DNA from: Rhodobacter capsulatus | Lineage (GTDB): Bacteria > Pseudomonadota > Alphaproteobacteria > Rhodobacterales > Rhodobacteraceae | Direction of reading: 5' to 3' | Assembly: GCF_003254295.1 (NCBI RefSeq) | Contig: NZ_QKZO01000003.1 | Span: 197,973 to 261,972 of the forward strand | DNA: 64,000 nucleotides | Notes under the pieces: generated by a model | Seen by the model: only the letters and a program-made list of their open reading frames with translations | What the model was told of the DNA's origin: nothing | The model's database searches: none | Shown: positions 1-64,000 of the stretch, in pieces | How positions within the stretch are numbered: the first letter of the stretch is position 1 | How the letters are laid out: each line of letters starts with the position of its first letter | Position numbers and translations under genes: made by a program

Positions 1-76
1 GCAAGGCTCATGGCGGCAGACTATCCGCCGCAAGGGCCGGGTCAATGGGCGCAAATGCCCCGCCCCTTTCACCTTG

Positions 77-145
77 GCGCAAATATCCCGGGGGGTGCGG
101 GGGGCAGCGCCCCCCCGCTGGGTCGCCTCGGCGCAAGCCGAGGCG
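77..145. repeat. Partial copy (A) of a dispersed multi-hairpin repeat
   Basis: The stretch carries CAAATATCCCGGGGGG followed by a G6-CAGCG-C6 hairpin and then a separate CGCCTCGG/CCGAGGCG hairpin (124-131 with 138-145). The first part matches one half of the larger elements at 10850-10977 and 58251-58386, in the orientation of the latter. The other arm of the central stem is missing, so this looks like a half copy. It lies upstream of the DUF2852 gene and has no coding potential that I trust. Confidence 0.6.
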
Positions 146-173
146 AAATCTCTCCCCGCCCCACCCCGACGCG

Positions 174-192
174 ATGTGAAAATCTTTCACAT
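174..192. promoter_or_regulatory. Operator-like palindrome 1 (ATGTGAA-N5-TTCACAT)
   Basis: A perfect 7-bp inverted repeat with a 5-bp spacer. An identical pair of arms with a 5-bp spacer recurs at 232-250, 58 bp away centre to centre. A TTGACC hexamer at 199-204 could be the -35 element, so site 1 lies just upstream of it and site 2 close to the likely transcription start. The arms contain TGTGA/TCACA but the spacing between these is 7 bp, not the 6 bp of CRP sites. The regulator is unknown. Confidence 0.65.
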
Positions 193-231
193 CCCCTCTT
201 GACCCGGCCCCGCGCCTTCCCCACCTTCGCA

Positions 232-250
232 ATGTGAACAGACTTCACAT
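232..250. promoter_or_regulatory. Operator-like palindrome 2 (ATGTGAA-N5-TTCACAT)
   Basis: Second site with exactly the same arms and spacer length as 174-192 but a different spacer sequence. It ends 18 bp before the ATG at 269 and just before the GGAGG ribosome-binding site. A protein bound here would be expected to block transcription or translation start of the DUF2852 gene. That is inference from position only. Confidence 0.65.
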
Positions 251-268
251 CCAACCCCGGAGGGTTCC

Positions 269-739
269 ATGACCTATACCACCGCCGCCACCCACACGGG
301 CCCCGAGCGCCCCGGCACGATCACCCGCACGCTCGCCTGGCTCGACGACCGCGGCCCGATGAGCTGGATCGTGGTGATGATCGGATCGTTCATCTTCGCG
401 GGCCCGCTCGGTCTTCTTGTGCTGGGCTTCATCCTGATGACCGGCCGTTTCAGCGGCCGCACCTGCCGCGCCCGCGCCGGGTTCACGCCCCGCTTCGCGC
501 GCGGCTACGCCTTTCATGCCATGCGCCCGACCGGCAATGCCGCCTTCGACGCCTATCGCGCCGACATGCTGGCCCGGCTCGAACGCGAACAGGAAGAATT
601 CGAATCCTTCCTGATCCGCCTGCGCGAAGCCCGCGACAAGGCCGAATTCGACCAATACATGGAAGAACGCGCCCATGCCGCCGCGGCTGCGCCGGTGCCT
701 GCAGACCGGCCCGCAGATCGGCAAGAGGCGGCGAACTGA
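269..739 (+). CDS. DUF2852 family membrane protein
   Basis: 156 residues. The first third leads into one hydrophobic segment (about residues 34-57), then a short basic linker, then a charged helix (about 88-135) rich in Glu, Arg and Lys with the family-like pattern [23 protein letters not shown], and an Ala/Pro tail. This layout matches DUF2852, a family of unknown function common in Alphaproteobacteria. The charged region should be cytoplasmic and may form a coiled coil. The ATG at 269 has a GGAGG site upstream. Two identical operator-like palindromes precede it, so the gene is probably tightly regulated alone. A 10-bp hairpin follows the stop. The family assignment is by pattern memory; the role is unknown. 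Confidence 0.8.
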
Positions 740-749
740 TCCCGCCCCC

Positions 750-775
750 GACCCTGCCCGCCAAAGGGCAGGGTC
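750..775 (+). terminator. Hairpin after the DUF2852 gene
   Basis: GACCCTGCCC pairs perfectly with GGGCAGGGTC around a 6-nt loop, 11 bases after the stop codon at 739. The following bases (ATTGTCCC) make only a weak U tract, so termination may be partial or Rho-assisted. Confidence 0.55.
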
Positions 776-872
776 ATTGTCCCGCTTTCGAAGGAAATCC
801 TTGGCGCAGAGCCCGCGCTTTGATAGCGTGGTCCTGCGTCGATCGCCTTTGACGCGTCAGCCCCCGTCTCTC

Positions 873-3019
<2,147 letters not shown>

Positions 3020-3039
3020 GCCCTTGCACCGCAAGGTCC

Positions 3040-3067
3040 GGCCCCGGGGAAACCCCGGGGCCTTTTT
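3040..3067 (+). terminator. Rho-independent terminator of takP
   Basis: GGCCCCGGGG pairs perfectly with CCCCGGGGCC (3040-3049 with 3053-3062) around an AAA loop and is followed by TTTTTCTTTT. This is a textbook intrinsic terminator 21 bases after the takP stop codon. Confidence 0.93.
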
Positions 3068-3115
3068 CTTTTGCGCCCCCCGCCCTAGATTGACCGGATG
3101 AACACAGGAGACCCC

Positions 3116-3886
3116 ATGCCCGGCATTCTGATCACCGGCGGCGCGAAGCGGATCGGCGCGGAAATGGCCCGCGGTTTCGCCGCGCGCGGCTTTCGCGTGA
3201 TGCTGCATTACAACGCCTCCGCGACCGAGGCCGAGGCGCTGGCAGAGGAGCTGAACCACGCGGGCGAGATCTGCCGTCTGGTGCAGGGCGATCTGCAGGA
3301 CGCCGCCGCGGTGCAGCGGGTCTTCGACGCGGCCGAGGGCTTCCTTGGCCGGGTCGATGTGCTTTTGAACAACGCCTCGAACTTCATGAATGACGACATC
3401 TTCACGCTGTCGGACGCGAAGATGGACGCGCATTTCGCGGTCAATCTCAAGGCGCCGGTGGCGCTGGCGGCGCGGATGGCGGCGCAGGAGATGGGCGGCG
3501 GCGATGCGCTGGTGATCAACATGCTCGACAACAAGGTTCTGGCGCTGAACCCGGATTTCTTTTCCTACACGCTCTCGAAAGCCGCGCTTCATGCCGCGAC
3601 CGAGATGCTGGCGATGCGCTTTGGCGGCTGCCCGCGGGTCAATGCCATCGCGCCTGCGATCACGCTGATTTCCGGCAAGCAGACCCCGGAGAATTTCGAG
3701 AAATCCAGCCGCATCAACCCTTTGGGCATTCAGGTGCAACCCGCCGACCTGCTGCGCACGGCGCTTTACTTCTGGGAGGCCAAGGGCGTGACGGGCGAGG
3801 TGATCGCGGTCGATGGCGGTCAGGCCTTGTGGCAGCTGCCGCGCGACGTGGCGTTTCTGGTGAAAGAGGGACATGTGCATGGCTGA
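3116..3886 (+). CDS. Pteridine-reductase-like SDR (FolM type)
   Basis: 256 residues. A short-chain dehydrogenase with the N-terminal signature TGGAKRIG (residues 7-14). This fits TGxxxRxG, the form that marks pteridine reductases (PTR1, FolM) instead of the usual TGxxxGxG. NNASNF and the catalytic YTLSK (Tyr151, Lys155) follow. The gene overlaps folB, so a role in reducing dihydropteridines (dihydromonapterin or dihydrofolate) in folate or pterin cofactor synthesis is likely. An in-frame ATG lies at 3098, but AGGAG sits between it and the ATG at 3116, so 3116 is preferred. The general SDR call is certain; the pterin substrate is inferred from motif plus context. Confidence 0.8.
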   Translation: MPGILITGGAKRIGAEMARGFAARGFRVMLHYNASATEAEALAEELNHAGEICRLVQGDLQDAAAVQRVFDAAEGFLGRVDVLLNNASNFMNDDIFTLSDAKMDAHFAVNLKAPVALAARMAAQEMGGGDALVINMLDNKVLALNPDFFSYTLSKAALHAATEMLAMRFGGCPRVNAIAPAITLISGKQTPENFEKSSRINPLGIQVQPADLLRTALYFWEAKGVTGEVIAVDGGQALWQLPRDVAFLVKEGHVHG

Positions 3887-4214
3887 TCTGATCATCCGCT
3901 TGGAAGAACTTGAAATCACGATGTTTCTGGGCATCCATGACTTTGAGCGCGCGCGCATGCAGCGCGTCCTCGTCTCGGCCGAGATCACCGTGACCGGCAC
4001 CGACTGGCAGGCGGGGCGGTTCTTCGATTACGACCGCGTGGCGGAATTCATCCGCTCCTTCAACGGCGCGCGGATCGACACGCAGGAAGAGCTTGTCTCG
4101 CGCATCCATGCCTTCGTGCACGGGCTTGACGGCGTGGCCCATGCCGCGATTTCCTCGAAGAAACCCGATGTCTACCCGGATGCGAAGGCCGTCGGCGTGG
4201 TGCTGCGCGGCTGA
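3879..4214 (+). CDS. folB: Dihydroneopterin aldolase
   Basis: 111 residues, slightly shorter than the typical 115-125. FolB cleaves 7,8-dihydroneopterin to 6-hydroxymethyl-7,8-dihydropterin and glycolaldehyde in folate synthesis. Family features are the opening strand LEELEITMFLGIHDFE, TDWQAGRFFDYDRVAEFI, the Glu in TQEELVSRI, and the conserved Lys-Pro near the C-terminus (SKKPDVYPDAKAVGV). The ATG at 3879 overlaps the upstream SDR by 8 bp; an in-frame ATG at 3873 is too close to the GAGGG site. Translational coupling to the SDR suggests the two proteins work in one pterin pathway. Confidence 0.88.
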   Translation: MADLIIRLEELEITMFLGIHDFERARMQRVLVSAEITVTGTDWQAGRFFDYDRVAEFIRSFNGARIDTQEELVSRIHAFVHGLDGVAHAAISSKKPDVYPDAKAVGVVLRG

Positions 4215-4279
4215 CCGCCCGCGTTGCGAGCGCCCCGCGGTTCTGCTAGCCTGACGTCATCATCCCGAAAGGCCCCCCG

Positions 4280-4594
4280 ATGTTCTACGTCATCGTTCTT
4301 TACATGCTGCTCTCGCTTGGCCTGCTGTTCGGCGCGGCGGAACTGGAACGCCGCGCCATCGTCGCGCGTCGGCGCGGTCCGAACGGCCGGGCGATGCTGC
4401 TCTCGCTGCTGATCTCGGCGGTGGGCTCGCTTGTCGTGCTGGTGATCGGCGGCTTTGCCGAGGGCTGGATCTACATCCTGCATATTCTGGGCGGCTCGAT
4501 CCTGTATCACGGGATCATGGGCATTTCGCTGGTGCATGGTCTGCAAGAGGTCTCGGCCCGCACCGCGCGCGAACGCCTGCCCGCCCGCGCCTGA
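4280..4594 (+). CDS. Small three-helix membrane protein, unknown function
   Basis: 104 residues. Three hydrophobic segments are visible (about residues 2-20, 39-60 and 66-86) separated by a basic loop, ERRAIVARRRGPNGR, which should be cytoplasmic. The tail is charged. I do not recognise a family. The start at 4280 follows GAAAGGCCCC, a modest ribosome-binding site. It is 65 bp after folB and 65 bp before the GH3 gene, on the same strand, so it could be co-transcribed with either. It is real by codon bias and length but has no assignable function. Confidence 0.7.
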   Translation: MFYVIVLYMLLSLGLLFGAAELERRAIVARRRGPNGRAMLLSLLISAVGSLVVLVIGGFAEGWIYILHILGGSILYHGIMGISLVHGLQEVSARTARERLPARA

Positions 4595-4659
4595 GCCTTT
4601 CCGCTTGCGCCCCCGATCTTCGGGAGTAATCTGAGCCCAGTCAACCAGGGGGTCAGATC

Positions 4660-7005
4660 ATGCGCAAGTCCACGGAAGACAAGGGTTTTCTGGATGATCT
4701 CCTGAGCCGGATGAGCCTGGCCGACAAGATCGGCCAGCTCAACTTTCCCCATGCCGCGGGCCTGCCCACCACCGGCGCGGCGGCGGGGGCCGATACCGAA
4801 ACGCTGATCCGGCGCGGCCATCTGTGCGGCACCTCTGCGGGCGCAAACATCGCCGAGCGGCGGGTGCTGCAACGCATGGCGATCACGGAAAGCCCGCATG
4901 GCATTCCGCTGTTCTTCGCCCGCGACTGTTTGCAGCGCTACATCACCTGCGGCCCGATCCCGCTGGCGCTGTCCTGCTCCTGGGATCTGGACCTGATCAC
5001 CCGCATTGCCGAAATGACCGCGCGCGAGGCCCGGGCCGATGGCGTCTCCCTCACCTGGGCGCCGATGCTGGACATTTCTTACGACGCGCGCTGGGGGCGG
5101 ATCGCCGAAGGCCATGGCGAGCTGCCGCATCTGTGCGCCGCCATCGCGCGCGCCATCGTGACCGGCTATCAGGGCGCCGACGGCGACATCGCCCGGCCCG
5201 ACCGGATGATGGCGACCTTGAAGCATTTCGCGGGCTACGGGCTGTCGCTGGCCGGGCGCGATTATGCCGCGGTCGAGGCCAGCCCCGCCACGCTGATGCG
5301 GATCATGGAGCCCTTCAAAGCGGGCGTGGCCGCGGGGGCGGGCGCGGTGATGGTGGCGTTTTCCGCGCTCAACGACATTCCCGCCACAGCGCATCGGGTG
5401 CTGTTGCAAGACATCCTGCGGGATCGTTTCGGGTTTGAGGGCATGATCGTCACCGATTTCACCGCCATCGACCCCGAGCTGATCCACCACGGCATCGCCG
5501 CCGATGCGCGCGAGGCCGCCTATCTCGCCTTCAAGGCCGGGGTTGCCGTCGATCTGGTCTCGGGCGCCTTCCTGCATCATCTGGCGCCGCTGGTCGAGGA
5601 GGGCAAGACCGCCCCCGAGGCGCGGCGCTGGGGCCCGGTAACGGAAGACGAGATCACCGCCCGCTGCCGTCAGGTTCTGCGCGCCAAGGAACGCCTTGGG
5701 CTTTTCGCCGATCCTTTCATGGGGCTGGACGAAGGCTTGCGCGCCAAGGTGGTCCGCTGCCCCGACCATATCGCCCTTGTCCGCGAAGCCGCCGCGAAGT
5801 CGCTGGTTCTGCTCAAGAATACCGGGGCTCTGCCGCTTTCCCGCGGGGCCACCCTTGCGCTCATCGGGCCTTTGGCCGAAGACCGGATCGACCTGCAGGG
5901 CAGCTGGGCCATCGACGTGAACCCGATGGACAGCGTGACCCTCGCCGAGGGGCTGACCGCCGTCGCGGGCCTCGGCACAAAGGTTCTGATCGCCAAGGGC
6001 TGTTCCATCGTCGAAGACCCGGCGCTGGCGGCGCGGCTGAACGTGCACAACCGCGTCCTGCCCTCGGTGCCGCCGGAAAGCCGCTCGCTCGACGAGATGC
6101 TGACAGAGGCGCGCGAAGTGGCAAGCCAGGCCGATGCGATCGTGCTGGCGCTTGGCGAGGCCAAGGAACATTCCGGCGAAAGCTCGACACGGGTTGATAT
6201 CACCCTGCCCGGCGCGCAGCCGCAGCTGGTGCGCGAGATGGCCCGGGTCGCGAAAACCCGCGCCATCCCCCTGATCCTGCTGGTGCTTTCGGGCCGCCCG
6301 CTCGCCCTGACCGAGGAAGCCGCGGCTTCCGATGCGCTGATCTGGACCGGCCATCCGGGCGCCGAGGGCGGCCCGGCCATCGCCGAGATCCTGTTTGGCG
6401 ACCGCGCGCCGGAGGGGCGGCTCTCGATTTCGCTGCCCCGCCATGTCGGGCAACTGCCGCTGCGGATCGAAGACCTGCCCTCGGGCCGCCCGCAGGAGGG
6501 GCTTGGCGTCGATGTGATCGGCGATGACGCGATCGACGCGACGGGGCAGCATGTGTTTCGCAAATTCACCACCGCCTGCATTCTGGAAAGCCCGCATACG
6601 CCGCTTTTCCCGGCGGGCTTCGGGCTTGGCTACACAAGCTTCGCCTATGGCGAACCACATCTCAGCGCGACCGAGCTGCGGGGCGCCGCGGCGGTGCTGG
6701 AGGTGACCATCGACGTCACCAACACCGGGGCGCGGGCGGGCACGGAAACGGTGCAGCTTTACCTGCGCGATCCGGTGGCCGAAATCTCGCGGCCGCTGCG
6801 CGAGCTGAAGGGCTTTGCCCGGCTGACTTTGGCCCCGGGCGAAACCGGTACGGCGCGGTTCCGGCTGAGCGCGGCGGATCTGGAATATGACCGCGGCCCC
6901 GATCTGGCAACGATGCGCCGCGACTGGGAGGGCGGCGAGTTTCGCCTCAACATCGGCCCGCATGCACTTGAGACGCAAGAGATTTCCATCCGGTGGCTGA
7001 AATGA
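4660..7005 (+). CDS. Glycoside hydrolase family 3 beta-glucosidase, BglX-like
   Basis: 781 residues. It releases non-reducing beta-glucosyl units. The order is the GH3 TIM barrel (about 10-300), with KHFAGYG and the nucleophile in MIVTDFTAID (Asp266), then the second alpha/beta domain (about 360-600), and a fibronectin-III-like domain (about 685-770, with NTGARAGTETVQLYL and RELKGF). There is no signal peptide at the N-terminus (MRKSTEDKGF), so it should be cytoplasmic, unlike E. coli BglX. The stop overlaps the start of a GH144-type glucanase gene (ATGA), which suggests that both act on beta-1,2-glucan: the endo-enzyme would give sophorose or short oligomers and this enzyme glucose. Family certain; linkage preference inferred from the partner. 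Confidence 0.9.
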   Translation: MRKSTEDKGFLDDLLSRMSLADKIGQLNFPHAAGLPTTGAAAGADTETLIRRGHLCGTSAGANIAERRVLQRMAITESPHGIPLFFARDCLQRYITCGPIPLALSCSWDLDLITRIAEMTAREARADGVSLTWAPMLDISYDARWGRIAEGHGELPHLCAAIARAIVTGYQGADGDIARPDRMMATLKHFAGYGLSLAGRDYAAVEASPATLMRIMEPFKAGVAAGAGAVMVAFSALNDIPATAHRVLLQDILRDRFGFEGMIVTDFTAIDPELIHHGIAADAREAAYLAFKAGVAVDLVSGAFLHHLAPLVEEGKTAPEARRWGPVTEDEITARCRQVLRAKERLGLFADPFMGLDEGLRAKVVRCPDHIALVREAAAKSLVLLKNTGALPLSRGATLALIGPLAEDRIDLQGSWAIDVNPMDSVTLAEGLTAVAGLGTKVLIAKGCSIVEDPALAARLNVHNRVLPSVPPESRSLDEMLTEAREVASQADAIVLALGEAKEHSGESSTRVDITLPGAQPQLVREMARVAKTRAIPLILLVLSGRPLALTEEAAASDALIWTGHPGAEGGPAIAEILFGDRAPEGRLSISLPRHVGQLPLRIEDLPSGRPQEGLGVDVIGDDAIDATGQHVFRKFTTACILESPHTPLFPAGFGLGYTSFAYGEPHLSATELRGAAAVLEVTIDVTNTGARAGTETVQLYLRDPVAEISRPLRELKGFARLTLAPGETGTARFRLSAADLEYDRGPDLATMRRDWEGGEFRLNIGPHALETQEISIRWLK

Positions 7006-8204
7006 GGACGACGGCCCTTCTGGACCGGATCCAGTCCGAAACGCTGCGCTATTTCACCGAATTTGCCCATCCCGTCAGCAGCATGGCGCGGGAAAGATAC
7101 GGCGACGCGGGCTGGCTCGACACGGTGACGACCGGCGGCACCGGCTTTGGCCTGATGGCGCTGATCGTCGGGGCCGAGCGCGGGTTCGTCGCCCGCGACA
7201 GGGTGCTGGCGCAGATCGACCGGACCCTTGCGCATCTGGAGGCCGCCCCCCGCCATCGCGGCGCCTTTCCGCATTGGATGCATGGCGCGACCGGCGCAAC
7301 CATCGCCTTTTCACCCCATGACGACGGCGGCGACATTGTCGAAACCGCCTTTCTGATGATGGGGCTTTTGACGCTGCGGCAATGGCTTGCGCCCTTTGCC
7401 CCCGCGCTCGCCGCGCGCATTCAGGCGCTGTGGTGGGCGGTCGACTGGGCGGGCTTCTGCCCGGCGCCCGACCGGCTGCACTGGCACTGGAGCCCCCATC
7501 ACGGCTTTGGAAAACTCGCGCTGATGGGCTGGCACGAGGGGCTGATCGCCTTCGTCCTTGGCGCGGGCTCGCCCACCCATCCGATCACCCCCGAAGCCTA
7601 TCGCGCGGGCTGGAAGCAAAGCCCCGGGTTCCGCAACGGCAACAGCTACCACCGCATCCGCCTGCCGCTGGGCCCCGCAGCCGGGGGCCCCCTGTTCTTC
7701 AGCCATTATTCCTTCCTGGGCCTGGACCCGCGCGGGCTGGTCGAAGACGGCATCGATTATTTCGCGCAAAACCGCGCCCAGACCCGGATCAACCACGCGC
7801 ATTGCGTGGAAAACCCCGGCAATTTCGTGGGTTACGGCCCGTTCTGGGGGCTGACGGCCTGCGACGGCCCGGATGGCTACAGTGCCTTTTCCCCCGTGAA
7901 CGACAAGGGCGTGATCGCCCCCACCGCGGCGCTTTCGGCGGCTCCCTATCTGCCGCGCGCCAGCCTGTCGGCCGCCCGCGCCATGGCCGCGCGCCCCGAG
8001 CTTTGGGGACGCTTCGGCATGGTCGACGCCTTTGACGACACGCGCGGCTGGGTCGCGTCAAGCCATCTGGCGATTGATCAGGGCCCGATCATCGGCATGA
8101 TCGAAAACGCCCGCACGGGGCTTTTGTGGCGGCTTTTCATGTCCGCCCCCGAGGTGCGAACCGGCCTGCGGCGGCTGGGCTTTTCAAGCCCGCATCTCGG
8201 CTGA
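7002..8204 (+). CDS. Glucoamylase-family protein, GH144-type endo-beta-1,2-glucanase
   Basis: 400 residues. The protein follows the Glycoamylase domain pattern (PF10091) typified by GH144 endo-beta-1,2-glucanases: TGFGLMALIVGAERG near the start, GSPTHPITPEAY in the middle, GPLFFSHYSF, GYGPFWGLTACDGPDGY, GVIAPTAALSAAPY, and the C-terminal IDQGPIIGMIENARTGLLW. The ATG at 7002 overlaps the GH3 stop by 4 bp; a GTG at 6993 is an alternative. No signal peptide is visible, which is unusual because characterised relatives act outside the cytoplasm. Its 3' end overlaps the convergent ABC transporter gene by 21 bp. Domain call confident; beta-1,2 specificity inferred from family and the GH3 partner. 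Confidence 0.85.
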   Translation: MRTTALLDRIQSETLRYFTEFAHPVSSMARERYGDAGWLDTVTTGGTGFGLMALIVGAERGFVARDRVLAQIDRTLAHLEAAPRHRGAFPHWMHGATGATIAFSPHDDGGDIVETAFLMMGLLTLRQWLAPFAPALAARIQALWWAVDWAGFCPAPDRLHWHWSPHHGFGKLALMGWHEGLIAFVLGAGSPTHPITPEAYRAGWKQSPGFRNGNSYHRIRLPLGPAAGGPLFFSHYSFLGLDPRGLVEDGIDYFAQNRAQTRINHAHCVENPGNFVGYGPFWGLTACDGPDGYSAFSPVNDKGVIAPTAALSAAPYLPRASLSAARAMAARPELWGRFGMVDAFDDTRGWVASSHLAIDQGPIIGMIENARTGLLWRLFMSAPEVRTGLRRLGFSSPHLG

Positions 8205-9935
8205 GGCGACGCCCTCGCCCGCGATGATCTCGACCGTGCGGGTGAAGACATCATGCGGCGTGCCGCCATTGCCGATGTCGATCAGGCCAAGATGCGCCAG
8301 CGGCCCCTTGAGCAGCGTCACGATCCGCGCCTGCGCCTCGGGGTCCAGCTGCGGCAACGTGTCGTCCATCACCAGCCATTCCGGCCGATTGAGGATCACC
8401 CGCGCGAAACTCACGCAGTGCTTTTCGCTTTCCGACAGCAGCCGTTCCCAATGCTCGTCGACGTCAAGGCTGGCCATCAGATGACCCAGCCCCACCGTCT
8501 GCAACGCCGCCTCGACCTCGGGACGGGGGAAATGCGCGGCGGAATGCGGATAGCCCAGCACGTCGATCAGCCGCCCCGGCGGCACATAGGCGCGCGTCGG
8601 CAGATACATCACCGCCCCCGCCTGCGGCATCGCGATGCGCCCCGCGCCGCGATCCCAAAGCCCCGCCAGCGTGCGGAACAGGATCGTCTTGCCCGAGCCC
8701 GAAGAGCCCTTGAGCAGCAGACGATCCCCGGGCGCCAGCCGGATCGGGTCTTCGGCCAGCCGGACCGAGACATAGGGCGTGACGATCGACAGCCCCTCGA
8801 TCTCGACCCCGCCTTCGGCCCCGTCGCGGCGGATGCGGTCGGGCTGCGCCGCGCAGTCCTCGCGCGCCAGATCGTGCAGCGCGCGGTGGAAGGTCATCAC
8901 CCGGTGCAAGATCGCCCGCCAGTTCGCAATCCCCGCGAAGTTGTTGATGAACCAGCGCAAAGCGCCCTGCACCTGGTTGAAGGCGCCAACCACCAGCATC
9001 AGCTCGCCGATCGTCATGTCGGTGCTGAAATAGAACGGCGCGGCCGCCAGGATCGGCGCCACCGTGTTGAACCAGCCCGAGCCCGCCGTGACCCAGGTGA
9101 GCCCCACGGTGGCGCGGATCACGCCATGGATCACCTCGACCAGCCGCGCGAAAGAGGCCTTGATCCGCCGCGCCTCGACCCGCTCGCCGCGTTCCAGCGT
9201 GATCGCCTCGGCGGCCTCGCTGACACGGACGATCTCGAAGCGGAAATCGGCCTCGCGCGCGGCGCGTTCGGCGCTCATCGCGACCAAAGGCCGGCCGACG
9301 CGCCAGCTCAGCCAGGACGCCAGCCCGGCATAGAAGAGCGCGCACCAGACCATGAAGCCCGGGATCTCGACCGCGCGGCCCAGGATCGAGACCGAAAGCC
9401 CGTCGGAATGGTGCCACAGCACGCCGACAAAGGAGAACAGCAAAAGCCCCGCCTGAAACAGCCCGACCCCCAGCGCCACCGACAGATCGGCCAGCCCGTC
9501 GACATCGGCTTGCAGCCGCTGGTCCGGGTTCTCGCCGATCCGCCCGGCGCGCGACAGCCGCAAAGCCTGGCCGGGCCGCATCCAGTCGTGCAACAGGGCG
9601 GTGAAAATGCCCCGCCGCAGCGTCAGCTTCAGCGTCTGATCCAGCCAGAGCTGGCCGACGTTCAGCGCCAGAAGCCCCCCCGCCAGCACCGCGAAAACGC
9701 CCAGCTGCACCACGAAGGCAGGAAAATCCTTGCGCGTGAGCGCGTCATAAAACGGCTGGTTCCAGGCGTTGAGCAGGATCTGCGCCGCCGCGGTCACGGC
9801 GATCACCGCGACAAGCCCGCCGATCAGCCACAGGATGCGCCGCCCGCTGCGCACGGTGCGCAGGATGCGCCCCAGATCGGCCAGCTGCGTGAACAGGCCG
9901 GGATTGGGATCGGTGTCGGTCGTCAGATCGGTCAT
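8184..9935 (-). CDS. SbmA/BacA-like ABC transporter (permease fused to ATPase) with degenerate ATPase motifs
   Basis: 583 residues. The membrane half (about 30-340, roughly six helices) has the YddA/SbmA-BacA/ABCD-type pattern with NAWNQPFYDAL and the ADVDGLADLS region. The ATPase half has an intact Walker A (GSSGSGKT, 410-417). The other motifs are altered: the signature is LSESE instead of LSGGQ (500-504), the residue after Walker B Asp524 is Asp525 instead of the catalytic Glu, and the switch His is Asn556 (DIGNGG). Such a half-transporter would dimerise, giving two poor sites. The substrate is unknown. The gene is convergent with the glucanase gene. Type confident; level of ATPase activity doubtful. 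Confidence 0.85.
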   Translation of the reverse strand: MTDLTTDTDPNPGLFTQLADLGRILRTVRSGRRILWLIGGLVAVIAVTAAAQILLNAWNQPFYDALTRKDFPAFVVQLGVFAVLAGGLLALNVGQLWLDQTLKLTLRRGIFTALLHDWMRPGQALRLSRAGRIGENPDQRLQADVDGLADLSVALGVGLFQAGLLLFSFVGVLWHHSDGLSVSILGRAVEIPGFMVWCALFYAGLASWLSWRVGRPLVAMSAERAAREADFRFEIVRVSEAAEAITLERGERVEARRIKASFARLVEVIHGVIRATVGLTWVTAGSGWFNTVAPILAAAPFYFSTDMTIGELMLVVGAFNQVQGALRWFINNFAGIANWRAILHRVMTFHRALHDLAREDCAAQPDRIRRDGAEGGVEIEGLSIVTPYVSVRLAEDPIRLAPGDRLLLKGSSGSGKTILFRTLAGLWDRGAGRIAMPQAGAVMYLPTRAYVPPGRLIDVLGYPHSAAHFPRPEVEAALQTVGLGHLMASLDVDEHWERLLSESEKHCVSFARVILNRPEWLVMDDTLPQLDPEAQARIVTLLKGPLAHLGLIDIGNGGTPHDVFTRTVEIIAGEGVASAEMRA

Positions 9936-10186
9936 GCCGGAACCTTGCTTGGGGCAGGCCCTAAAGAACCGCCAAACCGCGCCGGGCGCAACCCGAGGCG
10001 AAGCGATTTTGCGTGAGGATCGGCACGAACGGCAAACAGCCGGTTCCCGCCCGGCCCGCCGTTCGGCCGACGCGCGGCAAAAGCGGCGATCGGGCGCAGC
10101 ATCGCCCCCCCGGGCGCGCCAACGCGCCCCTTGCGCGGCCGCCGGAGCGGGCCTAAAACCCGCGCGAAACGCTCAGGAGTTGCGCC

Positions 10187-10843
10187 ATGACCGGAACCGC
10201 CTTCAAGAAACTTGCCCTTGTGACCGGCGCCTCGCGCGGGCTCGGCTTTGCCATCGCCGAGGAGCTGGCGGCCGAGGGCTGGCACATCATGGCGGTGGCG
10301 CGCACCGTGGGCGGGCTGGAAGCACTTGACGACATCATTCAGGCCCGGGGCGGGTCGGCGACGCTGGCGCCTTTGGACATCACCAAGCCCGAGGAAATGG
10401 AAACGCTGGCGAACGGCATTCTGGGGCGCTGGGGCGGGCTGCAGCTCTGGATCCACGCGGCGGTTCATGCCGCGCCGCTCTCGCCCGCCGCGCATTCCGA
10501 TGCGAAGGACATGGAGAAATCGGTGGCGACGAACCTGACCGGCACCGCGACGCTGATCCCGCTGATCGACCCGCTTTTGCGCGCGGGCGATGGCACCGCG
10601 GTCTTCTTCGAGGATGACCGCGCGGGCCAGCCCTATTTCGGCTCTTACGGCGCGACAAAGGCGGCGCAGATTTCGCTGGCCCGCAGCTATGCGGTCGAGG
10701 CGGCGAAGATCGGCCCGAAGGTGCGCATCCTTGCGCCGCGGCCGATGGCCACTGCCGTGCGGGCGCGCTTTTTCCCCTCGGAAGACCGCGCGCCGCTGAT
10801 CGATTGCCGCGACGAGGCGAAGCGGCTGCTGGCCGACCTCTGA
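10187..10843 (+). CDS. SDR-family protein lacking the usual catalytic Ser
   Basis: 218 residues, a little short for a classical SDR. The cofactor motif VTGASRGLGFA (12-22) and the YGATK motif (Tyr154, Lys158) are intact. At the position where the catalytic Ser normally stands, 12-13 residues before Tyr, the sequence is FFEDDRAG, with no Ser or Thr. An Asn in the ATNLTG helix is present. The protein could be a non-standard reductase or a catalytically weak one. AGGAG precedes the ATG at 10187. Neighbours give no pathway: a divergent ABC gene on one side and a multi-hairpin repeat on the other. Fold confident; substrate unknown. Confidence 0.75.
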   Translation: MTGTAFKKLALVTGASRGLGFAIAEELAAEGWHIMAVARTVGGLEALDDIIQARGGSATLAPLDITKPEEMETLANGILGRWGGLQLWIHAAVHAAPLSPAAHSDAKDMEKSVATNLTGTATLIPLIDPLLRAGDGTAVFFEDDRAGQPYFGSYGATKAAQISLARSYAVEAAKIGPKVRILAPRPMATAVRARFFPSEDRAPLIDCRDEAKRLLADL

Positions 10844-10849
10844 CAAAAG

Positions 10850-10977
10850 GGGGGGCTCTGCCCCCCGCTGACGCTCCCCCCGAGGTATTTCGAGCAAGAT
10901 GAAATCACGCCTTTCATCTTGCTTGAAATACCTCGGGGGTGAATTGGCCGAAAGGCCAAGAGGGGGCAGCGCCCCCT
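10850..10977. repeat. Multi-hairpin dispersed repeat, copy B
   Basis: Four hairpins in a row. (1) GGGGGGC/GCCCCCC at 850-856/860-866 (coordinates in 10 kb). (2) A 28-bp stem, 10877-10904 with 10912-10939, paired throughout except for one G.U position. (3) TTGGCC-GAAA-GGCCAA at 10944-10959. (4) AGGGGGC-AGC-GCCCCCT at 10961-10977. The reverse complement of the element at 58251-58386 has the same order of parts. It sits in the 256-bp gap between the SDR gene and surE and may also terminate transcription. Confidence 0.85.
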
Positions 10978-11099
10978 GCCCCGCCGGATCCGGGGCGGAC
11001 CGGGTCCGCAAGGGCACACCTGCGCGCCAAACGCAGCACCTTGCTTGTTTGGCTGCGGCGCAGCGGCTAATCAGACAGAAACCGGGCAACGAGGGTCGC

Positions 11100-11888
11100 A
11101 TGCGCATTCTGATCACCAATGACGACGGCATCAACGCGCCGGGGCTTTCGGTGCTCGAAGCGATCGCGGCCGAGCTGGCAGGCCCGGCGGGCGAGGTCTG
11201 GACCGTCGCCCCCGCCTTCGAGCAATCGGGTGTCGGTCATGCGATCAGCTACAACCGGCCGATGTCGATCGCCGAGCTGGGGCCGCGCCGCTTTGCCGCC
11301 GAGGGCAGCCCGGCCGATTGCGTGCTGGCGGGGCTTTACGACGTGCTGACCGACGGGCGGCCGGATCTGGTGCTGTCGGGGGTCAACCGCGGCAACAACT
11401 CGGCCGAGAATGCGCTTTATTCCGGCACCCTTGGCGGGGCGATGGAGGCCGCGCTGCAGGGCATTCCGGCGATCGCGCTGAGCCAGTTCCTCGGCCCGGC
11501 CTGCCTTGGCCCCGGGCTTGACCCGTTCGAGGCCGCCCGCGTGCATGGCCCGGCGCTGGTGCGCAAGATCTGGCAAAACGGCATCTGGGACGACGGCCCC
11601 TATCGCGTCTTTTACAACGTCAACTTCCCCCCCGTCCCCGCCGCCGCGGTCAAGGGCACGCGGGTTGCGGCGCAGGGGTACCGGAGCGACAGTTTCTTCA
11701 CCGTCGAGCCCGCAGTCTCGCCCAATGGGCGGCGGTTTCTCTGGATCAAGGGCGGTCCGCAGCATGGCGCCACCGCGCCCGGCACCGATGCGATGGTGAA
11801 CCTGGAAGGCCATATCTCGGTCACGCCGATGCGCGCCGATCTGACCGCGCATGACGTGCTCGCCGATCTCGAGGCGCGGCTGGCATGA
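11100..11888 (+). CDS. surE: 5'/3'-nucleotidase SurE
   Basis: 262 residues. SurE dephosphorylates nucleoside monophosphates and short polyphosphate in stationary phase. The N-terminal metal-binding motif [14 protein letters not shown] is complete, with the second site [25 protein letters not shown] and the VFYNVNFP strand. The ATG at 11100 gives the standard start, although the frame is open back to 10899 through the repeat. The 3' end overlaps pcm by 4 bp, and nlpD follows, the conserved surE-pcm-nlpD order. Confident. Confidence 0.96.
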
Positions 11889-12532
11889 CCGAGGACGAGC
11901 GCGCCCGGATCACGATGCAGTTTCTTTACGCGCTGCGCTCGAAGGGCGTGACCGAGGCCCGGATCCTCTCGGCGATGGAGCGCATCGACCGCGGCGCCTT
12001 CGTGCGCGGCATCTTTGCCGAACGCGCCTATGAGGACATGCCGCTGCCGATCGCCTGCGGGCAGACGATTTCGCAGCCCTCGGTCGTGGGCCTGATGACG
12101 CAGGCGCTGGCCGTGGGGCCGCGCGACCGGGTGCTCGAGATCGGCACCGGCTCGGGCTATCAGGCCGCGGTGCTGTCGCTTTTGTGCCGCCGCGTCTATA
12201 CCGTCGACCGCCACCGTCGTCTGGTGCGCGAGGCGCAGGCGGTCTTCGAGGCGCTCTCGCTGCCCAATATCGTCGCCTTGGCCACTGACGGCTCGCGCGG
12301 GCTGCCCGATCAGGCGCCCTTCGACCGGATTCTGGTCACCGCCGCCGCCGAGGACCCGCCGGGGCCGCTGTTGTCGCAGCTGAAGATCGGCGGTATCATG
12401 GTGCTTCCGGTCGGCCAGTCCGACACCGTGCAAAGCCTGATCCGCGTGACGCGACTGGAAACCGGCTTCGATTACGAGGAGTTGCGCCCGGTGCGCTTCG
12501 TGCCGCTGGTCGAGGGCATGGCGGGCGACTGA
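11885..12532 (+). CDS. pcm: Protein-L-isoaspartate O-methyltransferase
   Basis: 215 residues. Pcm methylates isoaspartyl residues from damaged Asn or Asp so that they can revert. The family signature is present: [20 protein letters not shown], then SAM motif [23 protein letters not shown], and [14 protein letters not shown]. The ATG overlaps the surE stop (ATGA), implying coupled translation. It forms a stress-survival set with surE and the nlpD-like gene 60 bp downstream. Confident. Confidence 0.96.
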
Positions 12533-12592
12533 GCCGGGCCCCCGCGGAACCGGGATAAGACCGAAGAACGACAGACCGAACGAGGACGAGCG

Positions 12593-13840
12593 ATGCAAGC
12601 CCCCCACTCCCGCCGACTGACCCGCGTGCTGCTGACCGGCGTCGCGCTGGCCGTGCTGGCCGGTTGCGGCAAGGACGGCCGTTTCGATGCCGACCTGCGC
12701 CATTTCGGCAAGACCGGCTTCGACACCACCGAGGCCGTGCGTCAAGCCACCGCCGACCGCCCCGCCCCCGATGCGCGCGGGGTGATTTCCTATCCGAATT
12801 ATCAGGTTGCCGTGGCCCGGCAGGGCGACAGCGTCGGCTCGATCGCCTCGCGGCTGGGGCTCGATGCGGCGGAACTGGCGCGCTACAATGCGCTGGCGCC
12901 GAACACGCCCTTGGGCAAGGGCGAGGTTCTGGCCCTGCCCAAACGGGTCGGCGAACCGGCACCGGGCGCCGTCGCGGGCGGGGCTGCCGCCGCGGGCAGC
13001 GAGCGGATCGACATCACCTCGCTGGCGGGGGCCGCGATCGACCGCGCCGCCGTCAATCAGCCGCCCGCCGCCGCGCCCGCGGCCCCCGCCGCCGCGCCCC
13101 GTCCCGCCGCACCAAGTGCCAGCCCGGTGGCGAAACCCGCCGCCCGCCAGACCGGCGCCGAGCCGATCCGCCACCGCGTCGCCCGCGGCGAGACCGCCTA
13201 TTCGATCGCGCGCTATTACAATGTCCCGGCGAAATCGGTGGCGGACTGGAACGGCCTGCCCGCCGATCTGAGCGTGCGCGAGGGCCAGATGCTGATGATC
13301 CCGCCCGCGACCGGCGCCGCGCCGCGGCCCGCCACCGCGGCGCTGACCGAACCGGGCGAAGGCTCGCCCACGCCCGAGCCGCCCTCGGCGGCGAAACCGC
13401 TGCCGAAAGAGGTGCCACCGAAAGCCTCGGCCCCGGTCGACACATCCGCCGCCCCCGATCTGGGCGCCGCCCGCACCGAGGCCTCGCGCAGCTCGAAATT
13501 CGTCATGCCGGTGCCGGGCGCAATCATCCGCCCCTATGCCAAGGGCAAGAACGACGGCGTCGACATCCGCGCCGCCGCCGGAACCGCGGTCAAGGCCGCC
13601 GATGCAGGCACGGTCGCGGCGATCACCAAGGACACCGAACAGGTGCCGATCCTGGTTCTGCGCCACGAGGGCGGGCTGCTGACCGTCTATGCCAATATCG
13701 ACGGCATCACCGTCGCCAAGGGCGACAAGGTGCGCCGCGGCCAGAGCATCGCCAAGGTCCGCGCGGGCGACACCGGCTTTTTGCATTTCGAGGTCCGCAA
13801 GGGCTACGACTCGGTCGATCCGATGCCCTATCTGGACTGA
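12593..13840 (+). CDS. nlpD: NlpD-like lipoprotein: two LysM domains and a degenerate LytM/M23 domain
   Basis: 415 residues. A lipobox (LAGC, Cys near residue 24) follows a short hydrophobic core. Two LysM peptidoglycan-binding domains (about 66-115 and 184-235) are separated by Ala/Pro linkers, and an M23 domain fills about 300-410. The zinc ligands of active M23 enzymes are replaced: HxGxD is KNDGVD, the YAHL His is YANI, and HLHFE is FLHFE. So, like NlpD and EnvC, it should not cut peptidoglycan but activate an amidase during cell separation. The surE-pcm context supports NlpD. RBS GAGGACGAG. Family confident; activator role from homology. Confidence 0.88.
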   Translation: MQAPHSRRLTRVLLTGVALAVLAGCGKDGRFDADLRHFGKTGFDTTEAVRQATADRPAPDARGVISYPNYQVAVARQGDSVGSIASRLGLDAAELARYNALAPNTPLGKGEVLALPKRVGEPAPGAVAGGAAAAGSERIDITSLAGAAIDRAAVNQPPAAAPAAPAAAPRPAAPSASPVAKPAARQTGAEPIRHRVARGETAYSIARYYNVPAKSVADWNGLPADLSVREGQMLMIPPATGAAPRPATAALTEPGEGSPTPEPPSAAKPLPKEVPPKASAPVDTSAAPDLGAARTEASRSSKFVMPVPGAIIRPYAKGKNDGVDIRAAAGTAVKAADAGTVAAITKDTEQVPILVLRHEGGLLTVYANIDGITVAKGDKVRRGQSIAKVRAGDTGFLHFEVRKGYDSVDPMPYLD

Positions 13841-13843
13841 GAC

Positions 13844-13889
13844 CCGGCCCCGGGCCGGTGCCGCGAAACCCGGCCCCGGCCGTTTTTTT
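13844..13889 (+). terminator. Probable intrinsic terminator of the surE-pcm-nlpD operon
   Basis: Two GC-rich arms (CCGGCCCCGGGCCGG and CCGGCCCCGGCCG) form an imperfect hairpin that runs directly into seven T residues at 13883-13889, 42 bases after the nlpD stop codon. Confidence 0.75.
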
Positions 13890-13969
13890 CAGCCGGTCAC
13901 AAGAACTTGACCTCTCTGGCCGGGAAGCGCAATTTGCCGTGGGGGAGGACACCCCCGCAGGGGGGGACC

Positions 13970-15649
13970 ATGGCGCTTTTGAATTTCCTCAGCACGATTT
14001 CGCCGGTGGGGCTGGCCACGGCGGCGCTGGCGCTGTCGGGGGCGCTGGGTCTGCTTCTGGGCGGGCTGAACTGGCGCGGCATCGGGCTGGGCATCGGCGG
14101 GGTGCTGTTCGCGGGGCTCTTCGTCGGTCACTGGACCTCGGTCGCGGGCCTGCATCTGGCGCCGGAAATGCTGGAATTCGTGCGCGAATTCGGCCTCATC
14201 ATCTTTGTCTTCACGATCGGCATCCAGGTCGGGCCGGGCTTTTTCGCCTCGTTGCAGCGGGCCGGTCTGCAGTTCAACCTGATCGCCGCCGCGATCGTCC
14301 TTTTGGGCGTCGCCACCACGGTGGCGCTGCATTTTATTGCCGACATTCCGGTGCCCGCGCTGGTCGGGCTGATGTCGGGGGCGGTGACGAACACCCCGGG
14401 GCTGGGCGCGGCAACGCAGGTGCTGAAGGATGCGGGCATCCCCTCGGAGGTGATTTCGGAAGCCTCGCTCGGCTATGCCGTTGCCTATCCCTTTGGTATA
14501 ATTGGCATCTTGCTGACGATGATCGCGGTGCGGCAGGTGCTGGCGATCCGCATCGAGCGCGAAGAGGCGGAGTTCGAGGCGACCCGGGCCAAGGGCGGCA
14601 CCAAGGAACTGCCCGCGCTCAATGTGGTGGTGCGCAACCCCAATCTTGAAGGGCTGGAACTGGGCGAGGTGCCCGATCTTTACGATCAGGGCGTGGTGGT
14701 GTCGCGGCTCAAGCGCGGCGCGGTACTGATGCATCCCCTGCGCTCGATGGCGCTGCACATGGGCGACGTGCTGCATCTGGTCGGCCCGGCCGAGAAGCTG
14801 CATGCGATGGTGCTGATCTTGGGCGAGGAGGTGGATGTCTCGCTCACCTCGACCAAGGGCACGCAGCTGAGCTGGCAGCGCGTCGCAGTGACCGAGCCAA
14901 AGGCGCTGGGCAAGCATATCCGCGATCTCGGGCTCGAGGAACGCTCGGTCTCGATTTCCCGCGTCACCCGGGCGGGGACGCAGCTGCCGGTCGAGCCCGA
15001 TCTGGCGCTGCAATTCGGCGACATCCTGACCGTGGTCGGCGCCCCCGCCGATATCGAGGCGGTCAAGCCGCTCTTCGGCGATCAGATGAAAAGCCTGGAG
15101 CAGGTGCAATATTCCGGTGTCTTCTTCGGCATATTGCTGGGGGTGATCCTCGGCTCGATCCCGATCGCCTTTCCGGGCCTGCCCGCGCCCTTGAAACTGG
15201 GTCTGGCGGGCGGGCCGCTTGTCGTGGCGATCCTGCTCTCGCGCATCGGCTTTCTGGGGCCTTTCGTCTTCTTCATGCCGCCCGTCGCCAACCATGCGCT
15301 GCGCGAGCTGGGCATCGTGCTCTTCCTCTCGGCGGTCGGGCTGAAGGCGGGCGGGCAATTCGTGCAGACGCTGATCCACGGGCCGGGGCTTTCATGGATG
15401 CTCTACGGCATGGTGATCACCCTCGTGCCGCTGGTGATCGTGGGCTTCGTCGCCCGCATCGTCTATCGGGTGAACTACCTGAGCCTTTCGGGCGTGCTGG
15501 CGGGCTCGATGACCGATCCGCCCGCGCTCGCCTTTGCCAATGGCATGTCGGGCTCGGCGGCGGCCTCGGTCGGCTATGCCTCGGTCTATCCGCTGGTGAT
15601 GTGCATGCGGATCCTGGCGCCGCAGATCATCGTGCTGTTGTTGCTGTGA
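13970..15649 (+). CDS. YidE/YbjL/AspT-type antiporter (AAE family)
   Basis: 559 residues. Two membrane blocks of about five helices each (about 10-190 and 380-555) flank two RCK-C/TrkA-C-like domains (about 205-370, with VSRLKRGAVLMHPL and LQFGDILTVVGAP). This is the layout of the YidE/AspT duplication family; AspT exchanges aspartate for alanine. Signature membrane pieces are GLIIFVFTIGIQVGPGFF, MSGAVTNTPGLGAA, and the matching C-terminal SGVLAGSMTDPPALAFA. The frame opens at 13907, but GGGGGG before the ATG at 13970 and the family N-terminus favour 13970. Family confident; the substrate is not known. Confidence 0.9.
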   Translation: MALLNFLSTISPVGLATAALALSGALGLLLGGLNWRGIGLGIGGVLFAGLFVGHWTSVAGLHLAPEMLEFVREFGLIIFVFTIGIQVGPGFFASLQRAGLQFNLIAAAIVLLGVATTVALHFIADIPVPALVGLMSGAVTNTPGLGAATQVLKDAGIPSEVISEASLGYAVAYPFGIIGILLTMIAVRQVLAIRIEREEAEFEATRAKGGTKELPALNVVVRNPNLEGLELGEVPDLYDQGVVVSRLKRGAVLMHPLRSMALHMGDVLHLVGPAEKLHAMVLILGEEVDVSLTSTKGTQLSWQRVAVTEPKALGKHIRDLGLEERSVSISRVTRAGTQLPVEPDLALQFGDILTVVGAPADIEAVKPLFGDQMKSLEQVQYSGVFFGILLGVILGSIPIAFPGLPAPLKLGLAGGPLVVAILLSRIGFLGPFVFFMPPVANHALRELGIVLFLSAVGLKAGGQFVQTLIHGPGLSWMLYGMVITLVPLVIVGFVARIVYRVNYLSLSGVLAGSMTDPPALAFANGMSGSAAASVGYASVYPLVMCMRILAPQIIVLLLL

Positions 15650-15680
15650 CCCGGGCCACCCCCGCCCGCAAGGAGAGACC

Positions 15681-16460
15681 ATGAAGATCGCCACCTTCAA
15701 CATCAACGGCATCAAGGCCCGCGCCGAGGCCCTGCCCGCCTGGCTGCGCGCGGCCGAGCCCGATGTCGTGCTGCTGCAGGAGATCAAGTCGACCGACGAG
15801 GCCTTCCCGCACGAGGTTCTGGACAGCACCGGCTACACGGTGCACACGCACGGGCAGAAAAGCTTCAATGGCGTCGCGATCCTGTCGCGGCTGCCGCTGG
15901 AGGATGTGACGCGCGGCCTGCCCGGCGACGACAGCGACGATCAGGCCCGCTGGATCGAGGCGACGGTGATCGGTGCCCGCGCGGTGCGGGTCTGCGGGCT
16001 TTATCTGCCGAATGGCAACCCGGCGCCGGGGCCGAAATACGATTACAAGCTGGCCTGGATGGCGCGGATGCAGGCGCGGGTGGAAACCCTGCTGCGCAGC
16101 GAGGAACCGCTGGTTTTCGCGGGCGATTACAACGTGATCCCGCAAGACGAGGATGCCGCGAAACCGGACAGCTGGCGCGCGGATGCGCTGGCCCTGCCCG
16201 CGAGCCGCGCGGCGTTCCGGCGGATCGTGAACCTTGGCCTGACCGATGCCTTCCGCGCCCGCGTGCCCGGTCCGGGGCAGTATTCGTTCTGGGATTATCA
16301 GGCGGGCGCCTGGCAGAAAAACAACGGCATCCGCATCGACCACCTGCTGCTCTCGCCGCAGGCGGCCGATCTGTTGCGCGATGCGGGCATCGACAAGGAG
16401 GTCCGCGCGGGCGAGAAGCCCTCGGACCATGTCCCGGTCTGGATCGATCTGGACGCCTGA
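15681..16460 (+). CDS. xthA: Exodeoxyribonuclease III
   Basis: 259 residues, the standard length. XthA is the AP endonuclease/3'-phosphatase of base-excision repair. Family residues are clear: ATFNINGIKAR, LLQEIKSTD (metal-binding Glu), LYLPNGNP, GDYNVIP (catalytic Asp and Asn), and the C-terminal IRIDHLLLS and SDHVPVW. AGGAGAGACC precedes the ATG at 15681, 31 bp after the antiporter gene, so the two may share a transcript. Confident. Confidence 0.96.
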   Translation: MKIATFNINGIKARAEALPAWLRAAEPDVVLLQEIKSTDEAFPHEVLDSTGYTVHTHGQKSFNGVAILSRLPLEDVTRGLPGDDSDDQARWIEATVIGARAVRVCGLYLPNGNPAPGPKYDYKLAWMARMQARVETLLRSEEPLVFAGDYNVIPQDEDAAKPDSWRADALALPASRAAFRRIVNLGLTDAFRARVPGPGQYSFWDYQAGAWQKNNGIRIDHLLLSPQAADLLRDAGIDKEVRAGEKPSDHVPVWIDLDA

Positions 16461-16490
16461 GACGGCCCCCCGGCTTGGCTGCCGCGGCCC

Positions 16491-17663
16491 CTATTTCCGC
16501 GGCGCCGTCACGTCGTGGCCATAGACCCAGTCGAAGCGGCCCAGGATCTTGCCCGGCGCGATCGCCGAGGCCGTGCGCAGCGCCAGATGGCCGATGACGC
16601 GGGCCGGGCCCGAGAGGTGATAGTTGCGGGCGTTCTCATTCGCCGCCTCGACGATCGCCTCGCAGCGCCCGCGCCGCGCCGCCTGATAGGCGGCCAGCCC
16701 CTCGGCATCGCTTTCGGCCTCGGCCAGCGAGGCCGCCAGCACCCAGGCATCTTCCAGCGCCATCACCGCGCCCTGCGCCATGAAGGGCAAGGTGGGATGC
16801 GCGGCGTCGCCCAGGATCGCCGCGCCGCGGCCCTGCCAGACCCGCGCCACGCGATGCCGGAACAGCCCCCAAAGCCAGGGTTCCTTCACCGCTTCCAGCC
16901 AGTCCTGCACCTGCGGGCAGAACTCCTCGAAGGCGGCCAGCAGGCTGCGCGGATCGTCGCGATGCGACCAGCCCTCGGCGGTCCAGCGTTGCCGTTCCTC
17001 GACCGCCACGATGTTGCGCAGCCCCCGCCCGATCGGATAGCTGACCAGATGGCGGCCGTCGCCCATGAAGACCTGCGCCACCTTGGGTTCGGCATCGTCA
17101 CAGGGGATCAGCGTCCGCCAGGCGACCTGATGGGTGAAAAAGGGCCGCCCCTCGCCGTTCAGCGCGCGCCGCACCCGCGATTGCAACCCGTCGGCGCCGA
17201 TCAGAAGGCCGGTCTCGATCTCTTCGCCCTTGAGCATCTTCAGCCGCGGCGGATGCGGGCCCAGCATCACCTCGGCCACCCGGCTTTGCAGCCTGATCTC
17301 GACGCCTGCCGCGCGCGCGCCCTCGGCCAGAAGCTCGATCAGCCGGGCGCGGTGCACCAGCCGGTATTCCTCGCCCGGGCGCAGCCGCGCCAGATCGAGC
17401 CGCGTCACCCGCTTGCCGGTCTCGCCCTCGCGCAGCTCGATCGCCTCGGCCTGCGGACCGGCCGCGGCCAGCGCCTCGCCCAGACCAAGCGCATGCAGCA
17501 CCCGCGCGCCATTGGGGGAAATCTGCAGGCCCGCGCCGACCTCGCGGATCGCATCGGCCTGTTCCAGCACCGTCACCTCGGCGCCCCGCAGCGCCAGCGC
17601 CCGGGCCACCGCAAGACCCGCCACCCCGGCCCCAAGCACCGTCACCTTCCGACCGATCAGCAC
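16491..17663 (-). CDS. FAD-dependent aromatic monooxygenase (salicylate/3-hydroxybenzoate hydroxylase-like)
   Basis: 391 residues from a GTG start. Group A flavin monooxygenases hydroxylate aromatic acids with NAD(P)H and O2. The FAD-binding GxGxxG is VTVLGAGVAGLAVARAL (about residues 7-22), the DG motif is LLIGADGLQSRVRR, and the GD motif is AAILGDAAHPTLPFMAQGA. An in-frame ATG at 17717 lies inside the T-run of the dksA terminator, so it cannot be the start; GTG at 17663 with GGAAAGGG upstream fits. The gene runs towards xthA with a 30-bp gap. Class confident; substrate unknown. Confidence 0.85.
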   Translation of the reverse strand: MLIGRKVTVLGAGVAGLAVARALALRGAEVTVLEQADAIREVGAGLQISPNGARVLHALGLGEALAAAGPQAEAIELREGETGKRVTRLDLARLRPGEEYRLVHRARLIELLAEGARAAGVEIRLQSRVAEVMLGPHPPRLKMLKGEEIETGLLIGADGLQSRVRRALNGEGRPFFTHQVAWRTLIPCDDAEPKVAQVFMGDGRHLVSYPIGRGLRNIVAVEERQRWTAEGWSHRDDPRSLLAAFEEFCPQVQDWLEAVKEPWLWGLFRHRVARVWQGRGAAILGDAAHPTLPFMAQGAVMALEDAWVLAASLAEAESDAEGLAAYQAARRGRCEAIVEAANENARNYHLSGPARVIGHLALRTASAIAPGKILGRFDWVYGHDVTAPRK

Positions 17664-17715
17664 GACCAGACCCTTTCCGAACCGTTGGACCCCGCCCGAC
17701 CCGGAGCCGTCTTCC

Positions 17716-17748
17716 AAAAAAAAGCACCGGCCCCTGCTGGTGCCGGTG
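17716..17748 (-). terminator. Rho-independent terminator of dksA
   Basis: Read on the minus strand, CACCGGC and GCCGGTG form a 7-bp stem around a 10-nt loop, followed by eight T residues. It lies 92 bases beyond the dksA stop and just before the monooxygenase gene. Confidence 0.9.
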
Positions 17749-17840
17749 TCCCATGTCCTTGCGCGAAATCAAACCCCCCGCGCTGGGGCGTCGCGTCGCA
17801 CCCCCCTGTCGCACCCCCCCTGCCGAGGCGGCGGCCGGGG

Positions 17841-18263
17841 TCAGTCGTCGCGGTGCACGCGCTCGCGGCGTTCGTGTTTTTCCTGTGCTTCCAGCGTCAT
17901 CGTGGCGATCGGACGGGCGTCAAGCCGCTTGAGCGAGATCGGCTCGCCGGTCATTTCGCAATAGCCGTATTCGCCATTCTCGATCCGGCGCAGCGCGGCG
18001 TCGATCTTGGAGACCAGCTTGCGCTGCCGGTCGCGGGTGCGCAATTCCAGCGCGCGGTCGGTTTCCTCGCTGGCGCGGTCGGCCAGATCGGGCACGTTGC
18101 GCGCCGATTCGGCAAGCCCTTCGAGGGTTTCGAGCGATTGTTCGAGCAGTTCCGATTTCCACGCCATCAGCTTGCGGCGGAAATATTCAAGCTGCCTTTC
18201 GTTCATGAAAGGCTCGTCTTCGGCCGGGCGGTAATTGTCGGGAAGGAAGGTCTCGGCTTTCAT
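17841..18263 (-). CDS. dksA: RNA polymerase-binding factor DksA, zinc-finger-less form
   Basis: 140 residues from the ATG at 18263 (the frame continues to 18314 without family character). DksA enters the RNA polymerase secondary channel and works with ppGpp. The coiled-coil tip keeps the key residues D59, D62 and A64 in NVPDLADRAS, equivalent to D71, D74 and A76 of E. coli. Only one of four zinc cysteines remains: GYCEMTGEP (Cys102) has lost its partner, and the second pair is LEAQ. This is the alphaproteobacterial form; a Rhodobacter sphaeroides homologue without the zinc site is reported to be functional. Confident as DksA. Confidence 0.92.
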   Translation of the reverse strand: MKAETFLPDNYRPAEDEPFMNERQLEYFRRKLMAWKSELLEQSLETLEGLAESARNVPDLADRASEETDRALELRTRDRQRKLVSKIDAALRRIENGEYGYCEMTGEPISLKRLDARPIATMTLEAQEKHERRERVHRDD

Positions 18264-18457
18264 CGCGTCACTCACTGTCGGGCCCTCGGTCGCGTCGGGG
18301 TTGCCCCCCGGCACCGCTGCGCGCTCACTTACCCTAACGCGCTTGTGTTGTCACCCCCGCTTTGCGGCTGCGGCATCTTTCCTGCGCCGATCCCGCGCGG
18401 CGCTTGCGGCGATTTTGGCGCCCGGCTAGGCTTTCGGCAGCAAGCAAGGAGAGGCCC

Positions 18458-19300
<843 letters not shown>

Positions 19301-19309
19301 GCGCCGCCC

Positions 19310-20422
19310 TCAGCCCGCCGCGCCGCCCACCGGGGGCAGGACGGTGACCCGGCAGATCGCCGGCGCGGAGCCGAGTTCGCTCAGCCACAGCACCCCGGCC
19401 TGTTGCAGGTCGATCTCCAGCAGGTACTCGCCCTCCCGCTCGGGGGCGCGCACCAGAAGCGTCGTCTCGAACGTGCCGCCCGGCGGCAGCGGCTGGGTGA
19501 ACGGCTGCTGGCCGTCAAGCCATTGCAAAAGGCTGCCATCGGGCGCGCGCCAGTGGTTGCCCAGCGTCAGACCGCTTTCGCGGCTGGGCGCCCAGAGCTG
19601 ATCCGTGCTGTTGCGCAATGTCACCGGCACCTCGCACAGGCCGCGCGCGGGCATCACCAGCTGCGCGGGCGCCGCAAGCTCGGCGCACAGCGACCAGAGC
19701 GGACCGGCCCCGGGGCTGGTGCCCGCGACGGCCTCGATGCGGCGGCGCAGGATCGCGCTCCACAGATCAAGGATCTTGCCGCTGAACAGGCTGCCATGTT
19801 CCGAGGGGATGGTGTCAAGGCTGCACAGCGGCAGCCGCTCGCGCAACAGCGCCTCGGCGTCGTGGAAGCGGTGCAGCGGGTTGGTGGTGTCATGCCGCCC
19901 GAGGATGAAGGCCGCGCGCCCGCCATAGGGGGTGATCAGAAACGGGTTGAGACAGATCAGCAGCGCGACCGGATGGTCGGCGGCAGTCAGGATCTGCGCG
20001 ATCTTCTGCGCCAGAAGCGCGCCCTGACAATTGCCGCCCAGAAACATCGGCCCCGACAGGCCCAGCGACAGCAGTTCTTCGGCGCAGATCATCGCCATGT
20101 GCAGATGGGTCTTCGCCCCGGGCTTCACCACCAGATGCCCCGAGCGCAGGCCGTAAAGCGGCTGATCGGGGCCAAGTGCCGCGGCCAGCGCGGCGAATTC
20201 CGCATAGCCCTGAAAGCACCAGACCAGCGGCGGGCGCGAGCCGCCGAGATTGACCCCGAAGATCAGCCCGTTTGCGCTGACCACCTCGCCCTGCCACCAG
20301 GGCCGGGTGACGGCCGCGACGGTCTTGCGCAGATGCGCGAGCAGCGCCGGATCGATTAGCCCCGCCCCGGCGGGGGCGGCGGCCGGGCTGTCCTGCGCGG
20401 CGGGAGAGGCGATCTTGCTCAT
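19310..20422 (-). CDS. Thioesterase-like alpha/beta hydrolase with Cys nucleophile and C-terminal beta-sandwich domain
   Basis: 370 residues, last gene of the seven-gene operon. The N-terminal part follows type I/II thioesterase order: PPLVWCFQGYAEF, LGPDQPLYGLRS, then the nucleophile elbow GGNCQGA with Cys132 in place of Ser, and SEHGSLFSGKILDLW with the likely catalytic His209. Residues about 245-365 look like a separate beta-sandwich domain (NSTDQLW, LGNHW, PPGGTF, APEREGEYLLEIDL, VLWLSELG). A Cys nucleophile is rare and is known in thioesterase domains that form strained or amide products. It probably releases or transfers the ACP-bound product. Its start overlaps the preceding gene by 4 bp. 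Fold fairly confident; reaction inferred. Confidence 0.75.
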   Translation of the reverse strand: MSKIASPAAQDSPAAAPAGAGLIDPALLAHLRKTVAAVTRPWWQGEVVSANGLIFGVNLGGSRPPLVWCFQGYAEFAALAAALGPDQPLYGLRSGHLVVKPGAKTHLHMAMICAEELLSLGLSGPMFLGGNCQGALLAQKIAQILTAADHPVALLICLNPFLITPYGGRAAFILGRHDTTNPLHRFHDAEALLRERLPLCSLDTIPSEHGSLFSGKILDLWSAILRRRIEAVAGTSPGAGPLWSLCAELAAPAQLVMPARGLCEVPVTLRNSTDQLWAPSRESGLTLGNHWRAPDGSLLQWLDGQQPFTQPLPPGGTFETTLLVRAPEREGEYLLEIDLQQAGVLWLSELGSAPAICRVTVLPPVGGAAG

Positions 20423-21885
20423 GTTCGCCGCAACCAGCCGTTGACGTTGAACGTCGCATTATGGCCGAACCGGTCGCAATATTGCGCGTCGATCGCGTAA
20501 TCGGCGCCGCGGCGGGCCAGAAAGGCGTCGATCGCCCGCGAGGGCGGCGAGAGCGCCGAGGCCACCGCCGCGATGTCGGCGGCGTCGCGAAAGGCGCCGT
20601 CCTCGATGATCACGTAATCGCCCGGGGTCAGATGCGGATCGATGTAGTCCAGAACCGCGGTGCAGGTCGCCTCGTCATGGGCGGAATCCTCGATCACCAG
20701 CAGCGGATGGCCGAGGCGGCGCAGCTCCTCGGGCGGCAGCACCCGCGCCAGATCGCGGGCGTCGCCGATGCGGGCATCGACCTGCGGATGCGCGCTGGGG
20801 GGACGCGGCAAAAGATCGATGCCGATCACCGGCCCGGGCAGGCCCAGCGCCGCCATCATGTCGGCCAGCCATTCGGTCCGCCCGCCTTCGAGACTGCCGA
20901 TCTCGATCACCGCCGCCGGTTTCAGCGCGCCCAGCAGCGCCAGATAATTCGCCATGTCGAGCGGGTTGAGCAGCATCGCCCGGCCCTTGTAGCGGGTCTC
21001 GAGGCTGCCCTTGAGCAGGCCGGTCAGCACTGCGTCGGGAAGCGCGCTGGAGAAATCCCGCGCCCCGCCGCCCTGCCCCGCCGCCGGTCTTGGCCCCGAT
21101 CCCGCAGGGGCCAGCGTCGGGCGGCTGGCATCGAGCCGTTCCAGCTCGGCGATCTTGCACAGGCTGCGCAGCGGGGGGCTGAGTTCGAGCCCGCCCAGCA
21201 CCGCCGAGAGCGCCCCCTCGCGGTCGGCCGCCAGCCGCGGTTGCGGCACGATCACCGCCAGACCGAACAGCAGCGGCAGCCAGACGACATGAAACTCTGC
21301 CCCGCGTTCGGCCAGAAAATCCTCGATCGCGGTCTTGACGCCATTGCGCGGACCGCCCTCCTCCACGGCATGGGCAAAGCCCGCATTGTAGCCCCCCGGC
21401 GAGAGGCCGCGCTCCCGCGGCAAGAGCCCGCCGATGCGATAGGGCTGGCGATGCGCAGCGGGGATGCGGTCGGGGCAATAGTAAAGATCGCGGCGCGCAT
21501 AGGGCCATTCGACATCGTGGCAGATGGTGATCGGCGCATCCGCCGCAAGCGGGCCTTCGCGGCCGTAGATCAGCTGCAATTCGGAATGCATCGTGTACCA
21601 GTTGTGATCGCCGTCCAGCAGCACGACATCGGCGGGCAGAAGATCGCCCAGCACCTCAAGACTGGGGCGCGGATGAAACACCGCCACCCCGGCAAAGCGG
21701 TCGCCCAGCCGCGCCAGCTCGGGCCCGGGTTCGGGATCGACGATGTCAAGCCGCGCCCCGGCGGCCTTGGCCCAGGCGGCCAGAAGCCGGGAATGGCGGC
21801 CCGCATCGGCGCCGACCTCGATCACGCGGCGCGCTTCGGCGGCGTCCAGAATGGGTTTGACGACACTGGGCCAGAATTGGAACAC
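20419..21885 (-). CDS. Two-domain protein: class I methyltransferase plus CmcI-like domain
   Basis: 488 residues. Residues about 1-200 form a Rossmann methyltransferase-like unit (VIEVGADAGRHSRLLAAWA, DIVDPEPG, VVLLDGDHNWYTMHSEL). After an Ala/Gly/Pro linker (about 255-275), residues about 285-488 resemble cephalosporin hydroxylase/CmcI-like methyltransferases: NPLDMANYLALLGAL, VIEIGSLEGGRTEW, VIGIDLLPRP, LLVIEDSAHDEA, GDYVIIEDGAF and DRFGHNATFN. CmcI-type domains are SAM-dependent O-methyltransferases or partners of hydroxylation. It sits 21 bp after the GT2-TylF gene, in the same operon. Two methyltransferase folds in one chain suggest two tailoring steps. Domain call fairly confident; substrates unknown. 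Confidence 0.78.
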   Translation of the reverse strand: MFQFWPSVVKPILDAAEARRVIEVGADAGRHSRLLAAWAKAAGARLDIVDPEPGPELARLGDRFAGVAVFHPRPSLEVLGDLLPADVVLLDGDHNWYTMHSELQLIYGREGPLAADAPITICHDVEWPYARRDLYYCPDRIPAAHRQPYRIGGLLPRERGLSPGGYNAGFAHAVEEGGPRNGVKTAIEDFLAERGAEFHVVWLPLLFGLAVIVPQPRLAADREGALSAVLGGLELSPPLRSLCKIAELERLDASRPTLAPAGSGPRPAAGQGGGARDFSSALPDAVLTGLLKGSLETRYKGRAMLLNPLDMANYLALLGALKPAAVIEIGSLEGGRTEWLADMMAALGLPGPVIGIDLLPRPPSAHPQVDARIGDARDLARVLPPEELRRLGHPLLVIEDSAHDEATCTAVLDYIDPHLTPGDYVIIEDGAFRDAADIAAVASALSPPSRAIDAFLARRGADYAIDAQYCDRFGHNATFNVNGWLRRT

Positions 21886-21906
21886 GGGGCTGTCTCCGAA
21901 AAAGGG

Positions 21907-23682
21907 TCACGACTTGCGCCAGAAGGCGCCCGTCCAGTCGATCATGCCAAGGGGCGCGGTGATGCCGCGCGCGGCGCGGAAGCGGTCCACCGCCAGCGCG
22001 CATTGGCCAAGGCCGCCGTAATCGTCGATGATGACGAAGCCCCCGGGCGCGACGCGGTCGTAAAGCGCCTCGAGCGCCTGCAGGGTGGAGCTGTAAAGAT
22101 CGCCATCGAGCCGCAGCAGCGCCAGTTTTTCCACCGCGCAGCCCGCCAGCGTGTCGGCAAAGAAGCCGGGCAGAAACCGCACCCGCGCATCGAGCAGGCC
22201 GAAATCGGCAAAGGCCCGCTCCACCCGCGCCTGCGACACGGCGAGTGCCGGGGCGTGGTCGCGCGACAGATCCAGCCCCTCGTCTTCGGGCAGCGCGGGC
22301 GGCGGCAGCCCGGCAAAGGAATCCGCCACCCAGAGGTTGCGGTCCTGCGCCCCGGCCAGATCGAGCATCGCCTTCATCAGCAGGCAGGCGCCGCCGCGCC
22401 AGACCCCGCATTCCATCAGATCGCCCGCCACCGCCTCGGCCAGAATGGTGGCGACGCAGTCCTGCAGATGGTCCAGCCGCCGCCGCCCGATCATCGTGTA
22501 GCCCAGCGGCGGACCGGCCTGCGCGGTCAGCGTGTCAAGGCCCTGCGCCCGCAGCCGCCGCTTTTCCGCCAGCGCCGGGGCCAGCTTGCCGGGCACGTCG
22601 TAAAGCGTCTCGCTCCAGAAGGCGGGGGGGATGTCCTTTCGGCCGCGCAGCGCATCCAGCGCGACCTCGGTTTCCAGCCCGGTCTCGTTCAAAAGCACCG
22701 CCTTGAGCAGGTCGATATAGCGCTCGCCCGCCTCGGGGCCGGGCCGCAGCGGCGTTGCAACCGCGCGCGGGGCCGCCGTCTGCCCCGCGGCAAGCTGGCG
22801 CGCGTAAGCCTCGGCGGCGCGGCGCGAGACCGGACCGAAATAGCTGCGCTCGGTGTCGACGACCCGGATCCGGCCGCGCAGGCGGTAATATTCCTTGGCG
22901 GCGCGCTTGTGCACCTCCAGCGCGGCGGCCCCGGCATTGGTATGGGTGCCGCCGTGGATCTGATGAAAGATCCCCTCGCCCAGAACCACCACCTGCCGCG
23001 TGCCCGGATGTTCCAGCGCGCGCCAGAGCAGATCGGCATTGGCCGCCCCGCCGCCCGGGCTTTCGAAGGCCGGATCGAAACCGCCCAGCGCGTCCCAAAG
23101 AGCGCGCGGCAGGAACAACAGATTGCTTTCGCTGAGCGGGCCGAACCAGCCGCGCCCGACATTCTCGGCAAAGGGGCTGATGTCGAACAGCCGGTAGCCG
23201 TCGGCCTGCCAGTCGATCCCGGTCAGCAGCCGGTCCTCCCAGGCGCTGTCATAGCCCTGCTGCTGGGTCAGCCATTGCGGCCCCGGCCCGATCTGGAACG
23301 AAAGCGTGCTGACGACCGGCATCGGATCGGTCCGCGCCGCGCGGCGGCAGGCCTCCAGCAGGCCAGGGCTGGCCATCCGCGCGCCGTCGATGCTGACGCC
23401 GATCAGCGGCGCCGCGGCCAGGCCCAGCCCGTGGTTGATCGCCCGCACCGGCGAGGGCGTCGGATCGGCAAAGCGCTCGATCCGCAGATTGAGGCCCAGA
23501 TCGGCGAAATCCTCGGCCCGCGGCGGCTGGCGCGAGCCGTTGTCGATCACGATCACCTCGTAATCCTCGGCGGCGATGCCCTCCTGATAACGCGGCGACA
23601 GGCTGTAAAGCGTCCGCGGCAATTCGCGCGCCATCTCGTGGCTGATCACGATCAGGCTCAGCTCGGGCGGCTTGGGGGTCAT
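21907..23682 (-). CDS. Fusion of a GT2-like glycosyltransferase and a TylF/MycF-type O-methyltransferase
   Basis: 591 residues. Residues about 1-260 have a GT-A fold pattern (LSLIVISHEMARELPRTL, YEVIVIDNGSR, LIGVSIDGARM). The usual DxD is IDGA (Asp99), so metal and donor binding may be altered. Residues about 390-591 match macrocin O-methyltransferases: YTMIGRRRLDHL, DLMECGVWRGGA, WVADSFAGLP, LLRLDGDLYSST, and GGFVIIDDYGG, with the Mg-binding Asp residues intact. TylF-type enzymes methylate sugar hydroxyls of glycosylated natural products. The ATG overlaps the ACP gene by 4 bp. Domain order is visible; the product is unknown. Confidence 0.8.
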   Translation of the reverse strand: MTPKPPELSLIVISHEMARELPRTLYSLSPRYQEGIAAEDYEVIVIDNGSRQPPRAEDFADLGLNLRIERFADPTPSPVRAINHGLGLAAAPLIGVSIDGARMASPGLLEACRRAARTDPMPVVSTLSFQIGPGPQWLTQQQGYDSAWEDRLLTGIDWQADGYRLFDISPFAENVGRGWFGPLSESNLLFLPRALWDALGGFDPAFESPGGGAANADLLWRALEHPGTRQVVVLGEGIFHQIHGGTHTNAGAAALEVHKRAAKEYYRLRGRIRVVDTERSYFGPVSRRAAEAYARQLAAGQTAAPRAVATPLRPGPEAGERYIDLLKAVLLNETGLETEVALDALRGRKDIPPAFWSETLYDVPGKLAPALAEKRRLRAQGLDTLTAQAGPPLGYTMIGRRRLDHLQDCVATILAEAVAGDLMECGVWRGGACLLMKAMLDLAGAQDRNLWVADSFAGLPPPALPEDEGLDLSRDHAPALAVSQARVERAFADFGLLDARVRFLPGFFADTLAGCAVEKLALLRLDGDLYSSTLQALEALYDRVAPGGFVIIDDYGGLGQCALAVDRFRAARGITAPLGMIDWTGAFWRKS

Positions 23683-23927
23683 GAAAGCAGGCCGCTTTCC
23701 CGCAGATCGGCGATCAGCTCGTCGATCGTGGCATTGCGCAGGACCAGCGTCGCCTCGATCTCGGTGCCGAAATGCTCCTCCATCGCGCCCGCCATCACCA
23801 CGGCATCGACCGAGTCGATCCCCAGATTGTAAAACGGCGCATCGCCGGTGATGGTGGCCGCCTCGGCCCCCGTCAGCGACACGAGAAATTCGGTGATCCA
23901 GGTTCTGACGGCGGTTTCGTTCAGCAT
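23679..23927 (-). CDS. Free-standing acyl carrier protein
   Basis: 82 residues. The phosphopantetheine site is in LGIDSVDAVVMAGAMEEHF (Ser39), with the standard four-helix pattern and acidic character. Free-standing ACPs next to an acyl-AMP ligase normally receive the adenylated acid directly. The ATG at 23927 is preferred; an ATG at 23960 would add 11 non-family residues. It lies 38 bp after the P450 stop and overlaps the GT2-TylF start by 4 bp, so it belongs to the same operon. It is the probable tether for P450 and radical SAM tailoring. Confident as a carrier protein; could carry an aminoacyl group. Confidence 0.9.
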   Translation of the reverse strand: MLNETAVRTWITEFLVSLTGAEAATITGDAPFYNLGIDSVDAVVMAGAMEEHFGTEIEATLVLRNATIDELIADLRESGLLS

Positions 23928-23965
23928 CGGTGCCTCGCAGCAGGGGATTTCGGGGGCCATGCGGG

Positions 23966-25174
23966 TCAGACCTGCACGGGAAGATTGGTCATGCGGCGCT
24001 GGTTGTGCAGCGGCCGCCAGCCGGGCCGGTCGATGCACAGCCGCGGGCGCGGCCCGTCCAGCACGGTGCCCAGCGCAATCTCGGCCTCCATCCGGGCGAC
24101 CCAGGCGCCAAGGCAATGATGCAGCCCGGCGCCGAAGGATTGCACCGGCCGCCCGGTGCGCCCGGGCAGGTAAAGGTCGGGGTCGGGATAGGCCTGCGGG
24201 TCGCGGTTGGCGGCGGCGATCATCAGCACGATCTGCTGCCCCGCCCGGATCTCCTGCCCGGCAAGGGTCATGTCGGTGGCGGCGCGACGGCGGACCTGCT
24301 GGATCGGCGCCTCCAGCCGCAAGGCCTCCTCGGCGGCACTAGCCAGCAGCCTCCGGTCGGCCGCGACGCGGTCGCATTGATCGGGATGGTCAAGCAGCAG
24401 CCAGAGCGCATTGCCGATCAGCGCCGAGGTGGTCTCGAAGCCCGCCATGAAGACGAAGCTGGTCAGGGCGGTCAGCCGGTCGTCGTCAAAGGGCGCCTCG
24501 GAGGCGTCATTGCGGCTGACCAGCAGCGACAGGCCGTCGTCGCGCGGGGCGTTGCGGCGGGCGGCGATCTCGGGGCGCAGGAAGGCATGCGCCTCGGTCA
24601 GGCGCAGCTCGGCGGCGCGGAAATCGCGGATCGAGGCGCCGCGGTTGAGGATCACCGGCACCCCCGCCAGCGTCTGCGCCAGCCAGAGCGCATCGGCATC
24701 GGCCAGCCCCAAAAGCCAGCCCATGAAGCGCGGCGGCAGCGGATCGGCAAAGCCGGTCATCAGGTCCAGACCGCCGTCGCGGGCCAGCGGCGCGTGCAGA
24801 TCGCGGGCGATGCGCGTCACCTCGGCGGCGCAGGCGGCCTGCGGGCGCAGCGCCAGAAGCCGCGCCACCAGCGCGCGCAGCGGCCCATGCGCGGGCGGGT
24901 TGCGGAAAAAGATCGCCATTTCAAGCAGCCGCAACAGTTCGACCGGATGATCACCCAGCGCCTGCGAGACATCGGCGACGAACTGCCCCAGATCCAGCGT
25001 CAGCAGGCCGGGGGTGCCAAAGGCCGCGCTGACGTCCTGATGACGCAGCAGCACCCAGGCCTGTTCGGTCTCGGTCCAGAACACCGGCGCGCGGGCGCGC
25101 AGCGTCGCGTAGACCGGATAGGGGTCGTCGCGCAACAGCGGCGCAAGACTGTTGAACGATCCAAGATCACCCAT
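23966..25174 (-). CDS. Cytochrome P450
   Basis: 402 residues, the usual bacterial length. The heme loop is SFGAGLHHCLG (Cys354), the I-helix is FMAGFETTS (243-250, acid-Thr pair Glu247-Thr248), and the K-helix ExxR is Glu283-Arg286. It should be soluble and need a ferredoxin and reductase from elsewhere; none is encoded nearby. In clusters with an ACP the P450 often hydroxylates the carrier-bound acyl or amino acid. AGGAGG precedes the ATG at 25174, which overlaps the ligase gene by 8 bp. The reading frame continues far upstream inside the ligase gene but without P450 character. Family certain; substrate unknown. Confidence 0.94.
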   Translation of the reverse strand: MGDLGSFNSLAPLLRDDPYPVYATLRARAPVFWTETEQAWVLLRHQDVSAAFGTPGLLTLDLGQFVADVSQALGDHPVELLRLLEMAIFFRNPPAHGPLRALVARLLALRPQAACAAEVTRIARDLHAPLARDGGLDLMTGFADPLPPRFMGWLLGLADADALWLAQTLAGVPVILNRGASIRDFRAAELRLTEAHAFLRPEIAARRNAPRDDGLSLLVSRNDASEAPFDDDRLTALTSFVFMAGFETTSALIGNALWLLLDHPDQCDRVAADRRLLASAAEEALRLEAPIQQVRRRAATDMTLAGQEIRAGQQIVLMIAAANRDPQAYPDPDLYLPGRTGRPVQSFGAGLHHCLGAWVARMEAEIALGTVLDGPRPRLCIDRPGWRPLHNQRRMTNLPVQV

Positions 25175-26912
25175 CGGAACCTCCTGAAATTGCAACACAT
25201 TCTTCCGGCGCAGCCGGACAGCGGGCCAGATCGGCCGCCAGATAGGCGGCGCGGCAGGCGCCGCGGCGGATCTTGTTGCTGGTGGTGCGCGGCAAGGTGC
25301 CGGGCCGCACCAGCACGACCTCGAGCGGGCGCACCCCGAAACCCTCGCAGATCGCCGCCGTGACCGCCTGCGTTGCCAGATCCAGCGCCGGATCGGCCTG
25401 ATGGCCGCGCTTGACCTCCTGTACCACGACCAGCGCCTCGGTGCCATCCTGCGGCACGGCAAAGGCGGCGGCGGTGGCGGAGAGCGCGGGATGGGCGCGG
25501 GTGGCGGCGGCCTCGATATCCTCGGGGTGGTGCTTGGCGCCGCGGATGATGACGATGTCCTTGAGCCGGCCGACGACGGCCAGCCCCCCGCCCTGCATCT
25601 GCCCCAGATCGCCGGTGCGCAGGAAAGCCGGGCCGTCCTCGTTCGCGATCCGCGCGCCGAAGCTGCCCCGGCTGCGTTCGGGCTGCTGCCAGTAGCCCGC
25701 GCCGACATGCGGACCCGCCACCCAGATCTCGCCCACCCGGCCCTCGGGCAGGCGTTCGCAGGTTTCGGGATCGACGATGGCCAGCTGCTGCCCCGCGGCG
25801 CCGATGCCGCAGATCACCCGCTCGGGCTGGTCCGCAGACCCGGGGAGCGTCGCCAGCCCGCTGCCCGCCGGTCCGCCCGAGACGAAAAGCGTCGTCTCGG
25901 CCATGCCGTAGCAGGGAAACAGCGCCTTCGGGTCGAAGCCCGCCGGGGCAAGACGGGCGGCGAAGCGGCGCAGATCCTCGGCCCGGACGGGTTCGGCGCC
26001 GCAAAAGGCGACGCGCCAGCTGGACAGGTCAAGACCCTCGATCTGTTCGGGGCGCAGGCGCTCGGCGCACAGCGCATAGGCGAAATTCGGCCCGCCGCTG
26101 CTGGTGGCGCGGTGGCGCGCGATCGCCTGCAGCCAGCGCAGCGGCCGCTGGATGAAGTCCATCGGCGCCATCAAGACCGTCTCGGCGCCCAGATAAAGCG
26201 GCTGCAGCATCCCGCCGACCAGCCCCATGTCGTGGAACAGCGGCAGCCAGCTGACCATCCGCGTCTCGCTGTCATGGCCAAAGGCGCGGCGGATCATCTC
26301 CATGTTGGCGATCAGATTGGACTGGGTGACGATCACCCCGCGCGGATCAGCGGTCGAGCCCGAGGTATATTGCAAAAAGGCCGGATCTTCGGGATGCGGC
26401 GGGGCGGGAGGCGGCGCATCGCCCGCGGGCGCGGGTCCGTCGGTGGGGATCCAGTCCAGATCGGGCCGCACCGCGGCGACGGCGTCGCGGATCGTCGCTT
26501 CGGCGGCCAGCGCGGCCGAACACAGCACCAGACGGGGGCGCGCATCCGCGGCGATCGCCGCGATCCGCGGGGCGGAGCGCGCAGGCGTGATGTAGGGCGT
26601 CGGCACCGCGATGGCGCCTGCGTAAAGACAGGCCCAGAAGCCGATGACAAAGGGCAGACCCGGCGGATAGACCAGAAGCACGGTCCGCCCGCGCGCGCCG
26701 CGCGCCAGCAGTTCGGCCGCCCAAAGCCGGGCCTGACGGTCCAGATCGGCATAGGTCAGGCTTTGCCCCGCGCCCTCGCCGTGGTCCAGAAACCGCAAGG
26801 CGACCTTGTCGGGACGGTTCCGGGCGTGCCGCTGCAGAACCTGCGCCAAAGTCGTGGTCTGATCGGTGGGCAGGGACGCAAGCCCCCCCGGCCCGGTCGT
26901 CTGCGCCATCAT
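25167..26912 (-). CDS. Fatty-acyl-AMP ligase-like adenylating enzyme (FAAL)
   Basis: 581 residues, typical FAAL length. It adenylates a carboxylic acid and passes it to a carrier protein. Motifs are the P-loop YTSGSTADPRGV, SWLPLFHDMGL, PCYGMAETTLFVSGG, the hinge FLRTGDLG and DIVIIRGAKHHPEDIE, which is the FAAL form of A8, and the C-terminal Lys in LPRTTSNKIRRGAC. The upstream radical SAM stop overlaps the ATG (26912-26909). With the ACP two genes downstream, it likely loads the starter unit. FAAL versus acyl-CoA ligase is judged from the A8 motif and context; an amino-acid-like substrate cannot be excluded. Confidence 0.87.
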   Translation of the reverse strand: MMAQTTGPGGLASLPTDQTTTLAQVLQRHARNRPDKVALRFLDHGEGAGQSLTYADLDRQARLWAAELLARGARGRTVLLVYPPGLPFVIGFWACLYAGAIAVPTPYITPARSAPRIAAIAADARPRLVLCSAALAAEATIRDAVAAVRPDLDWIPTDGPAPAGDAPPPAPPHPEDPAFLQYTSGSTADPRGVIVTQSNLIANMEMIRRAFGHDSETRMVSWLPLFHDMGLVGGMLQPLYLGAETVLMAPMDFIQRPLRWLQAIARHRATSSGGPNFAYALCAERLRPEQIEGLDLSSWRVAFCGAEPVRAEDLRRFAARLAPAGFDPKALFPCYGMAETTLFVSGGPAGSGLATLPGSADQPERVICGIGAAGQQLAIVDPETCERLPEGRVGEIWVAGPHVGAGYWQQPERSRGSFGARIANEDGPAFLRTGDLGQMQGGGLAVVGRLKDIVIIRGAKHHPEDIEAAATRAHPALSATAAAFAVPQDGTEALVVVQEVKRGHQADPALDLATQAVTAAICEGFGVRPLEVVLVRPGTLPRTTSNKIRRGACRAAYLAADLARCPAAPEECVAISGGSDG

Positions 26913-27844
26913 CGCCCCCCCTGCCGGAACCGCGCCACCGCCGCGGTGGCGGGGCCGAGCGTCAGCTTTGCGCCCATCTCGCAGCGGTTGCAGACCGGCA
27001 TCGTCGCCCGGCGCGTGACCAGCGCCTGCAAGAACTCTGCCCGCCCCTCCCCGGCCCAAAGCGCGCTGTAGCGGCTTTGCCCCAGATTGCCGAGCTGCGC
27101 GGCGCCCGGATGAAAGCAGCACGGCACGATGTTGCCGCGATGATCGACGTAAAGATTGCCCGGATCGGCGGCGATCGCGCAGCCGCCGCTGCCCATCGTC
27201 ACCTGATCGCGGGCCCGGTCGCGCAGGCTGTCGGGCAGCTGGATCCAGCCGCGGAATTCGGGATGAATGCCAAAGGGGGCCAGCACATCGCGCCAGCGCA
27301 GCTTGTCCTCGGGCGTCTCGATCACGCAGCGCGCCTGCAGGCGCAGGCCCGGATATGTCGTCGCCAGATCCCGGGCAAAGGCCAGAAAAGACATCAGTTT
27401 CGACCACTTGGCCGGTGGGCGCAGGGCTTCGTAACTGTCCGGCGTGCCGTCGCCGTCGCAGCTGACCGTCAGCAGATTGAGCGCCCCCATCGCCACCAGC
27501 GCCTCCAGCCGGTCGCGGGCGTCGCTTTGCGCATTGGTGGAAATCTCCACCCAATGCCGCTCGATCGGGCTGGCCAGCAGGATCCGGCCCAGCTCTTCCA
27601 GCTCGGGATGCAGCAGCGGCTCGCCGTAATTGAACAGGCGTATCAGCGTAATTTTCGGCACGTCGATGTTGGAGAGGCAGCGCGCGAACAGATCGGGCGC
27701 GATGAACTCGGGCCGCGGATCAAGGCCGGAATTCGGGCAGCCGACGCAACGCAGCTGGCAGCCGCCGACGATGTCGAAATGCAGGGTGGACAGCGCGCGC
27801 CGCCCCCCGGCAGGGATCGTCTGTCGCGGCAGCGGAGATGTCAT
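26909..27844 (-). CDS. Radical SAM protein with SPASM-like C-terminus
   Basis: 311 residues, first gene of the operon. The [4Fe-4S] motif is CQLRCVGC (Cys29, 33, 36, CxxxCxxC), followed by FNYGEPLLHPEL and a partial barrel. The C-terminal part has GGCAIA, DHRGNIVPCCFHP, LGNLGQSRYSALW and CNRCEMGA, which looks like a SPASM auxiliary cluster domain. Such enzymes modify peptides, sugars or amino acids by radical chemistry. The ATG at 27844 has AGGAGGG 10 bp upstream; the longer open frame (to 28438) crosses the promoter region. The stop overlaps the FAAL start by 4 bp. Superfamily certain; reaction unknown. Confidence 0.88.
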   Translation of the reverse strand: MTSPLPRQTIPAGGRRALSTLHFDIVGGCQLRCVGCPNSGLDPRPEFIAPDLFARCLSNIDVPKITLIRLFNYGEPLLHPELEELGRILLASPIERHWVEISTNAQSDARDRLEALVAMGALNLLTVSCDGDGTPDSYEALRPPAKWSKLMSFLAFARDLATTYPGLRLQARCVIETPEDKLRWRDVLAPFGIHPEFRGWIQLPDSLRDRARDQVTMGSGGCAIAADPGNLYVDHRGNIVPCCFHPGAAQLGNLGQSRYSALWAGEGRAEFLQALVTRRATMPVCNRCEMGAKLTLGPATAAVARFRQGGR

Positions 27845-28223
27845 GGGTTTCGCACCCTCCTGATTGGCACTCTCCTGAAGCGGCGCAACACCGACGCCCG
27901 GACGTCTTTGGCGAAGGTCAGACCAACCGCGTACCGGCACAATTCCAGGCGACATGCCCCGCGGGACAGGCCCCGTATCTGCAGGAAGATCATCGCAAAT
28001 CCCGGGGGTCAAGAGGGATTCGTCGGCGCTTGCGCTCTGCCGCCCGCGCCCGGCGCCGGGGCCGGAAGCTGGGCCACGGCGGGGCCATGACGGGGACCGC
28101 AGCCCCCGCGAAACCCCGTTTTTTCCCGGTCGCACATAAAAAATACCAAAACTCGATAAACACAGTGGACTTTTTACCGGAGATGGCATTCCCTTGGCAC
28201 AGACCCTTCTTCGGAGAGCCCGG
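27845..28223. promoter_or_regulatory. 379-bp divergent control region between the biosynthetic operon and the Lrp gene
   Basis: No gene is supported here. The half near 27845 is ordinary GC-rich sequence with the AGGAGGG site of the radical SAM gene on the minus strand. The half near 28130-28190 is clearly AT-richer (ACATAAAAAATACC, ACTCGATAAACACAG, ACTTTTTACC), typical of a promoter and of Lrp-type binding regions. A hairpin with a T6 run on the plus strand ends at 28124. I could not fix -35 and -10 elements with confidence. Confidence 0.5.
28090..28124 (+). terminator. Terminator-like hairpin in the leader of the Lrp gene
   Basis: ACGGGG (28090-28095) pairs with CCCCGT (28114-28119) and six T residues follow (28119-28124). 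There is no plus-strand gene upstream in this gap, so it is either a leader attenuator for the Lrp gene or the 3' end of an unannotated small RNA. The short stem and long loop make this tentative. Confidence 0.35.
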
Positions 28224-28697
28224 ATGGCCCAGCTTGATCTGATCGACCGCAAGATTGTTTCCGAACTGATGCGCGACGCGACGCTGCCGGTGGCGCAGAT
28301 CGCCGACCGGGTCGGGCTGTCGCAGACGCCGTGCTGGAAGCGGATCCAGAAACTGGAAACCTCGGGGGTGATCGAAAAGCGCGTGGCGCTGGCCAATCCG
28401 CAGGAATTGGGGCTGGGGCTGACTGTCTTTGTCGCCATCGAGGCCCCCGATCACGGCCCGGACTGGCGCGCCGCCTTTGCCGCCGCGGTCGAAAAGCTGC
28501 CCGAAATCATGGAGGTGTGGCGCATGGCGGGGGAAATGGATTACCTGCTGCGCGTCGCGGTCTCGGACATGGCGGCCTATGACCTGCTTTACCGCCGCCT
28601 GACCGATGCGGTGCCGATCCGCAATATCACCTCGCATTTCGCGATGGAGCGGCTGCGCCACACCACAGCCTATCCGATCGACACCAAAAGCTGGTAA
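28224..28697 (+). CDS. Lrp/AsnC-family transcriptional regulator
   Basis: 157 residues. An N-terminal winged HTH (LDLIDRKIVSELMRDA, VAQIADRVGLSQTPCWKRIQKLETSGVI) is followed by an AsnC/RAM ligand-binding domain (LGLTVFVAIEAP, VWRMAGEMDYLLRVAVSDMAAYD). These proteins respond to amino acids and often control a divergent gene. It is divergent from the biosynthetic operon at 19.3-27.8 kb, which makes that operon a good candidate target. The ATG at 28224 has CGGAGAG upstream; a TTG at 28194 is the alternative. It converges with the GntR gene with a 6-bp gap. Family certain; target inferred. Confidence 0.93.
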   Translation: MAQLDLIDRKIVSELMRDATLPVAQIADRVGLSQTPCWKRIQKLETSGVIEKRVALANPQELGLGLTVFVAIEAPDHGPDWRAAFAAAVEKLPEIMEVWRMAGEMDYLLRVAVSDMAAYDLLYRRLTDAVPIRNITSHFAMERLRHTTAYPIDTKSW

Positions 28698-28703
28698 GCG
28701 GTC

Positions 28704-29420
28704 TCAGCGCGCGGACAGCACCGCCACCAGATCGCCCCCGGCAGGCGCCCTGCCCGACAGATCCAGCGTGGCGGCGATGTCTTGCAGATGCGCCGCCATC
28801 AGCCGTTCCGCCGCCGCCCCGTCGCGCGCGCGCAGCGCCTGCAACAGCGTGGCATGGTCGTGATCGCGGCAGGTCTCCAGCCCCGGCGCGCCGTAAATCG
28901 CCACGATCAGCGAGCTGCGCGCCACCAGCTCGCGCAGTATCCGTTCGAGCGTGGCATTGCCGCTTGCCTCGGCCAGCTGCAGATGGAACTGCCCCGAAAG
29001 CCGGATCGCCTCGTGGCGGCTGCCGCGATCATGCGCGGCGGCCTCTTCGGCGATGAACCGTTCCAGCGCGGCGATTTCCGCGGCGCCTGCGCGTTCGGCC
29101 ACCAGACGCGCGATCGCCGGTTCCAGCGCCGCGCGCGCCTCGAACACGTCGCGCGCCTGCGCGGGCGTCGGGCTGGCCACATAGGCGCCGCGGTTTTCGC
29201 GCAGCTCCACCACCTCGCGGCTGGCCAGAAGCAGCAGACAGCGGCGGATCCGCATCCGCCCGACCCCGAAGGCCTTGCACAATTCCGATTCGGACAGCTT
29301 GGTCCCCGCGGCCAGCCGCCGTTCCATCACCGCCTCGAAAATGCGCTCGACGATCTCGGTTTCGGTGATTTCGTCACCAGCACCGGAACCGTCCGTCTCT
29401 TGTGCAGGGCTCTCGTTCAT
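28704..29420 (-). CDS. GntR-family regulator, FCD subfamily
   Basis: 238 residues. The HTH (ITETEIVERIFEAVMERRLAAGTKLSESELCKAFGVGRM) leads into an all-helical FCD domain with the metal/ligand His residues typical of FadR-like sensors (EAIRLSGQFHLQLAEASGNATLERIL, RDHDHATLLQALRARD). It is divergent from the ABC importer and racemase genes starting at 29625, with a perfect 14-bp palindrome between them, so it probably represses that operon until its organic-acid or ureide ligand binds. The ATG at 29420 starts a sensible N-terminus; upstream codons of the open frame cross the promoter. Family certain. Confidence 0.9.
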   Translation of the reverse strand: MNESPAQETDGSGAGDEITETEIVERIFEAVMERRLAAGTKLSESELCKAFGVGRMRIRRCLLLLASREVVELRENRGAYVASPTPAQARDVFEARAALEPAIARLVAERAGAAEIAALERFIAEEAAAHDRGSRHEAIRLSGQFHLQLAEASGNATLERILRELVARSSLIVAIYGAPGLETCRDHDHATLLQALRARDGAAAERLMAAHLQDIAATLDLSGRAPAGGDLVAVLSAR

Positions 29421-29517
29421 CACGCCGGGTCCAAAACATCCTGTCTTCACAGGCAAATACATCCGCCCCCCGAGGCCAGCAAGCGTCGCGGCGGTCACAG
29501 TCAGGATAACAGGATGG

Positions 29518-29538
29518 TTGACAGGATTGTTAACAATC
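29518..29538. promoter_or_regulatory. TTGACA hexamer and palindromic operator for the ABC/racemase operon
   Basis: A consensus TTGACA (29518-29523) is followed at once by GATTGTTAACAATC (29525-29538), a perfect 14-bp palindrome lying in the spacer where a -35/-10 promoter would be. Its core TTGTTAACAA resembles the GT-N-AC type of FadR/FCD operators. CAGGAT occurs three times just around it (from about 29502 to 29526). Repression by the divergent GntR protein is the simplest reading. No good -10 was found. Confidence 0.55.
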
Positions 29539-29624
29539 TTTTCCCTGACCTCAGGCAACAGCGCCAGAGCGCCGGATCATGGCTCTGGTGCAAACACAAA
29601 GACGGTCCACAGGGAGTTTCCACG

Positions 29625-30812
29625 ATGAACAGACGCATCATGCTTGCCACCACCGCGCTTGCGGTCGCGGCGGCGTTTTCGCTTTCCGCCACGCTGGCGC
29701 GGGCCGAAGAGACGCTGAAGATCGGCTTCGTCGGCGTGACCTCGGGTCCGGCGGCGGCCTGGGGCACCTCGAACGTGCGCTCGATGCAGACGCTGGCGGC
29801 GATGCTGAACGAAAAGGGCGGCGTCGAGATCGGCGGCACCCCCTACAAGATCGAGATCGTCACCTTTGACGACCAGAAAGACCCCAAACGCGCGATTGCC
29901 GGCATGGAGCAGATGGCGCAGCAGGGCATCCATTATGTCGTCGGCCCGAATGTCGATGACGGCGCGGCCGCGGTGCGCCCGGTGGCCGAGGCGAATGACA
30001 TCATCTACATCCCCTATGCCTTCCCGAAAGAGCTTTACACCAAGCCTGCCGAAAACGCGATCCTGGGCATGGTGGCCAGCTACCAATCGGGCCCGGCGAT
30101 CTACAAATACCTCAAGGACAACAAGGGCGTCAGCAAGGTCGCCTTTGTCGCGGCGAATGAATCCGACCCGCTGAGCCAGCGCGACAGCGGCGTTGCGGCG
30201 GCGAAGGCGCTGGGCCTTGAAGTGACCTCCGCGGACGTGACCTATCAGGTCGACACCACCGATTTCACCCCCGTTCTGCTGCCGGTGCTGAAGACGCAGC
30301 CGGATCTTCTGGTGCTTTCGGGCGTTGCCCCGGCCGCCGCGCCGCAGCTGATCCGCTCGGCCCGCGATCTGGGCTACACCGGGCTGATCTCGACCGAGAC
30401 CGCGCAGGATGCCAAGGTGATCGAGGAAGGCGCGGGCGAGGCGGCGAACGGCTTCATCTCGGTCGGCGGCGCGTCGACGCCCGAGATCGCCTCGGATTAC
30501 ATGAAGGACTTCGTCGCGAAATACACCGAGATGTTCGGCGAATACAACGACGAGTCGAACACCAAGGTCTATGCGCTGGAATACATCCTCGAGACGCTGA
30601 AAGCCGATCCGCAGGGCCTGACCGACATCGGTGCCTTCAAGACCGCGATCGACAGTTTCGCCGCGCCGAACCCCTACATGAAGGGCGATGCGAAACTGAG
30701 CTATGTCGGCACGACCTCGTTCGGGCAGAAGCGGCAGCTTTCGGTGCCGCTCGTGGTGAACGAATACAAGGACGGCGCCTTCCAGACGCTGTTCGTCGCC
30801 ACCGTCGATTGA
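29625..30812 (+). CDS. Branched-chain-type ABC transporter substrate-binding protein
   Basis: 395 residues. A periplasmic binding protein of the Leu/Ile/Val-amide-urea group (peripla_BP_6). The signal peptide MNRRIMLATT...ATLARA is about 27 residues. Family pieces are KIGFVGVTSGPAAAWG, YKIEIVTFDDQKDPKRA, HYVVGPNVDDGAAAV and LVLSGVAPAAAPQLI. It heads an operon with two permeases, two ATPases and a hydantoin-type racemase, so the ligand may be a hydantoin, ureide or other amide instead of an amino acid. A 10-bp hairpin after its stop probably lowers expression of the membrane genes. Family confident; ligand inferred. Confidence 0.9.
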   Translation: MNRRIMLATTALAVAAAFSLSATLARAEETLKIGFVGVTSGPAAAWGTSNVRSMQTLAAMLNEKGGVEIGGTPYKIEIVTFDDQKDPKRAIAGMEQMAQQGIHYVVGPNVDDGAAAVRPVAEANDIIYIPYAFPKELYTKPAENAILGMVASYQSGPAIYKYLKDNKGVSKVAFVAANESDPLSQRDSGVAAAKALGLEVTSADVTYQVDTTDFTPVLLPVLKTQPDLLVLSGVAPAAAPQLIRSARDLGYTGLISTETAQDAKVIEEGAGEAANGFISVGGASTPEIASDYMKDFVAKYTEMFGEYNDESNTKVYALEYILETLKADPQGLTDIGAFKTAIDSFAAPNPYMKGDAKLSYVGTTSFGQKRQLSVPLVVNEYKDGAFQTLFVATVD

Positions 30813-30820
30813 CAGGCCCC

Positions 30821-30844
30821 GGCCCGGCCGCGACCGGCCGGGCC
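30821..30844 (+). promoter_or_regulatory. Intercistronic hairpin between binding-protein and permease genes
   Basis: GGCCCGGCCG and CGGCCGGGCC form a perfect 10-bp stem with a CGAC tetraloop, 8 bases after the binding-protein stop and without a T-run. Such structures often protect the upstream mRNA and raise binding-protein levels over the membrane subunits. Confidence 0.7.
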
Positions 30845-30867
30845 ATCCTTTGATCCGGGGAGAGGAC

Positions 30868-31737
30868 ATGGAGCAGATCATCGTCAACGGGCTCTTTCTT
30901 GGCGCATCCTATGCGCTGATCGCGCTCGGCCTCACGCTCATCTTTTCGCTGATGAACGTGCTCAATTTCGCCCATGGGCAGATGTATGTGATCGGCGGGT
31001 TCATCACCTATACGGTGGTGGCGCAGTTCCACCTGCCCTTCGTGGTCGGGCTGATCTGTTCGGCCGTGGCGCTGGCGGCGCTGGGCGCCTTTGTCGAAAG
31101 GTTCCTTTTCGCCCCGGTCATCCGACGCTCGAAACGCGAGGAATCGACGATGCTTCTGGCCGCCGGGATCGCGTTTTTCCTCGATGCGGTGACGCTTCTG
31201 GTCTTTGGCGAGAAGCAGCGCGGCATTCCGAAGCTTGTTCCGGGCGTCTTCAACTGGGATTTCCGCATCGTCATGCCCTATGACCGGATCCTGATCGGGG
31301 TGCTGGCGGTGGCGCTGATCGTCGCCTTCATCCTCTTCATGCGCCAGTCGCGCACCGGACGCGCGATGCGCGCGCTGGCGCAGGACCGGATGGCGGCCGA
31401 GCTGATGGGGGTCGATGTCGCGCGCTATTCGATGATCGGCTTTGCGCTGGGCGCGATGCTGGCGGGGCTGGTCGGCGGGCTTCTGGTCTCGATCGTCGGC
31501 GTCAATCTGGGCATGGGCGGGCCGACCTCGATCAAGGCCTTTCTGATGATCATGATCGGCGGCGCCGGGGTGATTTCGGGCGCCATCGCCGGGGGTTTCC
31601 TTCTTGGGATGCTCGAATCCGTGGGGCTGTCGCTGCTCGCCGCTTACGGCGACATCACCTATCTTGTCATCTTCGCCTCGCTGATGATCTTCCTCGCCTT
31701 CCGCCCGCAGGGGCTGATGGGCAAACCCTGGGGCTGA
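30868..31737 (+). CDS. Branched-chain-type ABC permease, LivH-like
   Basis: 289 residues with about eight hydrophobic segments. The N-terminus IIVNGLFLGASYALIALGLTLIFSLMNVLNFAHGQ is diagnostic of LivH-type permeases, as is the EAA-like region GRAMRALAQDRMAAELMGVDV. The ATG at 30868 has a GGGGAGAGG site. It pairs with the LivM-like gene 3 bp downstream to form the membrane channel of the importer. Confident. Confidence 0.93.
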   Translation: MEQIIVNGLFLGASYALIALGLTLIFSLMNVLNFAHGQMYVIGGFITYTVVAQFHLPFVVGLICSAVALAALGAFVERFLFAPVIRRSKREESTMLLAAGIAFFLDAVTLLVFGEKQRGIPKLVPGVFNWDFRIVMPYDRILIGVLAVALIVAFILFMRQSRTGRAMRALAQDRMAAELMGVDVARYSMIGFALGAMLAGLVGGLLVSIVGVNLGMGGPTSIKAFLMIMIGGAGVISGAIAGGFLLGMLESVGLSLLAAYGDITYLVIFASLMIFLAFRPQGLMGKPWG

Positions 31738-31740
31738 GCC

Positions 31741-32712
31741 ATGATCCGTGCACTTTCCGTTGCCGCCTTCCTGCTGGCGCTTTACATCGGCGTGCCGGGG
31801 CTGATCGCCCTCACCGGCCGGTGGGATTTCTACTATACGCTCACCTCGGTGGCGCTTTTGTCGATCGGCTCGGCCGGGGTCTGGCTGACCTTCTACATCG
31901 GGCGCATCAACATCGGTCAGGGCGCCTATGCGCTGGCGGGCGGCTATGTCGCCGCCATCCTGATCACCAAGGCAGGGATCAATTTCTGGGCCACGCTGCC
32001 GCTGGCGGGGCTCTTTTGCGCCGGGCTGGCGGTGCTGATCGGCCTGCCGATCCTGCGGCTCAGGGGCGTCTATTTCTCGATGGTGACGCTGGTTCTGACC
32101 GAGGTCGCCCGGCTTTCGGCCCTGGCCCTGCCGATCACCAATGGCGCGCGCGGCATCACCTCGATCCCGCTGCCGGGCGAGGTCTCGGTCTTCGGCCTGA
32201 CGCTGATCCCCGATTTCGCCAGGCTCGAAAACCCGAAACTGGCGTTTTACCTGATGGCGGTGACGCTGATGTGCCTTGCCTATCTGGTGCTCTGGCGCCT
32301 GACCCGGTCGCGGCTGGGGCATCTGTTCCGGTCCTTGCAGCAAAACGAGGATCTGGCGGCCTCGATCGGGGTCAACATCGCGCTTCTGCGGGTGCTGGCC
32401 TATGCGATCTCCTCCTTCATGGGCGGCATCGCCGGGGCAGGCTTCGTGGTGATCTCGCAGTCGATCTACCCCTCGTCCTTTCAGGTCGCCGACAGCGTCA
32501 ACTTCATGCTGAACTGCTTCCTTGGCGGGCTTGGCTTCGTCTTCGGCCCGATGCTGGGCACGCTGGTCCTGTATTTCGGCTGGTCGCTTTTGTTCGCCGC
32601 CGCGAAATACCAGATGCTGATCTATTCGACGCTGCTCATTGCCGCGATGCTGGTCGTGCCGAACGGCCTGCTTAGCCTGCCCGCGATGCTGCGCGGCAAG
32701 GGGGGGAAATGA
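31741..32712 (+). CDS. Branched-chain-type ABC permease, LivM-like
   Basis: 323 residues with eight to ten hydrophobic segments. LivM features are IGRINIGQGAYALAGGYVAA, GVYFSMVTLVLTEV and LFRSLQQNEDLAASIGVNIALLR (EAA-like loop contacting the ATPase). It begins 3 bp after the LivH-like gene, and its stop overlaps the next start (ATGA). Second channel subunit of the same importer. Confident. Confidence 0.92.
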   Translation: MIRALSVAAFLLALYIGVPGLIALTGRWDFYYTLTSVALLSIGSAGVWLTFYIGRINIGQGAYALAGGYVAAILITKAGINFWATLPLAGLFCAGLAVLIGLPILRLRGVYFSMVTLVLTEVARLSALALPITNGARGITSIPLPGEVSVFGLTLIPDFARLENPKLAFYLMAVTLMCLAYLVLWRLTRSRLGHLFRSLQQNEDLAASIGVNIALLRVLAYAISSFMGGIAGAGFVVISQSIYPSSFQVADSVNFMLNCFLGGLGFVFGPMLGTLVLYFGWSLLFAAAKYQMLIYSTLLIAAMLVVPNGLLSLPAMLRGKGGK

Positions 32713-33491
32713 GCCCGATCCTGCAAATCCGCCATGTCACCAAGCGCTTCGACGGGCTGGTCGCGAACAATGACATCAGCTTCGACGTCGCCGAGGGCGA
32801 GATCCTGTCGGTGATCGGCCCGAATGGCGCGGGCAAATCGACGCTGTTCAAGATGATCTCGTCCTTCCTGCGCACGACGTCGGGCGAGGTGCTGTTTCGC
32901 GGCGAGCGGATTTCGAACCTCTCCCCCCATGCGGTGGCGCGCAAGGGCGTGGTGCGGACCTTTCAGGAAACCACGATCTTCCGCGCCATGACGCTGCGCG
33001 AAAACGTCATCGTCGCGCATCACCTGCGCGCCCGGGCGACGCTTGCCGGGTTCTTTTTCGGCTCCGCCGCGGCGCGAGCGGACGAGACCGCCTTTGCCGC
33101 CTCGGCCGACGAGATCATCGGCTTTCTGGGGCTGGGGGCGATTGCAAACGAACTTGCCTCGAACCTGCCGCAGGGGCATCTGCGCGCGCTGGGCATGGCG
33201 ATTGGGCTGGCCACCGACCCGGCCGTGCTGCTCTTGGACGAGCCCTTCGCCGGGATGAACCATGACGAGACGATGCGGATGGTGGCGCTGGTGCGGCGGC
33301 TGCGCGATGAACGCGGCATCACCGTGCTTCTGGTCGAACATGACATGCCGGCGGTGATGAAAATATCGGACCGGATCGTGGTCTTGAACTTCGGCGAAAA
33401 GATCGCCGAGGGCACGCCCGCGGAAATTCAGGAAAATCCGCGCGTGATCGAGGCCTATCTGGGCTCGGAAGATGCCGCGATCGGGATGTGA
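32709..33491 (+). CDS. Branched-chain-type ABC ATP-binding protein, LivG-like
   Basis: 260 residues. Walker A is GPNGAGKSTLF, the LivG-typical Q-loop region is VRTFQETTIFRAMTLRENV, the signature is degenerate (NLPQGHLRALGMAIGLA instead of LSGGQ, as is common in LivG), Walker B is VLLLDEPFAGMN and the switch His is in VLLVEHDMPAVM. It overlaps the LivM-like gene by 4 bp. Couples ATP hydrolysis to import with the LivF-like subunit. Confident. Confidence 0.93.
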   Translation: MSPILQIRHVTKRFDGLVANNDISFDVAEGEILSVIGPNGAGKSTLFKMISSFLRTTSGEVLFRGERISNLSPHAVARKGVVRTFQETTIFRAMTLRENVIVAHHLRARATLAGFFFGSAAARADETAFAASADEIIGFLGLGAIANELASNLPQGHLRALGMAIGLATDPAVLLLDEPFAGMNHDETMRMVALVRRLRDERGITVLLVEHDMPAVMKISDRIVVLNFGEKIAEGTPAEIQENPRVIEAYLGSEDAAIGM

Positions 33492-33494
33492 AAC

Positions 33495-34211
33495 ATGCTT
33501 CTGAGCCTTGAAAACATCGAGCTTTATTACGATCACGTCTATGCGCTCAAGGGCGTGTCGCTCAATCTGGCCGAGGGCGAGACGGTGGCCCTGATCGGCG
33601 CGAACGGGGCGGGGAAATCCTCGATCCTGCGCGCGATCACGGGCCTGCGCAAACCGCGCGCGGGCATGATCACCTATCGCGGCGACAGGATCGACGGCAA
33701 ATCCCCGGCCGAGATCGTGAAAATGGGCATCGCGATGGTGCCCGAGGGGCGGCGCGTCTTTCCGCTGATGTCGGTCAAGGACAATCTGCTGATGGGCGCC
33801 TTTACCCGCTCCGACAAGGCCGGGATCGCGCGCTCTCTCGATGCGGTGCTGACCCGGTTTCCGCGGCTGAAGGAACGCTACGGCCAGCAGGCGGGCACGC
33901 TTTCGGGGGGCGAGCAGCAGATGATGGTGATCGGCCGCGCGTTGATGGCGGCGCCGAAGCTTTTGTTGCTCGACGAGCCCTCGCTCGGCATCGCGCCGAA
34001 GCTGGTGCAGGACATCGCCCGCGCCATCGTGGCGATCAGCCGCGACGAGGGCGTGTCGGTGCTGCTGGTGGAACAGAACAGCCGCATGGCGCTGTCGATT
34101 TCCGCGCGCGCCTATGCGCTCTCGACCGGCACCGTCGCGCTCTCGGGCGCGTCGAAGGATCTGATGCACGACCCGCGCATCAAGGCGGCTTATCTGGGCG
34201 GAGACATCTGA
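33495..34211 (+). CDS. Branched-chain-type ABC ATP-binding protein, LivF-like
   Basis: 238 residues. Walker A is GANGAGKSSILRA, the signature LSGGEQQMMVIGRALM is intact, Walker B is LLLLDEPSLGIAPKLV, and the LivF-typical MVPEGRRVFPLMSV is present. The H-loop position reads LLVEQNSRMA, with Gln in place of His as is usual for LivF. Its stop and the racemase start share one base (TGATG). Confident. Confidence 0.93.
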   Translation: MLLSLENIELYYDHVYALKGVSLNLAEGETVALIGANGAGKSSILRAITGLRKPRAGMITYRGDRIDGKSPAEIVKMGIAMVPEGRRVFPLMSVKDNLLMGAFTRSDKAGIARSLDAVLTRFPRLKERYGQQAGTLSGGEQQMMVIGRALMAAPKLLLLDEPSLGIAPKLVQDIARAIVAISRDEGVSVLLVEQNSRMALSISARAYALSTGTVALSGASKDLMHDPRIKAAYLGGDI

Positions 34212-34975
34212 TGCGACTTTTGCTGATCAACCCGAACACCACCGCGAGCATGACCGAAAAGGCAGCCGCCGCCGCCCGGCGCGTGGCCAGCCCCGGCACC
34301 GAGATCGTCGCGGTGAACCCGGAGGCGGGCCCGGCCTCGATCGAGGGCTATTACGACGAGGCGATGAGCCTGTCGGGGCTTCTGGGCCTTATCGCCGGGC
34401 GCGACGATTATGACGCGGTGATCATCGCCTGTTTCGACGATACCGGGCTGGATGCCGCGCGCTGTCTGACCGACAAGCCGGTGATCGGCATCGGCGAGGC
34501 GGCCTTTCACATGGCGGCGATGCTGTCGAACAGCTTTTCCGTCGTCACCACTTTGGGCCGCTCGGTTCCGGCGATCTCGCACAATCTGGCCCGCTACGGG
34601 CTGGCGGCGCGCTGCGCCCGGGTGCGGGCCTCGGAAATTCCGGTGCTGGATCTGGAAGACCCGCTCAGCGACGCCTGTTCCCGCATCGGCCACGAAGTCG
34701 CGCGGGCGATCCTTGAAGACCGGGCCGAGGCGATCGTGCTGGGCTGCGCGGGCATGACCGATCTGGCCCGGGCGCTGTCGCAGGCGCATGGGCTGCCGGT
34801 GCTCGATGGCGTCGTCTGTGCCGTTGCCCTGGCCGAGGGGATGGTGCGGCTCGGTCTGGCCACCTCGCGGCTGGGGGGCTATGCGCCGCCGCGGTTCGAC
34901 AAGTCGGCACCGGTCCGGCCCGGGCGCGGGCCCGCCCCGGAACCGGGACGGGCCGGATCTGTCAGCCCAGATTGA
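34211..34975 (+). CDS. Hydantoin/allantoin-type racemase (Asp/Glu/hydantoin racemase superfamily)
   Basis: 254 residues. The two catalytic Cys motifs are in IIACFDDTGLDAAR and VLGCAGMTDLA, and the N-terminus LLINPNTTASMTEKA is typical of hydantoin and allantoin racemases (HyuE, HpxA). It is the last gene of the ABC operon, which suggests that the importer brings in a chiral hydantoin or allantoin that must be racemised before hydrolysis. No hydantoinase or allantoinase is present here. The C-terminal tail of about 25 residues is Pro/Arg-rich and may be dispensable. Its end overlaps the convergent aldehyde dehydrogenase gene by 14 bp. Family confident; substrate inferred. Confidence 0.87.
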   Translation: MRLLLINPNTTASMTEKAAAAARRVASPGTEIVAVNPEAGPASIEGYYDEAMSLSGLLGLIAGRDDYDAVIIACFDDTGLDAARCLTDKPVIGIGEAAFHMAAMLSNSFSVVTTLGRSVPAISHNLARYGLAARCARVRASEIPVLDLEDPLSDACSRIGHEVARAILEDRAEAIVLGCAGMTDLARALSQAHGLPVLDGVVCAVALAEGMVRLGLATSRLGGYAPPRFDKSAPVRPGRGPAPEPGRAGSVSPD

Positions 34976-36461
34976 TCCAGACCGATTTCGTCTGGGTATA
35001 TTGCGCCAGCGCCTCGAAACACTTGTCGCGGCCGTTGCCGGTCTGCTTGAACCCGCCCCAGATCGAGGTCATGTCACCGTGATCGAAGCAGTTCACCCAG
35101 CACACGCCCGCTTCCATGTCACGCCCGAAGGTATGCGCCTTGGCCAGATCGCGGGTCCAGACCGAGGCCGCCAGCCCATAGGGCGAGTCATTGGCGATTT
35201 CGAGCCCGTCTTCGAGCCCGTCGATCGGAATGATCGTGCCGACCGGGCCAAAGATTTCCTCGCGCGCGATGGTCATGGAATTGTCGACCCCGGTGAACAG
35301 CGTCGGTTCCACATAGGCGCCGTGCGACAGGCCCGCGGGCGTGCCGCCACCCAAGGCCAGCACCGCCCCCTCGGCGCGGCCCTTGTCGATATAGCCCAGA
35401 ACGCGCGCCTGCTGGTCGGTGGTGACGAGCGGCCCCATCGTCGTCGCAGGGTCAAGCGGGTTGCCCGGAACGAAATTCTGCTGCGCGGTGGCGATGAACT
35501 TTTCGACAAAGGCGTCGTGCAAGTCCCGCGCCACAAGGATGCGCGAGCCCGCGTTGCAGACCTCGCCCTGATTGCCGAAGATGCCGTTCACCGCATAGGT
35601 CGCGGCGGTGTCGAGATCGTCCCAATCGCCCAGAATGATCTGCGGGGTCTTGCCGCCGCATTCGGTGGAAACGCGCTTCATGTTCGATTGACCGGCATAG
35701 ATCATCAGCAGTTTGCCGACCTCGGTCGAGCCGGTGAAGGCGATCTTGTCGACATCCATGTGCAGCGCCAGCGCCTTGCCCGCCTCCTCGCCCAGACCGT
35801 GGACAACGTTCAAGACGCCGGGCGGACCGCCCGCCTCGATGAACAGCTCGGCCAGCAGACAGGCCGAAAGCGGCGATTGCTCGGCCGGTTTCAGCACCAC
35901 CGAATTGCCGGTGGCCAGTGCCGGGCCCAGCTTCCACGCCGCCATCATCAGCGGATAGTTCCAGGGCGTGATGATGCCGACGACGCCGAGCGGCTGATTG
36001 AGGATGTAATGCAGCGCGGTGGTCGCCGTCGCGGTCACCTGACCGTGGAACTTGTCGATCGATTCCGCGAAAAACTTGATCGAGGTGGCCGAGAAGGGCA
36101 CGTCGATGGTCATCATGTCCATCACCGGCTTGCCCATGTCGAGGCTGTCGAGGACGGCGAATTCCTCGCCATGCGCCTCGATCAACGCGGCGAATTTCTC
36201 CAGCACCGCCATGCGGGCGCGCGGCTCCATCTTTGACCAGACGCCGGAACGGAAGACCTTGCGGCCGACCGAGACGGCGCGGTCGATCTCGGCCTGACCG
36301 CCGCGGGAAACCTCGGCCAGCACGGCGCCATTCGCGGGGTTGATCGTCTGGAAGCTGCGGCCATCGGCCGAGGGCAGATGCTCGCCGCCGATGAAGTGGC
36401 GGGTGCGCAGGGTCAGCTTTTCGGCAAGCCCCTGCCAATAGGCCAAGGTGGTATCGGTCAT
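34962..36461 (-). CDS. Aldehyde dehydrogenase, PuuC-like
   Basis: 499 residues. NAD(P)-dependent oxidation of an aldehyde to an acid. Motifs are PWNYPLMMAAWKLGPALATGN, the cofactor loop FTGSTEVGKLL, the general base in STECGGKTPQI and the nucleophile in GNQGEVCNAGSR. The overall pattern resembles gamma-glutamyl-gamma-aminobutyraldehyde and betaine aldehyde dehydrogenases. It is the last of eight minus-strand genes with a PuuB-like oxidase and a Pot-like importer, so aminoaldehyde oxidation in amine breakdown is likely. Class certain; aldehyde inferred. Confidence 0.92.
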   Translation of the reverse strand: MTDTTLAYWQGLAEKLTLRTRHFIGGEHLPSADGRSFQTINPANGAVLAEVSRGGQAEIDRAVSVGRKVFRSGVWSKMEPRARMAVLEKFAALIEAHGEEFAVLDSLDMGKPVMDMMTIDVPFSATSIKFFAESIDKFHGQVTATATTALHYILNQPLGVVGIITPWNYPLMMAAWKLGPALATGNSVVLKPAEQSPLSACLLAELFIEAGGPPGVLNVVHGLGEEAGKALALHMDVDKIAFTGSTEVGKLLMIYAGQSNMKRVSTECGGKTPQIILGDWDDLDTAATYAVNGIFGNQGEVCNAGSRILVARDLHDAFVEKFIATAQQNFVPGNPLDPATTMGPLVTTDQQARVLGYIDKGRAEGAVLALGGGTPAGLSHGAYVEPTLFTGVDNSMTIAREEIFGPVGTIIPIDGLEDGLEIANDSPYGLAASVWTRDLAKAHTFGRDMEAGVCWVNCFDHGDMTSIWGGFKQTGNGRDKCFEALAQYTQTKSVWINLG

Positions 36462-36477
36462 GGTGGTCTCCCTGTGG

Positions 36478-37263
36478 TTATTTGCGGTCGCGCAGAAGCC
36501 CGACCGAGAGGATGATGAGCAGAAGCGAGACCAGAACGATCAGCGAGCCGATGGCGTTGATCTCGGGGGTGATGCCACGGCGCAGCGTGGAATAGATGTA
36601 GATCGGCAGGGTGATGTCGCGCCCGGTGAGGAAATAGGTCACCGGGATCTCGTCGAAGGAGAGGGTGAAGGACAAAAGCCCCGCCCCCAGGATCGCCGGC
36701 CGGATCGCGGGCAAGGTGACGCGAAAGAAGGTCTCGACCGGCCCGGCGCCCAGATCGGCCGAGGCCTCCAGCAGCCGGTGATCGGTCTTGGCGAGCCGCG
36801 CCATCACCTGGCTGACGACCACGCCCAGCAAAGCCGTGGCATGGCCGATCACCACCGCGGTCAGGCTTTGGGGAATGCCGATCTGCTTGTAGAAGTTCAG
36901 CATCGCGATGCCGGTCACCAGCCCCGGCAGGCTGAGCGGCAGCAAGATCGCGTTGCGGAACAGCCCCTTGCCCGGGAAGTCGTGCCGATCAAGGACCAGC
37001 GCCGCCAGCGTGCCGATGGTCAGCGTCAGGCCGGTGGCGCAGGTGGCGACGATCAGGCTGTTTTTCAGCGCCGTCAGCATCTGCGCATTGGCGAAGACTG
37101 CCTGATACCAATGCCAGGTGAAGCCCGAAAGCGGGAAGGAGGTCACCTTGCTGTCGTTGAAGGAAAACACCACCAGCACGACGATCGGCAGGTAAAGGAA
37201 CGCCAGCACCCCGAAGACGAAGCCGACCATCCCCTTTTGCCACCACAAAAGCTGTTTCATCAC
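36478..37263 (-). CDS. ABC permease, PotC-like
   Basis: 261 residues with six hydrophobic segments. The EAA loop is LLEASADLGAGPVETFFRVTLPAIRPAI, and the N-terminal strand FLYLPIVVLVVFSFN and GLVTGIAMLNFY match PotC-type permeases of polyamine/spermidine importers. It lies 16 bp upstream of the aldehyde dehydrogenase and 6 bp after its partner permease. Confident as a family; the polyamine substrate is inferred. Confidence 0.91.
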   Translation of the reverse strand: MMKQLLWWQKGMVGFVFGVLAFLYLPIVVLVVFSFNDSKVTSFPLSGFTWHWYQAVFANAQMLTALKNSLIVATCATGLTLTIGTLAALVLDRHDFPGKGLFRNAILLPLSLPGLVTGIAMLNFYKQIGIPQSLTAVVIGHATALLGVVVSQVMARLAKTDHRLLEASADLGAGPVETFFRVTLPAIRPAILGAGLLSFTLSFDEIPVTYFLTGRDITLPIYIYSTLRRGITPEINAIGSLIVLVSLLLIILSVGLLRDRK

Positions 37264-37269
37264 CGCCCC

Positions 37270-38139
37270 CTATCGCAGATTGCGCGCCGAGGCGCGTTCG
37301 GCCCAGCCGGTCAGGCCCAGGATCGCCAGCACCATGATCAGCACGAGCGTGGCCAGCGCCGAGCCCAGCGGCCAGTTCAGCGCCGCGCCGAATTGCGTTT
37401 GCAGCAGGTTCGCCACCATCGTCCCGTCGGGGCCGCCGACCAGCACCGGGGCGACGAAATCGCCGAAACTCAGGCAAAAGGTCATCATCGCCCCCGCCAC
37501 GACACCGCCCAGCGACAAGGGCGCGATCACGTGGCGAAAGGTGCCCAAAGGCCCGATGCCAAGGTCTTCCGAGGCCTCGATCAGCCCCTTGGGGATGTTT
37601 TCAAGGACGGCATAGATCGGCATCACCATGAAAGGCACGAAGATATAGGTGAGCGTGATCACCATCGCGGTCTGGTTGTACAAAAACGCATCCAGCGGCG
37701 TGTCGATCAGCCCAAGCCAGATCAGCGCGGAATTGAGCGCGCCATCGGTGCCCAGAATGATCTTCCAGGTATAGGCGCGCAGCAGGTAGCTGACCCAGAG
37801 CGGCACGATCACCGCCATGTAGATCAGATTGCGCAGCCGGTCGGAGCGGAGGGTGAAGACAAGGAAATAGGCGAGCGGATAGCCAAGGATCAGCGCGCAG
37901 CCGGTCACCATCGCGGCGATCTTCAGCGTGCGCAGGATGACGGTCGTGTATTGCGGGTCCGAAAAAAGTTGCAGGTAGTTGCCGAACTGGAAATCGGGCA
38001 CGAACAGCGGGAATTGCCGGGTCCAGAAGCCGACCGCGATCATCAGCAGATAGGGCACGATCAGAAGCAGCAGCGCCCAGCCCAGCGGCAGCGCGAAAAG
38101 CCCCGCCGTCAGCAGCATCGAGGAGGCGGGGCGTCTCAT
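37270..38139 (-). CDS. ABC permease, PotB-like
   Basis: 289 residues with six hydrophobic segments. The EAA loop is LIEASEDLGIGPLGTFRHVIAPLSLGGV, and ALILGYPLAYFL and PLWVSYLLRAYTW are typical of PotB. The start overlaps the ATPase gene by 4 bp (38139-38136). It forms the heterodimeric channel with the PotC-like protein. Confident as a family. Confidence 0.92.
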   Translation of the reverse strand: MRRPASSMLLTAGLFALPLGWALLLLIVPYLLMIAVGFWTRQFPLFVPDFQFGNYLQLFSDPQYTTVILRTLKIAAMVTGCALILGYPLAYFLVFTLRSDRLRNLIYMAVIVPLWVSYLLRAYTWKIILGTDGALNSALIWLGLIDTPLDAFLYNQTAMVITLTYIFVPFMVMPIYAVLENIPKGLIEASEDLGIGPLGTFRHVIAPLSLGGVVAGAMMTFCLSFGDFVAPVLVGGPDGTMVANLLQTQFGAALNWPLGSALATLVLIMVLAILGLTGWAERASARNLR

Positions 38140-39236
38140 GCGGCCACCTTGGCAAACAGCATCACGTCTTCGGGCGCGACGGCAAAGCGGATCGGCTGAC
38201 CCGGCAGCAGCGCATCGGCCGAAAGCGAGGAGCCCCGCGCGAGCTGCGCAAAGGCCGGTTGCGTCGCGCCATCGGGCAGGAATTCCAGCCTTATGCTGTC
38301 GCCGTGAAAGAGCGTGTCGACCACCCTGCCCTGCACCAGATTGTCGCCCGCGGCGGGGCGCAGATGTTCGGGGCGGATGCCGATCAGCACCGCACTGCCC
38401 GGATGGAAGCCGCCATTGCCCGCGGTTTTGCGGCGCAGTTGCGCGCCCCCCGGCAGGGTGATCAGGTCGAACTCGGCCTCGCGCCCGGCGTAACGCGCCT
38501 CGATCAAGTTGGTCGCGCCGATGAAATCGGCGACATAGGGCGTCGCCGGACGGTCATAAAGATCGTTCGGCGTGCCGATCTGGCGGATCCGCCCCGCCTC
38601 CATCACCACGATCCGGTTCGAGAGCGCCAAAGCCTCGGTCTGATCATGCGTGACCATGAGGAAGGTGATGCCCAATTCGCGGTGCAGCCGCTTCAGTTCG
38701 ACCTGCATCACCTCGCGCAGTTTCACATCCAGCGCCGAAAGCGGCTCATCGAGCAGCAGCACCCGCGGCTTGCGGATCAGCGCGCGCGCCATCGCCACGC
38801 GCTGCTTTTGTCCGCCCGACAGCGCGCCGGGACGCTTGCCGCCCATCTGGCTCAGCCCGACCATTTCAAGCACCTCGGCCACCTGCCGGGGAATGTCCGA
38901 CCGCGCGACAGTCGCGCCGCGCACGGTCAGCCCGTAGGCGACATTTTCCGCCACCGTCATGTGCGGAAACAGCGCGTAATCCTGAAACACCGTGTTCACC
39001 GGGCGGCGATAGGGCGGATTGGTCGTCACATCCTGCCCGGCAATGCCGATCTTGCCGGAACTGGGCAATTCAAACCCGCCGATCAGCCGCAGCGTCGTCG
39101 TCTTGCCGCAGCCCGAGGGGCCCAGCAGGGTGACGAATTCACCTTCGCCGATGGAGAAGCTGGTTTCATGCAGTGCCTTGAAACTGCCGAAGGATTTGGT
39201 GACGCCGTCGAGCGTCACGATAGGGCGTGCGGACAT
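38136..39236 (-). CDS. ABC ATP-binding protein, PotA-like
   Basis: 366 residues. Walker A is GPSGCGKTTTLRLI, the signature is LSGGQKQRVAMARALI, Walker B is VLLLDEPLSALD and the switch His is in MVTHDQTEAL. The C-terminal TOBE domain (about 285-360) follows. It shares a 4-bp overlap with the PotB-like gene and is separated from the binding-protein gene by an 87-bp gap with a strong hairpin. Confident. Confidence 0.94.
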   Translation of the reverse strand: MSARPIVTLDGVTKSFGSFKALHETSFSIGEGEFVTLLGPSGCGKTTTLRLIGGFELPSSGKIGIAGQDVTTNPPYRRPVNTVFQDYALFPHMTVAENVAYGLTVRGATVARSDIPRQVAEVLEMVGLSQMGGKRPGALSGGQKQRVAMARALIRKPRVLLLDEPLSALDVKLREVMQVELKRLHRELGITFLMVTHDQTEALALSNRIVVMEAGRIRQIGTPNDLYDRPATPYVADFIGATNLIEARYAGREAEFDLITLPGGAQLRRKTAGNGGFHPGSAVLIGIRPEHLRPAAGDNLVQGRVVDTLFHGDSIRLEFLPDGATQPAFAQLARGSSLSADALLPGQPIRFAVAPEDVMLFAKVAA

Positions 39237-39264
39237 GGGCCAATCCTGTGCAATGCGGAAGGGG

Positions 39265-39291
39265 GCGACCCCGGGGCATCTCCGGGGTCGC
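39265..39291 (-). promoter_or_regulatory. Intercistronic hairpin between binding-protein and ATPase genes
   Basis: GCGACCCCGG and CCGGGGTCGC form a perfect 10-bp stem with a 7-nt loop in the gap between the two minus-strand genes. No T-run follows. Like the hairpin at 30821-30844 it comes directly after a binding-protein gene and probably favours that gene's expression. Confidence 0.7.
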
Positions 39292-39323
39292 AGATCAGAC
39301 GTGCAGGACGCTGGGGAAGCGGT

Positions 39324-40376
39324 TCAGGGCGCCGCTTTCACCGCGTTCCAGACTTCAAGATATTTGTCGAGCCGCACCGGCTGCTGCCACATCACCAGGC
39401 TTTTGACGAAGTCGATGTTGTCGACCTTGCGCTCTGCCTTCATCGCCGCGTCCATGCAGCTGGCCACCGCGCCCGGGTTCACCGGGAAATAGCCGGTCGA
39501 TTTGGCGATGCCGCACTGACCCTCGGGCGATTGCATGTAGGACATGAACTTGACCGCACATTCCTGGTTCGGCGTGCCCTTGACCAGCATCATCGAATCC
39601 ATCCAGCCCTCGGCCTTTTCCCGGGGCGAGAATTCGGCCACGGTGAAGCCCTTGCCCAGCGCGTTCACGTCCTTGGAGGTCAGCCCCGTCCAGGCGTTCG
39701 AGACCCAGACCTCGTTGTTCGCCATCAGATCCGTCAGCTCGCCCGCGCTGGACCAGTATTTGCGGATCAGCGGCTTTTGCGCGATCAGCTTGGCCTTGAC
39801 CGCCTCCAGCTCGGCGTCGCTCAGATCGAAGATGTTCGGGAAGCCCAGATAGCGCGCCGTCCAGTAGATCGCCGACTTGTCGTCCCAAAGCGAGATCTTG
39901 CCCTTGTAGGCCGGGTCGAACAGAACGCCGATCGAGTCCGGCGTGCCGGTGACCTTGTCGGGGCGGTAGATCACCGAGACCGAGCCCCAGATCAGCGGCA
40001 CGGCCCAGGTTTCGCCCTCGACCACGATCTCGGGATGTTTTGCGAATTCGGGATAGATGCCCTCGGCTCCGGTCACCGCGGCGGTGTCGACCGGATCGAC
40101 GAATCCCGCCAGCCGCATCATCGACACCGTGTCAAGCGAGGGGGTGATGACGTCATAGACGCCGCCGCCCGCCGCAAGCTTCGCCGCGAAATCGTCGTTC
40201 GAGCCGACATAGGTGGCGCTGACGGTGCAGCCCGAGGCCGCCTCGAAGGGCTTGAGGAAGGCGGGGTCGGCATAGCCCTCCCAGGTGAGGATGTTCAATT
40301 CGCCCGCCGCGGCCGCAAGCGGCAGGGTGGCCAGGGCAAAGGCGGTCAGCGCCCGCGCGGTCCGTCTCCGAGTCAT
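39324..40376 (-). CDS. Extracellular solute-binding protein, PotD-like
   Basis: 350 residues with a signal peptide of about 24 residues (MTRRRTARALTAFALATLPLAAAA). The mature part starts ELNILTWEGYADPAFLKPFE, the usual opening of PotD-type binding proteins, and has VITPSLDTVSMMR and WDDKSAIYWTARYLG. It overlaps the regulator gene by 4 bp, so regulator and importer share a transcript. Ligand likely a polyamine or related amine, inferred from the oxidase and dehydrogenase around it. Confidence 0.9.
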   Translation of the reverse strand: MTRRRTARALTAFALATLPLAAAAGELNILTWEGYADPAFLKPFEAASGCTVSATYVGSNDDFAAKLAAGGGVYDVITPSLDTVSMMRLAGFVDPVDTAAVTGAEGIYPEFAKHPEIVVEGETWAVPLIWGSVSVIYRPDKVTGTPDSIGVLFDPAYKGKISLWDDKSAIYWTARYLGFPNIFDLSDAELEAVKAKLIAQKPLIRKYWSSAGELTDLMANNEVWVSNAWTGLTSKDVNALGKGFTVAEFSPREKAEGWMDSMMLVKGTPNQECAVKFMSYMQSPEGQCGIAKSTGYFPVNPGAVASCMDAAMKAERKVDNIDFVKSLVMWQQPVRLDKYLEVWNAVKAAP

Positions 40377-41737
40377 GGGGTTTCACTCCTTGTTGGTTGC
40401 GTGTCGGGTGACCTGTTCATCTTGCGGATCAGGGTCGCGACATCGATGCCGAGCGCCTTTGCGGCGCTTCGCTTGCTTCCGTGGTCGGCCACGGAATTTT
40501 CGATGGTCCGGATTTCGAACTCCCGGACCAGATCCTTGAGCGGCAGCCCGGTCCGATCGGGGGCGCTTGCGGGGGCGCAGCCCTGCACCGGCGGCAGATG
40601 CGCGGGCTCGGCCGTGGTCTCGGCCAGAAGGGCCGCGCGGCGCAGAGCCGCGATCATCTCGCGCAGGTTGCCGGGCAGCGGCCGCGCGGCCAAGGCCTTG
40701 ACGAAGCGCGCCGAAAGCGCCAGCGGGCGCGGCCGGGCGCGGTTGATCTCGGCCAGCCAGGCGTCCAGCAGCGGCGGCAGAAAGGCGGGGTCGTCGCGCA
40801 GGGGCGGCAGGGTCAGGCTCAGCCCGCAAAGCCGGAAATAAAGCGCCTCGGGCAGCGTGGCGGTGGTGCAAAGCGGCCAGAGCGGGCGCGTGGCGGTGGA
40901 CACGATCCTGGTGCCGCCCGTTTCCTGCACCGCGTCAAGCGTCACAAGCAGCCGCCCGGCCAGCGCGGGGGGCAGCAGATCGACCGCCTCGAGGACAAGC
41001 GTGCCGCCCGCCGCCGCCTCGATCCGGCCGATGCGGCCCGGATCGGTGGCGCCAATGCCGATGCCCGTGCCGAACAGCTCGGCCTCGAAGGTGGACGGAT
41101 CAAGCGCGGCACAGGAAATCGTCGCCACCGGCGCCCCCTGCCCGGCCAGAAGCCGGGTCAGCAGCGTCGTCTTGCCGGTGCCGGTCTCGCCCGAAAGATG
41201 CACCGAAAGCCCCTGCGCCAAGGCGGCGTCGAGCTGCGCGGCCAGCGCCTGGCGCGCCGGGCTGGTGACAAAGGGCGCCTGCGGGGCCAGATCATGGGCC
41301 AGATCACGGGCCAGACGGAACTGCCCGCGCGCGGGGCTGGCCACCGGATGCGCGCCCAACTCGCGCAAGGTCAGCAGCGCGGCATAGGGATCGTCGTCCT
41401 GCCGCAGGATCGAGAGCTGCGCGCCGACCGCCCGCCCCGAGGGCAAGGTGCCCGTGGTCTCGGTCCGCCGCAGCCGGATCAGCCCCTCGGACAGGTCCGC
41501 CGCCAGCCGCCCGGTGCCGCGCAGATGCCGCGCAAGATCCGCGCCCAGCAGATCGGCACGGGTTGCGCGCAGAAGCCGCTCCATCGGCGCATTCACCAGC
41601 CGGATCCGGCCATCCAGCTCGACCAGCGCCGCGCCATCGGTCAAGCCGTTGAGAAAGCTTGGAAAGCCGGGATCGTCGATGAAGCCCGGACGGCGCCGCC
41701 CCAGCCCCGCCTGCGGTTCGCTGCGATAAAACCTCAT
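40373..41737 (-). CDS. PAS-AAA-Fis regulator lacking the sigma-54 contact motif
   Basis: 454 residues. A PAS-like domain (about 25-75) leads to an AAA+ domain (about 155-390) and a Fis-type HTH (about 425-450, KRSAAKALGIDVATLIRKM). Walker A is intact (SGETGTGKTT, 182-191). The GAFTGA loop is absent (ELFGTGIGIGATDP), the Walker B DE is EA (LVLEAVD), and the first arginine-finger position of FREDLYYRL is changed (LPEALYFRL). It should therefore not drive sigma-54 promoters, and may bind ATP without much hydrolysis, in the manner of TyrR-like regulators. It overlaps both the PAS gene and the binding-protein gene by 4 bp. Fold confident; target inferred to be its own operon. Confidence 0.85.
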   Translation of the reverse strand: MRFYRSEPQAGLGRRRPGFIDDPGFPSFLNGLTDGAALVELDGRIRLVNAPMERLLRATRADLLGADLARHLRGTGRLAADLSEGLIRLRRTETTGTLPSGRAVGAQLSILRQDDDPYAALLTLRELGAHPVASPARGQFRLARDLAHDLAPQAPFVTSPARQALAAQLDAALAQGLSVHLSGETGTGKTTLLTRLLAGQGAPVATISCAALDPSTFEAELFGTGIGIGATDPGRIGRIEAAAGGTLVLEAVDLLPPALAGRLLVTLDAVQETGGTRIVSTATRPLWPLCTTATLPEALYFRLCGLSLTLPPLRDDPAFLPPLLDAWLAEINRARPRPLALSARFVKALAARPLPGNLREMIAALRRAALLAETTAEPAHLPPVQGCAPASAPDRTGLPLKDLVREFEIRTIENSVADHGSKRSAAKALGIDVATLIRKMNRSPDTQPTRSETP

Positions 41738-42870
41738 GCCGGTTCCCCCGCGGATGCGCGGCGCCGCGCGGTCTTGCGGCGGCCGCGCAGCACGTAACGG
41801 CGCGGCCCCTCGGGCATCAGCGTGACCCGGAAAAGCCAGGCGGCGCGGGGGTGATCGGGCTCGCGCAGGGCGAGTTCGGTCTCCTCCTCGCTGTCCTCCA
41901 GCGCCGCGCTGCACAGCCGTTCAAAGGCGTGCCGCGTCGCGGCGAGGCTGTCGAAGGGCGCGCCCAGCAGCCCGCTGCCGCCCAGCGCGCGGTCGGCCGC
42001 GGCATTCGTCGCCAGAATGATCCCCGCCTCGGAGAGGACGAAAATCGGATCGGGCACGGCGCCCAGAATGTCGCGCATCACCTCGGCCTCGGCGCTGATC
42101 GCACGTTCGCGTTCGCGGCTAGGCCCGATGTCGCGGGTGGTGCCCCAAAGCCGGATCAGCCGATCGTCGCGGATCAGGGCGCGGAAATCGTTTTCCACCA
42201 GCATCGGCGTGCCGTCGTGGCGCTGGTCGATCGCCTGCGCGCCATCGAGCCGGTAGCCCATCCGCACCAGATCGCGGATCATCGCCCGGTTCACCGGCGT
42301 TTCGGGAAAGTAGCGGCTGACCGGCTGGGTGTTGAAATCCTGATCCGCGGGCACGGCATAAAGCGCCGCCATCGCATCATTGCAGGCCCGCCAGCGCGCG
42401 CGGTTGCGAAACACCTGATCGACGATCTCTTCCTCCGGGCGGCGCAGATCGACCGGATCGAGAAAATCGATGCACCAGCAGGCGTCGCGGGCGGCGTCGA
42501 TCATCTGCGACAGGATCTCGACCCGGTCAAGCTGATCGGCAAAGGCCGCGGGCAGCGGCTCGGTCAGGCGCAGCACGAACAGCCAAAACCCGCCCTCGGC
42601 CCGGAGGGCGCACTGCACGACGGCCGGGGTGTCTTCATCCGGCAGCCGGACCGCAAAGGCCTGCGGCGCCGGTTCCGCACCCGCGCAGATCGCCGCAAGC
42701 CGGTCGGCCGCCTCCGCGGCGAAGAGATCGGCAAGCGCCCCCCCGGCCGCCATGCCGCGCGCGGCCAGCCAAAGCGCGGCCGGGGGATTGGCGGCCTGCG
42801 CGGTGCCCGGGGCGGAAAGCGCCAGCACCGGCAGCGGCAGATCGGCAAAGGCGGAAGGGCTCTGTGTCAT
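41734..42870 (-). CDS. PAS-domain protein, probable sensor partner of the AAA regulator
   Basis: 378 residues. Two or three PAS-like regions are visible: about 12-110, about 120-235 (with RARWRACNDAMAALYAVP, typical of PAS proteins) and about 268-370 (ILGAVPDPIFVLSEAGIILATNAAADRALG). No kinase, cyclase or receiver domain follows. The stop overlaps the start of the AAA regulator, which suggests that the two proteins act as a split sensor-regulator pair. The upstream gap has a 22-bp-period direct repeat. PAS calls moderately confident; signal unknown. Confidence 0.78.
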   Translation of the reverse strand: MTQSPSAFADLPLPVLALSAPGTAQAANPPAALWLAARGMAAGGALADLFAAEAADRLAAICAGAEPAPQAFAVRLPDEDTPAVVQCALRAEGGFWLFVLRLTEPLPAAFADQLDRVEILSQMIDAARDACWCIDFLDPVDLRRPEEEIVDQVFRNRARWRACNDAMAALYAVPADQDFNTQPVSRYFPETPVNRAMIRDLVRMGYRLDGAQAIDQRHDGTPMLVENDFRALIRDDRLIRLWGTTRDIGPSRERERAISAEAEVMRDILGAVPDPIFVLSEAGIILATNAAADRALGGSGLLGAPFDSLAATRHAFERLCSAALEDSEEETELALREPDHPRAAWLFRVTLMPEGPRRYVLRGRRKTARRRASAGEPA

Positions 42871-42961
42871 GGGGCCGTCGCTCGGGGGTCATCTGCCCCG
42901 AGGATGCGACGTCCCGCCGCACCGGCAATCAAAATTGCGCGGCCTTCGCATATTTTCGGAT

Positions 42962-43000
42962 TTTCGCTGCGATATTGCGCAGGTTTCGCTGCGATCCTGC
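42962..43000. promoter_or_regulatory. Direct repeat upstream of the PAS-regulator operon
   Basis: TTTCGCTGCGATATTGC (42962-42978) and TTTCGCTGCGATCCTGC (42984-43000) differ at two positions and are spaced by exactly 22 bp, two helical turns. A weaker TTCGCATATTTT lies just before. The pair is about 92-130 bp upstream of the PAS gene start on the minus strand, in an AT-richer pocket. It looks like an activator or autoregulatory binding region. Confidence 0.5.
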
Positions 43001-43144
43001 ATTTTCACGCGGAAGATCCCGGAAGCGGCCGGAGAATCCGGCACGGCGGGCATTGGCGCCCGCATCGCCCCCGCGCCACGGCGCGCAAGCGGCGCCAAAG
43101 CGCGGCCGGGGGGATTCGGCGCGGCCTGCGCCCTGGCCGCGCGC

Positions 43145-44533
43145 TCAGCGGCCGGTCAGCCGGTTCGCCAGCCTCGCCAGCGCAGAGGTTTGCACGCTGC
43201 GGGCCGCCGCCTCTTGCCGGTCGGCCAGACCGTAAAGCCGATACATCCCGTGCACGCCCAGCCAGCGCAGCGGCTCGGGCTCCCATCGGCGCGGGCGGCG
43301 GTCGACCCAGGGCAGCGCGGTGCGCTCGGTCACCCGGTCCAGCACCAGATCGGCCAGCGTCCGCCCGGCCAGATTGGCGGTGGAAACCCCCAGCCCGACA
43401 TAGCCCCCCGCCCAGCCGATCCCGGTGGCCGGGTCCAGCCCGACCGTCGCGCACCAGTCCCGCGGCACGCCCAGCACGCCGCACCAGGCATGATCCAGCC
43501 GCAGCCCCCGCGTCTGCGGGAACATCCGGTAAAGGATCTGCCGCAGCGCCGCGATCGTCGCGGCCTGGGTCTGCCCGTTGCGATCGGTGCGCGCGCCGAA
43601 GCGATAGGGCACGCCGCGCCCGCCCATCGCGATGCGGCCCTCGCGGGTGCGCTGCGCATAGCAATAGGCATGCGACGCATCGCCGAAAAGCTCGGCGCCC
43701 GTCCAGCCGATCTGTTGCCACAGCGCGGCGGGAAGGGGTTCGGTCACCACCATGGCGCTGTTGAGCGGCAGCCATTCGCGTTCCTGCCCGGCGATGCCAT
43801 GGGTGAAGCCCTCGGTCGCGCGCAGGATCCGCGGCGCCGTCACCGTGCCGCGCGCGGTCGTCACCCGCCCCGGGGCCAGACCGGTCACGCGGGTGTCTTC
43901 GGAAATCGTCACCCCCAGACGTTCGACCGCCGCGGCCAGACCGCGCACCAGTTTCGCGGGCTGCACCCGGGCCACGCCATGCGTCACCAGCGCGCCAAGC
44001 GCCCCCGGCACCCGGATCCGCGCCGCGGCGGCGGCGGCGTCGAGCAGCTCCACCCGCTCGGGGCCGATCTCCCAGGCGCGTTCTTCGGCGAGGGTGTCGC
44101 GCAGGCGCTGCAGCTGCGCCGGATTGCGGGCAAAGGTCAGGCAATCTGTCTTCACGATATCGGCCGCGATCGCCTCGGCGGTGCAGACGCGCAGGATTTC
44201 GGCCACGCTGTCGCGCAGCTGCCGCTCCAGCGCGATCACCCCGGCGCGGCTGCCGCCTTGCAGATATTTCGCGCGGCTCCAGCCGAATTCGCCCGAGCAC
44301 CAGCCGCCGTTGCGCCCCGAGGCGCCAAAGCCCGCGAAGTCCCGCTCGAGCACGACGATCGAGAGCGACGGCGCAAGCCGTTTGAGATAATAAGCGCTCC
44401 AAAGCCCGGTGAAGCCCGCGCCGATGATGCAGACATCGACCGCAAGATCCCCCGGCAAGGGTGCGCGCCGGGGCGGCAGGCCGCCGATGTCGGCAAACCA
44501 GAACGACACCTGTCCATTCGTCGTCACATCCAT
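43145..44533 (-). CDS. FAD-dependent amine oxidoreductase, PuuB-like (DAO fold)
   Basis: 462 residues. The FAD-binding motif is VDVCIIGAGFTGLWSAYYL (about 32-50), followed by GFGASGRNGGWCSGEFGW, the typical PuuB/glycine-oxidase-like segment, and the C-terminal WAGGYVGLGVSTANLAGR. PuuB oxidises gamma-glutamylputrescine to an aminoaldehyde with release of ammonia and H2O2. With the PuuC-like dehydrogenase and Pot-like importer in the same set, amine catabolism is likely, but no PuuA or PuuD is present. A 274-bp gap separates it from the PAS gene, so it may have its own promoter. Class confident; substrate inferred. Confidence 0.88.
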   Translation of the reverse strand: MDVTTNGQVSFWFADIGGLPPRRAPLPGDLAVDVCIIGAGFTGLWSAYYLKRLAPSLSIVVLERDFAGFGASGRNGGWCSGEFGWSRAKYLQGGSRAGVIALERQLRDSVAEILRVCTAEAIAADIVKTDCLTFARNPAQLQRLRDTLAEERAWEIGPERVELLDAAAAAARIRVPGALGALVTHGVARVQPAKLVRGLAAAVERLGVTISEDTRVTGLAPGRVTTARGTVTAPRILRATEGFTHGIAGQEREWLPLNSAMVVTEPLPAALWQQIGWTGAELFGDASHAYCYAQRTREGRIAMGGRGVPYRFGARTDRNGQTQAATIAALRQILYRMFPQTRGLRLDHAWCGVLGVPRDWCATVGLDPATGIGWAGGYVGLGVSTANLAGRTLADLVLDRVTERTALPWVDRRPRRWEPEPLRWLGVHGMYRLYGLADRQEAAARSVQTSALARLANRLTGR

Positions 44534-44614
44534 CGCGCCCCCCTTTGGCCCCGCGCCCCTCCGGCGTGGCGGCAGGGTCTCGCCACAGGCGCCGCGATGC
44601 AAGGGGCGCCTGTC

Positions 44615-44649
44615 ACGACACTGGCCACGACACTGGCCCGACACCGGCC
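44615..44649. repeat. 12-bp tandem repeat, about three units
   Basis: ACGACACTGGCC occurs twice head to tail (44615-44626, 44627-44638), followed by the diverged CGACACCGGCC. It lies in the 270-bp divergent gap between the oxidase and the polysaccharide island. Slippage or a cooperative binding site are both possible. A separate CACAAC-N10-GTTGTG inverted repeat lies at 44690-44711. The rest of the gap shows nothing that I can name. Confidence 0.5.
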
Positions 44650-44803
44650 CCGGCCGCCGGAACGACCGCAAAGCGTGTCTGGAATGCGTCACAACAATCT
44701 GATAGGTTGTGCCCGGGCCCCGGTTGGCGGCCCTTTTCGAACGGATGTTTCTTTACCTTGTAGGCGGTGAAAGCGGTTTGGCGGATTAAGGGGTTTTGAG
44801 TGC

Positions 44804-46126
44804 GTGAAACAAACCCGAAGACATACCTTTGAGATCTTGCACGGCGCGGGCCTTGCCGTCGTCTTGCGTGGCATGGGCGCGGTTCTGGCGTTCCTGCTCA
44901 ACATTGCCATCGCCCGCATCATCGGGGCCGAGGGCGCCGGATTTTATTTCCTTGCCCTGTCGGTGGTCAGCATCGGCGCGGTGGCGGCCAAGCTGGGGCT
45001 GGACAATGTCCTGTTGCGCTTCGTCGCCGACGGGGCGAGCCGCGGCGACTGGAACAGCGTGATCGGGGTGTTCCGGCTTGGCACCCGGATCGCCGCGCTC
45101 TCGACGCTGCTGACCGGGATCGGCGTCTTCGCCCTTGCGCCCTGGATCGCCACCGCATTGTTCGGCGAACCCGGGCTGGAGACGCCGCTGCGGGCGATCA
45201 GCCTTGGCATTTTCTCCTTCGCGATGATGATGCAGATGGCGGAATGCCTGCGCGGCGCCGGACAGATCGGCGCCTCGGTGCTGGTGTCCGGGCTGATCTA
45301 TCCGCTGACGGCGCTGATCCTGATCTGGCCGATGGCCAGCTGGTTCGGGGCGGCCGGCGCGGCGGCGACCTATGTTCTTGGAACGGCGGCCTCGGCGGCG
45401 ATCGGCTATCTGTTTTGGCGACGCTGGGCCGACCGGCTTCCCGCCAGCGCGCCGCAGTTCGAGCGGGCCGTGCTGTGGCGCAGCAGCCGCCCGCTCTGGC
45501 TGATGACCCTTCTGAGCGGCGGGCTTTTGCCCTGGATGCCGGTGGTGCTGCTCGGGCTTTGGGGCACGCCCGCCGATGTCGGCGTTCTGGGGGCGGCGAC
45601 ACGCATCGTCATGGTTCTGGCGATCCTCTCGCAATCGATGACCACGGCCATGGTCCCGAAATACGCAGAGTTGCGCGCGCGCGGCGACCTGCGCGGGATC
45701 CGGGCCATCACGCTGCGCTCGAGCGGTCTGGTGGCGCTGATCACCACGCCGCTCGTGGTGGCGATGATCGTCTTCGCGCCCCGGATCCTGTCGATCTTCG
45801 GCCCGGAGTTCGCCCAGGGCGCGGCGGCTCTGGCGATTCTGGCGCTGGGGCAGCTGCTGAGCGCGCTGAGCGTCAACATGGGATACATCCTGCTGGTTTT
45901 CGGCCGCGAGACCGATCTGCGCAACGGCACGATCTTCGCCGCGGCGGTGATGCTGGCCAGCGGGCTCTTGCTCGTGCCGGTCTTCGGCATGATCGGGGCG
46001 GCGATCTCCGCCAGCCTTGGCGGGGCCAGCATGAACCTGGCCAATGCCGTCATGGTCTGGCGCAGGTTCGGCCCGCAGCTTCGGTCAAGCGACGCGGGGC
46101 GATGCAACGAAGGGGAATCTTCATGA
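44804..46126 (+). CDS. Polysaccharide flippase (Wzx/MATE-like)
   Basis: 440 residues from a GTG start, with twelve or more hydrophobic segments and the opening FEILHGAGLAVVLRGMGAVLAFLLNIAIARIIGAEGAGFYF typical of oligosaccharide flippases. It should move a lipid-linked repeat unit across the inner membrane. It is the first gene of the polysaccharide island, and its stop overlaps the glycosyltransferase start (ATGA). Its high GC matches the general genome, unlike the polymerase-like gene downstream. Family confident. Confidence 0.9.
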   Translation: MKQTRRHTFEILHGAGLAVVLRGMGAVLAFLLNIAIARIIGAEGAGFYFLALSVVSIGAVAAKLGLDNVLLRFVADGASRGDWNSVIGVFRLGTRIAALSTLLTGIGVFALAPWIATALFGEPGLETPLRAISLGIFSFAMMMQMAECLRGAGQIGASVLVSGLIYPLTALILIWPMASWFGAAGAAATYVLGTAASAAIGYLFWRRWADRLPASAPQFERAVLWRSSRPLWLMTLLSGGLLPWMPVVLLGLWGTPADVGVLGAATRIVMVLAILSQSMTTAMVPKYAELRARGDLRGIRAITLRSSGLVALITTPLVVAMIVFAPRILSIFGPEFAQGAAALAILALGQLLSALSVNMGYILLVFGRETDLRNGTIFAAAVMLASGLLLVPVFGMIGAAISASLGGASMNLANAVMVWRRFGPQLRSSDAGRCNEGESS

Positions 46127-47193
46127 AAATCCTGATGGTTATGAACGCCAAGGGCGTCGGCGGCGCGGAATTGCAGTTCCTTGAACTGGCCAATTATCTG
46201 GCCCAGCGGCACGAGGTGCATGTGATCGGGCTGCACGGCACCGGCGCTTTCGAAAAGGCCGGGCTCGATGCCCGGCTGCGCCCGGCGGCCTTCCCCTACA
46301 AATCCGGCAAAAGATCGCTGCCCCAGCTTGTCCGGGCGGTGCGCAAGGGCGTCTCGCTGCGCGCCGATGTCGTGCTGTCGACCTCGTTCATCGGCAATCT
46401 TGTCGCCCTTGCGATCGCCGCCCCCTTCGGCACGCGGCGGATTTCGCTGCAGACCGTGTCGAAGGCGATGGCCTATCCGGCGCTTGACCGCTGGGTGCTG
46501 AACCGCTTCGACGGCCTTGTCGCGGGCTGCAAGGATATCGAAACCTATCTTCTGCGGCGCGGCCATCGTCAGGACCGCATCACGGTGGTCTCGAACTGGG
46601 TCGATTTTTCGGCGCGCAAGCCAAGCCTCTCCGCGGCCGAAACGCGGGCGAAATTCGGCCTTGGCGCCGAGACCACCCTGATCGGCTGCATCGGCCGGAT
46701 GCATGTCCAGAAAGGCCAGGAGTTCTTGATCCGGGCCTTCCGCAAGCTGGCGCAGGGGCGCGGCGACCTGCGCCTTGTCCTTGTCGGCGACGGGCCGACG
46801 CTCGAGGAGATGCGAAAGGAAGCCGCCGGACATCCGCAGATCCTTTTCACCGGCACGATCCAGGGCGAGGATTACAACAACCTGCTGGCCGCCTTTGACA
46901 TTTACGCGCAGCCCTCGCGGTTCGAGGGCCTGCCGCGGACGCTTCTGGATGCGATGTTCATGGGCAAGCCGATCGTGGCGACGGCGGTGAACGGCAATCT
47001 GGACGCGGTCACCGACATGGCGGAGGGGCTGCTGGTTCCGGCCGAGGATGCAGAGGCCCTTGCCGCCGCGCTGGAGCAGCTGCTGCAGGACCGGGAGCTG
47101 CGCGCGCGGCTGTCGCGGCAGGCGCATGAAAGCGCCGAGGCCTCGTTCTCGGCCCAGCAACAGCTTCAGAAAATCGAAAATCTGCTTTCATGA
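46123..47193 (+). CDS. GT4-type glycosyltransferase
   Basis: 356 residues, GT-B fold. N-terminal ILMVMNAKGVGGAELQFLELANYL is the usual acceptor-side glycine motif; the donor side has IGCIGRMHVQKGQEFLIRAF, LVGDGP and PSRFEGLPRTLLDAMFMGKPIVA. In the EX7E motif the second Glu is Asp. It adds a sugar during assembly of the surface polysaccharide repeat unit. It overlaps the flippase by 4 bp. Family confident; donor sugar unknown. Confidence 0.9.
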   Translation: MKILMVMNAKGVGGAELQFLELANYLAQRHEVHVIGLHGTGAFEKAGLDARLRPAAFPYKSGKRSLPQLVRAVRKGVSLRADVVLSTSFIGNLVALAIAAPFGTRRISLQTVSKAMAYPALDRWVLNRFDGLVAGCKDIETYLLRRGHRQDRITVVSNWVDFSARKPSLSAAETRAKFGLGAETTLIGCIGRMHVQKGQEFLIRAFRKLAQGRGDLRLVLVGDGPTLEEMRKEAAGHPQILFTGTIQGEDYNNLLAAFDIYAQPSRFEGLPRTLLDAMFMGKPIVATAVNGNLDAVTDMAEGLLVPAEDAEALAAALEQLLQDRELRARLSRQAHESAEASFSAQQQLQKIENLLS

Positions 47194-47215
47194 GTCGAGG
47201 AGGCGTATCTTTTCA

Positions 47216-48391
47216 ATGAGAATTTCAGGATCTCACGTTGAAGCGATTACAGGCGGCATTGTGATGTCCACGTGGACGCTGGGCTTCAACGCAGCGTCCC
47301 AGCTTCTCGCGATCGTTCATGTCTTGTTGTTTTTTTTCAGAAACGGACTCGGTGTTCGCCTCGACTTCATTGCAGCCATTCTGGTCGCAATCGTTATTTT
47401 TGCCAGCAACATTTTCTATCTTGAAAATGACATCGATCTTGCCTTTCGCGGCTTCGGAAAGCTCATCATAATCCTGTCGTTTTGCTATACATTATACTGG
47501 TCTCTCGCCAAGCTCGACGACAAAGGCTGGGAAATCATCCGAAGAACCTTATGGCTTTCACTCGCCTTATCTGTAATCCAGCTCAAAGGTTTCGATCTTG
47601 GTTTCATGCCCCAGATGTTATGCATTCTTTTTATTTTCAACGTCGAATTCATATTGAATCTGCAAGGCCGCCGACCGGCACCCTTATATATATCAGCCAT
47701 CATCATGCTTTTTTCCATGAAAAAACAGATCATTGCTTCAGCCTTGATGCTCGTTGGCTTAACTCGTCCGATCAGAAGTTTTTTCATCGGCACAGGCGCG
47801 ATTTTCGCGATATTGTTTGCACCTCATGTATGGCTGTTCTTCAGCCCGAACTCTGCGAACTTTATGGACGGGCGGCGATCATCTTTCCTTTCCGAACGCT
47901 TTATCACCGTCGATCCTTACGGAAACATGCGCCTTTTCCTACTCGCTGAATACGGAGGAGAAGTCGTTGACAAAAGCATTATTTTCGGATTCGGACTTGA
48001 GAAATTCGGATCAATCCCAGCCTTTGAAACGAATAGAGACATTGAAAGAAACATCCTTGGCATGAACGACTTTGTGGCGGAAAAATACAATACCAATACT
48101 GTCTTCGGTTCAGTGAGTGCCGATGTCGGAATCTTGATCATATGGATGCAGATGGGACTACTTGGCTTTCTGTTCTATTACTTGCTTATAAAATCGGTGG
48201 CAGGAAAAAATTTCCGCACCTTTCTTGTTATAGCGACCATTGCTCCTTTTCTAATCGCCGGAGCGAACGTGATCTCGGTCGGACTTTCAATTCTCGTATC
48301 TCTGACGGCAATGTCACTTGAGACAGGATTTGGAAAGACGGTTCAGAAAAAACGAGAGGTTCAACACCATGCGAATATTGCTCGTCCATAA
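47216..48391 (+). CDS. AT-rich Wzy-like polytopic membrane protein
   Basis: 391 residues with about ten hydrophobic segments and a larger extracytoplasmic loop at about 225-310 (SERFITVDPYGNMRLFLLAEYGG), the layout of O-antigen or exopolysaccharide polymerases. No sequence motif proves polymerase function. Base composition is strikingly different from neighbours: many T- and A-runs, AT-ending codons such as TTA, ATA and AAA. This points to recent acquisition from a lower-GC donor. GAGGAGG precedes the ATG at 47216; the end overlaps the next GT gene by 23 bp. Membrane protein certain; Wzy role inferred from place and topology. Confidence 0.72.
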   Translation: MRISGSHVEAITGGIVMSTWTLGFNAASQLLAIVHVLLFFFRNGLGVRLDFIAAILVAIVIFASNIFYLENDIDLAFRGFGKLIIILSFCYTLYWSLAKLDDKGWEIIRRTLWLSLALSVIQLKGFDLGFMPQMLCILFIFNVEFILNLQGRRPAPLYISAIIMLFSMKKQIIASALMLVGLTRPIRSFFIGTGAIFAILFAPHVWLFFSPNSANFMDGRRSSFLSERFITVDPYGNMRLFLLAEYGGEVVDKSIIFGFGLEKFGSIPAFETNRDIERNILGMNDFVAEKYNTNTVFGSVSADVGILIIWMQMGLLGFLFYYLLIKSVAGKNFRTFLVIATIAPFLIAGANVISVGLSILVSLTAMSLETGFGKTVQKKREVQHHANIARP

Positions 48392-49583
48392 CAATTACGC
48401 GATCCAGGGCGGCGCGGAAGTCTTTTATCATGAAATCGCGCGCCTGCTGCGCGAGAACGGCCACGAGGTGGCGATGTTCTCCTGCGCCGAGGAGGGCGTG
48501 ACCGCCCCGCAGGTCGCCTATTTCCCGAAGGTGGACCATTATGCCAGCGGCGGGCTCCTTGCCAAGGCGGCGCGGATCCCGCGCGTCATCTACAACCGCG
48601 ACGCGCGCGATGCGATGGCGCGGCTCATCGCCGATTTTCGCCCCGATCTCGTGCATGGCTTTGCCGTCTACGGAAGGTTGACCCCCGCGGTGCTGCAGGC
48701 AGCGCGCGACGCCGGCGTTCCGGTGGTGCTTTCGTGCAACGATTACAAGCACATATGCCCGAACTACAAACTGTTCCATCACGGCCGCCTGTGCGAAGAC
48801 TGCAAGGGCGGGCGGTTCCACAAGGCGCTTGTCAACCGGTGCTGCCATGACAGCCTTGCGATCAGCGCCGTCTCGATGCTGGAGGCGCAGGTGCATGAGC
48901 GCCTCGACATCTGGCGCAAGAACGTGACCTGTTTCCTCTTCGCAAGCCGCTTCATGGCGGCCCGGACCGAGGCGTTCTGGGGCCCGGGGCGCGTCGCGAT
49001 CGACTTTCTGCGCAATCCTTTCGATGCGGCGGCGCATCATCTGCCGCTGCAGGCGGGCAGCTACATCTTGTATTTCGGACGGTTGATTGACGAAAAGGGT
49101 GTGGATCAGCTGGTCGCGGCGGCCCGGCTTGCCCCCGATGTTCCGGTGGTGATCGTCGGCGACGGGCCCGACCGCGCCGCGATCGAGCGCGCCGCCGCCG
49201 ATCTGCCGCAACTGCGTGTCGTCGGACCGGCCTGGGGAGAGGCGCTGAAGGGCTGGCTGCAGGGCGCGCGGGCGGTGGTGGTCCCGTCGCTGTGGCACGA
49301 AAACTTCCCCTATGTGATCTTGCAGGCTTTCGCGGCGGGCAAGCCGGTGATCGGCGCCGCGCGCGGCGGCATTCCCGAGCTGGTCGAGGCCGGTCCGCAT
49401 GGCTGGCTGGTCGACCCGCTTGACCTGCAGGCTCTGGCGGCCCGGATGCGGGATGTCGTGCAAATGCCCGATGCGGCGCTTCTCGAAATGGGGCGGGCGG
49501 CGCAGTCTTACGTCACGAAAGAATTCAGCGACGAAACGATCTACGCGGAGGTGCTTCGCATATATGGGGGTATTTTGCAATGA
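48369..49583 (+). CDS. GT4-type glycosyltransferase
   Basis: 404 residues, GT-B fold. RILLVHNNYAIQGGAEVFYHEIARLL opens the protein, and the donor half has YILYFGRLIDEKGVDQLVAAA, VVIVGDGPDRA and HENFPYVILQAFAAGKPVIGAARGGIPELV. The second Glu of EX7E is Gln. A Cys-rich insert (CNDYKHICPNYKLF, CEDCKGG, RCCHD) resembles that of GTs from capsule clusters. The ATG at 48369 lies inside the end of the polymerase-like gene. GC content is back to the genomic norm. Family confident; sugar unknown. Confidence 0.9.
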   Translation: MRILLVHNNYAIQGGAEVFYHEIARLLRENGHEVAMFSCAEEGVTAPQVAYFPKVDHYASGGLLAKAARIPRVIYNRDARDAMARLIADFRPDLVHGFAVYGRLTPAVLQAARDAGVPVVLSCNDYKHICPNYKLFHHGRLCEDCKGGRFHKALVNRCCHDSLAISAVSMLEAQVHERLDIWRKNVTCFLFASRFMAARTEAFWGPGRVAIDFLRNPFDAAAHHLPLQAGSYILYFGRLIDEKGVDQLVAAARLAPDVPVVIVGDGPDRAAIERAAADLPQLRVVGPAWGEALKGWLQGARAVVVPSLWHENFPYVILQAFAAGKPVIGAARGGIPELVEAGPHGWLVDPLDLQALAARMRDVVQMPDAALLEMGRAAQSYVTKEFSDETIYAEVLRIYGGILQ

Positions 49584-50497
49584 AGGCACTTGTCATTGGC
49601 GGCAGCGGCTTTATCGGATCGCATCTTGTGGATCGATTGTTGCAGCGCGGGGTGAAGGTGCGCGTTTATGACCGCTCTGCCGAGCGGTTTCGCGACACGC
49701 CTGCCCCGGTGGATTTTCGGCAGGGCAGTTTTGACGATTCCGCCTCGCTCGCCGAAGCGCTGAATGACATGGATGTGGTGTTTCATCTGCTCAGCACCTC
49801 GGTGCCGTCGACATCCAATCTGGACCCGGTCGGGGATATTACGGGAAATCTGATCGGGACGGTTCGCCTGCTTGAATTGATGCGGGGCGCCGGTGTCCGC
49901 AGGATCGTTTATCTGTCGTCCGGCGGCACCGTATATGGCATTCCGGAAATGGATCCGGTGCGGGAAAATCATCCGCAAAAACCGATCAGTTCCTATGGTG
50001 TGGTCAAGGGCGCGATCGAGAAATATCTGATGATGGAACAGCATCTGCATGGGCTGAAACCCGTCATTCTTCGACCCTCGAATCCCTATGGTCCGCGGCA
50101 GGGGCATGGGGGTGTCCAGGGCGTCATCGGCACCTTTCTTTGGCGCCTTGCATCACGGGAACCGATTGAAATATGGGGCGACGGCAAGATTGTCCGAGAT
50201 TTCATCCAGATCACGGATCTGGCGGAATTATGCGCCCTGTGCGGCCTGTCGGACATCACCGGCATCTTCAATGCCGGCAGCGGCACCGGTCATTCGATCC
50301 TGGAAGTCGTCGAGACAATCTCGGAGGTGGTCGGAAAACCTGTCGAGCCGCGTTTCAAGCCCGGGCGCGGATTTGACGTGCCGCGCGTCATTCTCGACAT
50401 CTCCGCCATCCGCGAAAAAATTTCCTGGAAACCGCAGATTGCCCTGGCTGACGGGATCGCGGAAACTTGGGAATGGATCCGGAAACAGGCGTCTTGA
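49580..50497 (+). CDS. NAD-dependent nucleotide-sugar epimerase/dehydratase
   Basis: 305 residues, extended SDR. The Rossmann motif GGSGFIGSHLVDRLL, the Ser region VYLSSGGTVYG and the catalytic YGVVKG (YxxxK) are intact, and RPSNPYGPRQ and RDFIQITDLAELCAL are typical of GalE-like enzymes. It supplies a modified nucleotide sugar, possibly UDP-galactose or a uronic acid. The ATG overlaps the upstream GT by 4 bp. Base composition is somewhat lower in GC than genes outside the island. Family confident; substrate unknown. Confidence 0.88.
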   Translation: MKALVIGGSGFIGSHLVDRLLQRGVKVRVYDRSAERFRDTPAPVDFRQGSFDDSASLAEALNDMDVVFHLLSTSVPSTSNLDPVGDITGNLIGTVRLLELMRGAGVRRIVYLSSGGTVYGIPEMDPVRENHPQKPISSYGVVKGAIEKYLMMEQHLHGLKPVILRPSNPYGPRQGHGGVQGVIGTFLWRLASREPIEIWGDGKIVRDFIQITDLAELCALCGLSDITGIFNAGSGTGHSILEVVETISEVVGKPVEPRFKPGRGFDVPRVILDISAIREKISWKPQIALADGIAETWEWIRKQAS

Positions 50498-50630
50498 TCG
50501 CGTGTTCAAAAACACCTGCCGATCTTCTGTCTTCATATGGGTTTGCAGGCATCGACCGCGGAGTTTGGCCGGGTTTTCACCTGCGCGAGATCGGGCCAAT
50601 ATTCATCGACGTTTCAAGGAAGGTTTGGGG

Positions 50631-51629
50631 ATGGTCGCTCAAATTGATATGGAATACCTGCGGCACCGCCCGGGTCGTTTGTGGAGCCGCCTGATCAGTT
50701 ATGCGATGTTCGAGGGGCGGCCCCTGACGACGCGCGGACAATGGATCAACCCGATCCTGTTCCGGCTCTTCGCGCTGCAATCGCGCCTGCCACGCCTGAA
50801 AAAGGTCAGCGCCCCGATCTTCATTCTGGGGACGGGACGGTCCGGCACGACAATTCTGGGCGTGGTGATGTCCATGCATCGCGACATATCGTTTCTGAAT
50901 GAGCCCAAAGCCATCTGGGCGTATTTGCGACCCGACGAAGATCTGATCGGCAGCTATCATCGGGGCAAGGCGCGCTATCGTCTTGACGCTGAAGATGCGA
51001 CGCGCGACGTCACGTCGAAAATCGAAAGAATATACGGCTTTTATCTGCGCATCACCGGCGGCAGGAGGGTTTTGGATAAATACCCAGAATTGATTTTTCG
51101 AATTCCGTTCCTGTTGAAGATTTTTCCCGATGCAAAGTTCATTTTTCTGTCGCGAAACGGTTGGGACACCTGCGCCTCCATCACGCAATGGTCGAGCCGT
51201 CTAGGCGTGACGGCGCATGGTGAAACGCATGATTGGTGGGGGGTGAATGGACGAAAATGGAATCTGCTTGTCGATCAGATCATTTCCGAACACCCGGATC
51301 TGTCCTTGCACCTTGACGAGATCAGGACATTTTCGGATCAGCGCGCACGCGCGGCGACAGAATGGATCGTGACCATGCGCGAAGGATTGCGCTTGCTGCA
51401 GCAGCACCCGGCATCGGTTATTCACATTTCTTACGAGAAACTTTGTGCCGATCCGACACGGGTTTTATCCGAAATCTGCCAATTTACAGGATTGGAGCCG
51501 GACGAGGTTTTCCTGCAATTCGCAAGGCAAAAGCTGTCGCCCCCCAGGCCGCATCTTCCCTTCGCACTGCCCGAGATCATCGAGGAACCTTTCAGAAACA
51601 CAATCAACAGTTTGGAGATACGCCATTGA
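50631..51629 (+). CDS. Sulfotransferase family protein
   Basis: 332 residues. The PAPS 5'-phosphosulfate loop is FILGTGRSGTTILGVVMSMH (GRSGTT about 69-74), and the 3'-phosphate site is around FIFLSRNGWDTCASI. The rest matches Sulfotransfer_1/3 architecture (VLDKYPEL, ISYEKLCADP). In this setting it probably sulfates a sugar of the surface polysaccharide. A 133-bp gap with no gene separates it from the epimerase; GGAAGG lies 10 bp before the ATG. Family confident; acceptor inferred. Confidence 0.87.
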   Translation: MVAQIDMEYLRHRPGRLWSRLISYAMFEGRPLTTRGQWINPILFRLFALQSRLPRLKKVSAPIFILGTGRSGTTILGVVMSMHRDISFLNEPKAIWAYLRPDEDLIGSYHRGKARYRLDAEDATRDVTSKIERIYGFYLRITGGRRVLDKYPELIFRIPFLLKIFPDAKFIFLSRNGWDTCASITQWSSRLGVTAHGETHDWWGVNGRKWNLLVDQIISEHPDLSLHLDEIRTFSDQRARAATEWIVTMREGLRLLQQHPASVIHISYEKLCADPTRVLSEICQFTGLEPDEVFLQFARQKLSPPRPHLPFALPEIIEEPFRNTINSLEIRH

Positions 51630-52717
51630 CCGGATTGAAATGGGCCATTCTCGGAACAGTGGGGGTTCCGGGAAATTATGGCGGCTTTGAAACTTTGGCC
51701 GAGAACCTTGTTCGCCTTCACGGGACCGGACTTCCGGATACGGATCTGACGGTCTATTGTTCCCGCCTTGCGTTCAAGACGCATCCGACCCGATATTTGA
51801 CCGCAAATCTGCGCTATATCGGACTGAAAGCGAATGGGCTGCAATCCGTTCCCTATGATGTTGTTTCGCTTTTTGATGCGGCACGCCGAGGAACCGATGT
51901 TATTTTGCTGCTTGGCGTTTCCGGTGCGCTGGCCTTGCCCTTTCTGCGGCTTTTCTCCAGATCCCGGATCGTCACGAATATTGACGGTATCGAATGGAAA
52001 CGTGAAAAATGGCGCGGGCTGGCCCGATGGATCCTGCGCTGGTCGGAATGGTCGGCCGTTCGCTGGTCGCATGCCGTCATCGCGGACAATCAGGCGATCG
52101 CAGAACATGTCCGCGCGCGCTACGGGGTCGATTGCCACGTCATCGCTTACGGTGGGGATCACGCGATTTCTGCCACGCCGGTGACGGATCCCGATCTTGA
52201 TCTGCCGCAGGCGTTTTCGCTTTCACTGTGCCGGATCGAACCCGAAAACAATGTCGGCGTGATCCTTGAGGCCTTTTCGAAAATGCCGGAACGCAATCTT
52301 GTCTTTGTCGGAAACTGGGACAACAGCGATTATGGAAAGGATCTGCGGAAACGATATGGCGCTTGCCCGAATATCACCCTGCTGAACCCGATTTATGATC
52401 CGGGCCGGTTGCGGGAAATTCGTGGCCGCGCGACATCCTATATTCACGGCCATTCCGCCGGGGGCACCAACCCGTCTCTGGTCGAGATGATGCATTTTGG
52501 CATCCTGATTCATGCCTATGATTGCAGTTTCAACAGATATTCGACACAGGGCGAAGCGCTTTACTTCAAGACTTCCGAAGAGCTGATCGCCGCGATCCGC
52601 GCGGTCGATGCGCAAACCACCCGCGCGGTCGGGTTTGCCATGCAGCAAACGGCACGGCAGCTGTATCTTTGGGACAAGATCGGCCGCGCCTATTTTGCCC
52701 TGATCCGATCGATCTGA
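51626..52717 (+). CDS. DUF1972-type glycosyltransferase (rhamnosyltransferase-like)
   Basis: 363 residues from a TTG start overlapping the sulfotransferase stop (TTGA). The N-terminus KWAILGTVGVPGNYGGFETLAENL is the DUF1972 hallmark, followed by a GT-B donor domain (LCRIEPENNVGVILEAF, FVGNWDNSDYGK, YIHGHSAGGTNPSLVEMM). Many relatives are rhamnosyltransferases of capsule or EPS clusters. It ends the island and a 12-bp palindrome spans its stop codon. Composition is moderately low in GC like the two genes before it. Family confident. Confidence 0.87.
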   Translation: MTGLKWAILGTVGVPGNYGGFETLAENLVRLHGTGLPDTDLTVYCSRLAFKTHPTRYLTANLRYIGLKANGLQSVPYDVVSLFDAARRGTDVILLLGVSGALALPFLRLFSRSRIVTNIDGIEWKREKWRGLARWILRWSEWSAVRWSHAVIADNQAIAEHVRARYGVDCHVIAYGGDHAISATPVTDPDLDLPQAFSLSLCRIEPENNVGVILEAFSKMPERNLVFVGNWDNSDYGKDLRKRYGACPNITLLNPIYDPGRLREIRGRATSYIHGHSAGGTNPSLVEMMHFGILIHAYDCSFNRYSTQGEALYFKTSEELIAAIRAVDAQTTRAVGFAMQQTARQLYLWDKIGRAYFALIRSI

Positions 52718-52727
52718 TCGGATCAGG
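52699..52727. terminator. Perfect 12-bp hairpin at the end of the polysaccharide island
   Basis: CCTGATCCGATC pairs with GATCGGATCAGG around a GATCT loop. The hairpin spans the TGA of the last glycosyltransferase gene. There is no T-run, so it may slow decay of the mRNA or act with Rho instead of being an intrinsic terminator. Confidence 0.55.
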
Positions 52728-52854
52728 CCGCCCCCCCCGGCCAAGGCGACGCTTGCGCGACCGGGAAGGCCGCCGCCTCGCGGCATCTTTACGCATCTTG
52801 CCTTGACCTTTGGTCGCCCAGAGGCCAGCTTGCGCCGACTTTTGGGAGCGATCC

Positions 52855-54147
52855 ATGGCCACACGCACCGCGCCGTTTTCCGGCTTCGAATTCCTGATCG
52901 CCTGGCGCTACCTGCGCGCCCGCCGCGCCGAGGGCGGCGTCAGCGTGATGACCTGGATCAGCCTGATCGGCATCATGCTGGGCGTGGCCGCGCTGATCAT
53001 CACGCTGGCCGTGCGCGCGGGCTTTCGCGCCGAATTCGTCGACACGATCCTGGGTTCGAACGCCCATGTCACGGTCTATTCCGCGCCGATGGAAGTGGCG
53101 CCCGAGACCGGGATCTTTTCCAGCCTGATGCCCGATTACGCCGCGCGCGCCGCGCGGATCGCGCAGGTGCCGGGCGTCACCCGGGCGGCGCCGCTGATCC
53201 GGGGTCAGGTGATGGCGACGATGAACGACCGCTCGAACGTCGCGGAAGTCTATGGGATTTCTTATGAAAACCTGATGACCATTCCCCGCGTCGCACATTC
53301 GGCGCAGATCGACGGCGAGATCGAGAGCTTCGGTCAGGGCATCGCCATGGGGTCCGAACTGGCGCGGGAACTGGGCGTTTCCGCGGGCGACACGGTCAAG
53401 CTGATCTCTCCGAACGGGGTCAAGACCCCCTTCGGCGTCTCGCCGCGGGTGAATGCCTATACCGTCGTCTACATCTTCACCGCCGGGCGCTGGGACATCG
53501 ACCGCACCCGCATCTACATGCCCTTTGCCGAGGCCCAGAGCTTCTTCAACCGCGAGGGCGGCGCCGACGAGATCGAAGTGATGGTCAAGGACCCCGAACA
53601 TGTCGATGATCTGACGCTGCAACTGATCGCGGCGGGGGGCGCGGGCACGATGCTGTGGAGCTGGCGCGATGCCTCGGGCTCGTTCCTGCGCGCGCTGACG
53701 ATGGAGGACAACGTGATGTTCGTGATCCTGTCCGTGCTGGTCCTGATCGCGACGATGAACATCACCTCGGGGCTGATCATGCTGGTGAAGAACAAGGGCC
53801 GCGACATCGGCATTTTGCGCACCATGGGGCTGACCGAGGGCTCGGTGATGCGGGTGTTCTTCCTCTGCGGGGCGTTTACCGGCACGATCGGCACGGCGCT
53901 GGGGGTGGGGCTGGGGGTGCTTTTCGCGCTCAACATCAGCCATGTGATGGATGCGGTGAACTGGGTCAGCGGCGGCGGCGCCTGGGACCCGTCGATCCGC
54001 GGCATCTATGAATTGCCCGCGAAACTGCTGCCCTGGGACGTGGCCAAGGCGGTGCTTCTGGCGCTGGGGCTCAGTTTCGTGGTGACGATCTTTCCGGCCC
54101 GCCGGGCGGCGCGGCTCAATCCGGTGGAGGCGCTGCGCTATGAATGA
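52855..54147 (+). CDS. lolC: Lipoprotein-releasing ABC permease LolC/LolE
   Basis: 430 residues, four membrane segments with a large periplasmic domain after the first (about 50-275). LolCDE extracts lipoproteins from the inner membrane for LolA. Family pieces are [76 protein letters not shown] and [18 protein letters not shown]. One LolC/E-type gene pairs with lolD here, as in many Alphaproteobacteria. The ATG at 52855 is preceded by GGGAG. It overlaps lolD by 8 bp. Confident. Confidence 0.94.
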
Positions 54148-54823
54148 GGTGTTGCGGCTTGATCGGCTCGAAAAGGGCTACAACCGGGGCAAGGCGAATG
54201 AAATCATCGTCTTGCGCGGGGCCTCTCTGATCATTCCGCGCGGGCAGGTGGTGGCGCTTGTCGCGCCTTCGGGGGCCGGGAAATCGACGCTTCTGCATAT
54301 CGCCGGGCTGCTGGACACGCCTGATTCCGGCCGGGTGATCGTGAATGGGCAGGACCTGACCGGGGCGAAGGACGCTGCCCGCACCGCGGCGCGGCGCGAG
54401 GCTTTGGGCTTTGTCTATCAGTTCCACCACCTGCTGCCGGAATTCACCGCGCTGGAAAACATCGTCCTGCCGCAACTGGCCAATGGCAGTGCCCGCAAGG
54501 CGGCCGAGGCGCGGGCGCAGGATCTGCTGGCCCGGGTCGGGCTGGCGGCGCGCGCCGGGCACCGGCCCTCGGCGCTCTCGGGGGGGGAACAGCAGCGCGT
54601 GGCCTTTTGCCGGGCGCTGGCGAACCGCCCTGCCCTGCTTCTGGCCGACGAGCCCACCGGCAACCTTGACCCGACCACCTCGGAAACCGTGTTCTCGGCA
54701 CTGATGGAGCTGGTGCGGGCGACCGGGCTTTCGGCGCTGATCGCGACGCACAATCTGGAGCTTGCCGCCCGCATGGACCGGGTGCTGCGGCTGACGGACG
54801 GGCAACTGGTGGAGGCAAAATGA
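54140..54823 (+). CDS. lolD: Lipoprotein-releasing ABC ATPase LolD
   Basis: 227 residues. Walker [19 protein letters not shown], the LolD-typical [18 protein letters not shown], the signature [19 protein letters not shown], Walker [13 protein letters not shown] and switch His in IATHNLELA are all present. It works with LolC/E. Overlaps lolC by 8 bp and the next gene by 4 bp. Confident. Confidence 0.96.
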
Positions 54824-55140
54824 TCGTTTATGGCATCAAGACCTGTGGCACGGTGCAAAAGGCGCTGGCAGCCCTGACGGCGGCGGGCAAGGCGCCGGTG
54901 CTGCGCGATATCCGCAAGGAGCCGCTGACCGAGGCCGAGATCGCGGAATTCATCGCGGCCTTTGGCGAGAAGCTGATCAACCGCAGCTCGACCACCTGGC
55001 GCGGGCTTTCCGAGGCCGAGCGCGACGCGCCGATCGAGTCCCTTTTGCGCGCCCATCCGACGCTGATGAAACGGCCGGTGATCCGCGGCGACAGCCTGAC
55101 GCTGGGCTGGGACGCTGCCGCGCAAATGGCTCAATTATAA
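54820..55140 (+). CDS. Spx/ArsC-like protein, YffB type
   Basis: 106 residues, thioredoxin-like fold. It opens [19 protein letters not shown], close to the YffB pattern, with one Cys at residue 9, and has [14 protein letters not shown] at the C-terminus. No resolving Cys is present, so arsenate reduction by the standard mechanism is unlikely; YffB is proposed to bind glutathione. It is translationally coupled to lolD (4-bp overlap). Family confident; function open. Confidence 0.82.
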
Positions 55141-55270
55141 CTCTTTCTTACCTCTGACGCGTCCAAGTAATCTCAAAGTTGCGACATCTTATAACTTCTG
55201 GATGATAGGCTGGCGCGGCTTTTCGCGCTACTTTTCCCATGGGGAAGAGGCGAGATACAGGCAGGACGTC

Positions 55271-55552
55271 ATGACCGCAATTCCGAAGCCGCGGATAGAA
55301 ATCCCGCGCGAGGAAATCCGTTCCCAGTCGCAAAGCTTCTGGACACAGCTCGCATGGATCAGCGCGGGGGCCTCGCCCTTGATGGCCTGGCGCCGCGCCG
55401 CCCGGATGAGCGTGAGCGATCTGGCCCGGGAATCGGGCGTCACCCCCGAAACCATCACCGCGATCGAAGCGCGGCGCCACACCCCCAGCCGGCTGGAACT
55501 GGTGGCGCTGGCGGCCTCGCTGGGCCTTGGCGTCGGCGATCTGCAGGACTGA
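55271..55552 (+). CDS. Small XRE-type helix-turn-helix regulator
   Basis: 93 residues. A short N-terminal extension (IPKPRIEIPREEIRSQSQSFW) precedes one HTH of the XRE type (WRRAARMSVSDLARESGVTPETITAIEARRHTPSRLELVALAASLGL). The frame is open from 55202, but AGGACG before the ATG at 55271 fits better. Possible -35 TTGCGA (55179-55184) and -10 GATGAT (55201-55206) lie upstream. It converges on the cold-shock gene and shares the hairpin at 55574-55594. HTH confident; targets unknown. Confidence 0.75.
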   Translation: MTAIPKPRIEIPREEIRSQSQSFWTQLAWISAGASPLMAWRRAARMSVSDLARESGVTPETITAIEARRHTPSRLELVALAASLGLGVGDLQD

Positions 55553-55562
55553 GACGCCCCGG

Positions 55563-55594
55563 AAAAGAAAAAAGCCCGCGTGGGCGCCGCGGGC
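55563..55594 (-). terminator. Rho-independent terminator of the cold-shock gene
   Basis: On the minus strand GCCCGCG pairs with CGCGGGC (55588-55594 with 55574-55580) and is followed by TTTTTTCTTTT. It lies about 24 bases beyond the csp stop codon and could also end the convergent XRE transcript weakly. Confidence 0.88.
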
Positions 55595-55617
55595 CTTCTC
55601 GACGGCAGGAGCGTCGT

Positions 55618-55824
55618 TCAGAGAAGTTTCAGATCGCCCGCCGACGAGCGGCCGTCGCGCCCCGAGATCAGTTCGAAGCTGATCTTCTGGTTGTCGCTGA
55701 GCGACTTCAGCCCGGCGCGTTCCACCGCCGAGATGTGGACGAACACGTCCTTGCCACCCCCATCGGGGGCGATGAACCCGTAGCCCTTGGTGGTGTTGAA
55801 CCATTTCACGGTTCCGGTAGCCAT
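55618..55824 (-). CDS. cspA: Cold-shock protein, CspA family
   Basis: 68 residues, the standard length. RNP1 (KGYGFIAPD) and RNP2 (VFVHISAVE) are both present in the order [21 protein letters not shown], then KDVFVHIS. It binds single-stranded RNA and DNA and melts RNA structure. AGGAGAGAG lies just before the ATG at 55824. A gene-free region of 367 bp upstream suggests the long structured 5' leader that csp mRNAs often have. Confident as a Csp; paralogue number unknown. Confidence 0.94.
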
Positions 55825-56191
55825 ATCTCTCTCCTCGTATTGGCCTGGGGCGACATTGCCCCCGGACGTGCAGCCAGGTCTTCCAGTGTCTTCCGGCTGC
55901 CCCGAAAAGGGAGCGGTAGGAAAGTCCAAGTTCACGCGAAGGGAAGCGTGCCATACAGATTCCAAAAATCAACGGCCAAAGCGCCGCAGGTGTTGATTTC
56001 AAAGCCTGCGACATTTTTGCATCCCCAAGTTGAAGATGGAATAGTTTCAAAGTGTTGCAAGGCCCTCGAAAACAGGAACAAAACCAAAACACCCGCCCGG
56101 CCCCCGCGTCCCGCGCCATAGCCGCGCAGGGCTTGAAACGGCGAAACGCCACAGGTTTCCCCATGGCGTCCCGGTCGTTCAGGCGGCGATT
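55825..56191 (-). promoter_or_regulatory. Gene-free region: promoter and probable long 5' leader of the csp gene
   Basis: No credible gene. The part at about 55930-56060 is AT-richer and should hold the csp promoter on the minus strand, though I could not fix the hexamers. A CGCAGG...CCTGCG hairpin lies at 55985-56010, and a GGGGGCAATGTCGCCCC hairpin lies closer to the start codon. Near thrS an ACGCCA/TGGCGT hairpin (56146-56169) follows the thrS stop and may be its weak terminator. Confidence 0.45.
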
Positions 56192-58138
56192 TCAGCGCAG
56201 ATCGGGCGGCGTCGCCTCGGCTTTCAGCGCCGCGACGATCGCGTCGAGATCCACCGTCTCGGTGCGGGTGTCGCCCAGACGGCGGACCGAGACCGTGCGG
56301 GTCTCGACCTCTTTCGCACCGATGGCGAAGATATAGGGCACCTTGCCCAGGCTGTGTTCGCGGACCTTGTAGTTGATCTTTTCGTTGCGGGTGTCGCATT
56401 CGGCGCGAATCCCCGCCGCGATCAGCTTGGCGGCCACTTCCTCCACGTAATCATCGGCCTCGGAGGTGATCGAGGCGACAACGACCTGCCGCGGCGCCAG
56501 CCACAGCGGCAGCTTGCCCGCATGCGATTCGATCAGGATGCCGATGAAGCGCTCGAAACTGCCCAGACAGGCGCGGTGCAGCATGATCGGGCGATGTTTC
56601 GCGCCGTCGGGGCCGATGTAATTCGCATCGAGCCGCTCGGGCAGGTTCGGGTCCACCTGCAGCGTGCCGCATTGCCAGTCGCGCCCGATCGCATCGGTCA
56701 GCACGAATTCCAGCTTCGGCCCGTAAAACGCGCCCTCGCCCTCGAAAATCTCGTAGTCATGCCCGGCGGCGGTGACGGCATTGGCCAGCGCCGCTTCGGC
56801 ATGATCCCAGCTTTCCTCGGTGCCGATGCGCTTTTCGGGCCGGGTCGAAAGCTTGATGCGCCATGTGTCGAACCCCAGATCGGCATAGACGGCCGAGAGG
56901 AAGTCGATGAATTTCTTCGTTTCCGCCTCGATCTGATCGGGCATGCAGAAGATATGCGCATCGTCTTGCGTGAAGCCGCGCACCCGCATGATGCCATGCA
57001 GCGCCCCCGAGGGCTCATAGCGCGCACACGACCCGAATTCCGCCATCCGCAAGGGCAGATCGCGGTAGCTTTTCAGCCCGACGTTGAAGATCTGCACATG
57101 GCAGGGGCAGTTCATCGGTTTCAGCGCGTTGATCACCTTGTCCCGCGCGCCCTCTTCATCGACTTCGACGATGAACATGTTCTCGCGGTAGTTTTCCCAA
57201 TGCCCCGAGGCCTCCCAGAGCTTGCGGTTCACCACCTGCGGCGTGTTCACCTCGACATAGCCGTCGGCGCGCTGGCGGCGACGCATGTAATCCTGCAGCG
57301 TGGTGTAGATCGTCCAGCCGTTCGGATGCCAGAACACCTGGCCCGGGGCTTCCTCCTGCATGTGGTAAAGATCCATCTCGCGGCCGAGCTTGCGGTGGTC
57401 GCGCTTCGCGGCCTCCTCGAGCATGGTCATATGGGCTTTCAGGTCATCGCGGGTGCGGAAGGCGATGCCGTAGATGCGCTGCAGCATCGGGCGCGTGCTG
57501 TCGCCCAGCCAATAGGCACCCGCGACATGGGTCAGCTTGAAGGCGTCGGCGGGCACCTGGCCGGTGTGTTGCAGATGCGGGCCGCGGCACAGATCCTGCC
57601 AGCTCCCGTGCCAATACATCCGCAGGTCTTCCCCCTCGGGGATGCGGTTCACCAGCTCGACCTTGTAGGGCTCGCCCGATTTTTCGTAATGCGCGATGGC
57701 ATCGGCGCGCGACCAGACTTCGGTGCGGACAGGCTCGCGGGCGTTGATGATCTGCTTCATCCGCGCTTCGATCTGACCAAGGTCTTCGGGGGTGAAGGGC
57801 TCGGCGCGGTCGAAATCGTAAAACCAGCCCGCATCGCGGACCGGGCCGATCGTCACTTTCACATCGGGCCAGATTTCCTGCACGGCGCGGGCCATGATAT
57901 GGGCCAGATCGTGGCGGATCAGCTCCAGCGCCGGAACCGGGTCCTTCATCGTGTTGATCGAGATCCGGGCGTCGCGCTTGATCGGCCATTGCAGATCCCA
58001 ATGCGCGCCATCGAGCTGCGCCGAGATCGCCGCCTTCGCCAGCGAGGGCGAGATCGAGGCCGCCACTTCGGCCGCCGTCACCCCTGCGGGGTAATCGCGC
58101 TTCGCGCCATCGGGAAAGGAAAGGGAGATTTGGGACAT
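56192..58138 (-). CDS. thrS: Threonyl-tRNA synthetase
   Basis: 648 residues, full length. TGS domain (1-62), editing domain with HDLAHIMA and the C-terminal zinc-related motif (about 65-240), class II catalytic core (about 245-540: motif 2 region [15 protein letters not shown], Zn ligands in [10 protein letters not shown] and [11 protein letters not shown] motif 3), and the anticodon-binding domain (about 545-640). The ATG at 58138 is preceded by GAGGAGG. A gap with the multi-hairpin repeat copy C lies upstream. Confident. Confidence 0.97.
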
Positions 58139-58250
58139 GCGTCCTCCTCGTCGGTTTGGCGGCTACAAAGCGCCCGGTTGCGGGTTATGATGCGGCGGGT
58201 ATGCGCCGGGGCGCGCAGCGTGTCAACCGTGGCGCTTTTGCGCAGGCAAA

Positions 58251-58386
58251 AGGGGGGCGCTGCCCCCCTCTTGGCCTTCGGCCAATTCACCCCCCGGGAT
58301 GTATGGAGCAAGATGAAAGACCATGCGTTCATCTTGCCTCAAATATCCCGGGGGGAGTCCTGAAAGGACGGGGGGCAGAGCCCCCC
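58251..58386. repeat. Multi-hairpin dispersed repeat, copy C
   Basis: In order: AGGGGGGC-GCT-GCCCCCCT (58251-58269), TTGGCC-TTC-GGCCAA (58271-58285), a central stem of two 28-nt arms (58290-58317 with 58328-58355, about four mismatches), GTCC-TGAAA-GGAC (58357-58369) and GGGGGGC-AGA-GCCCCCC (58370-58386). Read in reverse complement it has the same order of parts as copy B at 10850-10977. It fills most of the 275-bp gap upstream of thrS and downstream of the outer-membrane protein gene. Confidence 0.85.
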
Positions 58387-58413
58387 TCCCCGGTGTTTCG
58401 CAAGCGCTCCGGC

Positions 58414-59043
58414 TCAGAACCGGAAGCCCGCGCGCACCTGCACGGTGTTGAAGTTGGTGTCGATGCTGCGCGCTGAGCCGTCGAAATCGGTGCTGAGCTC
58501 GCGGCGCATCAGTTCGGCACCGACCGACCATTTGTCGTTCACCGCGTAATCGACGCCCAGACCGTAGTTCATGCCATCGGCCGCGCCATTCGTCTGGCCG
58601 TCGCCATTCTTCCAGTCGCCGCGCGAATAGCCGACGAAGGCATAGGGCAGCGCCTTGCCATAGGCCATCCCGGCGCGGGCCTTCAGGTCGATCATGTTGT
58701 CGAACTTGCCCGGCGCCCCCTCCAGGTTGAAATCGGTGGCCTGGGCCGCGATCTCGCCACCGTAGACGAGCGCGCCCGATTGCAGGTTGTAGCCGCCCAT
58801 CACGCCGTAGCTGCCGCGGCCCATGCCGAAGGCGGTGCCGTCGGGCGTGTAGCTGGCGCCGCCGCCGGTGACAGAGCCGCCGGTGATCCCGGCGTAGAAC
58901 CCGTCCCAGGCTTGCACGGGCGCGGGCGCCGGGGTCGCCGCCACCGTCGGTTCGCTTTCGACAACGGGCGCGGAGAGGTTACCGGCAAAGGCGGGGGCGG
59001 CAAGGCTTGCCATCGCGACAATCGCAACACTGAGCTTTTTCAT
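58414..59043 (-). CDS. Outer-membrane beta-barrel protein
   Basis: 209 residues. Signal peptide of about 21 residues (MKKLSVAIVAMASLAAPAFA), a Pro/Ala/Thr-rich linker (about 22-45), then an eight-stranded barrel pattern of the OmpW/Omp25-like opacity type (WDGFYAGITGG, YGVMGGYNLQSG, ARAGMAYGKALPYAFVGYSRG, YGLGVDYAVNDKWSVGAEL) ending in the classic C-terminal ...VQVRAGFRF. Exported and inserted by BAM. The start lies in a 284-bp gap facing the RTX gene. Class confident; function unknown. Confidence 0.88.
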   Translation of the reverse strand: MKKLSVAIVAMASLAAPAFAGNLSAPVVESEPTVAATPAPAPVQAWDGFYAGITGGSVTGGGASYTPDGTAFGMGRGSYGVMGGYNLQSGALVYGGEIAAQATDFNLEGAPGKFDNMIDLKARAGMAYGKALPYAFVGYSRGDWKNGDGQTNGAADGMNYGLGVDYAVNDKWSVGAELMRRELSTDFDGSARSIDTNFNTVQVRAGFRF

Positions 59044-59172
59044 CTTACTCTTCCTTCAGCAAAGATGCGTCATGCCAGCAAGATTTGCATTTTTCCGAAC
59101 AAGTTCAATATTTTGACCGGGAACATCGAAACACGTTCGCTCAAGAGCCCGTGCCCTCGAAGTGATGAAAAG

Positions 59173-59203
59173 GCCCGCGTCCTTGCGGCGCGGGCTTTGT
59201 TTT
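59173..59203. terminator. Bidirectional-looking terminator hairpin between the porin-like and RTX genes
   Basis: GCCCGCG (59173-59179) pairs with CGCGGGC (59189-59195). A T-rich run follows on the plus strand (TTTGTTTT) and an A-run precedes it, giving CCTTTTC on the minus strand. The gene that could use it is the RTX gene, which ends at 59328 on the minus strand. The rest of the 284-bp gap holds the promoter of the outer-membrane protein gene, with an AT-rich patch at about 59085-59135. Confidence 0.7.
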
Positions 59204-59290
59204 CAATCGGTTCGCGGCCGGGCCGGGCTCACGATCCGGTGTGGATCGGCGCGATGCGATCGCGGGCAGACCCGAGGATACGGCCGCAAT

Positions 59291-59319
59291 GTCCCGCCCG
59301 GGACGACCCCGGGCGGGAC
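59291..59319 (-). terminator. Perfect 12-bp hairpin after the RTX stop codon
   Basis: GTCCCGCCCGGG pairs with CCCGGGCGGGAC around an ACGAC loop, 8 bases beyond the RTX stop. No T-run follows directly; the hairpin at 59173-59203 may be the actual terminator. Confidence 0.65.
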
Positions 59320-59327
59320 GGATCGCG

Positions 59328-62300
59328 TCAGACGAAGATCACGTCGCTGCCCGAGAGGCTGAAATCGGCCGCGGTGAAGCTGCCCGTCAGCCGGATCGTC
59401 AGATCCGCCCCGGCGGTGCCGTCCAGGCCGATCGCCAGCGTCGTCACCCCGCCCGCGGCGGAAACCGCGATCTGCCCGGCGCTCAGCGTCGTGCCCGCGC
59501 CATTGGCGATGCCGTTCAGCGTCAGCCCGCTCAGCCGCAGCCGGTCACCGCTGGCGCCATCGGCGATCGTGTCGATGCCGCAGCCGTAAAGGTTGGTGAA
59601 CTGGAACACATCCGCCCCCGCGCCACCGAGCAGCGTGTCGTTGCCGTCGCCGCCGTTCAGGATGTCATTGCCGGCGCCGGTGCTGATCCGGTCGTTGCCG
59701 CCAAAGGCGTAAAGCCGGTCGTTGCGGGCCGAACCGGTGATGTTGTAGGTCTCGAAGTTGTTGAAGGTGGCGTCATAGCTGCCGTCGGTGGCATAGATGT
59801 GATAGGCGCCATTCGAGACATAATCCATCCGCAGCCCCGCCGTCGCCAGCGAGGCGTTCAGCGTCAGGCTGTCGCTGCCCGCGCCGCCATCCGCCCATTC
59901 CGACCGGCCGCGGCCCAGATTGACGCTGTCATTGCCCTCGTTCGTCGCCACCGTGTCATTGCCGGTCCCCGCCGAGAGGTTGACGATGTCGGCATTCTGC
60001 CCGGTGGTCAGCGACACCGCCTCGATCCCGGTCAGGACCGTGCCCGCCCCGCTGACCGTGGCCGCGCCCGCCGCGCTCAGCGTCAGACCGATCGCCACCG
60101 TCGCGCCCGCAAAGCTGGCCTGCCAGGTGTCGACGCCCGCGCCGCCGTTGATCACGTCGGCCCCGGCCGCGCCATTGAGCCAGTCATTGCCCGCGCCGCC
60201 GGTCAGCGTGTCGGCCGCCCCGGCGCCGATCAGCGTGTCGGCCCCGGCCCCGCCGGTCACGTTGAAGCGCTCGACGTTGATGTAGTCGAGGAAATGCGCG
60301 TCCCCCTGTTCGCCGTAGCGGTTCCAGCCGTTCGAGGTGTAGCGGCTCTGGATCGCCTCGGTGCTGGCGGAATAGTCGAGGATCAGCAGATCGACCCCGG
60401 CGCCGCCGTCGAACCCGTCCTGACCCAGCCCGAGCGAGACGGTGTCATTGCCCGCATTGCCCGCGAACCAGTCGTTGCCGCTTTGGCCGGTGGTGTCGAT
60501 CAGATCGGCCCCGGCGCCGCCGGTCAGGCTGACCTGTTCGATGTTGCGCACGTCGCAGCCCGAGCCGGTCGCCTGCGCCGCGGTCTGGCTGGCCGAGGCG
60601 CTGAAGCGCAGCCCCGCCGAGATCGCCGAGAGATCCGCCCGCCACAGGTCGCTGCCCGCGCCGCCGTCGATCACCGCCCGCCCGGCGCCGCTGTCGAGCG
60701 TGTCATTGCCCGCGCCGCCGCGCAAAGTGTCGGTCATCGCGCCGCCGACAAGGCTGTCGTGCCCCGCGCCGCCGGTCATGTCGTAATGCTCGATGTTGAT
60801 GAAATCGACCTGATCGCCGCTGGTCGAGCTGAAGCGATACCAGCCGTTCGAGACATAGCTGTAGGTGATGCCCTGCGTCGCCCCGGCGATGCCCGACCAG
60901 TCGAGGATCAGCGTGTCCTCGCCCTCGGCGCCATTGACCGCATCGACACCGCGCCAGACCGCGGCGCTGTCATTGCCCGCGCCCAGATAAAGGTTGTCGT
61001 CATAGGCGCCGCTGCGGGTGGTGATGAGATCGCGCACCGCGGTTCCGGTGTAATTCAGCCGTTCCAGCCCGCTGATCACCGCGCCGTAATTCGTGGTCTG
61101 GGTCTGGAAATTGATGAGGACGTTGGTCTCGTGTTCCGAGAGGTTCGCCTCCCACAGATCCACGCCGTCGCCGCCGGTGATCACGTCGACCCCGCCGCCG
61201 CCCGAGAGCGTGTCGTCGCCGCCATTGCCGACCAGCCGGTCGTTCAGCGCCGCGCCAAGCAGATAGTCGTTGCCCGCCCCGCCGGTCAGGAAGAAGCGTT
61301 CGAAGTTGATGTAGTCGAGCCGGTCGCCGCTGGCCGCGCCGAAGCGATACCAGCCATTCGAGACATAGCTGCGGCTGATCCCCTGGGTGGCATCGGTGAT
61401 GCCCGACCAGTTCATCACCAGCAGATCTTCGCCCGCCTCGCCATTGGCGCTGTCGACGCCGCGGCCGGTGGTGACGGCATCGTCGCCCGCGCCCGTGCTG
61501 AAGCTGTCGTTGTAGCGCCCGGATTGCGCCACGACGGTGTCGTCAAAGGCCGAGCCAGTATAGCTCAGCCGCTCGATGCCGCTGAACACCGCGCCGGTGT
61601 TGCTGGTCTGGCTGACCAGGCTGACCGAGGTGTTCGCCTCGATGTCGGTCAGATCGACCTGCCACAGGTCGACCCCGGCGCCGCCCGCGACGGTATCGGC
61701 CCCGGTGCCGCCGATCAGCGTGTCATTGCCGCCGTTGCCGGTCAGCCGGTCGGCCTGCCCGGCGCCCGAGAGCCAGTCGTTGCCCGCGCCGCCGGTCAGG
61801 AAATAGCGCTCGAAGTTGATGTAGTTCACTTGATCGCCGCTGAGCGCCGAATAGCGATACCAGCCGTTCGAGACATAGGCATTGCGGATCGCGAAGCTCG
61901 GATCGGTGATCGCGGACCAGTCGAAGATCATGATGTCGGTGCCCTCGCCGCCATTGATCCAGTCGATGCCGCGCCCGCCGTTGACCTGATCGCTGCCGTT
62001 GCCGGTCGAGATGTCGTCATTGCCGACAAAGGCCGAGGTGTTGATCACGTCATCGCCGATGCCGGTGGTGATCGAGAGCGCCTCGATCTGGGCGAAGCGC
62101 GCCCCGGTGGCGGCGACCAGCTGGGTGATCGCGGGATCGGCGGAGAGCGTGATCAGCACGTTGCCGGTGACGGCGCCGTAACCGGCGGTCCAGCGGTCGA
62201 AGCCCGCGCCGCCATGCACGACATCGGCACCGAGCCCGCTGGTCAGGTTGTCGGCCCCGGCGCCGCCGTAAAGCTGGTCGACGTCATTCGCCCCGCGCAG

Positions 62301-62549
62301 GTCGTCATCCCCCGATCCGCCGCGCAGGATGAACCGCTCGAAGTTGTAGAAATCGATGCTGGACGACAGGTAATCGGTGAAACGATAAAAGCCGTTGCCC
62401 GCATATTCATAGATGATGTCGCTTGCAAGCGCCGTGTAATTCACCACCAGCGTATCAACGCCCCCCGCGGCGTTGACGCTGTAGATCCCGGTTGGCGTGA
62501 CGGTGACGGTGTTGTTGCCGCTGGTGACGGGAAGTCCAGTAATAGCCAT
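59328..62549 (-). CDS. RTX-type calcium-binding protein with six long tandem modules
   Basis: 1073 residues. Nonapeptide RTX motifs (GGAGNDxLxG, GGGGVDVITGG and similar) occur throughout and should form calcium beta-rolls. A larger unit of about 170 residues repeats six times, each copy opening with a Tyr-x-Ser-Asn-Gly-Trp-Tyr-Arg-like motif (first copy diverged: YEYAGNGFYRF) and containing one or more RTX blocks. There is no N-terminal signal; the C-terminus ends in a hydrophobic/acidic strand (FSLSGSDVIFV) as in type I secretion substrates. No type I secretion genes are near. GAGGAGGAG precedes the ATG at 62549. It could be an adhesin, S-layer or biofilm protein. Family confident; role unknown. 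Confidence 0.9.
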   Translation of the reverse strand: MAITGLPVTSGNNTVTVTPTGIYSVNAAGGVDTLVVNYTALASDIIYEYAGNGFYRFTDYLSSSIDFYNFERFILRGGSGDDDLRGANDVDQLYGGAGADNLTSGLGADVVHGGAGFDRWTAGYGAVTGNVLITLSADPAITQLVAATGARFAQIEALSITTGIGDDVINTSAFVGNDDISTGNGSDQVNGGRGIDWINGGEGTDIMIFDWSAITDPSFAIRNAYVSNGWYRYSALSGDQVNYINFERYFLTGGAGNDWLSGAGQADRLTGNGGNDTLIGGTGADTVAGGAGVDLWQVDLTDIEANTSVSLVSQTSNTGAVFSGIERLSYTGSAFDDTVVAQSGRYNDSFSTGAGDDAVTTGRGVDSANGEAGEDLLVMNWSGITDATQGISRSYVSNGWYRFGAASGDRLDYINFERFFLTGGAGNDYLLGAALNDRLVGNGGDDTLSGGGGVDVITGGDGVDLWEANLSEHETNVLINFQTQTTNYGAVISGLERLNYTGTAVRDLITTRSGAYDDNLYLGAGNDSAAVWRGVDAVNGAEGEDTLILDWSGIAGATQGITYSYVSNGWYRFSSTSGDQVDFINIEHYDMTGGAGHDSLVGGAMTDTLRGGAGNDTLDSGAGRAVIDGGAGSDLWRADLSAISAGLRFSASASQTAAQATGSGCDVRNIEQVSLTGGAGADLIDTTGQSGNDWFAGNAGNDTVSLGLGQDGFDGGAGVDLLILDYSASTEAIQSRYTSNGWNRYGEQGDAHFLDYINVERFNVTGGAGADTLIGAGAADTLTGGAGNDWLNGAAGADVINGGAGVDTWQASFAGATVAIGLTLSAAGAATVSGAGTVLTGIEAVSLTTGQNADIVNLSAGTGNDTVATNEGNDSVNLGRGRSEWADGGAGSDSLTLNASLATAGLRMDYVSNGAYHIYATDGSYDATFNNFETYNITGSARNDRLYAFGGNDRISTGAGNDILNGGDGNDTLLGGAGADVFQFTNLYGCGIDTIADGASGDRLRLSGLTLNGIANGAGTTLSAGQIAVSAAGGVTTLAIGLDGTAGADLTIRLTGSFTAADFSLSGSDVIFV

Positions 62550-62820
62550 GGTCTCCTCCTCTTTCGTCCGCTGTGCAGCATGACGTCAGCCGGAATTGGC
62601 CTTGTCCATTGGGTTACGGACGACAGCCGGATGATACACCCGATCCGGCATGGCCCGACTGCGACAAGATTGCTTTTCCGGCGCGTGACGACTGTCTTTT
62701 GGGACAGGTTCCGCACCGCGGCGGCGCGCGTCCAGCCCGCGGCGCCCCCGGCCCATCTTGCCCCGCGACGCCGTTTCCACTACCCACTTGCGCAACGAAA
62801 CCCTGTGCCGAGGCTTGTCC

Positions 62821-64000
62821 ATGCGCCTTTCCCGCTACTTCCTCCCCGTTCTCAAGGAAAACCCCGCCGAGGCGCAGATCGTCAGCCACCGGCTGATGCT
62901 GCGCGCGGGCATGATCAAGCAGCAGGCGGCGGGGATCTATTCCTGGCTGCCGCTCGGCTTCAAGGTGCTCAAGCGCATCGAACAGATCGTGCATGAAGAA
63001 CAGATCCGCGCCGGGCATATTCCGCTGCTGATGCCGACGCTGCAACCGGCCGATCTGTGGCGCGAAAGCGGCCGCTATGACGATTACGGCCAGGAAATGC
63101 TGCGCATCAAGGACCGGCACGAGCGCGAGATGCTGTATGGTCCGACGAACGAGGAGATGATCACCGACATCTTCCGCGCGCATGTGTCCTCCTACAAGGA
63201 CCTGCCGCTGACGCTTTACCACATCCAGTGGAAGTTCCGCGACGAGGTCCGCCCGCGCTTCGGCGTCATGCGCGGCCGCGAATTCTACATGAAAGACGGC
63301 TACAACTTCGACCTGACCCGCGAAGACGCGCTGCATGCCTACAACCGTCACATGGTCAGCTACCTGCGCACCTATGAACGGATGGGGCTGACCGCCATTC
63401 CGATGCGCGCCGCCTCGGGGCCGATCGGCGGCGACAACACGCATGAGTTCCTCGTCCTCGCCCAGACCGGCGAATCCGAGGTGTTCTATGACGCCAAGGT
63501 GCCCGATCTGAAACTGGGCGACCGGGCGGTGGATTACGACGACCGCGATCAGGTGGCGGCGATCTGTCAGGAATTCACCACGCTTTACGCCCGCACCGAC
63601 GAAACCCACGACGCGGCGGTGTTCAACGAAATCCCCGAAGACCGCCGCTGCGTCGGCCGCGGCATCGAAGTGGGGCAGATCTTCTACTTCGGCACGAAAT
63701 ATTCCGAAGCGATGGGCGCCACCGTCGTCACCCCCGATGGCACCCGTGTGCCGGTCGAGATGGGCAGCCACGGCATCGGCGTTTCGCGGCTTCTGGGCGC
63801 GCTGATCGAGGCGAACCATGACGAGCGCGGCATCATCTGGCCCGAGGGTGTGACGCCCTTCCATGTCGGCCTCGTCAACCTGAAACAGGGCGACGGGGCG
63901 ACCGATGCCGCCTGCGCCGGGATCTACAAGGCGCTGGTGGCCAAGGGGCTCGAGCCCCTTTACGACGACCGCGACGAACGCGCGGGGGCGAAATTCGCCA
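62821..64000 (+). CDS. proS: Prolyl-tRNA synthetase, 5' part (cut by window end)
   Basis: 393 codons are visible and the frame is open at 64000. The start [23 protein letters not shown] and class II motifs are typical of the alphaproteobacterial (short, eukaryote-like arrangement without the large INS editing insert) Pro[33 protein letters not shown] (motif 2 region), YMKDGYNFD and [16 protein letters not shown] (motif 3). About 430-450 residues are expected in total. The 271-bp gap upstream separates it from the divergent RTX gene and shows no other gene. Confident. Confidence 0.96.

Follow-up and report, generated by a model that had tools for sequence, protein, structure and literature searches.

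The locus raises the question of what can be made by an operon that encodes a lone acyl carrier protein with glycosyl- and methyltransferase domains and no PKS or NRPS module. The Rhodobacter capsulatus operon consists of seven tightly packed minus-strand genes at positions 19310-27844 (8.5 kb) of the window, the whole 64,000-nucleotide stretch of DNA that was analysed, arranged in the order radical SAM protein (rSAM), fatty acyl-AMP ligase (FAAL), P450, free acyl carrier protein (ACP), GT2-TylF fusion, methyltransferase (MT)-CmcI fusion and Cys-type thioesterase (TE). All seven genes claimed in the initial annotation are confirmed in position by open reading frames and Pfam. Its statement that nearly all overlap by 4-8 bp holds for four of the six junctions (4, 8, 4 and 4 bp), with gaps of 38 bp at the P450/ACP junction and 21 bp at the GT2-TylF/MT-CmcI junction. 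Pfam matches lie over the curated cut-off for six of the seven proteins, the exception being the TE (E 0.0073), and the NCBIfam models listed for them all score below their own cut-offs.

Conserved features of the seven proteins

The radical SAM protein (26909..27844, minus strand) contains the C29-C33-C36 motif and a twitch-like auxiliary cluster set formed by C222, C242/C243, C285 and C288. Residues C29, C33, C36, C222, C242, C243, C285 and C288 are invariant in all 23 aligned rSAM proteins (alignment A2, taken from 24 loci with L024 and L036 left out). A full SPASM domain has a seven-cysteine motif and two auxiliary clusters. The earlier radical SAM/SPASM label is right as to the radical SAM fold family and the Pfam SPASM match (PF13186, over cut-off), but the cysteines follow the twitch-type pattern of CxxxCxxC together with four cysteines that would bind a single auxiliary cluster, with no cysteine C-terminal to C285-x2-C288 in the window protein. 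The top match of the predicted structure is BtrN, tied with the peptide-modifying SuiB, with DesII, SpeY and BlsE also listed and SkfB (17.7), anSME (17.3) and MoaA (16.7) near the top; sequence identity over the structural matches is 17-20%. BtrN, DesII, SpeY and BlsE act on sugars or cyclitols, and the modelled fold suggests that the window protein may be a radical dehydrogenase.

The ligase (25167..26912, minus strand; PF00501) has as its best PDB matches 7r7f (E 3.9e-138) and 3kxw (E 1.2e-108), both described as FAALs in PMC11837247. The NCBIfam model PRK05850 matches at 1.3e-127, which is under that model's cut-off. The insertion segment between GAEPV and GEIWVAG is 96 amino acids long compared with 67-91 in eight other adenylating enzymes of the same genome (8 of its 11 other AMP-binding matches, with L079-L081 left out), making it longer by 5-29 residues, with a margin of 5 amino acids over one comparison enzyme, and it is 5 amino acids shorter than that of the homologues L014-L016. 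The FAAL-type identity proposed at the outset is supported by the best solved matches and by a segment whose length exceeds that in each of the eight comparison enzymes.

The free ACP (23679..23927, minus strand) is an 82-residue protein matching PF00550 (E 2.9e-14) with its serine in GIDSVDAV, and the genome has two PPTase-family matches. The cytochrome P450 (23966..25174, minus strand; PF00067) carries the heme motif FGAGLHHCLG and matches its nearest solved P450 with an E value of 2e-46 and P450-BioI with 1.6e-40. Its best NCBIfam match, a P450-derived glycosyltransferase activator, is rejected, being below cut-off, and the heme cysteine is present.

Two of the genes encode fusions. The first (21907..23682, minus strand) joins an N-terminal GT2-type glycosyltransferase, for which PF00535 scores 25.6 bits, just above the cut-off of 23.3, to a C-terminal TylF/MycF-type O-methyltransferase with a whole-domain match to PF05711 (E 8.3e-101, over cut-off) and matches to the solved 4cdz, NovP and mycinamicin methyltransferase. 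A DxD-type metal motif is common in GT2 enzymes; here its place is taken by IDGAR, invariant in all seven aligned GT2 domains, and the activity of the domain is therefore uncertain. The second fusion (20419..21885, minus strand, GTG start) joins a Methyltransf_24 class I methyltransferase (PF13578) to a CmcI/rhamnosyl O-methyltransferase-like half (PF04989) that matches the CmcI structures 2br3 and 2bm8.

The stand-alone thioesterase-like protein (19310..20422, minus strand) carries the cysteine of a GGNCQG motif, His209 and, at its C-terminal end, an Ig-like domain. Cys132 and His209 are invariant in five of five aligned homologues, and at the C terminus N_BRCA1_IG matches weakly in four of four, each below cut-off. 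The AF2 model is poor (pLDDT 49), too poor for fold assignment, and in this low-confidence model the Ig-like tail gives matches to many Ig folds, one of them being the carbohydrate-binding domain of Wzt. Comparison with plasmids gives four records at 33-40% identity, of which three carry an NRPS or adenylation-protein annotation.

Distribution and relatives of the operon

The seven genes appear to have moved together: the identical set in the identical order is found in six genomes, comprising the R. capsulatus group (n=3), Sinirhodobacter ferrireducens, a Bradyrhizobium and Rhizobium oryziradicis, and the flanking genes differ between host genomes. With the same order retained among differing neighbours, the operon has the look of a self-contained cassette acquired by transfer. 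dN/dS falls within 0.09-0.47 in each of the 21 gene comparisons, and the operon genes are under purifying selection; together with the order conserved in six genomes this places the set far from chance, and a chance origin is rejected.

The rSAM gene is present in 4 of 18 genus genomes (the moxR region was retrieved for 4 of the 14 that are without it) and in 2 of 394 family genomes covering 393 sampled genera, both hits falling in the same genus, so that a pathway common to Rhodobacteraceae is rejected. A co-occurrence search across that family had been proposed earlier; the gene is rare there, and the whole set reaches beyond the family to Bradyrhizobium and Rhizobium. A profile of the protein at E 1e-40 matches its own genome only among 385 genomes of the class, and one genome scan used two exact peptide patterns, and relatives that have neither of them escape it. 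Among plasmids, neither the rSAM protein (at 1e-5) nor the P450 (at 1e-40) finds a match, and a viral-contig scan for the rSAM protein returned 19 pattern matches and no relatives. No published description of the operon was found in the literature searched, which largely excluded subscription journals, and none of the characterised clusters met there shares its gene order.

Some relatives of the rSAM, GT2, TylF and CmcI proteins are encoded in loci of polysaccharide, flagellin or pilin type. Among the distant rSAM relatives, L031 is near flagellin, TylF and CmcI genes and L021 is near a CmcI and a pilin-type gene (gene lists inspected for nine of the 20 rSAM loci without the cassette). GT2 relatives are fused to CmcI (L037) or to a sulfotransferase (L102), or are placed beside TylF (L101) or Methyltransf_24 (L103). 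Homologues of the FAAL, ACP and P450 are absent from all seven non-cassette GT2 loci fetched (seven of eight genomes taken, with G837, a congener of G913, left out; Pfam run on the neighbours in three), which leaves the cassette and one plasmid as the basis of the acyl link.

That plasmid, pBSY17_1 of Sphingobium sp. RAC03, carries within 5.6 kb a second, diverged set of ACP (32% identity to the operon), GT2 (52%), FAAL (41%) and P450 (29%) amid polysaccharide genes, which supports a functional link. The plasmid locus differs from the operon in having two phytanoyl-CoA dioxygenases and pyruvyltransferases, and in the 16.8 kb read no tblastn match at E 0.01 was obtained for the rSAM, TylF, MT-CmcI or TE.

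Proposed pathway and alternatives

The reading given most weight, though at somewhat less than even odds, is that of a transferred, self-contained cassette whose product is an oxidised acyl unit coupled to a decorated (O-methylated) sugar. The function first suggested, in which a lone ACP carries an acyl line free of PKS and NRPS and the product is glycosylated and methylated, is supported as the likely one by the FAAL matches, the insertion segment and the Sphingobium set; nothing points to an aminoacyl unit except the NRPS kinship of the TE. We infer the individual reactions and their sequence as follows. A host PPTase would prime the lone ACP, and the FAAL would adenylate a free carboxylic acid, most probably a fatty acid, and load it onto the carrier, where the acyl-ACP would be hydroxylated by the P450. 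The GT2 domain may then place a sugar on the new hydroxyl or assemble a sugar to serve as acceptor of the acyl group, with O-methylation by the TylF, CmcI and third methyltransferase domains and conversion of one sugar hydroxyl to a ketone by the BtrN-like radical SAM enzyme. The Cys-thioesterase, with an Ig-like tail that is possibly sugar-binding, would free the chain by hydrolysis, lactonisation or transfer to a glycan.

It is possible, if doubtful, that there is no free molecule and that the methylated, oxidised sugar belongs to a capsule, LPS, flagellin or pilin glycan to which the TE moves the FAAL-ACP acyl group. The relatives in polysaccharide, flagellin and pilin-type loci are consistent with such acylation of a surface glycan, as are the two sulfotransferases and the RgpF-domain protein flanking the Bradyrhizobium cassette, the Wzt-like match of the tail, one of many in a low-confidence model, and the finding that two of the three NRPS-type TE-relative loci viewed lie among glycosyltransferase genes (H18 left out). 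However, gene lists read by eye reveal no glycan genes adjoining the cassette in R. capsulatus, Sinirhodobacter and Rhizobium (three of four settings), and Pfam identifies no flippase, polymerase or lipid-carrier transferase among the seven genes.

An unlikely alternative makes the sugar secondary, with the Cys-TE cyclising or coupling the hydroxyacyl chain to give a lactone or ester acting as a diffusible signal or antibiotic. The invariant Cys132 and the mostly NRPS-type kin of the TE agree with this, and the Cys-TEs of SulM and ObiF1 close beta-lactam or beta-lactone rings (PMC11298585), but part of the TE kin is in glycan loci and the seven genes include no exporter and, by Pfam, no condensation domain or resistance gene. 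Slightly less credence is given to a route in which the sugar is attached, methylated and radically oxidised on the ACP-bound hydroxyacyl chain and the Cys-TE, steered by its tail, passes the acyl glycoside to a surface polymer; if true, such on-ACP glycan chemistry would be a mobile pathway in which the decoration of surface glycans is merged with an acyl line resembling that of polyynes. An acyl-CoA-forming ligase serving catabolism or membrane lipids, with the ACP, P450 and sugar enzymes as unrelated passengers, would fit the narrow insertion-segment margins and the FAAL NCBIfam models under their cut-offs but is highly improbable given the FAAL best matches, a segment exceeding those of all eight comparison enzymes and an ACP near the ligase, co-inherited in six genomes.

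Comparison with known systems

Rhodobacter capsulatus is genetically tractable, and if the acyl-sugar reading is true the operon represents a small, complete and transferable pathway (seven genes, 8.5 kb) whose product can be traced by deleting or expressing one operon. Polyynes are not known to need a PKS or NRPS module. The cores of mycobacterial phenolic glycolipids and glycopeptidolipids are made by large PKS or NRPS enzymes, which the operon does not have, and we know of no P450-ACP-radical SAM set from those mycobacterial loci. Their O-methylated sugars are attributed to dedicated methyltransferases in PMC3594219, and PMC11837247 lists FAALs for both PDIM and glycopeptidolipid; the operon resembles these loci in that its CmcI half matches RMNT_CmcI. 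The four-cysteine auxiliary pattern of the rSAM protein resembles that of the twitch radical SAM dehydrogenases BtrN (as described in PMC9012708) and SpeY, and its model fold may do so too, at low identity, with SuiB tied with BtrN and with anSME and MoaA close.

The alkyne and polyyne cassettes (jamABC; caryoynencin and protegencin), as portrayed in PMC8406139, are likewise compact, combine a FAAL and an ACP with oxidative enzymes and show evidence of horizontal transfer, and polyyne clusters also have a thioesterase, although the assignment of the operon TE is weaker than that of its FAAL and ACP. The three desaturases and rubredoxin of the polyyne clusters have no counterpart among the seven genes, and beyond the polyyne set the operon has a radical SAM protein, a glycosyltransferase and three methyltransferase domains. 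Many such glycosyltransferases, methyltransferases and radical SAM enzymes in surface-glycan loci are without an assigned product, and the proposed pathway, if true, would link these families to the free-standing FAAL-ACP chemistry of polyynes and lipopeptides.

Layout of the seven-gene operon

The seven minus-strand genes placed at 19310-27844 by the initial annotation are present and encode, in transcription order, a radical SAM protein (rSAM; 27844-26909, 311 aa), a fatty acyl-AMP ligase (FAAL; 26912-25167, 581 aa), a P450 (25174-23966, 402 aa), an ACP (23927-23679, 82 aa), a GT2-TylF fusion (23682-21907, 591 aa), a Methyltransf_24-CmcI fusion (MT-CmcI; 21885-20419, 488 aa, GTG start) and a Cys-type thioesterase (TE; 20422-19310, 370 aa). 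The first six carry Pfam domains over cut-off, and the thioesterase match lies below it (E 0.0073). The genes had been described as nearly all overlapping by 4-8 bp, which holds for four junctions (4, 8, 4 and 4 bp); the other two are gapped, by 38 bp between P450 and ACP and by 21 bp between GT2-TylF and MT-CmcI. As also annotated, no PKS or NRPS module is found by Pfam among the seven proteins. No NCBIfam model listed for these proteins reaches its own cut-off, so none of the seven is a named equivalog, and literature searches found no published description of the operon.

Distribution and genomic settings

The rSAM gene is present in 4/18 genomes of the genus, and all four carriers (the window and three fetched loci) keep the seven genes in order. 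In the family, for which the initial annotation proposed a co-occurrence search of the gene order, the rSAM gene occurs in 2 of 394 genomes drawn; among 385 drawn from the class, the rSAM profile at E 1e-40 matched the source genome alone. A pattern scan of an 84,980-species collection gave 24 loci, four with the complete cassette in order: R. capsulatus SP108, Sinirhodobacter ferrireducens (63-82% identical to the window), Bradyrhizobium sp. SRS-191 (59-79%) and Rhizobium oryziradicis N19 (54-74%). The distinct carriers of the full order number six, since the first two appear to be among the four carriers of the genus. In the remaining 20 loci, several on short contigs, the rSAM gene is 41-47% identical. 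Six of these loci also match other proteins of the cassette, though more weakly: L021, L022, L023 and L031 match MT-CmcI (27-32%), L021 and L024 the FAAL (33-34%), L031 the TylF half (25%) and L035 the GT2 half (48%). Comparison of the window with three homologous cassettes gives dN/dS of 0.09-0.47 in 21/21 cases, a substitution pattern indicating that all seven proteins are maintained.

The Sinirhodobacter cassette is nearer to that of Bradyrhizobium, a member of another order, than to that of the window in 7/7 proteins (67-84% versus 63-82%). The flanks, identified in part from gene lists, differ between hosts: in R. capsulatus the cassette lies by moxR and lrp, in Sinirhodobacter by murA/hisD-like genes, in Bradyrhizobium by sulfotransferase/RgpF genes and in Rhizobium by transport genes; the Sinirhodobacter moxR is on a contig other than the cassette's. 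In four cassette-less congeners (4 fetched of 14) moxR-side similarity stops at 19301-19322, directly past the moxR stop. The nearest of these congeners, G408, has a different gene after moxR, and its lrp gene is on another contig. The differing flanks, the moxR-side breakpoint and the displaced lrp are consistent with a cassette that would have been transferred as a unit and lies at a site of rearrangement. Six window flanking proteins are 96-99% identical to their counterparts in genomes G396 and G395. Next to the operon, at 28194-29558, are a GntR-type gene and an Lrp-type gene that diverges from the operon; both adjoin it in three R. capsulatus-group genomes, and the other three hosts have nothing closely similar next to the cassette.

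Glycan and acyl blocks

The operon splits into a glycan block (GT2, TylF, CmcI, Methyltransf_24 and radical SAM) and an acyl block (FAAL, ACP, P450 and TE). On the preferred account of its function, which is possible rather than probable, an acyl group would be loaded, oxidised by the P450, glycosylated and O-methylated, the sugar would be oxidised in a radical step, and the TE would release the product, in an order that we infer.

A strong rival to this full chain, though somewhat less likely, is surface-glycan transfer. Relatives of the glycan block are found in surface loci. In L031 (350-16647, both strands) genes for methyltransferase, TylF, twitch-like radical SAM, CmcI and TPR-glycosyltransferase (GT41) proteins lie close to one for flagellin, possibly as an island that modifies flagellin and includes a radical SAM step. 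The rSAM relative lies near CmcI and a pilin-type gene in L021, and near CmcI and a glycosyltransferase in L023. A GT2-CmcI fusion occurs in a plasmid polysaccharide locus of Rhodobacter sp. CZR27, and GT2 relatives are beside TylF (L101), fused to a sulfotransferase (L102) or beside Methyltransf_24 (L103). Some of the nine rSAM loci inspected by gene list, such as L022, have no clear surface-glycan setting. Elsewhere in the window, GC is lowered to 50-63% per kb at 47000-53000, where two group 1/4-type glycosyltransferases and a sulfotransferase perhaps mark a polysaccharide island of foreign origin; a 1073-aa protein with many RTX calcium-binding repeats is encoded at 59328-62549.

The acyl block is of natural-product type. 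The two blocks occur together once more, on Sphingobium sp. RAC03 plasmid pBSY17_1 (L085 7711-13309), where a 5.6-kb run of ACP (32% identical to the cassette), GT2 (52%), phytanoyl-CoA dioxygenase, FAAL (41%), a second phytanoyl-CoA dioxygenase and P450 (29%) adjoins polysaccharide pyruvyltransferases. Against such a link between the blocks, none of the seven other GT2 loci fetched matches FAAL, ACP or P450 at E 1e-3. On contig C15 of the source genome (~23400-29700; L073, L077 and L083) a PPTase-family match adjoins two AMP-binding matches, of which one falls within a 1448-aa open frame. These genes suggest a separate NRPS-type cluster, and the PPTase might prime the operon's ACP too.

Comparison with known systems

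Polyyne cassettes (PMC8406139) and O-methylated mycobacterial glycolipids (PMC3594219) are nearest to the operon in logic. A polyyne cassette is ruled out, as desaturases and rubredoxin are missing, and a mycobacterial-type glycolipid locus is ruled out by the lack of PKS or NRPS. The operon resembles described pathways in logic and belongs to neither class.
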